From the NCBI GenBank assembly GCA_945873675.1, contig CAMCEP010000002.1, forward strand, positions 1 to 41,687: a DNA stretch of 41,687 nt, read 5' to 3'. Within the stretch, counting starts at the first letter, position 1; the number at the start of each line of letters is the position of its first letter. The translations under genes and the position numbers were made by a program. Source of the DNA: Asaia bogorensis. GTDB lineage: Bacteria; Pseudomonadota; Alphaproteobacteria; Acetobacterales; Acetobacteraceae. Positions 1 through 41,687 of the stretch are shown in pieces. A model generated the notes under the pieces. That model did no database searches. It had not been told where the DNA came from and saw only the letters and a program-made list of their open reading frames with translations.

Positions 1-2
1 CG

Positions 3-2348
3 CTCTCTCCCGATATTGTTCGTTTTACGAGAGAGGCTTGCTTGCTTGCGGATGTGCAATTTGGTGAACGAAGCGTGCGTTCCGGTCATCTGTTTTTGGT
101 GCTCCTGGCGGACGAGATATTCGGCGCACGGCTACGTGACCTTTCTCCGAGCCTTGCGCGTGTGGCCATTGAAGGGCTGCGCCGCGACCTTCCGGGTATT
201 GTTGATGGTTCTGCTGAAGGTGCTCGGCGCGCCGATGGTGCTGACGCTCCACTCCCGGCGCGCGGTGGCGCAGGTGCGCGCGCTCTGGATCTTTACACGG
301 TAAATCTCACGGACCTGGTGAGGGCGGGTAAGGTTGACCCCATCGTGGGTCGCGATGCTGAGATTCGGCAGATTATAGATGTGCTGATGCGTAGGAGGCA
401 GAACAACCCCATCCTCACCGGTGAAGCTGGGGTTGGCAAAACAGCTGTTGTTGAAGGGTTCGCGCAGCGCGTTGTCGCGGGTGAGGTTCCGCCCGCCTTG
501 AAGGATATCGCCATTCATTCACTTGACCTCGGACTGCTGCAGGCTGGCGCCGGCATGAAGGGTGAGTTCGAGAACAGATTGAAGTCAGTTATTGAGGACA
601 TCAAAGGATCCCCTATCCCAATCATTACCTTTATCGACGAGGCGCATACCTTGATTGGTGCGGGCGGTGCCGCTGGTCAAAATGATGCTGCTAACCTACT
701 GAAGCCAGCACTTGCGCGTGGCGAAATGCGAACGATTGCAGCAACAACATGGGCTGAGTACAAAAAATACTTCGAGCGTGATCCCGCCCTAACGCGTCGC
801 TTCCAGGTTGTGAAGGTTGAGGAGCCGAGCGAGGAAGGTGCCGTTGCAATGATGCGCGGCCTTCTCCCGGTGTTGGCCAGGCACCACAAGGTGCGCATCC
901 ATTCAGATGCGCTTAGTGAGGCGGTGCGTCTTTCGAAGCGGTATATTCCGGCACGGCAGCTGCCGGACAAGGCGGTCAGTCTCCTGGATACGGCTTGCGC
1001 GCGGGTGGCTATGAGCCAAGGCGCGATCCCTGAGCCTATTGAGGATGCGCGCCGGGCGATCGAGATGATAGATGCGGAGATCGCTGCCGCGCGACCTGAT
1101 GAAGCCATTGGTCGAATCGATGCGGACGCTATCAATCACCTGGAAGCGCGCCGTGTTGAGGCGGTTCAGCGATTGGGCGAGTTTGAGGAGCGTTGGGAAT
1201 CCGAGCGTGGTTTGGTTGCGCGCCTTGAGGAGTTGCGCGTGGCGATGGAGGCAGGTGACGAAGGGCTCGTTGATGAGCACTCATCCATCCTTAACAAGCT
1301 TGCGGCGCTGCAGGGCGAAAACCCATTAGTGCGGGCAGGGGTAGATGGTCAGGCTGTTGCAGAAGTGGTTGCTGCCTGGACGGGCATTCCTGTTGGCCGA
1401 ATGGTATCCAATGAAATTAGATCCATTTTAAGTCTCAAGGATCGAATGCGAGAGCGCGTCATCGGGCAAGATCATGCGCTTGCAACGATAGTCGAGGCGA
1501 TGTGGACGTCTCGTGCTGGCCTGACAGATCCGCGTAAGCCCATTGGTGTCTTTATGTTGGCTGGCACAAGTGGTGTTGGGAAAACCGAAACGGCGCTGGC
1601 TCTCGCAGACATGCTCTACGGTGGCGAACAGAATATGACTACAATTGCCATGTCTGAATTCAAGGAAGAGCACAAGGTTTCCATGCTGGTTGGCTCGCCC
1701 CCGGGCTATGTTGGATTTGGCGAAGGGGGCGTCCTCACTGAAGCGGTGCGCCGGCGTCCCTACAGCGTGATTCTGTTGGATGAGATTGAGAAGGCGCATC
1801 CCGGCGTCCAGGATGTTTTCTTCCAAGTCTTTGACAAAGGATCTTTGCGCGACGGTGAAGGGCGTGACATCGACTTTCGCAACACCGTTATCATACTGAC
1901 CACGAATGCGGGAACCGAGACAATCTCAAAGTTGGCGGTTGATCCCGACACAATGCCAGAGCCGGACGCGCTGGCTGAGGCGATCCGCCCTGAATTACTG
2001 CGGCATTTCAAGCCGGCTTTTCTTGGCCGAACCACGGTCATTTCATACCTTCCGCTCAGCGATGACATCCTGAAGCGCATTGTCGAACTAAATCTAGCGC
2101 GGATACGCCGGCGTGTGGCTGCGGCATATGGGGCGCGCTTTTGTTACACGGCGGATCTTGTTGGTCACATTACCTCGCGCTGTCGCGAGGCCGAAAGTGG
2201 TGCGCGTAATGTAGAGAACATTACGGCGCGTACCTTGCTCCCGCGTCTTTCTGAATTACTACTCGCCAGACTGGCGAATGGCGAAGCCGTGAAGACGGTC
2301 AGTGTGTCAGTGGGGCCAGATGGCGGCTTTTCCTATGCCTTGGATTGA
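3..2348 (+). CDS. tssH: T6SS AAA+ ATPase ClpV/TssH (5' end truncated by window edge)
   Basis: Two Walker A motifs (GEAGVGKT, GTSGVGKT), VVAAWTGIPVGRM, and ClpB-like C-terminal domain. The frame stays open upstream of the called TTG at 42 (LSPDIVRFTREACLLADV...), so the N-domain runs off the window. Confidence 0.95.
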   Translation, partial: LSPDIVRFTREACLLADVQFGERSVRSGHLFLVLLADEIFGARLRDLSPSLARVAIEGLRRDLPGIVDGSAEGARRADGADAPLPARGGAGARALDLYTVNLTDLVRAGKVDPIVGRDAEIRQIIDVLMRRRQNNPILTGEAGVGKTAVVEGFAQRVVAGEVPPALKDIAIHSLDLGLLQAGAGMKGEFENRLKSVIEDIKGSPIPIITFIDEAHTLIGAGGAAGQNDAANLLKPALARGEMRTIAATTWAEYKKYFERDPALTRRFQVVKVEEPSEEGAVAMMRGLLPVLARHHKVRIHSDALSEAVRLSKRYIPARQLPDKAVSLLDTACARVAMSQGAIPEPIEDARRAIEMIDAEIAAARPDEAIGRIDADAINHLEARRVEAVQRLGEFEERWESERGLVARLEELRVAMEAGDEGLVDEHSSILNKLAALQGENPLVRAGVDGQAVAEVVAAWTGIPVGRMVSNEIRSILSLKDRMRERVIGQDHALATIVEAMWTSRAGLTDPRKPIGVFMLAGTSGVGKTETALALADMLYGGEQNMTTIAMSEFKEEHKVSMLVGSPPGYVGFGEGGVLTEAVRRRPYSVILLDEIEKAHPGVQDVFFQVFDKGSLRDGEGRDIDFRNTVIILTTNAGTETISKLAVDPDTMPEPDALAEAIRPELLRHFKPAFLGRTTVISYLPLSDDILKRIVELNLARIRRRVAAAYGARFCYTADLVGHITSRCREAESGARNVENITARTLLPRLSELLLARLANGEAVKTVSVSVGPDGGFSYALD

Positions 2349-2405
2349 GAAGGCCGGCACAGGAAGAAACAAGTAGTATCATTAACCCAAAGAAAGGAGT
2401 TTAAC

Positions 2406-2882
2406 ATGGCGATTTACGTAAAATATGACGGAATTGACGGCGAGGCAACTCAATCCGATCATGTCAAATGGTTAGACATCGGTTCGATCCAGTGGGGTGT
2501 AGGCCGTGCGATCAGCGCCACTTCTGGTTCCACGTCAAATCGTGAAGCTTCCGAGCCATCGGTCAGCGAAGTCACGCTGAGTAAGATGATGGATTCCTCA
2601 TCCCCGAAGTTGTTCACGGAAGCTGTGACGGGGGCTGTGGGCAAGAAGGTAGTGATCCATCTCGTTACCACAGGCAGCCCCGGCAAGACCTATGCTGAAT
2701 ATACGCTGACCAATGCGTTGGTGTCCTCCTACTCAATGTCGTCTGGCGGAGATCGACCTGCCGAGAGCTTGAGTATCAGCTTCACAAAGCTGGAGTTCAA
2801 ATTTACGCCCTATGATACAAAAAATAAAGCTGGAACGCCGATTGTGGTGTCCTATGATATTTCGACTACCAAGTCTGCGTGA
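2406..2882 (+). CDS. hcp: T6SS tube protein Hcp
   Basis: MAIYVKYDGIDGEATQSDHVKWLDIGSIQWGVGRAI..., SEVTLSKMMDSSSPKLF; strong RBS aaaggag just upstream. Confidence 0.95.
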   Translation: MAIYVKYDGIDGEATQSDHVKWLDIGSIQWGVGRAISATSGSTSNREASEPSVSEVTLSKMMDSSSPKLFTEAVTGAVGKKVVIHLVTTGSPGKTYAEYTLTNALVSSYSMSSGGDRPAESLSISFTKLEFKFTPYDTKNKAGTPIVVSYDISTTKSA

Positions 2883-2894
2883 TCCAGAGGCAAT

Positions 2895-2920
2895 GCCGTC
2901 AAGCCTTCTGGCTTGGCGGC
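2895..2920 (+). terminator. Hairpin between hcp and vgrG (11-bp stem, TTCT loop), possible attenuator/partial terminator
   Basis: GCCGTCAAGCC-ttct-GGCTTGGCGGC; one G-T wobble, otherwise complete pairing; starts 13 nt after the hcp stop; only a short, weak T-rich tail (gtgttctt). Confidence 0.6.
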
Positions 2921-2947
2921 GTGTTCTTGGGGTGGGACTCCAGCCGT

Positions 2948-4966
2948 ATGTCACTAACCTTTGACCAGGAACATAGGCTTCTCACCATGGTATCGCCGCT
3001 TGGTGATGCCATCGTGCCATATCGCCTATTTGGCGAAGAGGCCCTGTCGCGACCATATCGTTTCGACGTGCACTGTTACTCGGCTGAGTCCTTAAAGGCC
3101 GAAGACCTCCTTGGCCAAGTCATAAGTATTACCGTCGACTATGCGGGGGGGCAGCGGCTCCTCTCCGGTATTGTCGCATCTTTGTATTCCGAGGGCTGGG
3201 TCGCGCGTAGCGTCAGGGGTTATCGTATCGAACTGGTTCCTGAATTCTGGCGTCTAACGTTACGTAGCTGTTCGCGCGTGTTCCAAAACATGAATTTACC
3301 CGATATTGTTGAAAAAGTCTTATCTGATGCAAAGGTGACGCGAGTAGAGCGCCGTCTAAATGCAAATTACACTGAACTTTCTACGGTCACCCAGTACAAT
3401 GAGACTGATTTTGCCTTCGTCTCACGCTTAATGGAACGGGCCGGAATTGCTTATTATTTCACCCATTCTACCGCGGGTTCAACGCTTGTGCTTATCGATT
3501 CTGTTTCGGGATGGCAGACTTCTGACCCGTCGACGCTAACCTTGCGTGAAGCTGAGGGGCGGATGGCGGGTACTTTGACTAGTTGGTCAGAGCGATCTGC
3601 ACTTGTGGCCCGAAGCACTGAAGTAGAGGATCATGATCCGATCAACCCAAGCCTGAAACTGACCGCGCAGGAGAAAACAAGGATCGGGTATTTGAGCGCG
3701 TTACCGACTGGCCGCCGTGAATCGCCCGCAGGATTCATGGATGCAGAAGCGGCCGCCGATGTGGCGAGGCTGCGTCAAGAAGAAGAGGAAGTCGAGGCGC
3801 TTACAAGTCTTGCTTCTAGTCACACTCCGCAGCTCATGCCCGGTGCAAAATTTACTTTAAGTCTTCCTGCGGCAGCTGAGGATGGCAAATCCTATGTCAT
3901 CGCTTCTCTGAAACATGAAGCGAAGGATGTTTTGCATTTCAATCGTCGATCGGATGAGCAGCCAACCTATAGTAATTGGCTCACCTGTGTTTCAGCAGAC
4001 CTTGCATATCGGCCGCCTCGGCGCACGCCGCGCCCACAAATTCGCGGCCCCCATAGCGCGCCGGTTGTTGGCCCCTCGGGTGAGGAAATTCATACGGACG
4101 AGTATGGTCGGGTAAAACTACAATTATTTTGGGATCGCGATGGAACTCAAAATGAGGAAGGCACGGCCTGGGTATCAGTTGCTCAATCACTGGCCGGGCG
4201 CAATTGGGGTTCATTCGTCTTACCGCGTATTGGTATGGAAGCCGTGGTTGAATTTCTTTATGGCGACCCCGATCGTCCATTGGTGATTGGTTGCATTCCA
4301 GGCGGTCAATCCAAGCCACCTTTTGCTCTTCCCGATGAGAAAACACGAACTGGTCTCCGAACTCGCAGTACCCCGGGTGGCGACGCAACCACATTCAACG
4401 AACTTAGATTTGAAGACAAAAAAGACAACGAGCAGGTTTTCCTGCAGGCACAGAAAGACTTCGAACGTATTGTTAAGAATGATGATCGCCTTGAAGTCCA
4501 GCGGGATCGCTCCATTCAAATCAAGCGCGACCTGAAAACTACAATTGAGGAAGGTGATATGAGTTTAACAATAGAAGCGGGGGGGCGAACTTCAGATATC
4601 AAAAAAGGAAACGACACTCTGAAACTAGGTGAGGGCAACGTCTCATTACAAATCGAAAAGGGAGATCTCTCCATGACGCTTGGTGCTGGGAACGGCACAG
4701 TCAAAGCGGATGGCGGAAATCTGGTTCTTGAGGCGGCCAAGTCAATCAAGCTCACGGTCGGGAGCAGCAGTGTTGAAATCACTACCAGTAGCATCATCAT
4801 CAAGGCCGGCAGCAGCGAAGTCGCATTGTCCGCAAGTGGCGTCTCGTTAAAGGGAATGAAGATTGGCCTTCAAGGGGAGGCGCAAGCGGAAATGAAAAGT
4901 CCCATGACGACGGTCGAATCTAGCGGCATTCTTACCCTCAAGGGTTCGATGACTAAGATCAACTGA
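2948..4966 (+). CDS. vgrG: T6SS spike protein VgrG (no obvious C-terminal effector domain)
   Basis: MSLTFDQEHRLLTMVSPLG..., TDEYGRVKLQLFWDRDG...WVSVAQSLAGRNWGSFVLPRIGMEAVVEFLYGDPDRPLVIGC, then beta-helix-like repeats to the C-terminus. The GTG at 2879 is less likely as start because that extension covers the hairpin. Confidence 0.93.
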   Translation: MSLTFDQEHRLLTMVSPLGDAIVPYRLFGEEALSRPYRFDVHCYSAESLKAEDLLGQVISITVDYAGGQRLLSGIVASLYSEGWVARSVRGYRIELVPEFWRLTLRSCSRVFQNMNLPDIVEKVLSDAKVTRVERRLNANYTELSTVTQYNETDFAFVSRLMERAGIAYYFTHSTAGSTLVLIDSVSGWQTSDPSTLTLREAEGRMAGTLTSWSERSALVARSTEVEDHDPINPSLKLTAQEKTRIGYLSALPTGRRESPAGFMDAEAAADVARLRQEEEEVEALTSLASSHTPQLMPGAKFTLSLPAAAEDGKSYVIASLKHEAKDVLHFNRRSDEQPTYSNWLTCVSADLAYRPPRRTPRPQIRGPHSAPVVGPSGEEIHTDEYGRVKLQLFWDRDGTQNEEGTAWVSVAQSLAGRNWGSFVLPRIGMEAVVEFLYGDPDRPLVIGCIPGGQSKPPFALPDEKTRTGLRTRSTPGGDATTFNELRFEDKKDNEQVFLQAQKDFERIVKNDDRLEVQRDRSIQIKRDLKTTIEEGDMSLTIEAGGRTSDIKKGNDTLKLGEGNVSLQIEKGDLSMTLGAGNGTVKADGGNLVLEAAKSIKLTVGSSSVEITTSSIIIKAGSSEVALSASGVSLKGMKIGLQGEAQAEMKSPMTTVESSGILTLKGSMTKIN

Positions 4967-4973
4967 GGGAATC

Positions 4974-5573
4974 ATGGACACCAGCAGCCTGTCAAAGATC
5001 GTGCCCCTGACCGCAGAGGAACTATTCGTCCGCGCATCGCTATCGGAGCAGGCGCGCCGGTTACTCGCGCCATCACTTGACGTGGCAACTTTTCTTGAGC
5101 GCCTTTTGAAGGCAGACTTATTCGTAGATTCAGTGCGCCTTTTGGCTTTTGCTCTACCCGTTCGCCAGGGCGTGTGGTGGGCGTGTCTTGCTGTACGCAC
5201 CGCGATGGGTGAGCGCCTTGCTCCGCCCGCGAAGGATGCCGTTCTGGCCGCTGAGGCCTGGGTTTACAAGCCCGTTGAGGTAAATCGAGCTGCTACCCTA
5301 CCCGCTGCAGAGGCTGCGGGCGTAGATGGTTTTGCTGGCTACGCTGCACTCGCCGCGTTCTGGAGTGGCGGCAGCATGGCGCCGCCTGGTCTCCCGGAAT
5401 TGAAACCTAATCCGATGCTTTCGCCTAATGCGGTGGCAGCAGCAGTTTTGCTGGCTGGCCTTGATGCCGCACCAGATACTGCGTCGCTTTGGTACCACGC
5501 CATGGTTATGCGGGGCATCGACATAGCAGACGGCGGCGACGGCCGTCGGGGGGGCAAGGAACCTTCCCAGTAG
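4974..5573 (+). CDS. DUF6931-like T6SS-associated protein (putative VgrG-linked adaptor)
   Basis: Position directly after vgrG; motif ALPVRQGVWWACLAVR resembles the DUF6931 family. Family call from memory. Confidence 0.55.
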   Translation: MDTSSLSKIVPLTAEELFVRASLSEQARRLLAPSLDVATFLERLLKADLFVDSVRLLAFALPVRQGVWWACLAVRTAMGERLAPPAKDAVLAAEAWVYKPVEVNRAATLPAAEAAGVDGFAGYAALAAFWSGGSMAPPGLPELKPNPMLSPNAVAAAVLLAGLDAAPDTASLWYHAMVMRGIDIADGGDGRRGGKEPSQ

Positions 5574-5619
5574 TCTATGGCTGATAGTAACCCTTCCAAC
5601 CAAACTATAGGAGAAAATA

Positions 5620-6135
5620 ATGGCTAGCGTACATGATAAACTCAATAGAGTGCGTAAACCGCGAGTCCACATCACCTACGATGTCGAGACGGGCGGCGCT
5701 CTTCAACAGCGTGAACTTCCGTTTGTGGTTGGCGTGCTTGGCGACTTTTCGGGAAACCCAACCCAACCACTGAAACCGCTGCGTGATCGCAAGTTTATCC
5801 AAATAGACCGCGATAATTTCAACGATGTTATGGCGCGGATGACGCCAGGCTTGAACCTGCGCGTCAAGAATACCCTTGCAGATGATGGCTCAGAAATGGC
5901 CGTGTCGCTGAGTTTTAATTCCATGGAAGACTTCGAACCGGGGCGCCTGGTTGAACAGGTGGAGCCCCTGCGCAAGCTTCTTGAGACGCGCAATCAACTT
6001 CGTGATATCCTTAGCAAGGCGGATCGATCCGAAGATCTTGAAGCATTATTGGAGCGCGTCCTTCAAAATTCAGAAGATCTGCAAAAACTGTCTTCCGAGC
6101 TTGGTGTCAACGAAAAGAAGGGGGAAGAATCATGA
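5620..6135 (+). CDS. tssB: T6SS contractile sheath small subunit TssB (VipA/ImpB)
   Basis: [29 protein letters not shown]...[35 protein letters not shown] taggaga. Confidence 0.95.
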
Positions 6136-7622
6136 GCACACAGGGGCAAACCCAAGCGGCTGATGCCGCCGCTACTGGACAAAGCCTAAGCCTTCTGGAA
6201 CAGGCGATTGGCGCAACAAAGCAGACAACGCCGGACCGCACTCAGGAATTGCTGAGGACGCTTACGCAGGAGGCGCTGGCAGGCACCGTCAGCTATGGCA
6301 AAAATCTGTCTCAGACGATAAATAGAGCAATTGCGGCAATCGACGAGAAAATCTCTCGGCAGCTCTCGGCTGTTATGCATCATGCGGATTTTCAAAAGCT
6401 TGAGGGAAGCTGGCGTGGGCTTAACCATCTTGTCATGAATTCTGAGACTGGCAGTGGTATGAAGCTGCGCGTAATGAATGTGTCAAAACGCGATCTGCAC
6501 AAGGATCTTACCAAGGCGGTCGAGTTCGACCAGAGCACGGTCTACAAAAAACTCTACGAAGAGGAGTTCGGTACTCCGGGTGGTGAACCCTATGGTGCTC
6601 TGATCGGTGATTATGAATTCACTAATCATCCCGAAGATCTCGATGTTCTCTCGGGTATGTCGCAGGTGGCTGCCGCTGCTTTTGCTCCTTTCATTAGCTC
6701 TGCATCACCCACAATGTTCGGCCTCGAGGAATTCACTGACCTCTCGAAGCCACGCGACTTGGAGAAGATTTTCGAGAGTGTGGAATATGCGAAGTGGAAA
6801 TCTTTCCGCGAAAGCGAGGATAGCCGCTTCGTTACCCTGACGATGCCACGCGTTCTTGGCCGTTTGCCCTACGGGGCGGCCACCACGGTCGTTGACGAGT
6901 TCGCATTCGAGGAGACCGGCATCAGTGATGACGGTGCGCCACGTGCCCTGGGTCATCGTGATTTTTCATGGATGAACGCTGCTTACGTGATGGGGACGCG
7001 CTTGACCGCCGCGTTTTCCCAGTATGGTTGGTGTACGGCGATCCGTGGCGCTGAGGGCGGCGGAAAGGTCGAAGGTCTGCCAAGCTTCACTTTTCGTAGC
7101 GATGATGGGGACGTGGACCAGAAGTGCCCAACAGAAATCGGGATCACAGACCGCCGTGAGGCAGAGCTTTCAAAGCTCGGATTTCTGCCACTTACTCACT
7201 ACAAAAACACAGACTATGCGGTTTTCTTCGGTGCTCAGACAGTACAAAAACCGAAAAAATATGACGCACCGGACGCAACGGCGAACGCAGCCATATCAGC
7301 GCGCCTACCCTACATTATGGCGACGTCACGCTTTGCGCATTACCTCAAGATTTTAGGACGCGATAAAATCGGTTCGTTCATGGAACCGAGTGATTGCGAA
7401 GCATGGCTGAACCGCTGGATCGTACAGTACGTTAATGGCAATGAGGCAGCTGGCGCAGATATGAAGGCGCGCTATCCGCTCGCTGAAGCTAGCGTTCAGG
7501 TAAAAGAGATCCCAGGCAAGCCGGGTTCCTACCAAGCGGTAGCTCACTTGCGTCCCTGGCTACAAATGGAGGAACTCACAACTTCAATGCGGCTAGTTGC
7601 ACGAATTCCACAAGCCAGCTGA
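6132..7622 (+). CDS. tssC: T6SS contractile sheath large subunit TssC (VipB/ImpC)
   Basis: [64 protein letters not shown] overlap with tssB. Confidence 0.95.
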
Positions 7623-7639
7623 AGTCATGGCACTTTAGG

Positions 7640-8998
7640 ATGATGGTTGGCTTATGTAACGAGGCGTACTTGCAGCGCACACGCATTGCAATCGACCGTC
7701 TGATTGCGCTTATTGATGTTGCGCTATCCCGCCAGCTTGACGGTATCCTTCATCATCCTGATTTCCAACGTCTGGAGGCCGCGTGGCGCGGCCTCCAGTG
7801 GTTGGTTCATCGTGTCGAACCTGCTAATCCGGTTATGATCAAGATTCTGCACGCTGGTTGGGCGGAAATTTGTCGTGATCTGGCGCGTGCGCAGGAGTTT
7901 GATCAGTCGTCTCTTTTCAACCTTGTCTACGAACAAGAATTTGGTTCTGCCGGTGGGCGTCCCTACGGCATGCTAATTGGCCTCTATGAGGTGCGACATC
8001 AGAGATCAGAAGAGCATCGGACAGATGATATCAGCGCATTGCGTAGTCTTGCTGAGATAGCCGCAGCGGCCTTTGCCCCCCTTATCGTATCGGCCGCGCC
8101 TTCAATGTTTGGTGTTGAATCCTGGCGTGGACTGGGGCGTCATCTGGATCTATCGGGCCTGCTTCGCGATCCAGCCTATCAGCGCTGGTTATCGCTTGGG
8201 GGCCTCGCGGATGCTCGCTTCCTTGGTGTTGCATTGCCGCGTATTTTACTGCGTAGGCCATATGAATCAGCAAAAACACTTACATTGGATGCGTATGATG
8301 AGTATGTGGATCATGCATCTGGTCTGCTCTGGGGGCATCCTGGCTTCGCTGTTGCGGCTGTAGCAATACGCGCATTCGAATCTCATCGCTGGTTTGCGGA
8401 CATTCGAGGGGTGCCCGAGGGTGGCAATGGGGGGTTCCTCGACGGGCTTCCGCTGCTTGGCTTTGACGGCACTGAAACGCCACCAGTCCCACAATCACCC
8501 GTTGAGGTTATGCTAAGCGAAAGCCAAGACCGGCAATTGCAAGAAGCGGGCTTCATTCCGCTGAGCCCGGCGCGTTTTACTGGGGGGATCGTTCTTTACG
8601 GTAACCAATCAATACGTCAGCCGGAAAATTTTGGTGAGGCAAACGCACGGATCAGTGAGCGTCTTTCATCTATGTTGCAGTATGTGCTCTGTGTCAGCCG
8701 CTTTGCGCACCACATCAAGGTTATGTTGCGGGACCGTATTGGATCGATATCTACGCCGAGTGCTGTAGAAAACATGCTGAATGAATGGCTTAACCGCTAT
8801 AGCAATGCCAATGATGCAGCCTCTCCCGAACTGAAGGCACGCTATCCATTGAGTGGCGCAGTAGCGACGGTTCAGGAACATCCCGCAGATCCGGGGCGGA
8901 TGTTATGTGAAGTGCAACTGCAGCCACGCTTTCAACTTGATTATGTTGATGCAGCCTTTAGCATCGCAACCGAGATTCGGGCGCGAGAAAAAGTATGA
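7640..8998 (+). CDS. impD: Second TssC-family sheath paralog (ImpD-like)
   Basis: HHPDFQRLEAAWRGLQWLV, YEQEFGSAGGRPYGMLIGLYEV, SRFAHHIKVMLRDRIGS; lacks roughly the first 50-60 residues of TssC1. Confidence 0.88.
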   Translation: MMVGLCNEAYLQRTRIAIDRLIALIDVALSRQLDGILHHPDFQRLEAAWRGLQWLVHRVEPANPVMIKILHAGWAEICRDLARAQEFDQSSLFNLVYEQEFGSAGGRPYGMLIGLYEVRHQRSEEHRTDDISALRSLAEIAAAAFAPLIVSAAPSMFGVESWRGLGRHLDLSGLLRDPAYQRWLSLGGLADARFLGVALPRILLRRPYESAKTLTLDAYDEYVDHASGLLWGHPGFAVAAVAIRAFESHRWFADIRGVPEGGNGGFLDGLPLLGFDGTETPPVPQSPVEVMLSESQDRQLQEAGFIPLSPARFTGGIVLYGNQSIRQPENFGEANARISERLSSMLQYVLCVSRFAHHIKVMLRDRIGSISTPSAVENMLNEWLNRYSNANDAASPELKARYPLSGAVATVQEHPADPGRMLCEVQLQPRFQLDYVDAAFSIATEIRAREKV

Positions 8999-9018
8999 CC
9001 CCGTTTGGAGGATAATTC

Positions 9019-9813
9019 ATGACCGCCGAAGATATGTACCGTCAGGGGCGTCTAACCGATGCGATTACCGCACTTGGAGAACATTTGCGCCGTGATCCTG
9101 CGGATCTGCGGGCGCGTGTCTTTCTTGCAGAGTTATTATGCTTTAGCGGAGAAATCGAACGCGCGGACCGAACGCTGGATATTGCAGGTAACGATAATCC
9201 GGAGGCAGCAGTTCAGGCCGCCCGTTTACGCCAAACTCTGCGTGCAGCGATTGCCCGTAGAGAAGTTTGGACAGTAGGCCGTGTGCCGGAATTCCGCCGT
9301 GACCCTACTCCCATGATGCAGGCTTACCTACAGGCTCTTGTATTGTCCCGAGCGGGAGAAGCCTCAGAGGCGGCCAAAGTGCTCGCTCTTGCGGAAACGC
9401 GACGGCCCGCGCTTACCGTTCGCATCGATGATCAGGCGATTGGCGAATTCCGTGACGCTGATGACACCACTGCAGGTTTCCTTGAGGTACTTACGGCTGG
9501 TGGCAATTACTACTGGATCGCGTTTGATGAAGTACGAAGCCTTACCTTTGTTGCGCCGGCCACACCGCTTGATCTCATGTGGCGAACTGCAAGAATTCAG
9601 TTCGCTGACGATACCGAGGGTACAGTTTCGGTAGCCGCGATTTATCCTGGGTCTGAAGGTTCCGTAGATGATGCGCTGCGCCTTGGGCGTGCCACCGAAT
9701 GGCTTGCGATAGCGGATGAGATGATGCGCGGTCTTGGTCAACGGTGTTTCCTCGCTGATGGTGAATTATTGCCGATGACCCAAATGAAGCGCATGGAATT
9801 TACCGGGAGTTGA
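9019..9813 (+). CDS. tagJ: T6SS accessory protein TagJ/ImpE (TPR-like N-terminus)
   Basis: DAITALGEHLRRDPADLRARVFLAELLCFSGEIERADRTLD...; C-terminal LTAGGNYYWIAFDEVRSLTFVAPATPLDLMWRTA, typical of ImpE. Confidence 0.9.
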   Translation: MTAEDMYRQGRLTDAITALGEHLRRDPADLRARVFLAELLCFSGEIERADRTLDIAGNDNPEAAVQAARLRQTLRAAIARREVWTVGRVPEFRRDPTPMMQAYLQALVLSRAGEASEAAKVLALAETRRPALTVRIDDQAIGEFRDADDTTAGFLEVLTAGGNYYWIAFDEVRSLTFVAPATPLDLMWRTARIQFADDTEGTVSVAAIYPGSEGSVDDALRLGRATEWLAIADEMMRGLGQRCFLADGELLPMTQMKRMEFTGS

Positions 9814-9820
9814 TTGCTGT

Positions 9821-10288
9821 ATGGCTATCTCTCAGCTGCCAAGTTTAGTGCCTTTATTTGTCCGCCTTGTTGCGGGAGAAGACGCTCTCCCGACCACTGG
9901 CGCTGGGATCCTCGCCTTGCGTGAGAGTGTCCGGCGGGACTTGGAGGCCTTGTTGAACACAAGGCGACCGCCTCTTTCGTGGCCTGTCGCACTGAAAGAG
10001 TTAGACGGATCAATCCTCGCCTACGGGATCGGCGATATAGCCGGCCGACACTTCGAAGCAGCGGCCGAACGAAGCGCCTTCTGTACCGAAGTCGCATCAG
10101 CCATAGCTCGTTTTGACTCGAGACTGAAAGCCGTGTCCGTTCGGCTCACAGAGGAATCTCCAGGGCGTGGCTTCGGTCTGGTGATTGAGGCCGTTCTGGA
10201 TACCGACCAACTGCCACTCGCGCTTACCTTCGGTACTAAACTCGACCCTGCGCTACAGCGGATGAGTGTTGAGGAAATCTTATCATGA
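9821..10288 (+). CDS. tssE: T6SS baseplate subunit TssE (gp25-like)
   Basis: RESVRRDLEALLNTRR; ILAYGIGDIAG; FDSRLKAVSV; position before tssF. Confidence 0.88.
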   Translation: MAISQLPSLVPLFVRLVAGEDALPTTGAGILALRESVRRDLEALLNTRRPPLSWPVALKELDGSILAYGIGDIAGRHFEAAAERSAFCTEVASAIARFDSRLKAVSVRLTEESPGRGFGLVIEAVLDTDQLPLALTFGTKLDPALQRMSVEEILS

Positions 10289-12090
10289 GAGCAGATCTTC
10301 TTGCTCTCTATAACCGGGAACTGGAGGCGCTTCGTCAACTTGGTGCTGAATTTGCTGAACTACATCCAAAGGTTGCGGGCCGACTTAGGCTCACTGGCGA
10401 CTCAGTGGGTGATCCCCATGTGGAGGGGCTTCTTCAGGGCGTGGCGTTGCTCAATGCGCGCGTTCAGCTGCGCCTAGATGATGATTTTCCAGAACTAACA
10501 GCGGGATTGCTTGAAATACTCTATCCGCACTATCTTGCACCTATCCCATCATTCTTCACAGCGCAGTTCCAACCTGTCGCAGATATAGAAACGATGCAAA
10601 GGGTTCCACGTGGCACCCCGTTACGAACAGAACGCATCGGAGAAGATGAATGCGTCTTCACGACAACACAGGAGCTAGAACTCTGGCCAATCGAAATCAC
10701 CACGCTTGAACTGCGGGGGACACCCTTCGCTGCCCCACCTCCGCCCATGGGAACGAATCCTGCAGCCTGCTTGCGCGTTCGACTTCGCTGCACCGTGCCC
10801 GGACGAAGCTTTGCCTCGCTTGGTTGTGACAAGCTTCGATTGTTCCTACGGGGTCCCGCGCCGCAGGCATTGATGGAGTTGGTGCTGGCGGGTGTTGAGG
10901 CAGTTGCGTTAGCGGACGGGGCAGATGATGTTGCATGCGTCTATCTTGGCCGCGAAGCAGTTTGCTCCGGGGGCTTCGGGGAGAATGAATGCTTGCTTCC
11001 CACCGATGACCGGGTGCAGGCGGCCCACGTACTACTCACCGAGTACTTCGCTTTCCCCGAAAAATATTATTATCTTGAACTGACAGGGCTACGCTCAGCA
11101 CGCGTTTCGGGGTCATGCTTGGATGTTTTCATCTATCTTGATCGGAATGATTCGGCGCTTGAGCGCGCGTTGACCCCGGGCGCGTTCGCGCTGGGTTGTA
11201 CGCCAGCTGTGAACATCTTTCCTCAACGTGCCGAACCTATTAACGCTGACGATACACTACCAGAATATCGGATCGTTCCCAATGCACGGCGTCAGGCAAC
11301 GACTGAAATCTACGCTGTCAGTTCGGTCATTGGGTCCAATGCTGCCGGTGAGGTGACACGTTACGCGCCACTCCATTCGGTAGATCCGGATGGAAGGCGC
11401 GGTGCGCGACGCTTCTGGCATGCCACCCGCCGCCCAGGTCGGGGGCGAGATGGCGGCAGTGATGTTTTCCTTTCTATTACTGATGAGACCGCGGCCCCCA
11501 GCCCTGTGGGTGGCCAGATCATTTCGGTAGACACGCTTGCAACAAATCGGGATTTACCTAAGCAGCTGCCATTCGGCGGCGGAAGACCAACGCTTCAGCC
11601 AATGCGCGCTTTGGCTGCAGTCCGCCAAGTATTATGCTTAACTCCCCCTACGGCGCCGCTTCGGTTGAGTGATAGGCGTGCTTTCCGTTGGCGTTTACTG
11701 TCCCATTTGGCGTTGAATCATCTTTCTATAACCGGCGGGCCAGATGGCGCACGCGCGCTTCGGGAACAGCTTTTTCTCTATGATGTGCACGATGTGCCCG
11801 AAACGCGCGCATTGATCGATTCTATTGTTGCTGTGGATTCTACGCCTGGTGTTGCCCGCGTTCCATCGCGCCACTGGGGCGCGGTGTGCCGTGGCACCGA
11901 TGTGTCTATTACGCTTGATGAAACCAGTCTTGGGGGACAGAGTATATCCCTTTTTGCAGCACTGCTGGAGCGTTTTCTTGCTGCGCATACTCATTTAAAT
12001 AGTTTTATTCGGCTCACGATCCGGCTTGGGGGGCGGCGAACCCCCTACGTGGTCCTGCCGGCGCGCTCTGGTACCGGCGTATTGCTATGA
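10285..12090 (+). CDS. tssF: T6SS baseplate subunit TssF (ImpG)
   Basis: LLALYNRELEALRQLGAEFAELHPKVAGRL...DDDFPELTAGLLEILYPHYLAPIPS; ATGA overlap with tssE. Confidence 0.95.
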   Translation: MRADLLALYNRELEALRQLGAEFAELHPKVAGRLRLTGDSVGDPHVEGLLQGVALLNARVQLRLDDDFPELTAGLLEILYPHYLAPIPSFFTAQFQPVADIETMQRVPRGTPLRTERIGEDECVFTTTQELELWPIEITTLELRGTPFAAPPPPMGTNPAACLRVRLRCTVPGRSFASLGCDKLRLFLRGPAPQALMELVLAGVEAVALADGADDVACVYLGREAVCSGGFGENECLLPTDDRVQAAHVLLTEYFAFPEKYYYLELTGLRSARVSGSCLDVFIYLDRNDSALERALTPGAFALGCTPAVNIFPQRAEPINADDTLPEYRIVPNARRQATTEIYAVSSVIGSNAAGEVTRYAPLHSVDPDGRRGARRFWHATRRPGRGRDGGSDVFLSITDETAAPSPVGGQIISVDTLATNRDLPKQLPFGGGRPTLQPMRALAAVRQVLCLTPPTAPLRLSDRRAFRWRLLSHLALNHLSITGGPDGARALREQLFLYDVHDVPETRALIDSIVAVDSTPGVARVPSRHWGAVCRGTDVSITLDETSLGGQSISLFAALLERFLAAHTHLNSFIRLTIRLGGRRTPYVVLPARSGTGVLL

Positions 12091-13091
12091 TCGAAAATAT
12101 CGCAAAACAGCCATCTCGCTACGACCTTTTTCAGGCAGTCCGCCTACTGCGCCGTTCGTCCCGCGCACACCAAAATGCGGGGGATGATTTTGGTGTGCGC
12201 TTTGGGGCTGAAGTAAATACTGCGTTCGCCGCCGCACCAATCGCTGGCCTTGATCAAGGGGAACCGCAGCAGATCCCCCGATTACGCGTGACGGTCATGA
12301 GCCTGGCGGGTGCCGGCGCGGTGCTACCGCCCCCTTATACAGAAGCGCTACAACGCTCCCTGCGAGACCGGCAGCCAGCGCTGCGCGATTTTCTCGATAT
12401 CTTCAACGACCGCTCCATCGGCTTACTTTGGCGCGCTTGGGCGCGTTATCGTCCAGCCATTTCGGCAGAGGAATCGCGGGGCGATCACATTACCGAATTT
12501 CTGCTGGCGCTGACTGGGCTTCTCGATAGTGGGAGAAGTGACCGTCTGCCCATATCCGACAGAGCCGTATTATATCTGGGGGGACACTTTGCCCGCCGTG
12601 TTCGACCTGCTGCGGGTCTTCGCGCCGTCGTCGCTAGCCGGACAGGGTGGCCGGTTAAGGTAGAAGAGTTTTGCGGCCGCTGGCTGCCTTTGCCTGAGCG
12701 GGAGCGAACTCATCTCGCGCCTGCCTATGCGCCAAGACACAATTCATTGGGGGCTGGTGCCGTACTTGGCCGCGCGGTTTGGGACGTCGAGTCGGCCGTT
12801 GGCCTTCGGATAGGTCCAGTGAACTGCGCGGGCTTTCGGGATCTCATGCCTAAAAGCCCTGCCCTACGTCCGCTGGTGGCACTTGCAGGGCTATTTGCAG
12901 GGTCAGCGATCGATCTACGTCTGCAAGTGGTCTGCGCCGCTGCGGAGGCACCGAAGGTCCTATTGGGTACACACGAGCCCATCGCACCACATCTTGGTTG
13001 GAACGTCTGGATCGGTCAGCCGCAGAATGCTGTTCTAGACGACCTCTCATATCCAATTGGTGCGCTATCAGGCTGGGAAAAAACCACATGA
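12087..13091 (+). CDS. tssG: T6SS baseplate subunit TssG (ImpH)
   Basis: YDLFQAVRLLRRSSR...VRFGAEVNTAF; LPPPYTEALQRSLRDRQPALRDFLDIFNDR; ATGA overlap with tssF. Confidence 0.93.
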   Translation: MIENIAKQPSRYDLFQAVRLLRRSSRAHQNAGDDFGVRFGAEVNTAFAAAPIAGLDQGEPQQIPRLRVTVMSLAGAGAVLPPPYTEALQRSLRDRQPALRDFLDIFNDRSIGLLWRAWARYRPAISAEESRGDHITEFLLALTGLLDSGRSDRLPISDRAVLYLGGHFARRVRPAAGLRAVVASRTGWPVKVEEFCGRWLPLPERERTHLAPAYAPRHNSLGAGAVLGRAVWDVESAVGLRIGPVNCAGFRDLMPKSPALRPLVALAGLFAGSAIDLRLQVVCAAAEAPKVLLGTHEPIAPHLGWNVWIGQPQNAVLDDLSYPIGALSGWEKTT

Positions 13092-14611
13092 ATACAAGTT
13101 GGTCCGATGGCTATGTTGCCGATAGCGAATATGTTCCAGGGTTCTATAAGGAACAGGTACCCAATCACCTTGATCTAGCATGCATTTTGAGTGGTTTTGA
13201 GCCGCCGCGCCGGGCGCCCGGTTGGGTCTATTGCGACCTTGGGTGCGGTCAAGGGGCAACGCTGTTGGTACTCGCAGCAGCCAACCCTGATGGGCAATTC
13301 ATTGGTGTGGACTTCAACCCCTCACATATTGCACGGGCGCAAAGTGTCGCCCAAAGCGCTGGCCTTTCCAATATATTCTTCCTTGAGGCATCGTTTGAAG
13401 AATTAGCGGCTAATCCATCCAAGCTGCCACCGCTGGACTATGTAGCGGCTCACGGCGTGTACTCCTGGATTGGCGAACGAAGTCGCCACGCTTTTGTGGA
13501 ACTTCTACGAGCTCGGTTAAAGCCAGGCGGGGCTGCCTATATAAGCTATAACGCTCAACCCGGATGGAACAGGATATCCCCGCTGCAGCGCGTGCTACTG
13601 GATCAAGCACGGCTTTCGGGCAAGCCAAGCAGTCAGGCGGTGGTTGATGGAGTGGCTTTCTTGCGGAGCCTGGAGGCGGCTGGCGCTCCGTGTCTAGCGG
13701 TGCCTGATGTGCTTGAAAGGCTGGAAACAGAAATCAAGCGTGGTAATACCACCTACCTGGCGCATGAGTATCTCAATGCTAATTGGCAGCCGCGATACCA
13801 CGCCGACGTGGCAAAAGAAGTGGCCGAGGCAAAGCTGTCCTATGCGGCATCGGCGAACCTACTCGAAAACTTCCCGGAACTTTCCCTGCTCCCCGCCCAG
13901 ATTGCCGTGCTTGAAGCAGCACCACCTGCCGCTCGGGAGACGTTGCGTGATTATTTCATGGCGCGCAGTTTTCGACGCGACATCTTTCTTCGTGGCCCGC
14001 GGCGTCTCTTGCATGATGAGAGAGAGGCGCGGGTTAGAGAAATGCCTTTATTGCTCCTGCGCGCGCTACGCCATACCAGCCGAAAGGTTGATGTGCCGGT
14101 CGGGCAAATCGAATTGGACGTCGCACCTTATGATGCGATCTTTCAGCGCCTGACGGATGGGCCGGCCCGTATTGCGGATCTTTTGGCGGCTTCAAGTGCG
14201 GCGGGCACAAGCGCGGTGGAGGTGGCTGGTATGCTTGTGGGCTCTGGTCAGGCAGAGATTTACCGGCATACCTCATCGGAGTCTGCACGAGCCTTCAACC
14301 ATATTGCGCTCCACGAGATGCCATTGGCCTCTGGCGGGGTCACCCCAGTTGCAGCGCCAGCCATCGGCGGTGGTGTACACTTCCGCTTATTTGATCGATT
14401 GGTACTCTCGGCTCTCTTGGCCGGCGTAGCAGCCGAAGCTGAGGCCGTTTCGGCCCATGCATGGGGCGCACTTTGCAATCGGGGCGTACGTCTCACCCAG
14501 GCCGGGCGTGAAGTCACGACAGACTCAGATAATTTGGCAATTCTTCGCAGCGAGACTGCTGAGGTGCTCTCTGACGGGCTCCCCGTCTGGCGTCGCTTAG
14601 GCTTGGTATAG
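13088..14611 (+). CDS. Class I SAM-dependent methyltransferase with C-terminal regulatory-type region (putative protein methyltransferase)
   Basis: Motif I VYCDLGCGQGATLLVLAAANP, FIGVDFNPSHIARA; long C-terminal region resembling methyltransferase regulatory-domain proteins; ATGA overlap with tssG. Confidence 0.85.
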   Translation: MNTSWSDGYVADSEYVPGFYKEQVPNHLDLACILSGFEPPRRAPGWVYCDLGCGQGATLLVLAAANPDGQFIGVDFNPSHIARAQSVAQSAGLSNIFFLEASFEELAANPSKLPPLDYVAAHGVYSWIGERSRHAFVELLRARLKPGGAAYISYNAQPGWNRISPLQRVLLDQARLSGKPSSQAVVDGVAFLRSLEAAGAPCLAVPDVLERLETEIKRGNTTYLAHEYLNANWQPRYHADVAKEVAEAKLSYAASANLLENFPELSLLPAQIAVLEAAPPAARETLRDYFMARSFRRDIFLRGPRRLLHDEREARVREMPLLLLRALRHTSRKVDVPVGQIELDVAPYDAIFQRLTDGPARIADLLAASSAAGTSAVEVAGMLVGSGQAEIYRHTSSESARAFNHIALHEMPLASGGVTPVAAPAIGGGVHFRLFDRLVLSALLAGVAAEAEAVSAHAWGALCNRGVRLTQAGREVTTDSDNLAILRSETAEVLSDGLPVWRRLGLV

Positions 14612-14619
14612 CGCCGCGA

Positions 14620-16593
14620 ATGCCTGCAGCCGAGGGTACCCTATTCGGGCGTTATCGGGTCGTGGGCATTCTTGGCCGCGGCGCAACCAGTGTCGTCTAT
14701 CGAGCGGAGGATCTGGCAACGAGCAAGGCTTTTGCCATCAAGGCGCTGCGCGAGGAGTTGCTCGTGGACAATGAGCGTGAAGCGACATTGCGGCGCTTCC
14801 ATCGTGAGGCAGCAATCGGGCGGGACCTGAACCACCCTCGGATCGCTCGCTTGTACGATGTGGGTGAAAGTAACGGCTTACCCTGGCTGGCATTCGAATT
14901 TATATCTGGGGAATCGCTGGATTTGCGTATGCGCCGCACACCTATGCCGCCTGCACAGGTCGCGCTTCTTGGAATAGACCTTCTGGACGCTTTGGCTTAT
15001 GCCCATTCCCGCCGCGTGGTCCATCGTGATCTAAAGCCCGCCAATGTCATGCTTCGCGGGACGAAGACAGAACCGGTTCTGATGGACTTCGGTATCGCGA
15101 AGGTCGATGGATCAGCGTTGACATTGGCTGGTGAGGTACTGGGATCACCCGCTTATGTTGCGCCAGAAGTCTTGCGCGGCGACGGCGCCGACCATCGCTC
15201 CGATCTTTTTGCTCTGGGTGTTATGCTTTATCAAGCTGTCACTGGTTGCCGGCCTTTCAATGGTACAGTTGCTGAAGTGCTACATCGTATTTGTCATATG
15301 GAACCCCTTCCTCCATCGGCGCATTTGCCACAAGCAGCTTGCTTCGATGCGGTTCTGACCCGCGCAATGATCAAGCAACCGGACGCGCGCTTTCCTAATG
15401 CGCAAGCATTTTCTGAAGCGCTACGTTCGCTCAGCAGTGAAATAGAAGCGAATGAATTGCCCGGTCGGTATTTTGCCACTGCGCGGCCCGAAATGCCCGA
15501 ACCGTCGTTACGTGCTGCCGATCTGCGGGCCGCCTTATCCGAGAATCTTGGAGGAGAGATTACGGCTACTAGTCTTGCGCGGTTGAAGGCGGTGATCGCC
15601 CGTATCCCCCAAGCGGAGCGCCCGGCTGCCGCGACCGTGGTAATGGCCGAGGGCATCCATCCTTTGGCCATTTGGTTGAGTGAGACAGCGCCCGATCCAC
15701 AACGCATAGGCGACAAGGGGGGGGATTGGCTAATCGGCGCCGAAGCGATGGAAGCGATGCAGCTCCTTTTACAGGGCTTACCTGAATGGCCAGAGGCGAA
15801 TTCGGCCATGATCAGTCTGGCGCAGGATCTTGCGGCACGTGCCCTACTGTTTGGCGAGGCACTCGGCAGGCGTTTGGCCGAGACGGATGATGCCCCAGAT
15901 CTTCAGGAAATTGCTTTCGCATTCCTGAATCTTGATGCCCTATGCTTCGGCCTTGATACCCTTGGTGCAGAGCGCGAGCGCTGGCTGGTGGAGGCTTCAT
16001 CAACCTTGGCTGTGGCTGGCGTTTTACGCAAAGCAGCTTCCTTGATGCACCGTTATGTTGACACCCGCGATCCGCTTATTCGCTTCGACGTTTTGAACCT
16101 TCTGTTGCGGTGCGAAGATCTGATCGGCCTTGCGGGACGTCTTTTGGAGCCTCCGTTGGGTAAGGGGTACTCGTCTGTCGCTCTCGCCCAAGTTGGCGAA
16201 AACGCTCTGAAATCATTAATTAACGCCATCACAGCTTTAGTCGATGTCATAGGGGAAGAATTGATAGCGGTATCCGCCGATCCGGCTGGTATTGGCGAAA
16301 CCCTGGGGCGGCTTCGGCAATTGCAGCTTATCCATCGCTTTGCAACCCGTCTGGATGCAGTGACCTTCCATCAGGTGCTAGCGGGTCTATCAATGCAAGT
16401 GCATGACCTGTTCAGTCGGCTTGGAGCAATACTGCTTTCAATGCCCGATGATTCCGACTCAAGGCACCGAATTGGTGTTCTGCAGGAGATGGCGGCTGAA
16501 CTGGGTTGGCACGACTTAGCGCGCCGATTGCTGCGCGAATTGAGCCGCCGCGTTTTGGCGCTACCGAATGCCATTATGGGGGGGGCCGCATGA
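14620..16593 (+). CDS. ppkA: Hanks-type Ser/Thr protein kinase (PpkA/ImpN-like)
   Basis: GRGATSVVYRAED, VVHRDLKPANVML, LMDFGIAKVD, GSPAYVAPEVL; C-terminal half helical, without an obvious TM segment. Confidence 0.93.
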   Translation: MPAAEGTLFGRYRVVGILGRGATSVVYRAEDLATSKAFAIKALREELLVDNEREATLRRFHREAAIGRDLNHPRIARLYDVGESNGLPWLAFEFISGESLDLRMRRTPMPPAQVALLGIDLLDALAYAHSRRVVHRDLKPANVMLRGTKTEPVLMDFGIAKVDGSALTLAGEVLGSPAYVAPEVLRGDGADHRSDLFALGVMLYQAVTGCRPFNGTVAEVLHRICHMEPLPPSAHLPQAACFDAVLTRAMIKQPDARFPNAQAFSEALRSLSSEIEANELPGRYFATARPEMPEPSLRAADLRAALSENLGGEITATSLARLKAVIARIPQAERPAAATVVMAEGIHPLAIWLSETAPDPQRIGDKGGDWLIGAEAMEAMQLLLQGLPEWPEANSAMISLAQDLAARALLFGEALGRRLAETDDAPDLQEIAFAFLNLDALCFGLDTLGAERERWLVEASSTLAVAGVLRKAASLMHRYVDTRDPLIRFDVLNLLLRCEDLIGLAGRLLEPPLGKGYSSVALAQVGENALKSLINAITALVDVIGEELIAVSADPAGIGETLGRLRQLQLIHRFATRLDAVTFHQVLAGLSMQVHDLFSRLGAILLSMPDDSDSRHRIGVLQEMAAELGWHDLARRLLRELSRRVLALPNAIMGGAA

Positions 16594-16973
16594 CCTTTGC
16601 TGCGCGAATGGGGGATATGATCATGCAAGACGCCCCCCATTGTCATGCCCCCATCCACCCTGCAGGCCCGGTTCCAACGGCGGTACCTCATCCGGCGCTT
16701 CCCTTGGTTATCGTCAAGGGGATGCCGACTGTACTGATTGGCAATTTGCCGGCGGCACGGGCCACGGATATCAGCGGACCCTGTATGTTGCCATCCTGTC
16801 TGCCAGCTGGGCCTGGTATGATTGCAAAGGGTTCGAGCACGGTACTGATCGGCAACCTACCAGCTGCGCGTACTAATGACCTTACATCACACACCAGCTG
16901 TGTCGCTCCGATTCCTGCACCAGTGGGTAAGGTAATGCCCCCGGGGTGCACCACTGTAATGATCGGTGGCTAA
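16590..16973 (+). CDS. PAAR-domain T6SS spike-tip protein
   Basis: MTFAARMGDMIMQDAPHCHAPIHPAGP... with repeated STVLIGNLPAARTNDLTSH and a terminal CTTVMIGG; ATGA overlap with the kinase gene. Confidence 0.88.
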   Translation: MTFAARMGDMIMQDAPHCHAPIHPAGPVPTAVPHPALPLVIVKGMPTVLIGNLPAARATDISGPCMLPSCLPAGPGMIAKGSSTVLIGNLPAARTNDLTSHTSCVAPIPAPVGKVMPPGCTTVMIGG

Positions 16974-16981
16974 GCAGGAAG

Positions 16982-18058
16982 ATGCGAGACCGTCACTTTA
17001 AGGAACTTCTGCCAATATGCCCCGCCTGTCGTCAGTTGGGGCGTGGTGACCGGCGTTTGCGTGTTGCACTGGTTGAGCGCCAGAGCCAAGAGCGCCTGCT
17101 GGATGGCCTATTGCAATGTTCTGATGCAACTTGTGCGACGGAGTATCCGGTTGTGGCGGGTTTGCCTGTACTGGTGCCGGGCCTGCGCGCCTTCCTTCGT
17201 GACACGTCGCTTTATCTCATGTTGCGTGACGATCTAGAGCCCGCAATTCTCTCGCTCCTGGCCGAGGCATCGGGGCCTGGATCAGCGCTTGAAAGTATTT
17301 TTCAGCAGATGTCGACTTACGGCGCAGACCATTGGGGTGAGATCGAAGCTGGGTATACGCCTGGATCTGCGCAACGCTGCCTTGAACACGGGCTGTCCTT
17401 CGTGCGTGGCCGCTTGCCCGATGGCCCCGTGCTTGACGCGGGTTGTGCGGCGGGCGGGACAAGCGTGGCGCTAGCCGAGGCGCTTGGCCGAACGGTGCTT
17501 GGTATTGATGTGAATCCTATGCTGCTTGGTATCGGCCGCCGGATATTGGAACGCGGCGAAGTGCGATATCCTTTGCGTCGCATCGGATTACTCTATGATG
17601 TGCGCACCCGAACATATCGCCCTGCGGGTGCCGATTTGGTTGATTTCTGGATTTGTAACCTGGCCGGTCTTCCCTTCCAGGACGCAACATTCGCACTTAT
17701 TTCGGCATTAAACATCCTCGATTGTCTCCCCAACCCCGCTGATGGTGCTTCAGAAATGCGGCGCGTACTCACGTCTGGTGGCGTTGGCATCGTTGCCTGC
17801 CCCTTTGATTGGAGCGGCGCCGTGACACCACCGGAACATTGGGTGGGCGGTCATTCCGGGCGGCCGGCGGATCGTGGGGATCCTGCGGCATTGCTCCAGC
17901 CTTTGCTCTCTGGCCAGTTGGGCGGTCATGCAGCACCGCGATCCATCACGGTCTTGGGGCACGAGGCCCGCTATCCCTGGCGGGTGCGGCTTCATGAGCG
18001 GGCGACTGTCGAGTACGCGACATGTGTTCTCAGCTTTCGTGTGGGAGAGAGCGCATGA
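16982..18058 (+). CDS. SAM-dependent methyltransferase with N-terminal Trm112-like Cys-rich module
   Basis: CPACR...LLQCSDATCATEYPVVAGLPVLVPG (Trm112-like), then VLDAGCAAGGTSVALAEALGRTVLGIDVNPMLLGIGRR (motif I). Confidence 0.82.
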   Translation: MRDRHFKELLPICPACRQLGRGDRRLRVALVERQSQERLLDGLLQCSDATCATEYPVVAGLPVLVPGLRAFLRDTSLYLMLRDDLEPAILSLLAEASGPGSALESIFQQMSTYGADHWGEIEAGYTPGSAQRCLEHGLSFVRGRLPDGPVLDAGCAAGGTSVALAEALGRTVLGIDVNPMLLGIGRRILERGEVRYPLRRIGLLYDVRTRTYRPAGADLVDFWICNLAGLPFQDATFALISALNILDCLPNPADGASEMRRVLTSGGVGIVACPFDWSGAVTPPEHWVGGHSGRPADRGDPAALLQPLLSGQLGGHAAPRSITVLGHEARYPWRVRLHERATVEYATCVLSFRVGESA

Positions 18059-18849
18059 AGGCGGTGTTTACTGTGCTGCGTGGTCCGCGTAGGGGCGAAA
18101 TTCGCGAGATTGATGGTACTTCCCTCACGCTTGGGCGCGGTGAAGAAGCGGATTGGCAGGTGGCGACGGACCGGGTCCTCTCTCGCTTACATTGCCAAAT
18201 TACTTTTTCCATGGGTGGCTATGACCTCACGGATCTGAGTACCAACGGAGTTATACTCAACAGTGCAGCAAAGCCGCTTGGGCAAGGCGTGACGGCGCGG
18301 CTTGCATCTGGGGATCGGATCGACCTGGGTCCGGTTGAACTTATAGTTCGGCTGGTTCTGCCCTCGCATGACGACGACCCTTTCCTTGCAGCAATAATTG
18401 GGAACCAGCCTAAATCTGAAGTGCAAGCTGCGCCCTCTGGTTGGCACCCCCCGCCAAACGCAACGTCAGCGCCTTGGAGTGTTGCTTCGTCGCTGCCACC
18501 ACTTACCGGCGAATCGTTCCAAATATCCCACCCATCATCAATCGGTCCGGTAATTACGGCATCGGCGGCGATCCCCGATGATTGGCTTGATGAACGTATG
18601 ACCGGCAATAATTTACCTGAGGCGAGCCTTTCGGCAGCCTACGATGCTTTGGTCGCAGAAGTCTGGGCGCTGACGCAGGCCTGCGCGAATCTTGATTCTG
18701 AACTTGCTACTGATGCGATCGCAGCTGCACCAAGCGCCAAGGCCGCTGGAGCAATTCTAAGTGCCGAGGATGGTAGCCATCGGCGCCGCCTGTTTCACAC
18801 CCTTACCCGCATGTTCACCCAGGCTATGGCCAGGCGAGGCATGCCATGA
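18055..18849 (+). CDS. FHA-domain protein (TagH/ImpI-like)
   Basis: LTLGRGEEADWQVATDRVLSRLHCQITFSMGGYDLTDLSTNGVILN; ATGA overlap with methyltransferase 2. Confidence 0.9.
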   Translation: MKAVFTVLRGPRRGEIREIDGTSLTLGRGEEADWQVATDRVLSRLHCQITFSMGGYDLTDLSTNGVILNSAAKPLGQGVTARLASGDRIDLGPVELIVRLVLPSHDDDPFLAAIIGNQPKSEVQAAPSGWHPPPNATSAPWSVASSLPPLTGESFQISHPSSIGPVITASAAIPDDWLDERMTGNNLPEASLSAAYDALVAEVWALTQACANLDSELATDAIAAAPSAKAAGAILSAEDGSHRRRLFHTLTRMFTQAMARRGMP

Positions 18850-18865
18850 CCCGGAAGATACACTG

Positions 18866-20197
18866 ATGTCTCTTGCAACTCCTATCGTGTGGTCGGAGGG
18901 GCTCTTCCTCCGCCAACATCATTTTCAACAGCAAGAGCGTTACCTTCGCCACTTGGTGCGAGAACGCACTGCTGCGCTTGGTGCACATGGCTGGGGAATC
19001 TCGGCGCTTGAGGTGGATCGTAGCCTATTGGCCCTCGGGCAATTTGGACTGACGCGCTGCCGTGCGATTTTGGAAGATGGCACACCTGTTTCGATACCAG
19101 ATGTGGATTCAAACCCAGCCCCGACACTTCTACCAGAAGCTGCGCGGGATCGAATAATTTATCTTGCGCTACCTGTTGCCCAAGCCGGCAGTATTGAAGT
19201 GACAACGGGTACCGGTACCATGGCTCGATATGTGCGCGATACCATCGAGGTTTCAGACGCAGTCGAAGGGCCGCCATCGACGGCAGATATCCCTATCGGG
19301 CGCCTGCAGTTCCGCTTCCTGGTGGAAGGGAATGATTTATCGGGCTTTGTGTGCCTGGGCGTCGCACGTGTGAAGGAAGTACGCCCGGGTGGTGGAGTAT
19401 TATTGGATGAAACCTTTATGCCTGCAGCAACGGACTGTAGCGCCCACCCAACACTTGCTGGAATAGTGACTGATACATTGGGGTTAGTAACGCATCGTGC
19501 GGATGCACTGGCCCGACGTCTTGCCGGCAACGATGCTGTTGGAGGGGCTGAGGTAACTGATCTTTTGCTGCTTGCCGCGTTAAATCGTGCGGCGGCCTTG
19601 TTCACTCACCTTTCCGAATTCGTTGGGCTCCACCCAGAACGGCTTTTCGCCGAGTTGGTGCAATTGGCCGGAGAGATCGCGAGCTTCACCACCCCCACAC
19701 GCCGCAACGCGGTTTTTCCAGCCTATCGCCATACCAACCTAGAGGCCAGCTTCCGTCCAGTGATTGATGATTTGCGGCGATCGCTCACTTCTGTGCTGGA
19801 TCGCCGGGCAGTCTCCATACCTTTGACGGAAAGGAAATACGGCATCTTAACCGGTCACATAGCTGATCTCTCCCTGGTTGGTGAGGCACAATTCGTATTG
19901 GTGGCGCGATCCTCCTTCTCAGCGCCCACGATTGCACGTGTACTTCCCGCCCAGGTTAAAGTGGGACCCACAGAAATCATTCGCGATCTGGTGAATTCAT
20001 CCCTTCCTGGTATCGGCCTCCGAGCCCTGCCGTCGGCGCCTCGCGTGCTGCCTTTTTATGGTAACGCAACCTATTTCGAATTGGCGGCCGATAGTCCGCT
20101 TTGGGCACGCATGCGAATTTCTGGTGCTGTGGCGCTACACGTAGCGGGGGAGTTCACCGACCTCGAAGTTGAACTCTGGGCGATAAGGAGCCCCTAA
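18866..20197 (+). CDS. tssK: T6SS baseplate subunit TssK (ImpJ)
   Basis: MSLATPIVWSEGLFLRQHHFQQQERYLRHLVRERT; start placed downstream of the ORF-track start because of the canonical N-terminus. Confidence 0.95.
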   Translation: MSLATPIVWSEGLFLRQHHFQQQERYLRHLVRERTAALGAHGWGISALEVDRSLLALGQFGLTRCRAILEDGTPVSIPDVDSNPAPTLLPEAARDRIIYLALPVAQAGSIEVTTGTGTMARYVRDTIEVSDAVEGPPSTADIPIGRLQFRFLVEGNDLSGFVCLGVARVKEVRPGGGVLLDETFMPAATDCSAHPTLAGIVTDTLGLVTHRADALARRLAGNDAVGGAEVTDLLLLAALNRAAALFTHLSEFVGLHPERLFAELVQLAGEIASFTTPTRRNAVFPAYRHTNLEASFRPVIDDLRRSLTSVLDRRAVSIPLTERKYGILTGHIADLSLVGEAQFVLVARSSFSAPTIARVLPAQVKVGPTEIIRDLVNSSLPGIGLRALPSAPRVLPFYGNATYFELAADSPLWARMRISGAVALHVAGEFTDLEVELWAIRSP

Positions 20198-20201
20198 AAA
20201 C

Positions 20202-21596
20202 ATGTCACAACCCTCGCCTTTCACCGAAGAGCCAGATGAACTCGACAAGACTACCCGAATTCTGCCTGGTGCGAAAATTAACGCAGCCTCGGCGCGAGTG
20301 CCTGAGCATGAGCCTGAGAGACGGATTGTGCCATCGCGCGCTGCCGCTATGCAGCAATCGCAATCGCTGGGATCCCCAGAAGGTGACGTTTGGGATCTTA
20401 GTGCGCTAAACCAACTATGCGCTTTGGCTGCCCCACTTTTGACGATGGCAGCTCGATTGGCTGCGGGCCATGCGCACCCGGATCTCGAGGAATTGCGCGG
20501 TCGCGCGGTTACGTACGTACGCGAGATGGAGAGCCGTGCGCTGCAGGAAAATGTGTCAACGGAACGATTGCGTGTGTTGCGTTATCTGATCTGCGCCACA
20601 TTGGATGATTTAGTGCTCAGCACGGCGGAGGGTCCACAGAGTGATTGGGCCTCCCGCGGTTTGGTCAGTACCATCGAGCAGGAAACCTGGGGCGGTGAAC
20701 GTTTCTTCGTGCTCCTGGATAACGCCATGACCGATCCGGCGCGGTCGATTGATGTTCTCGAACTTTGCCATATTTGCATTTCGATCGGCTTTGCGGGGCG
20801 CTACCGCGTGGCACCGCGTGGCTCAACCGAACTCGCGGCGTTGCGTGATAAGCTTTTCCGCATCATTCGGGCACAGCGTGGTGACCCGGAATTAGATCTT
20901 TCGCCACCGCTTCGGCCGCTTGGTCTCCCTTTCATGCCACCCAAACCTGCGCGTTGGCTCTGGGCAGTACCTATTGCCGCGCTACTGCTGCTGGTGACTG
21001 GCTGGATCGTGGCTGATCGCTCACTTTCCGCCACGGCGGCCGCACTCGTAACACGCTTGGAGGCGATATTGCCGCCTGGTCAACCATTGATCATCCTCCC
21101 AACTGCGACACCAGCTTCCCCGGCGCCCTCGCTCACTCCAGAACAGCGCTTTCTGCAACTTGAAAGAGTACGCGAAAGGCTGGCGGACCTAGTCGCAGCG
21201 CGGCGTTTGGAGATTACTGAGACCGAGGCACATATTATTCTCCGTTCCCCCGACTTGATGCTACCGTCTGGCCGGACATCGCCCCCGCAGGACTCTCTAG
21301 TTTTGATCGAGAGGATCGGCGCTGCATTGGCGGTTGAGCCTGGCCAAATTCTGATTGTAGGGCATAGCGACAATGTGCCGGTCATCGCAGCGAGGTCATT
21401 TGACAATGTCGAATTATCTCGCCGGCGGGCACAATTAGTCGCAGAGCGCATGGCCCCCACTATCGGCGGAGAGCAGCGCATGTCGGTGGAGGGGCGTGGT
21501 GATACACAGGCCATAGCCTCTAACGATACGCCTACCGGACGGCAGCGTAACCGTCGCGTTGAAGTCCTACTATCGCGCGAAGGTCGCATACCTTGA
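20202..21596 (+). CDS. tssL: T6SS membrane protein TssL with C-terminal OmpA/MotB peptidoglycan-binding domain (ImpK)
   Basis: LRYLICATLDDLVLSTAEGPQSDWASRGLVSTIEQETWGGERFF, TM WLWAVPIAALLLLVTGWIV, OmpA-like ILIVGHSDNVPV...NVELSRRRAQLVAERM. Confidence 0.95.
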   Translation: MSQPSPFTEEPDELDKTTRILPGAKINAASARVPEHEPERRIVPSRAAAMQQSQSLGSPEGDVWDLSALNQLCALAAPLLTMAARLAAGHAHPDLEELRGRAVTYVREMESRALQENVSTERLRVLRYLICATLDDLVLSTAEGPQSDWASRGLVSTIEQETWGGERFFVLLDNAMTDPARSIDVLELCHICISIGFAGRYRVAPRGSTELAALRDKLFRIIRAQRGDPELDLSPPLRPLGLPFMPPKPARWLWAVPIAALLLLVTGWIVADRSLSATAAALVTRLEAILPPGQPLIILPTATPASPAPSLTPEQRFLQLERVRERLADLVAARRLEITETEAHIILRSPDLMLPSGRTSPPQDSLVLIERIGAALAVEPGQILIVGHSDNVPVIAARSFDNVELSRRRAQLVAERMAPTIGGEQRMSVEGRGDTQAIASNDTPTGRQRNRRVEVLLSREGRIP

Positions 21597-21598
21597 GA

Positions 21599-23074
21599 AT
21601 GATGAAGATGGATCGAAAAACGACCCATTCAGCAGGTTGGGTAGCAGCCAATGAGTCGCGCATTGCGATACGCCGTGTCGCTGCTGGCACATTGGGGTTG
21701 GTAAAGGATAGGCTATCTCAGGCTGAGGGTCTTCTGCTTGCTCGTGGGGGTAACCAGAAGCCTTGGTATATCGCTATTGGCGCAAACAATGTGGGTACTA
21801 CCACGTGGTTGCGCGTAGCCGCGGGATCTGGGCGGTGGACCGGGGATACGAGTTTATCGGGCGCTCCTTCAGCGCCGGTTGAATTGGTGTGCTGTGAGAG
21901 TGCATTGGTCGCCGATATCTCTGGAACTTTGATTTCACAGGATCTTGATGAAAAAGTAGAGAGTGTTGTCTGGCGAGGAGTTTTGCGCCAACTGCGCCGC
22001 GCGGCAATTGGCCGAATGGCTGGTATCTTGCTTTTTGTCGAAGCATCCGGCTCAGGCTTCCGAGAGATCGCGGATGCTGCGCTCGCCGCACGCCTCAAGG
22101 AGATCCGCGCCGCCTTTGGTCCTTTGCCGATCTACTTGATTGTGACAAAGCTCGACCGATTGCCTGGATATGGCACCTTTTTAGCGGGACTTGAGGGCGA
22201 TATCCGAGAGCGCCCCTATGGGGCGTTGTTGTCGCCGGGGGCAGGCCAACCAGCGCTAGCGGGCCAACTTCTAGATGAATTGTTGGCCCGGCTCACGGCG
22301 CAGACCATCTTCCGCTTGCAGGCCACTGGTATTGGCGAACAAGGCGCAGATGCTCTTGGTTTCCCTACGGCTTTCGCGAAAATGCGCGATCCGCTCATCG
22401 GGCTGGTAAATCGACTGCTGCCTCGCGAACCTGAAAGGCTCAGAGGAGTTTTCTTCAGCGCCAGCCCAACCGCCGGTACCGGGCGCGTCCGCCTGGACTT
22501 TGCACGCGATGTCCTGTCGGGTGTTGTGGCGCAGGAGGCTGGGTTGGCCAAATCAGCTAAGTATAGGCTTGCGATACGGGTACTGACATCCGTAGCCATC
22601 GCAATAGCGTTTTTGGTGGGCGGTCTTTCAGTTTTGGCAATTGACCATCGGGATCAGGGTGCGGCTCTGGCAAGAATGGAAGCTGCTATTGGGCGCGCCT
22701 CGGGTCATCTGGCCACAACCAGTGTTACTGTCATCTCCGACCGGGCCCCAAATTCGATCCTTCCTGTTCTAGATAGTCTCGCAGAGGCGACCGATGCAGT
22801 GGGTGCCGCGCCGATGGTGCTGACCGACCATACCGCTCTGGCCGCTCGCGCTGCCCGTGTTGTCTACCGCTCGGCTCTGGCAAAACTTCTGGCGCCAAGG
22901 CTTGGGCTTGCTGTCGAAGAAGCGATGCGTCAGCACGGGATAGACCCTGGTATCCTCGATGACGCCACCCTGAAGGGCTGGTTGGAGAGTGGTGGCTGGC
23001 CCATCCCGTCAGAGGATGCCGCTACGCTCCGGCACCATTTGAATGTCCTGCTTCGGCACGGGGGAGAAAGATGA
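21599..23074 (+). CDS. TssM/IcmF-like paralog: GTPase-domain-like region with degenerate P-loop plus one TM segment
   Basis: WYIAIGANNVGTTTWLR (Walker A Lys missing), LIVTKLDRLPGYGTFLAGL (TKxD retained), TM AIRVLTSVAIAIAFLVGGLSVLAI; lacks the paired N-terminal TMs of TssM. Confidence 0.75.
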   Translation: MMKMDRKTTHSAGWVAANESRIAIRRVAAGTLGLVKDRLSQAEGLLLARGGNQKPWYIAIGANNVGTTTWLRVAAGSGRWTGDTSLSGAPSAPVELVCCESALVADISGTLISQDLDEKVESVVWRGVLRQLRRAAIGRMAGILLFVEASGSGFREIADAALAARLKEIRAAFGPLPIYLIVTKLDRLPGYGTFLAGLEGDIRERPYGALLSPGAGQPALAGQLLDELLARLTAQTIFRLQATGIGEQGADALGFPTAFAKMRDPLIGLVNRLLPREPERLRGVFFSASPTAGTGRVRLDFARDVLSGVVAQEAGLAKSAKYRLAIRVLTSVAIAIAFLVGGLSVLAIDHRDQGAALARMEAAIGRASGHLATTSVTVISDRAPNSILPVLDSLAEATDAVGAAPMVLTDHTALAARAARVVYRSALAKLLAPRLGLAVEEAMRQHGIDPGILDDATLKGWLESGGWPIPSEDAATLRHHLNVLLRHGGER

Positions 23075-26000
23075 GCGGGTCAACCCCCATCGGCGAAATT
23101 ATGCGCCGACCTCCGGTGATTGCGCTTCTGGTCGCGTCCGTACTGGGACTTTTACTTTGGTTTGGGTTGCCGCTGATTAACATAGGGGGGCAACAGCCTC
23201 TAGCCGGTACATCTCTGCGCCTTGGGGCCCTATTGTTTGTGGCGCTTTGTTGGGGAGGTGCGAATCTTCTTTTTGCGCGCAACGGCCAACGCGATGGAAT
23301 GTGGCGGGCCCAGGCAGCAACGCGGCGCGCCGCGCGCACAGCCGAACGTAATGCAAAAATTGAAAGCCGCACTGCCACGGACACGACAGCGCAGCGTCTG
23401 CTAGCGACCGATCGGCTGCTGCGCGGACATGTTTCTGAACTTCCGATATTTCTTTTGCTTGGTCCGACTGGCGCGGGCAAGACAGCCCTGCTTGCCCAAT
23501 CTGGACTTCCCTTTCCGCTACAGGCTCGGGCTGGGGTGCTGCCAGAAAGCGGGGTAGCCACAGAGCAAGCCGCGGCTTGGGTCGCCGAGAAGGCGATCTT
23601 CCTTGATACTCCGGGATATTTTGCGGATTTAGCGCCTCTATCTCCCGGTAATCGCGCGAAATGGTACGGTTTTCTTGGGCTACTGCGCCGGCGCCGCCCA
23701 TCGCAGGCGATCAATGGGATCCTACTCACGGTCAGCCTTGAGACAATCGCCAGAGCCTCTGAAACTGAGCGCACCACCTTGGCGCAGAATTTGCGCTATA
23801 GAATAACTGATGTTGAGGCTCGCTTTGGCTTCCGCCCGCCCTGCCACTTAATTTTTACGCACACCGATACAATCAGCGGGTTCAGTGAATTTTTCGCCGG
23901 AGTGTCGGCCGTTACTCGAGCTGGACAACTTGGTGCGGAGATTCCACCCATTCCAGACCAGCCCTTCCGGAGGGAAGTGTTGAGGAACTATTTTCACAGC
24001 ATCCTTGTGCGTCTCACGCCGGCAGTACCGACGCTTCTTCAACGGGAACTGGATGCGGAGCGGCGCTTTCGTATTCTTGAATTCCCAGCACAATTTGCAG
24101 CTCAATCCGAAGCTGTCGTGAACTTCCTGTCTGCCTTGATGGAGCCATCCCGCCAAGTGGCACAAGTTTATTTGCGTCGTTTCACGTTCACCAGCGTTCC
24201 GGGTCCAACAGAAGAATTAGATTCACTCGCGCCAATACTTGATGATGCATTTGGCTTGGCGCCGCTTCCGCCGACAGAAAGCAAGCCGGTCCAACGGCGC
24301 GCTAGTTTATTCATACATCGGCTGCTGGACGAAATACTGCCGGCTGAGGCTGGCCTCGCAGGTTTCGACCCTCGCCAGCGTCGTCGTGCCCAGCGAAGTC
24401 GATTGGCGCTTGCCTCTGGCTCCGGCGCTCTGGCCCTTACGCTTGGCGTGGCATTCACCCTGACCTGGACTGAAGGCCGTGATCATCTCAAGACCGCTGA
24501 GGCAGCGGCGACGGAAGTAGAATTGGGTCTGACGCGTATAACTGCCGGCGCCTCGCACGAGGCGCGCCTGGAGGTGCTTGATGCGCTCCGAACGGCCGCA
24601 GAGAGGCATAAGGAGAGTTTTACTGGTATCGGTGGGGAAGCTCTGGACGAAACTGACAAGTTGGCGGAAGCTGCCTATCGAAGGGGTCTTTCTGCGCTTC
24701 TATACCCTGAACTCACAGCCTACCTCCACGCAAAGCTTTCCTCGGCGATTGGGCAAGGAGCTGAGCCAGCTGAGGTTTTCGCCGCGTTGCGCGCCTATCG
24801 CGTCATTCTTGGGCAAGGGCCCTTCGATGCGGCTTTGCTCCGCGCGGCATTGCAAGATCTACCCAGACCCTACTCCGCCGTTTGGCGTGCTTCTCATGCT
24901 AGGCATGTTGATGCGGTTTTGAACGCCGGTGCGCCGCTGCCCGGCGCTACGGTGGACACTTCATTAATTGAGCTCGGGTTGGCGCGACTGCGCGGTTGGT
25001 CATCGGTTGAATTGGGCTATGCGATCTTGCAGAGCCATCCTTCATTAAAGGCTATGCCAGAATGGCGTGTAGCCGATCATGCAGGACCTGCGGGCGCACG
25101 TGTACTTGCAAGAAGATCTAATCGTGGCCTGCTGCAGGGCGTGCCCGGTATGTATACAGCGGCTGCCTTTCATGATGTGGTGAAGGCGCTTATTCCGATT
25201 GCTGCGCGCGAAGCGATGGACGTCGCTTGGGTGCTTGGTGAAAGCTCCCTTGGGGTTACTGCTGCAGCAAGGCGTGACCGAAGCGAGGCGAATATTCTTG
25301 CACTCTACCTTGATGATTATGCCCGCGCTTGGGAGGGGCTGCTGGCGGATATTGGGATTTTTCCCTTTAGCACCGTGGAGCAGACGCTGGATGTGCTCAA
25401 CGCGCTCTCGACGACGCAATCACCCCTCCGCCTTTTCCTCCTCGCGGCGGCAAGTGAAACGACGCTCACAACGCCCGCTGTGGCCGATTCGGCTGCTGCA
25501 GGGCGCGCCCCGGCAGCTGCTGGGCTTGATGGTGTATCATTGGCTTCAGGACACCTGACCGGGCCTTTGGCGCGCGGCTTGGTAGCTGCTATTCCATCGC
25601 CGCAACAGCCTGGGCAACCGATAAACGACCGCTTCTCTGCGCTACACGAATTTGTGCGTGGTGTTAACGGTCAACCAGCCGAACTTGAAGCTTTGACCGC
25701 AGGTTTCCGGGAATTGTATGAACAACTACTCCAAGCTTCATTTGCGCCAGATAGCGGACGGGCGATGCTTGCGGCACTGCAGGGTACGGGCGGCAACCAA
25801 GCCAGGCTTCGCCTGCAAGGTATTCTACAGCGTAGTCCGGCATCCATCCGCCGGACAGTGGAACCGGCGGTTCAGCGCGCACAGAACGTCGCGCGTATTA
25901 CCGCTTCGGACCAGGCGAATGCTGCATGGCATTCACGACTATTGCCGGTTTGCCGCGCGCTCCTTGATCGTTTTCCGTTCAACCCAACAGCAGGGGATGA

Positions 26001-26604
26001 AGCGGCTTTAGGCGATGTAACATCGTTATTTGGCCCTACCGGCCAACTGAATGCCTTCTTTGAAGAGCACTTGAAGCCACATATCAATGCGACCACTACG
26101 CCCTGGACGCTGCGGCGCACCGGCGGGGCATCATTTGCGGTATCGCCAGCAATGCTTGCCTTTCTCGAACGGGCGGAGTTGCTGCGCACAGCCCTTTTTT
26201 CCTTAGGGGCCGAAAGCCCACGAGGGAGATTTGAGATTGAGCCGGTTGAACTAGATGTTCGTGCGCTGGAAATGCTGCTGGTGATGAACGGTAGCATCCT
26301 ATCATATCGTCATGGCCCAACCACCCCGCGCCAATTTGATTGGCCTTCCGCTACCCCAGCTGTAAGGCTTACTTTTGGTCCGCCGATACCAGGTGAGATA
26401 TCTTCTGCGGAATTTCGGGGCCCCTGGGCATTACACCGTCTACTCGCGCGCGCAACGCGACAGACCTCAACAAAGCCTGAAGAGACTCTCTTTCGGATCG
26501 ATTTGGGGGCGCGCTGGACGGTATTGTCTTTGAGAGCGAGCAGTCCAGCAAACCCTTTCTCGGTTGGCGTGTTTGATGGGCTGCGCTGCCCTGAGGCGTT
26601 GTGA
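23071..26604 (+). CDS. tssM: T6SS membrane complex protein TssM (IcmF/ImpL)
   Basis: Two N-terminal TMs, LLGPTGAGKTALLAQSGLPFPL, IFLDTPGYF, TM near 24.4 kb, C-terminal IcmF-like region; ATGA overlap upstream. Confidence 0.94.
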   Translation: MSGSTPIGEIMRRPPVIALLVASVLGLLLWFGLPLINIGGQQPLAGTSLRLGALLFVALCWGGANLLFARNGQRDGMWRAQAATRRAARTAERNAKIESRTATDTTAQRLLATDRLLRGHVSELPIFLLLGPTGAGKTALLAQSGLPFPLQARAGVLPESGVATEQAAAWVAEKAIFLDTPGYFADLAPLSPGNRAKWYGFLGLLRRRRPSQAINGILLTVSLETIARASETERTTLAQNLRYRITDVEARFGFRPPCHLIFTHTDTISGFSEFFAGVSAVTRAGQLGAEIPPIPDQPFRREVLRNYFHSILVRLTPAVPTLLQRELDAERRFRILEFPAQFAAQSEAVVNFLSALMEPSRQVAQVYLRRFTFTSVPGPTEELDSLAPILDDAFGLAPLPPTESKPVQRRASLFIHRLLDEILPAEAGLAGFDPRQRRRAQRSRLALASGSGALALTLGVAFTLTWTEGRDHLKTAEAAATEVELGLTRITAGASHEARLEVLDALRTAAERHKESFTGIGGEALDETDKLAEAAYRRGLSALLYPELTAYLHAKLSSAIGQGAEPAEVFAALRAYRVILGQGPFDAALLRAALQDLPRPYSAVWRASHARHVDAVLNAGAPLPGATVDTSLIELGLARLRGWSSVELGYAILQSHPSLKAMPEWRVADHAGPAGARVLARRSNRGLLQGVPGMYTAAAFHDVVKALIPIAAREAMDVAWVLGESSLGVTAAARRDRSEANILALYLDDYARAWEGLLADIGIFPFSTVEQTLDVLNALSTTQSPLRLFLLAAASETTLTTPAVADSAAAGRAPAAAGLDGVSLASGHLTGPLARGLVAAIPSPQQPGQPINDRFSALHEFVRGVNGQPAELEALTAGFRELYEQLLQASFAPDSGRAMLAALQGTGGNQARLRLQGILQRSPASIRRTVEPAVQRAQNVARITASDQANAAWHSRLLPVCRALLDRFPFNPTAGDEAALGDVTSLFGPTGQLNAFFEEHLKPHINATTTPWTLRRTGGASFAVSPAMLAFLERAELLRTALFSLGAESPRGRFEIEPVELDVRALEMLLVMNGSILSYRHGPTTPRQFDWPSATPAVRLTFGPPIPGEISSAEFRGPWALHRLLARATRQTSTKPEETLFRIDLGARWTVLSLRASSPANPFSVGVFDGLRCPEAL

Positions 26605-27314
26605 TGCTTACTGGTCGCTTCGGAGGACGGCTGCTTAGCTGGGCGCATTCTTCAAGGGAACTCAGTTTCACGACAGGATACGCGACCCAGGCCGGACTTA
26701 GGCGGCGGATTCAGGAGGACGCCGTTGCTATTGTTCCGAATTGCGGGCTTTGGGCTGTGGTGGACGGCATGGGGGGCCATGGCGGCGGGGCAATGGCCAG
26801 CCGTCTTGTTTCGAGGGCATTGCTTGCGGTGAAGCCTGAAGGTGGAATTGCGGGCATGACCCGGGCAGTCTTGCGTTGCTTGCGCCAGTCGCATGAAGAA
26901 TTGAATAATCTAGATACTGAAACTGGTAGAAAGCCTGGCGCCGCCTTCATTGTGCTTCTCACGGCGGCTGACCATTACACTGCTATTTGGGCAGGTGACG
27001 CACGGTTATACCAACAGCGCCGTGGCGTATTCTCCCAAGTAACACAGGACCATCTTGCCCAGGATGGCCATAGCCTATTGCAGGCAATTGGCGGTGGCGG
27101 TCCCTTGGAACCCGAAATTGTACATGGCCTGCTGCGCTCCGGGGATCGTTTCCTTTTGTGTAGCGATGGCATAACGAAGACCCTGTCCGGTGCTGTAATC
27201 GCCAAGCTGCTTGCGGCTGGCGAAGCGCAGGGCTCTGCCGACGCCTTGATAGCAGCCGTCCTTGCTGCCGGCGCGCCGGACGACGCTACCGGCATTGTGG
27301 TGGCTGTGAATTGA
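26604..27314 (+). CDS. pppA: PP2C-family Ser/Thr phosphatase (PppA-like)
   Basis: RRRIQEDAVAIV, LWAVVDGMGGHGGG, AIWAGDARLYQQRRG, FLLCSDGITKTL. Confidence 0.93.
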   Translation: MLTGRFGGRLLSWAHSSRELSFTTGYATQAGLRRRIQEDAVAIVPNCGLWAVVDGMGGHGGGAMASRLVSRALLAVKPEGGIAGMTRAVLRCLRQSHEELNNLDTETGRKPGAAFIVLLTAADHYTAIWAGDARLYQQRRGVFSQVTQDHLAQDGHSLLQAIGGGGPLEPEIVHGLLRSGDRFLLCSDGITKTLSGAVIAKLLAAGEAQGSADALIAAVLAAGAPDDATGIVVAVN

Positions 27315-27466
27315 TATGGAACTGTCGCTTATTATACCGCTCAGCGTTCTGATGTGCCCGCCCGAAATGGTGTCAGTTTTTAATTGGGACTGTTGACGTG
27401 CTCTGACGCGCCCCACTGAATTGTTGCCAAATTTCGGTAGAGTCTGTTTCTCAAGGGGACGGACGA

Positions 27467-27751
27467 ATAAAACGCAGCAGGTTCAGCGATGAGCACATCA
27501 TCGGGATTTTGAAGGAACAGGAAGCGGGTGCGGTGACGGCGGATGTTTGCCGCCGTCACGCGATCAGCGAGGCAAAATTCTACGAGTGGAAGGCCAAGTA
27601 TGGCGACCTGGAAGTGACGGAGGCCAAGCGGCTTCGCACACTGGAGGTTGAGAACGCCAAGCTGAAAAAGCTTTTGGCCGAGGCGATGCTGGACATTGCG
27701 GTCTTGAAAGACATCTCCCCAAAAAATGGTGACGCCCGGCGCGAAGCGTGA
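27467..27751 (+). pseudogene. IS3-family OrfA; probable start-codon loss (ATA AAA CGC AGC AGG TTC where MKRSRF is expected)
   Basis: KRSRFSDEHIIGILKEQEAGAVTADVCRRHAISEAKFYEWKAKYGDLEV...NAKLKKLLAEAMLD; only a downstream TTG (27509) is available as start. Confidence 0.7.
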
Positions 27752-28458
27752 TGCGGTCGCCCATGCCCGGAAGTGCTATGGGCTGAGCGAGCGCCGGGCA
27801 TGTCATCTGATCGGAATTCCCAGGCGGGTAGCGCGATATAAGCCTAGCCGTCCGGACGATACTCACCTGCGGCAGCGGTTGCGTGAGCTGGCAGCCGCGC
27901 GGCGGCCGGAAACGGGCGCTGCGGACCAGGGCGCCAATGGCGCTGCCACAAGGGCCGAACCAGCGCTGGTCGTTGGACTTTGTCTCTGACGCCTTTGGCT
28001 GTGGTCGGCGTTTCTGCATTCTGTGCGTGGTGGATGATTTCACGCGCGAATGCCTGGCGCTGGTGCCTGATACGTCGCTGTCGGGCGCCAGGGTGGCACG
28101 TGAGCTCGACATGATCGCGGCGATCCGTGGCAAGAAGCTGGCGGCGATCAGCGACAACGGCACGGAGCTGACATCGGCCTCGATCCTACGCTGGTCGCAA
28201 GAGCGGTAGGTGGAATGGCATTACATCGCGCCGGGCAAACCGACCCAGAATGCGTTCGTCGAAAGCTTCAACGGAAGGCTGCGCGATGAGTGCCTGAATG
28301 AGACTCTATTCACCTCCATGGCGCAGGCATGGGCCGTGCTGGCCACCTGGCGGCAGGACTTCAATACCATCAGGCCACACTCGAAACTGGGCGGGCTCAC
28401 CCCCGCCGAGATCGCCGGTCAACGGGGATGGGGGCATGCCCCATCCCCGTTGCCATAA
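27726..28458 (+). pseudogene. IS3-family OrfB transposase with internal deletion/frameshift and in-frame TAG
   Basis: RKCYGLSERRACHLIGIPRRVARY, frame shift at about 27.90 kb into RGGRKRALRTRAPMALPQGPNQRWSLDFVSDAF...ISDNGTEL, TAG at 28207, then [31 protein letters not shown]. Confidence 0.88.
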
Positions 28459-28653
28459 CCTCAACCATCAGCCATCAAAGCAGAGGAATCTCCGTATGAA
28501 TGGATACATTCAAGGGAGCACGTGAATGGCGGATGATGCAACGCAAAGAAACTCCGCTCCTCCGGGAGCGTCCAGACCGGCATGATATCACTCAGCCAAT
28601 CTCTTACATCTTTATTTTCGAGGAAGGGGTGCGTAACCATATCGAATATGTAT

Positions 28654-29190
28654 TTAACATTCTGTTTGCGAGTGATCCACCGCAACCAGCTCTTCAATCG
28701 GAAAGCGCAGATCAGTCGCCTGTCTTATGAGCATGCCTAGTACTGCCTGATCCAATTGGGGTTCACGCGCCAAGATCCAAAGATATCCCCTAGTTGGGCC
28801 TGCCACCATTGCCCAGCGGTAATGCTCATGATCAAGGGCGATAACATGATAGCCTCCAGCAAGCGGCCAAAAGAAACTGACTGAAAGGCTTGCTACATCC
28901 GATGGGCCTTGAAATGAGGCGCGGCCTTCAATTGAACGCTGGCGGCATTTTGCCCGATCAAAGCCCTTGTTAACCACCGCCACGACCCCATCCGGCCGGA
29001 TTGAATATATTGCCGATACATTTGTAAGGCCGCGCTCAAAACTATTCTCGATGCGCATGACAGCAAACCATTCGCCCATATAACGGCCGGCATCAAAGCC
29101 CGTCACGGCCTCAATACCCCTGGGTGGGCCCAGGCACCCTCCCAGCAGCAGCAGGGCAAGTAGGGTGAAGTGCCGCATTTGTTGCTTCAT
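28654..29190 (-). CDS. blc: Lipocalin family outer-membrane lipoprotein (Blc-like)
   Basis: Lipobox LLLLGGC; lipocalin GxW motif FDAGRYMGEWFAVMRIENSFERGLTNVSAIYSI; YRWAMVAGPTRGYLWILAREP. Confidence 0.88.
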   Translation of the reverse strand: MKQQMRHFTLLALLLLGGCLGPPRGIEAVTGFDAGRYMGEWFAVMRIENSFERGLTNVSAIYSIRPDGVVAVVNKGFDRAKCRQRSIEGRASFQGPSDVASLSVSFFWPLAGGYHVIALDHEHYRWAMVAGPTRGYLWILAREPQLDQAVLGMLIRQATDLRFPIEELVAVDHSQTEC

Positions 29191-29196
29191 TTCAGT

Positions 29197-29700
29197 TCAA
29201 CGCTCCCGCCGACGCGCACGCCAGTCCCAGGGCATTTCAAAACTGCCCTCCCAGAGCCCACGACGGGCACGCCGCGCTCGCTCTTCATCTTCAGCGTAAT
29301 CCGAGGAGAAACGCCGAAAGGCAACCGCCCACCCGTTAGCGACCATCCATTTGGAGATGTCTTCGCTCCCCTTAAGGCAAGTCGCGATGATACGGCCATA
29401 TCGATCCCGATCTAAAGGATGGCATCTGATGGAGCCGTTCGCTAAGCGCTCAGCCAGAACCAAGGCGGCGTGCTGTCCACAGCGCCAGGGGGTTTTATTC
29501 GGCGACAAGCACTCCTGTGAGCTCTCGGGCGCATCTATGCCGTGCAGGCGAATACGCTGCCCATGGATCTCAATTGTGTCGCCGTCTATGACGCTGGCAG
29601 CTCCAATAATTTCAGGTTGCGCCACTATAGGCGCAGCATATGCATCGGATGCGATTACGGCCAGGAAGCATAGGACCGCAATTTTTGCGGATAAATTCAT
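29197..29700 (-). CDS. Secreted thermonuclease/staphylococcal-nuclease-like protein
   Basis: Signal peptide; VIDGDTIEIHGQRIRLHGIDAPESSQ; DRDRYGRIIATCLKG; DEERARRARRGLWEGSF. Confidence 0.9.
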   Translation of the reverse strand: MNLSAKIAVLCFLAVIASDAYAAPIVAQPEIIGAASVIDGDTIEIHGQRIRLHGIDAPESSQECLSPNKTPWRCGQHAALVLAERLANGSIRCHPLDRDRYGRIIATCLKGSEDISKWMVANGWAVAFRRFSSDYAEDEERARRARRGLWEGSFEMPWDWRARRRER

Positions 29701-29845
29701 CGCCTAGGGGAGGTCTCGCTGCTTTTTACTTGAAGAGTACTTAACATAAGCGGCGTTATATTAGGAAATATATTTCCTACAATGAAAGCCAATATAGACG
29801 ACCTCTGATGCCAGCGAAGTGCCTGCGCGATGGTCTCGGTGTGTC

Positions 29846-29963
29846 CGTCGTCAAATGATTTGAGACTGATTGGCGTTCTGTGTAACGGAGTATCTGGCCC
29901 ATCTGCGGTTGCGATGAAGCGGCGGGTTGCTGATGCATCAAGCAGCGGTGCTGGATGATTCTG
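29846..29963 (-). repeat. Repeat B copy 1
   Basis: By-eye match to the reverse complement of 41486-41602 (tgatttgagac..ttggcgttctgtgta.cggagtatctggc.catctg.ggttg...gatgcatcaagc.gcg.t.ctggatg). Confidence 0.8.
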
Positions 29964-30024
29964 TGCGCTAATGCTAAACCGTAAGTACGTGGCCGATACC
30001 CATGAAATTGCGGAACAGAAAAAG

Positions 30025-30130
30025 CATCGGACAGGCAGTGCCGGTTTCTGGATTAGGGTAGGCACCCGGGGGGCTGGAAAAACTACCCCGGCTTGTGATG
30101 GGGTCAGAAAGCCCTTGCCAGATACGCGCA
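30025..30130 (-). repeat. Repeat A copy 1 (hairpin stem ACCCC/GGGGT)
   Basis: Minus strand: atctggcaagggctttctgACCCCatcacaagccGGGGTagtttttccagcccc...aatccagaaaccggcactgcc; matches copies at 32.05 and 40.57 kb. Confidence 0.82.
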
Positions 30131-30293
30131 GTTTTTTGGAGTTGATGGCTGGTCATCTCCGCTCTCCATGGCGTTCCGATGAGCGAAAAATCCTCCGTTA
30201 CTCAAATCGCTAATTTAGTCCCATAGTTGCTGACGCTGGACAGCGCAGATCGGTGCACTAACTTTGGTGGCATGAAGCGCGCGTCCCAGGGCG

Positions 30294-31676
30294 TCAGTTG
30301 CGGCCCGCGAAATGCGCCTGCGCGCGGCCCCAGACCGCTGCGGCGACGCGAAGCCCTACCTGCCGGCCCATCTGGTCCGACAGCATGAAATGCGCCTGTC
30401 CGAATACGCCCGAGAGCGCCATGTAGCGCTCCGCATCACCTAGCGTCGGCATTTCTATCATCACGGGCTGCGCCGGACCGTTGTCAAACATGAAGCCTCC
30501 GGCTGGCATCGTCATCTCGAACCCGAGCGCATCCGCGCCGGTATACCAGCGCAGCACCGCTGCACCAGCAGTCGCGAACGCGCTGTGTCCCGACACCTGG
30601 TCCGGCGAGGCGGCGTTCGGGCGATAGGGCATAAAGGCTTCCCCTTGGATGGACTGCGTGCCGCGTCCGCGACCGCCCCAGGCGCGCACCGTCTTGCCGC
30701 GGAACAGGTGCTGGATGACAGTCTGCGGCCGTCCGGCGCGGTAGTGGACCTTAGTTTCCATGGCGGCTACCGCCGTGTCATGCATCGCGTTGCCGAGTAG
30801 CATGAACAATCGCGCATCGTCGTCGAGTCCATGGTTGCGCTGCGCCGCGATGTGCCGCGCGAAGACGGCCCATTGTCCAGGCGGGGTGGGCGTCCCGGGA
30901 TTAAGCGTGAATAGCTCCGCGATGGCCTTCTGGGCATCGGTCAGATCGGCGCTGATGTCGAGTAGTTCCTGCGCCATCGCGCGCATCTCGTCCTCGGTAC
31001 CGGAAAGTGTCGGCGCGGTGGTAGGGCGGACAGCAGCTACATCCGCGGCGAAGGTGCGCACCCGGCCCCAATGCGCGGCTCTGAAAAAATTGGGCATCCC
31101 GTTGCTGCCGCTGGTAGGCTGGTGCAGCCTCCAGGCTACTAGGCGATCTGGTGGGTTCGGCGCGCTATAACGCGTCCAGTCGGAATAGGCGCCTGGACGA
31201 AGGTCGCCGCGCTGGTTCGAACCATCTGCATGCGCAGCGGCAAGTTCAAGTTCTGCAGCGCGGCGACCAATCGCGGCGGGGCTGCTATCCGGCGCAGCAG
31301 CGTTCGGCGCGACGGCACTGGCCGCGCGCAACGTTGCTTCGAAACGCTGACGTTCGCCGGGCATTAGGTCCACAAGCGTGTGAAAGGCCGCATGTGCGAT
31401 CGCTTCGCGCTTGTTGGCCTCCGTTCGCTCGGTCGCGGGGCGGCGCATGCCGGCATCCAAGTTGATGGCCGCTGCTTGCTCGTCATAGACTGACCAAGCG
31501 TCGTAGGTCGCACGGTGGACGACGGCGAGCATCCGCGCGATCACCAAGTCATTGCTCCGCGTTGCAATCGCCGCCTCGATCATCACTCGGTTCCACCGCG
31601 CGACATCAGTTTCCGCCTGCACGGCTCGCGCCAGCATCAGCGTAGCGCAGATTGCAACCAGTAACGAACGCGTCAT
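30294..31676 (-). CDS. Vanadium-dependent haloperoxidase / PAP2-superfamily exported protein
   Basis: Signal peptide; YRAGRPQTVIQ, SGHSAFATAGAAVLRWYTG, GVFGQAHFMLSDQMGRQVG. Confidence 0.8.
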   Translation of the reverse strand: MTRSLLVAICATLMLARAVQAETDVARWNRVMIEAAIATRSNDLVIARMLAVVHRATYDAWSVYDEQAAAINLDAGMRRPATERTEANKREAIAHAAFHTLVDLMPGERQRFEATLRAASAVAPNAAAPDSSPAAIGRRAAELELAAAHADGSNQRGDLRPGAYSDWTRYSAPNPPDRLVAWRLHQPTSGSNGMPNFFRAAHWGRVRTFAADVAAVRPTTAPTLSGTEDEMRAMAQELLDISADLTDAQKAIAELFTLNPGTPTPPGQWAVFARHIAAQRNHGLDDDARLFMLLGNAMHDTAVAAMETKVHYRAGRPQTVIQHLFRGKTVRAWGGRGRGTQSIQGEAFMPYRPNAASPDQVSGHSAFATAGAAVLRWYTGADALGFEMTMPAGGFMFDNGPAQPVMIEMPTLGDAERYMALSGVFGQAHFMLSDQMGRQVGLRVAAAVWGRAQAHFAGRN

Positions 31677-32049
31677 GGTGCTTCTTCTCCCGTTTAGCCC
31701 GAGAATTTCACAACATATTTTTTGACTTCTTGCGGACTATTCTCAATATTTAAAGTAGTTTGCCCCAAACTATACTTGTTGGCAATTGTGCGGCGTAAGC
31801 ACCTAAGGAACCAAGTTGGCGGATTTAGTAACGGAGGCTTTGTGGCTCAGCGTTGAGGCTCCAAGCCGTTAGCCACCTGGTAACTGCCCCATCACACCCG
31901 CCCAAAAAAAAGCAACGCAACTGCAACAATAATTGAAAAACTCCACAGCCTCGTTGAACCGTATTTTACACGGCAGGCGGTAACGGGCGCAGTCTCCCCG
32001 GCACGTAGGTCCCAAAGCGGGCATCCCAGTACCCGGCTCCTAAAAAGCC

Positions 32050-32152
32050 ACGGGAACTGGCGGGACTTTTCTGACCGCATCGCGTGCCGCGGTGTATTTT
32101 TCAGCCCCCGGGGGCCTACGTCATCCAGAAACCTGCACTGCCAGTCTGATCC
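32050..32152 (+). repeat. Repeat A copy 3 (hairpin stem ACCGC/GCGGT)
   Basis: aactggcgggacttttctgACCGCatcgcgtgccGCGGTgtatttttcagcccccgggggcctacgtcatccagaaacctgcactgcc. Confidence 0.78.
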
Positions 32153-32440
32153 GAGGATTACAATAACATCCACCCAAATTCAGGTTCGCGCATGCGCTCG
32201 CCACGTGAGTTCAAAGCAAGGAAGTTACCTAACCAAGCCCAGTGTACGGTTCACCAGGGGCAAGTCGAAGGCTATGTTTCACGAAGCACGGATATCTTGG
32301 TGGTCTTATGGCGAAGCCGCAGGATGTCCAACGATTGCAAAGGCCGCCGGATTGCCGTTACATTAATTTATAGCCAGACAGGCTATTCGTTCGGAGAGTT
32401 TCTATCATCGGACGAAACCCTCTCAAAAGGAGACCTAGAT

Positions 32441-33025
32441 ATGCTTGGTGTTTATCTTAGGATGCTTAGTGCCGTTCTGGCCCTGTCCGTTTCGGGCGGA
32501 GCCTCCTTCGCCCAGACCACCGTAGTTAACCGAGCTGCGACTCAGGCTGCGGCTATTGAGTTGCGTGAGGCCCTCGCCGCCCAGCGCGCCTGGTGCGATG
32601 CCCTCGTCAGCATCAGCACAACCCATGCGCGCCAGGGAGGGCCGGCAGCCAGGGCCCTAGCCGAGCGGGTGATCGACGCTGCCTACGGCTATCAGATGGG
32701 TGCCGTGCTGTTCAAACCGACCTTGACGGTGGCTCCGCAGACCTTCCGCCCCACTCGCGCTGGTGCGCTGGCCTATTTCGTCGGCGGCGATACGGCTTTC
32801 CCGAACGACAAGGGCTTCGCCCTTGGCGGCTGGACGAAGTGTGAAATCGCCAACAACGCCATCTTCATCAATGGCAACACCGCCACGACCATAGGCAATG
32901 TCAGCATCACGGGCCCGAACGGCGCGGTGACCACGGTCGACAAGACTTGGGTGTTCGTGAAAGACGATGCTGGGAACCTGCGCATCATCGTCCATCACTC
33001 GTCGCTGCCCCACCGTCCGAACTGA
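32441..33025 (+). CDS. Exported NTF2/SnoaL-like protein
   Basis: RBS aaaggag; signal peptide MLGVYLRMLSAVLALSVSGGASFAQ; C-terminal DKTWVFVKDDAGNLRIIVHHSSLP typical of NTF2-like proteins. Confidence 0.7.
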   Translation: MLGVYLRMLSAVLALSVSGGASFAQTTVVNRAATQAAAIELREALAAQRAWCDALVSISTTHARQGGPAARALAERVIDAAYGYQMGAVLFKPTLTVAPQTFRPTRAGALAYFVGGDTAFPNDKGFALGGWTKCEIANNAIFINGNTATTIGNVSITGPNGAVTTVDKTWVFVKDDAGNLRIIVHHSSLPHRPN

Positions 33026-33038
33026 TCGGCAGCCCAGT

Positions 33039-33064
33039 GGCCGAGGTTGCTCAGGCAACCTCGG
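33039..33064 (+). terminator. Perfect 11-bp stem hairpin after the NTF2-like gene
   Basis: GCCGAGGTTGC-tcag-GCAACCTCGGC, 13 nt after the stop codon; no strong T-tract. Confidence 0.65.
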
Positions 33065-33444
33065 CTATCGTCTCAGGCCGCTGTCATCAGGCCGCTGTCA
33101 TCAGGCCCTATCCTAAACTGCAATTTCTGATTCTGAGGATCAAAGGCGCTTCTTCTCAGTAAAATATGGGAATGAGCTGGTATCGCAGTGAATCCTGCCC
33201 TTGATCTCGCGGTAAATGCCTGAGGCTTTGCGGTCTACTGTAGGAAAGTGTTGCTTGGCACGAGATTTCCGCAGGCCAAAACGTCACCAAGGTTTCTTGC
33301 TCCCACCGGCCACCTCAGCTTTGGTGTCAAAAAAATTCTAATTACAAAGCCCCTTAACCACAGGATGGCGTTACGAACTCGAATACTGTGTGTCGGGCTT
33401 AAAGAAGAATTCTCGGGGCATTCACTTCCTCTTGGCCCTGGCGT

Positions 33445-34638
33445 TTATCTGGTGAGGGCGGGAACATCTATCCGACGTACCAGCGGCTGATTATCCCGTG
33501 GGCTCATCCAGAAATACAGGTTGGCGATCTCTGGGTAGTTCTCAAAGGTCAGCGCGTTAACGCGTGCGATCTTTTCTTTTTCGACCGCGGCCTGCTCATC
33601 GCCACGCTCTCGCAGTAGCCGCGCCCAGTAAGAATAAGCGCCGGCAGAACTAGGGTGTTCGCGCGTCGCGCGCTTGTACGCCGCCTCAGCCCCATCCAGG
33701 TCTCCAAGGGCCCAAAGCGCGGTGCCCAAGGTATTCAGGATCGCCTCCTGTAGGGAGGCGGAGCGCCTGCTATTGATGGAGAGACGCTGTCTCAGGCCAC
33801 CAGCGATAAGGGGCGTCAAAAGGTCTATGGCTTCCTGATATCTGTCGCGCTCCACGTGGATGAACGCAAGGTTGATGCGTCCTACGGCGAAGCCGGGATT
33901 CCAATCAAAGGAAAGGCGGAAGCGCCGTTCGGCCTCGGCAAAGTCATTGTTCAACAGCGCCACGATGCCAAGCAGGTTCTGCAGGAAGGAGCGTTCCTCA
34001 AGCAACTCAGCCCTCAGTGGCCGGCTCAACTCGCGCTCGGCGAGCTGCACCACAGTACTATAGTCCTTTCCGCCGCTGGCGCTGATCTGGTTGAAATGAA
34101 ACAATGCAGATCTATAAGGGTGCACCCGCTCCATGGTATCGTGCGCGGCTTGTCGCAGAAGCCGCTCCGTGTCGCCCTTCTCGCTAAGGTCGAGCGAGAA
34201 GGCACCGGAATAGGCGGAGGAGGAGTTGATTAGAAGGCGCTCCCGCTCTCCAGGCGCGCTTGTGACGATGGCGCCGGTGATGCGCGTGCGATCTAGCCCG
34301 AGGAGATCCTGCAACGCCACAGTGAAGTTATCTAGTCGCAACGAACTGGCTATGACGCCAACGATCGTGGGCTGCCGGGCCGAGCGCATCGACTGCGACT
34401 GCAGCAGTGAGCGTGTCTGGTTTATCGTTTCAAGTTCATGGACAAAGATCCGCTCGGCCACATCCTCGGTATAGCCGGTCCGCGCCACAGCGGCAGGCAC
34501 GTCAATCTGCACGGCCACGGTCTCTGCGTTGACCACCGCGTCAGCGGTCAACAATCCAAAAATCATGGCGATAGCCGTTACGATTGATATGGGGTCCACG
34601 CCAGTTCTCCTGTCCGCCGTAAAATTATTTACATTCAA
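33445..34638 (-). CDS. TPR-repeat protein with N-terminal signal/anchor
   Basis: Hydrophobic N-terminal segment; FLQNLLGIVALLNNDFAEAERRFRLSFDWNPGFAVGRINLAFIHVERDRYQEAIDLL...LGTALWALGDLDGAEAAYKRATREHP. Confidence 0.75.
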   Translation of the reverse strand: MNVNNFTADRRTGVDPISIVTAIAMIFGLLTADAVVNAETVAVQIDVPAAVARTGYTEDVAERIFVHELETINQTRSLLQSQSMRSARQPTIVGVIASSLRLDNFTVALQDLLGLDRTRITGAIVTSAPGERERLLINSSSAYSGAFSLDLSEKGDTERLLRQAAHDTMERVHPYRSALFHFNQISASGGKDYSTVVQLAERELSRPLRAELLEERSFLQNLLGIVALLNNDFAEAERRFRLSFDWNPGFAVGRINLAFIHVERDRYQEAIDLLTPLIAGGLRQRLSINSRRSASLQEAILNTLGTALWALGDLDGAEAAYKRATREHPSSAGAYSYWARLLRERGDEQAAVEKEKIARVNALTFENYPEIANLYFWMSPRDNQPLVRRIDVPALTR

Positions 34639-34741
34639 ATGGCGCGATCCGCGACATGCGAGTGCAGTTTTATGCGCTCTGCCTGCCCGCTTTGCACATC
34701 ATCGCCGATCATTTCCAGTTTCGTTGAGTTGGGTGCGGCGT

Positions 34742-35368
34742 TCAGCGCTGTAAGCTTTGGCGGAGTGCCTCCAGCATGCGCCGATCGGCAACGTCCATTG
34801 GGCGTTCCCGCGCCGCGAGCACATAGCGGACGGACGGCCAGGGACGCACCGTGATCTCCAGCATCTCTACCTGGTAGAGCCCGCCCTCGCCAGCTTCGAG
34901 CACGGTCTGCACGATACGCCGGTGCGCGATGGCGCGCAGGCCGGAATAGCTGCTTTTATGCAGGGTCAGCGCGCGCGCCGCGCGGGCATAATCCGCCGCG
35001 GACGGCTCGCGTGAGGCGACGAAGCGGTATCGCACATCAGGCAGCAGCCCACCGCCTGCCTCGATTTCGGTCAGTGATAGCCCGGCAGCCTGCATCATCG
35101 CGATGAAGGCTAGGTCGCTTTCCCCCAGGCGTTCCGGCACGAAATCGAAGGGTGCTTCCGCCAGCACAAAGGACCACGCGGTGCGCAGCGTCGCGCTGGC
35201 CCCGTCAAGAGCGCTGCCGAAACCGTTGCTGACCGCAGTCGCGGCATCGGAGAGCCATCCTCGGGATGGCTCTCCCTCGGCCTGCGCGGCCGACGGCGTA
35301 GCAGCGAACAACCAGCAGGCAAGCGGCAGCGCCAGCAGGTTGAGAGACCTTCGGGACAGGTGCATCAC
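34742..35368 (-). CDS. Exported protein of unknown function
   Basis: Signal peptide MMHLSRRSLNLLALPLACWLFAATPSAAQA; start overlaps the stop of the upstream PstS-like gene (35365-35368). Confidence 0.7.
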   Translation of the reverse strand: MMHLSRRSLNLLALPLACWLFAATPSAAQAEGEPSRGWLSDAATAVSNGFGSALDGASATLRTAWSFVLAEAPFDFVPERLGESDLAFIAMMQAAGLSLTEIEAGGGLLPDVRYRFVASREPSAADYARAARALTLHKSSYSGLRAIAHRRIVQTVLEAGEGGLYQVEMLEITVRPWPSVRYVLAARERPMDVADRRMLEALRQSLQR

Positions 35369-36405
35369 GGCGCCTCCAGGAAGTCGACCAGTCGAAGCCG
35401 CGCATCAACACGCATGGCGGGTGGCAGGGCTGTGACGCCACGTCCGGCGAGTGTGCCCAACGGACCGATTATGGCCTCCGCCAGCAGCGCGAAGCCGGTG
35501 TCGAGCGCCGCATTGCGGGCGGGTTGCGATGCTGCACGCGGCACCACGAACGCCAGTTTGATTTGCCGTGACGCCGGATAGATATCCGCGGCAAGGTTGG
35601 CCGCTGTCGGCAGCACCCCATCGAGTGGCACGGGCGTGACCACGCCGGTCAGCTCGATCCATTCCGCCAGGCTGATAGCGGCGATCGCCCCCGCCGGCGC
35701 CGAGGCGGCCCATGCACGGATCTGCGCCACGCCCTCCGCCGCACTACCCGGCTGGCGGCGCACAACGTTGCTGCCCTCGCTCAGCGCAGCACAGAAGACC
35801 GAGCGCGCCGCCGCTGCGTGCGGCACGGCGCCCATCGGCAGCGTGGTGACGCAGCCGTGTTCCAGCACCATCGCGCCAAGCAGCGCATCAGAAGGCGTGC
35901 CTGCTGCGGGCGCGAGCAGCGTACCCGCCGCGGCAGCAGTGCCGCGCGGCGCGGCGGCGCCGAAAGCCCGGAAGACCGCCACCGAGTCCAGCGGCACCAC
36001 TGGGCGGCCCGACGGCACGACGAAGACCAGCGCCTCATGGCCCAGTGTGAGGACCAGTGTCTGGGCCGCGGCGCTGCGGCGGCAGGTCGCATCGCGCAAC
36101 CGCGGCACGGAACCGGCCAGAAGCGCGATGCGGATCGCGACCCCGGGCTCTGCAGTACAAGCCGTGCCTAGGGCGTCGGGCGCGGCCCTCCAGGCCGGCG
36201 CGTCAGCGGGCAGGGCAAGGGCGGCGCCGAGCGCCGCGGCGCTGGCGTCGAGGTGGAGCACCGGCTGCGGGCTGAGGGCTTGCGCGGTAGACGCGAAGGC
36301 AATGCCGAGCGCCAGGGCAAGCGCCGACGCGCCACGGCCGATAACCCCTGCTGTGCATCCGTTCACGTTGGTCGCTGGAGGCATCCTGATCCGTCCATCT
36401 GTCAT
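35365..36405 (-). CDS. PstS-like periplasmic substrate-binding protein
   Basis: Signal-like N-terminus; VVPLDSVAVFRAFG; ISLAEWIELTGVVTPVPLDGVLPTAANLAADIYPASRQIKLAFVVPR resembles the PstS C-terminal pattern (API..V.PT...A.G.YP.SR.L). Confidence 0.55.
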   Translation of the reverse strand: MTDGRIRMPPATNVNGCTAGVIGRGASALALALGIAFASTAQALSPQPVLHLDASAAALGAALALPADAPAWRAAPDALGTACTAEPGVAIRIALLAGSVPRLRDATCRRSAAAQTLVLTLGHEALVFVVPSGRPVVPLDSVAVFRAFGAAAPRGTAAAAGTLLAPAAGTPSDALLGAMVLEHGCVTTLPMGAVPHAAAARSVFCAALSEGSNVVRRQPGSAAEGVAQIRAWAASAPAGAIAAISLAEWIELTGVVTPVPLDGVLPTAANLAADIYPASRQIKLAFVVPRAASQPARNAALDTGFALLAEAIIGPLGTLAGRGVTALPPAMRVDARLRLVDFLEAP

Positions 36406-36899
36406 GGGGTCACCATCTGGTGCCAGCTTTCTGCCTGCAGCGCATCAAAGGCACGTTCCGTGGAAAGCCGCGCACCAAGTGCTGGCAGCCAAAATGGCAA
36501 GCATGCGCACCACTTTGCTATGCAGCCTTCTCGATGCCTCATACGCAGCGCCGAGGTCGCCAGCGGCCAGCGCCTGGTCCACCAGGCGAAAACCTTCGGC
36601 GGCATAGGGCGGCGCAGCAATCTCCACTGCCGGCGCTTAATGGAATGGCAATATCGATGGGCGAACGAGACTCAGTATGGCTGGGATGACGGCGGCGGCC
36701 GGAGCGGCCGGCACGGTCGCCATCGGCCACACAATCTTCGGGCTGCCCACGGCATCGGATGTAAGCATTACAATACGCAATCTGTCGCGAGAATAGCACG
36801 AAATCCGGGGGCAGCGTCGCGGCTGTCCAGCCATGGTTTGCCGCTTTCATCATTCCTTCAAGCATGCTTTCAGCCCCCGCCATGCCCACAGTCGCTAGC

Positions 36900-37020
36900 G
36901 CGGATTTAATAAAAGCACAAATAAATTCAAAAAAAAGCAATTGAATCAGAAAATTCTTAAATAATAATGGTAGTACTTTTAGTGCCTTGCTATATATAAC
37001 TTTGAGTAAAGCCCCGGCTG
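36900..37020 (+). promoter_or_regulatory. AT-rich intergenic segment upstream of the DUF2061-like gene pair (candidate promoter region)
   Basis: Markedly AT-rich stretch (ttaataaaagcacaaataaattcaaaaaaaagc...ttgctatatataactt) in GC-rich surroundings. Confidence 0.4.
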
Positions 37021-37137
37021 TACAGCTGAACGGCCTGGCTCGTTGGTCATGCCTTCCGTATCGTGCGGCAAAGCCGGCGACGGTCATTTGTCTCGACGCT
37101 TCAGGCGCCACAGCGCCCCAGAGCAGGAGTTAGGCGA

Positions 37138-38274
37138 TTGGAACTCGGCGTGCGTGCAAGATTTGGCCTTCGTGCTTTGATGATCGTCATCGGGTGGCTC
37201 GCTGCCGCAGTGCCTGCGGCAGTCGCGCAACAGATCGGTGATAACGTAAGCGGCTATGTCGCGATCGACGGCAAGCAGGTCCCGCTGCCGCGCGGCGATT
37301 GGCTGGTTGCCGGCATGGGCGCGCAGGCGTTTGACATGCCTGAGATCGGCGCGTTCGGCGCCGTACGCTCAGTGGTGCTGTTCCAACGTGAGGGATCGCG
37401 CGTCGTCGCCGTTGCGGAGATCAACACCAATGCGGTGGCGGTGAACGATGGCTGGGGACGGACGCGCGCCTGCAACCGTAGCGAACAGTTCCTGCTGGTC
37501 GCGCGCTACCGTTCGGGCTGGGAGACGTCTTGCCTTTTCGTACAGGCGACGCGCCTGACCGATGCGGGGCCCGAGGCATGGCAGTCCGCGCGCCGTTTGG
37601 CCGCGACATTTGCACTGACGCTGCCGCCAATAGCGTTGACCACCGGCTTCCGGCTGAGCGACCGTCAGGACGTCGTTGATCTGCGCTTCCACTTCGACCC
37701 TAAGTTGTTCGGCGGCGAGCTCGGCGAGGGCACTTGGTCACCTCCGGAAGTGCGCGCCGACCCCGCGCGGCTCGATGCTGTGCAGCGGCTTTCGGCCTGG
37801 GCGCTAGGGTATGATGGGCGCATCGCGCTGGGGCTGCGCAACGCGCTGGCCGGCCCTCCAGCCGAGGCGCCACAGAACGCCGCCTTCATCTCCGAGACAC
37901 CGCAGGTCGATGGCAAGCTCCAGGCGCTCGAGCAGATGCTGGCGCAGGGCGCGATCACCCGCGCGGAATTCCTGCGCCAGTCGCGGATCGCTGTGCGCGA
38001 GGTTCCGATCGTGGTCGAGCATACCGGCGGGATACCGTTGGCGGTCCAGAAGAATATCTCCTTCCGCCTGTTCGGCTCCTCGGTCGATTACTTCCTTGCC
38101 TTCGTCGTGACGCTGGACAGCCCGCTTTCCGCGGCGATCACTGCCAGCATCGTAGCCATTCATTCGGTCATCTTCGTCTTCAACGACAATTACTGGGAAG
38201 ACTACTGGGCACGCCGGACCACGCGTGACGCCAACCGGATCGTGGACTTCACCTATATCGGGGAGCCGGCCTGA
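37138..38274 (+). CDS. Exported N-domain + SHOCT-like + DUF2061-like membrane protein, paralog 1
   Basis: TTG start with AGGAG upstream; signal LRALMIVIGWLAAAVPAAVAQ; LQALEQMLAQGAITRAEFLRQSR (SHOCT-like); VQKNISFRLFGSSVDYFLAFVVTLDSPLSAAITASIVAIHSVIFVFNDNYWEDYW (DUF2061-like). Confidence 0.75.
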   Translation: MELGVRARFGLRALMIVIGWLAAAVPAAVAQQIGDNVSGYVAIDGKQVPLPRGDWLVAGMGAQAFDMPEIGAFGAVRSVVLFQREGSRVVAVAEINTNAVAVNDGWGRTRACNRSEQFLLVARYRSGWETSCLFVQATRLTDAGPEAWQSARRLAATFALTLPPIALTTGFRLSDRQDVVDLRFHFDPKLFGGELGEGTWSPPEVRADPARLDAVQRLSAWALGYDGRIALGLRNALAGPPAEAPQNAAFISETPQVDGKLQALEQMLAQGAITRAEFLRQSRIAVREVPIVVEHTGGIPLAVQKNISFRLFGSSVDYFLAFVVTLDSPLSAAITASIVAIHSVIFVFNDNYWEDYWARRTTRDANRIVDFTYIGEPA

Positions 38275-38278
38275 CACC

Positions 38279-39490
38279 ATGAGCAGCGCTTTCGTCCTGA
38301 CCAACACGCGCCGCCTTGGCTGCCGCGTGGCCTGGCCGCTCCGTGCCGCCTTCGCGCTGGCCGCGCTTCTACTTGCGGGCCTGCCCTCGACGGGCCACGC
38401 CCAGCCCCTGCCGGCGCCAGGTGCGACGGTTGAGAACTTGCTGGTGATCGCCGGCAAGCAGGTGCCGCTGCCGGAAGGCCGCTGGCTTGTGGCCGGCGCG
38501 GCCCTGACCGGCTTCGACGGCGCCGCCGTCGGCGCCTTTGGCCGCATCGCCAACATCGTGCTGTTCCGTACCCGCGGTACCGAGGTCGAGGCCATCGCAG
38601 AGGTCAGTACTAACCTGCTGCCCACGCATGATGGCTGGGGCATTGCCTCCGCCTGCGAGCGCACCGACCTCGCGCTGTCAGTGGTGCGGTATAAGACCGG
38701 CTGGGATGGGTCGTGCTTCTTCGTAACTCACACGCTGACCGACGGCGCGGAGGTATCGGCACCCGCCGCCTGGGTCGCGGCGCTCGGCACGGCTCGGGAC
38801 CGTGGCCTCGGGCTCGGGACGGTCTGGCTGACGGCGGGGTTCCGGGTCGCGAACCGCAGCGATGTCGTGGATGCGCGCTTTCACTTCGCGCCCGGTGCCC
38901 GCGGCATCGCAGAAGAGCGGCCGCGCCGCTGGCGGGATTCGGGCTGGGCTGCGACACGCATCGAGCGGGACGCGGCGCGTCTCGGTATTATGCGCGGCGT
39001 GACGGAATGGGCTGTGATTTTCAGCGGCCATATGGAGGACGGCATCAAGGGCCGCCTCCGCGCCAGCAACGTCTATGCCGATCCGGCCGCGCCCGGCGCG
39101 GCGTTGGCGGGCAGTGTGCTCGAGCGACGTCTGACTGCGCTCAATGATCTGCACCGCTACGGCCTGTTGACCGCGCGCGAGCACGAGGTGCAGGCGGCAC
39201 AGCTGCGTGAACGCGGGCTGGACCCCGGCTCGGAGGTTATCGATCCGGCAACCGTCGCGCTTTACAAAACGCTCTCCTACAGGCCGATGGTGAGCCTGGC
39301 GAACGTGTTCATCGACCTGTTCTGGATCGGCCAGCCCTTCGCCGCCGGTGTGCTGTTGCTGCTGCAGGTCACCGTCAACACGACGAAATTCTACTTCCAC
39401 GAACTTGCCTGGGAGCAATTCGTGGGAGGTGGCACGCGACGCGACAGCGCACGCGTGCTGGACTTCAGCTACATTGGACGCGGCAAATGA
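38279..39490 (+). CDS. Exported N-domain + SHOCT-like + DUF2061-like membrane protein, paralog 2
   Basis: GKQVPLPEGRWLVAGAALTGFDGAAVGAFGRIANIVLFR parallels paralog 1; LTALNDLHRYGLLTAREHEVQAAQL; YKTLSYRPMVSLANVFIDLFWIGQPFAAGVLLLLQVTVNTTKFYFHELAWEQF. Confidence 0.78.
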   Translation: MSSAFVLTNTRRLGCRVAWPLRAAFALAALLLAGLPSTGHAQPLPAPGATVENLLVIAGKQVPLPEGRWLVAGAALTGFDGAAVGAFGRIANIVLFRTRGTEVEAIAEVSTNLLPTHDGWGIASACERTDLALSVVRYKTGWDGSCFFVTHTLTDGAEVSAPAAWVAALGTARDRGLGLGTVWLTAGFRVANRSDVVDARFHFAPGARGIAEERPRRWRDSGWAATRIERDAARLGIMRGVTEWAVIFSGHMEDGIKGRLRASNVYADPAAPGAALAGSVLERRLTALNDLHRYGLLTAREHEVQAAQLRERGLDPGSEVIDPATVALYKTLSYRPMVSLANVFIDLFWIGQPFAAGVLLLLQVTVNTTKFYFHELAWEQFVGGGTRRDSARVLDFSYIGRGK

Positions 39491-39515
39491 GCAGCATCTG
39501 GGCTCTACGTACGGG

Positions 39516-39638
39516 ATGGAGATCCCTGACACGCTGAGCGCACTGCTGATGCCTCTCCCGTTCGCCGCGTTGCTGTTCATCTGCGTGGGCATCCTCGACC
39601 GCAAGACGGTCGTGCTGCAGGACAATCCGCAGCCTTAA
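39516..39638 (+). CDS. Putative 40-aa single-TM microprotein
   Basis: MEIPDTLSALLMPLPFAALLFICVGILDRKTVVLQDNPQP, 25 nt downstream of paralog 2; one clear TM segment followed by a charged tail. Confidence 0.5.
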   Translation: MEIPDTLSALLMPLPFAALLFICVGILDRKTVVLQDNPQP

Positions 39639-39887
39639 TCCGTGCGCAACGCCGGCAGGCTGCCAGCCATCGTAAGCTCGCGGATCTTGGACGCGATGCG
39701 CCACGAGCGTTATCGCAGCCATCACGGCCTCTGATGACATCCAGGCTCAGTATCGCCGGCGAGAGCTTTGCGAAGCTGTGGCCGTAGCCACGACAGATTG
39801 CGATTTTCTGGTAGCAGATTAGCAATTCGGCGTCGCGTGGCTAATTCATCAAATACCAAATGGCCTTTCCTCAAGTTATCGCATTTC

Positions 39888-40035
39888 ATGATCCCCACCA
39901 ACCTGCCCGACCGGCCGGCACTGACGGTGTGCACGCAACTTGTGGGCAGGCCTTTTGGAGATGCCACTGTGCTGCGTGCCGGCTAGGTTTATGAGTTGGC
40001 CGCCGGCTTGCACGCCAATCGCCCTGCACTGGTGA
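39888..40035 (+). pseudogene. Amidase (GatA-family) C-terminal fragment with in-frame TAG
   Basis: NLPDRPALTVCTQLVGRPFGDATVLRAG*VYELAAGLHANRPAL resembles the amidase C-terminus (QLVGRPFGDATVLRAGHAYE). Confidence 0.6.
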
Positions 40036-40280
40036 GTCAGAAAACCCAAAGGTATCAACACTCCGGGGACAGCATGAATCCCTGAAACGAGAAAATCACG
40101 CTTCGCATGGCGTCATCTTTCGTTTAAGACTTTTGCTGTTACAGCTTCAACGGTGTCAAAACGCGCCTGCCTCTCGCCATTATGGTCTCAGTTAGTCTTT
40201 GCACACCGGCCTTCTCGGCCGAGAGCCGCCACGCGGCATTTGGTGAAAAAATATTTGAAGCCCCCTCTGGGGAAACCAGC

Positions 40281-40466
40281 CTATCGGAACCTCGGCTGCC
40301 GAAGCCCCCAATGAGCGAGCAGACAATGGCAAGCTATGGCTGCTTTTTTACCGGCACGGCGGGCACGCAATTCGTTTCTTTCGTCTACAGTAGAGCAGCC
40401 GGAAACGAGTATTATCAGGAAAATTGAAAAAATTTTACCAAGTTTTGGTCCTGAGCTTTTGTTCAT
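40281..40466 (-). CDS. Possible small lipoprotein
   Basis: MNKSSGPKLGKIFSIFLIILVSGCSTVDER has lipoprotein signal peptide features (lipobox LVSGC); a competing + strand ORF (40182-40427) overlaps. Confidence 0.3.
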   Translation of the reverse strand: MNKSSGPKLGKIFSIFLIILVSGCSTVDERNELRARRAGKKAAIACHCLLAHWGLRQPRFR

Positions 40467-40565
40467 ATCAGTACGTACCTCGCCCCATTAAATTTAAATT
40501 AGTATTTTTTAAGAATACCCGAGGTGTCAAGGTCTTCTATCACTACGTCCTTCATGAAAACCATT

Positions 40566-40670
40566 TTTGCGCAAATCTGGCAGGGCCTTTCTGACCCCAT
40601 GACGAGTCGGGGTAGTTTTTGCTGGCCACACCACACTCTAACCCAAAACCGCTATCCTTCCCTTCGACTC
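40566..40670 (+). repeat. Repeat A copy 2 (hairpin stem ACCCC/GGGGT)
   Basis: aatctggcagggcctttctgACCCCatgacgagtcGGGGTagtttttgctggcc...ctaacccaaaaccg. Confidence 0.8.
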
Positions 40671-40784
40671 CCGGAAAGGGCGCTACAACGCTACGCTATG
40701 TCTGCTTTCACGTTTATTTTCATTGAGTTCCAGGGGGTCGATTGGCTAGCTGATTAGTGTCTGTCCTCACTGGAGTTACGTAGC

Positions 40785-41345
40785 GTGAAAGTCTTTCCTC
40801 TGCGTGTGCGGTCGTTATGTTTCTTGCTTGCGGTTTGCTTGTTTCTTGTATTACGCGTTGCCTCTGGGCACTCGATGGCCAATAGCGAATCATTTCAGGA
40901 AATATGGAATGTCTCTGACACCCAGGCATCAACCCCTGAACCAAATTTAACAAGGATTACCGCCAAGGCTGTCGGATTTGAGATACTATCCACGTCGCTG
41001 GAAACGGGTCTGTTCTTACTTTTCTACGGAAGTGCGGTAACCCCGGCCACAACCTATTTTGTCATCAGCCTTTTGACTGGTGGGGCGGTTTACGTACTGC
41101 ATGAATACGCATGGGAACTCCTCGCGCCGCCGCAAACCGGGCCGCCAGACACCAGTCGATTAGCTGCTAAGACACTATCATTCCGTGGCTTCAGCGCCCT
41201 ACGCACCTTCATGCTCAGTAATATCCTCGGTAGCCCGGCGTTAGCGAACTCTTTGGGATTTCTGGCAAGCTACGTTGTGCTTGATTCGGCCTTATACGCT
41301 GCGATGGAGCATTTTGATGGCCTCCTAGCGCGATCACATCAATAA
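40785..41345 (+). CDS. Membrane protein with two tandem DUF2061-like domains
   Basis: N-terminal TM/signal; ITAKAVGFEILSTSLETGLFLLFYGSAVTPATTYFVISLLTGGAVYVLHEYAWELL and AAKTLSFRGFSALRTFMLSNILGSPALANSLGFLASYVVLDSALYAAMEHFDGLL. Confidence 0.7.
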   Translation: MKVFPLRVRSLCFLLAVCLFLVLRVASGHSMANSESFQEIWNVSDTQASTPEPNLTRITAKAVGFEILSTSLETGLFLLFYGSAVTPATTYFVISLLTGGAVYVLHEYAWELLAPPQTGPPDTSRLAAKTLSFRGFSALRTFMLSNILGSPALANSLGFLASYVVLDSALYAAMEHFDGLLARSHQ

Positions 41346-41485
41346 TCCCGGATGATTTCGTCGAAATTGACCAGCGCCAGAGCCTATGTGACCACACTGG
41401 TGATTTCAGTTACAAGGATTTCTGGCTCTTAGTAACTCAACGCCTGATCAATCTGTCCCTGGGAGATGCCTATTCCCGCATGTGT

Positions 41486-41602
41486 CAGACCATCCAGAAG
41501 CGCCGCTTGATGCATCACCAAAACGCGGCTTAACCTCAACCCCAGATGAGCCAGATACTCCGCTACACAGAACGCCAAGCGGTCTCAAATCACCTGGCGA
41601 CG
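41486..41602 (+). repeat. Repeat B copy 2
   Basis: Reverse-complement match of 29846-29963. Confidence 0.8.
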
Positions 41603-41687
41603 TTATAGCCCCCCGGCGCCCTTCCCGAAGTGCGCGCGTCGTTCAGAAGCCGAGTGAATAGCGCCACATCGTGGTGATGGACGGATC

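What the first reader, a model, noticed from the sequence alone, without database searches (positions are those of the whole stretch)
21599..26604. Two TssM-like GTPase domains with complementary motif losses
Seen: the upstream paralog has GANNVGTTT in place of Walker A GxxxxGK[T/S] but keeps VTKLD (G4-like TKxD). The downstream full TssM has intact GPTGAGKT but FTHTD at the TKxD position. The genes overlap (ATGA at 23071-23074). Inference: the single TssM GTPase may have split into an asymmetric pair, with one subunit binding the phosphates and the other stabilising the base or acting as a pseudo-GTPase regulator, giving a heteromeric membrane complex. The apparent lack of TssJ in the window makes an altered membrane complex more plausible.
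Basis: partly seen in the sequence, partly recalled or inferred. Interest (0 to 1): 0.68.

Follow-up and report, generated by a model that had tools for sequence, protein, structure and literature searches.

The report
Two-TssM type VI secretion locus
A bacterial toxin-injection machine here carries, next to its normal membrane motor protein TssM, a separate half-length copy; the extra copy recurs in distant relatives, but the "complementary broken motifs" that drew attention are found only in this genome.

Summary
A short TssM-like protein (21599-23074, GANNVGTTT, TKLD) lies between TssL and a full TssM (23071-26604, GPTGAGKT, FTHTD) in a large T6SS locus. The proposed mechanism, one GTPase split by complementary motif loss, is not supported. 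I found the same gene pair, in the same place, with the ATGA overlap and two T6SS-embedded methyltransferases, in two distant alphaproteobacteria: MAG contig VGEH01000018.1 and Aureimonas sp. AU20 plasmid pAU20a. In both, short and full proteins keep P-loop and [T/S]KxD, so the losses are private to this lineage. AU20's locus also encodes TssJ, so the pair does not go with TssJ absence. The pair is rare: no other case seen among 167 same-family genomes with a TssM-type match, with limits noted. Best reading: a dedicated TssM N-terminal-half subunit (GTPase-like domain, one TM, no TssJ-binding C-terminus) that co-assembles with TssL and TssM; here it has become a pseudo-GTPase. Citrobacter rodentium, where truncated and full TssM1 are both needed, is the closest functional precedent. 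A separately encoded short TssM conserved with the locus seems undescribed in the papers I could search. No interaction or activity was tested.

The parts
21599..23074 (+). short TssM-like gene (TssM N-terminal half: GTPase-like cytosolic domain, one TM, about 140-residue periplasmic stub; G1 lysine lost); possible TTG start at 21593
21779..21805 (+). degenerate P-loop GANNVGTTT (residues 61-69, GGC...ACG)
22145..22156 (+). G4-like TKLD (residues 183-186) of the short protein
22580..22636 (+). single predicted transmembrane helix (residues 328-346) of the short protein, equivalent to TM3 of TssM
23071..26604 (+). full TssM (GPTGAGKT, DTPG, FTHTD; three TM; complete periplasmic and C-terminal domains)
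23071..23074 (+). ATGA stop/start overlap; a 4-base overlap of short and full gene is seen in both orthologous loci too
20202..21596 (+). TssL/DotU with C-terminal OmpA peptidoglycan-binding domain
18866..20197 (+). TssK baseplate subunit
26601..27314 (+). PP2C-type phosphatase
18022..18849 (+). FHA-domain protein (TagH-like)
16946..18058 (+). methyltransferase MT2, next to a PAAR gene; conserved in all three two-TssM loci
13088..14611 (+). methyltransferase MT1 with PF10119 regulatory domain, next to tssG; conserved in all three two-TssM loci
14620..16593 (+). Ser/Thr protein kinase (PpkA-like by position; identified from its sequence, aligned to the G598 and AU20 kinase genes)

Best explanation
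The short gene encodes a dedicated accessory membrane-complex subunit derived from the N-terminal half of TssM. It has the GTPase-like cytosolic domain, one membrane helix and a periplasmic stub, and lacks the TssJ-binding C-terminal domains. Probably co-translated with TssM through the ATGA overlap, it most likely joins TssL and full TssM in a heteromeric inner-membrane assembly, adding cytosolic TssM-type domains on the baseplate side without adding periplasmic arches. In this genome the short subunit has lost the P-loop lysine and probably acts as a structural pseudo-GTPase, while full TssM keeps the P-loop. Shown by sequence: domain content, position, overlap, conservation of the pair in three loci, motif states. 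Inferred: co-translation, co-assembly, stoichiometry, loss of nucleotide binding.
For: Same set of genes, with the same order FHA - (TssJ in AU20) - TssK - TssL - short - TssM and a 4-base overlap, in three alphaproteobacterial loci from different families. Short proteins 1 and 2 form a clade (99/94), and one clade for all three is not rejected (p-AU 0.42). The ORF is intact, coding-like and modelled as a P-loop GTPase-like fold plus TM helix (pLDDT 75.5; best Foldseek hits are GTPases, top E 1.1e-3). In C. rodentium truncated TssM1[1-807] and full TssM1 are both required, at a set ratio (PMC4256274).
Against: Only three loci found. The AU20 short protein is only about 20-30% identical to the other two depending on alignment, so its orthology rests mainly on position. 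It also keeps the TM1-TM2 hairpin that the other two lack. The C. rodentium short form is longer (807 aa) and comes from the same gene. Foldseek hits are weak (none at E <= 0.001).
Confidence: 0.55

Rival explanations
1. Complementary split GTPase: the full protein binds the phosphates, the short protein supplies the base-binding G4, and together they form one composite site.
For: Motif states in this window alone.
Against: Both domains are motif-complete in both orthologous pairs; THxD occurs without a short partner; G1 and G4 of a P-loop GTPase lie in one pocket, so sharing them between two subunits would be unprecedented to my knowledge.
Confidence: 0.05
2. Vestigial duplicate: in this lineage the short gene is losing its function, and P-loop loss and fast divergence are early decay.
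For: Long branch of short1 (3.59 against 1.39 for short2) and unique G1 loss; MAG from one genome only.
Against: Frame intact over 490 codons, ATGA coupling, TM helix, G3 Asp/Gly and TKLD retained; the full TssM also has a long branch (3.01 against 0.69), so speed is not specific to the short gene.
Confidence: 0.2
3. Regulatory decoy: the short protein competes with TssM for TssL or the baseplate and limits or times assembly, possibly under control of the locus kinase/phosphatase or methyltransferases.
For: It lacks the C-terminal half; the locus holds kinase, PP2C, FHA and two methyltransferases; changing the ratio of TssM1 forms abolishes function in C. rodentium (PMC4256274).
Against: No direct evidence; kinase, FHA and phosphatase are also present in a single-TssM locus (Tistrella).
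Confidence: 0.17

Closest known systems
TssM/IcmF, T6SS membrane subunit (TIGR03348)
   Same: Short protein matches TssM positions 108-553; same G1/G3/G4 region, TM3 and start of the periplasmic domain.
   Different: No TM1-TM2 in this protein, no C-terminal TssJ-binding part, separate gene in addition to a full TssM; G1 lysine lost.
Citrobacter rodentium CTS1 TssM1[1-807] / TssM1-FL pair (PMC4256274)
   Same: Truncated and full TssM coexist; both and their ratio are needed for T6SS function.
   Different: There one gene with transcriptional slippage gives identical N-termini; here two diverged genes, and the short one is about 490-594 aa.
Aureimonas sp. AU20 WP_061978018.1, 'IcmF/TssM N-terminal domain-containing protein'
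   Same: Same position between DotU/TssL and TssM, same overlap, same locus type.
   Different: Motifs intact, TM1-TM2 kept, locus has TssJ.
TssM-N/OmpA protein of genome G989 (L135:8911-11409, 832 aa)
   Same: A second, C-terminally cut TssM paralog in a T6SS locus.
   Different: Lies downstream of the full TssM, carries OmpA, accompanies a TssL without OmpA; groups with its own full TssM in the tree, so separate origin is likely.
Acinetobacter baumannii non-canonical T6SS membrane complex (PMC10564176)
   Same: T6SS membrane complex with extra subunits and without TssJ.
   Different: Extra parts are Acinetobacter-specific envelope proteins such as TsmK, not described as a TssM paralog (abstract read only).

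Membership tests
TssM (TIGR03348, full subunit) - protein 23071-26604 | full-length match over cut-off | tested here: met
   732 bits against cut-off 388, 2-1168 of 1168
TssM (TIGR03348, full subunit) - protein 23071-26604 | Walker A GxxxxGK[TS] | tested here: met
   GPTGAGKT
TssM (TIGR03348) - short protein | match over the equivalog cut-off | tested here: not met
   116 bits against 388, only 108-553 of 1168
TssM (TIGR03348) - short protein | C-terminal domain (PF06744/IcmF_C) | tested here: not met
   absent
IcmF-related_N (PF14331) - short protein | domain match over gathering score | tested here: met
   70.8 bits against 25
P-loop GTPase, catalytically competent - short protein | G1 lysine | tested here: not met
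   GANNVGTTT; 115 of 115 other N-domains keep it
P-loop GTPase, catalytically competent - short protein | GTPase fold | tested here: inconclusive
   AlphaFold pLDDT 75.5; GTPase hits at prob 1.00 but E about 1e-3 and low TM-score
Two-TssM T6SS locus type | short TssM-like gene between TssL and TssM, 4-base overlap, MT1 and MT2 present | tested here: met
   window, L079/L067, L132; sister-sheath loci of Tistrella and Azospirillum have neither short gene nor MT1/MT2 annotated
Complementary split GTPase | complementary motif loss conserved in orthologs | tested here: not met
Heteromeric TssL-TssM-short complex | physical interaction | not testable with these tools
   single-chain prediction only

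The most novel reading that the evidence does not exclude
A rare T6SS subtype whose membrane complex is obligately hetero-TssM: a separately encoded N-half TssM subunit shares the cytosolic ring with full TssM, and in this lineage it has become a pseudo-GTPase, leaving an active/inactive asymmetric ring.
Probability: 0.4. Interest if true: 0.6.

Novelty: new variant of a known kind. Interest (0 to 1): 0.42.

Why it matters
If the short protein is a real subunit, it offers a natural separation of TssM's cytosolic GTPase-like part from its periplasmic arch. That would let one test what the TssM nucleotide site does, which differs between systems: it is required in Agrobacterium but reported dispensable in Edwardsiella tarda (PMC3953482, PMC4632598). 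The pseudo-GTPase state here and the intact state in Aureimonas AU20 are natural contrasts. It also suggests that something like the two-form TssM requirement of C. rodentium may have been fixed as two genes elsewhere.

Tried and rejected
Looked for short paralogs next to TssM in 29 best same-family loci, in 398 same-family genomes (167 with a match), 399 of the phylum and 385 of the class: only G598 added. Short-frame candidates checked: G124 runs off a contig end; G1007 is a TssM in two overlapping frames; G865, G739 and G1049 are single TssM genes about 710-730 aa long followed by a TagF-like gene; G377 and G570 are further short single frames, not pursued. Two genome-contig scans: the first with the short protein found nothing; the second gave G598's contig again and no further pair. 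Mis-binning of the window contig: tetranucleotide profile of the T6SS part is broadly like other contigs of the genome (r 0.37-0.66), GC slightly lower; not decisive. Sequencing error as cause of motif loss: each needs two or more base changes. Solved-structure sequence search: no TssM N-domain match. Thiodictyon plasmid with MT2-PAAR has no TssM annotated in the stretch read.

Full report
OBSERVATION. The short protein (21599-23074, or from TTG 21593) is the N-terminal half of a TssM: PF14331 at 1.5e-19 and TIGR03348 over positions 108-553. The long one is a full TssM, 732 bits over 2-1168. Motifs: short GANNVGTTT / DISG / VTKLD; full GPTGAGKT / DTPG / FTHTD. They overlap by ATGA. The changed residues are encoded by ACT and CAC, each at least two substitutions away from a Lys codon, so a single base error does not explain them.

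HOW UNUSUAL. I aligned 115 other TssM N-domains from the loci fetched (a sample biased towards relatives). All keep GxxxxGK[TS]. The G4 lysine is missing in three: THAD in a Blastocatellia locus (L109) and TQCD in two same-family loci (L030, L031). L109 shows one TssM-type protein in a 22.8 kb locus, so a THxD TssM does not imply a short partner.

LOCUS. The window holds a T6SS cluster: clpV, hcp, vgrG, tssB, two tssC, ImpE/TagJ-like, tssE, tssF, tssG, methyltransferase MT1 with PF10119, kinase, PAAR, methyltransferase MT2, FHA, tssK, tssL with OmpA, short, tssM, PP2C (some names rest on sequence comparison with the AU20 annotation). No TssJ was found in the genome, which is 77% complete.

ORTHOLOGOUS PAIRS. 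A Pfam search of 385 class genomes gave one further genome, G598, with a 600-aa open frame just before a full TssM. Its contig (L067/L068; also found as VGEH01000018.1, L079) carries the same genes in the same order at about 30-80% identity. Its short protein has GPRAAGKT and TKLD, its full TssM GPPGSGKT and TKCD. Following MT1 into the plasmid collection gave a third: Aureimonas sp. AU20 pAU20a, with MT1 and kinase next to tssG, and PAAR, MT2, FHA, TssJ, TssK, DotU, 'IcmF/TssM N-terminal domain-containing protein', TssM in a row. There the short protein has GPPGMGKS and TKID, the full one GPEASGKT and SKLD, and TssJ matches PF12790. All three share a four-base overlap of short and full gene. 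The AU20 short protein still has two N-terminal hydrophobic segments (read); the other two have only the TM3 equivalent.

PHYLOGENY. Short 1 and 2 group at 99/94. The AU20 short protein is not placed with support; one clade of all three is not rejected (p-AU 0.42), which does not prove it. Both members of the window pair have longer branches than their G598 counterparts (short 3.59 vs 1.39; full 3.01 vs 0.69). Against Azospirillum TssM, the window's full protein is 35% identical in the first 480 residues where G598's is 45%, while the remaining parts are 35% and 37%. So the extra divergence of the full TssM lies in its N-terminal part.

DISTRIBUTION. None of the other same-genus genomes in the relatives sample showed a short version, and the same-genus TssMs found are only about 31-32% identical to the window's, so they do not seem to have this T6SS. 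Among 398 same-family genomes, 167 have a match and no further pair was seen, but the match list was cut. None was seen in 399 phylum genomes apart from a different kind in G989, a TssM-N/OmpA protein. Plasmid T6SSs with a sheath about 71-74% identical (Tistrella, Azospirillum) have one TssM and no MT1/MT2 annotated. The association of short TssM with MT1+MT2 is three of three against none of two, too few for statistics.

FOLD. AlphaFold on 29 aligned sequences gave pLDDT 75.5 and pTM 0.62; Foldseek best matches are GTPases (EngA, FeoB, Era, Arf) at about 1e-3 to 1e-2. This supports a GTPase-like fold but not activity.

MECHANISM. Best supported: a dedicated N-half TssM subunit in a heteromeric inner-membrane complex, catalytically degenerate in this lineage (0.55). 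The precedent is C. rodentium, where TssM1[1-807] and TssM1-FL are both required and their ratio matters (PMC4256274). The complementary-site model is rejected as the principle of the pair because the orthologous pairs are motif-complete in both members. Decay in this lineage (0.2) and a regulatory decoy (0.17) remain open.

LITERATURE. Full-text searches for a TssM paralog or two TssM found no description of a separately encoded short TssM; the library lacks most subscription papers. NCBI annotation already names the AU20 gene by its domain.

Noticed in passing
window 13088-14611 and 16946-18058: Two methyltransferases, one with a PF10119 regulatory domain, are embedded in the T6SS locus and conserved in all three two-TssM loci (beside tssG and beside PAAR); they may modify a T6SS component.
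   Followed up: partly
L135:3178-3891 and 8911-11409 (genome G989): A T6SS with a full TssM plus an 832-aa TssM-N/OmpA protein, with a 237-aa TssL without OmpA: the peptidoglycan-binding part seems to sit on a TssM paralog instead of on TssL.
   Followed up: partly
L137, L138, L139: TssM genes of only about 710-730 aa end just before a tagF-like gene; no C-terminal TssM piece was detected near them.
   Followed up: partly
L136:4266-8458 (genome G1007): tssM lies in two overlapping frames (654 and 884 aa): frameshift, slippage or assembly error.
   Followed up: no
window 6132-8998: Tandem tssC genes; also annotated in Aureimonas, Tistrella and Azospirillum loci.
   Followed up: partly
window 4974-5573: DUF6931 protein after vgrG, conserved in G598 and AU20 loci; possible VgrG accessory.
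   Followed up: no
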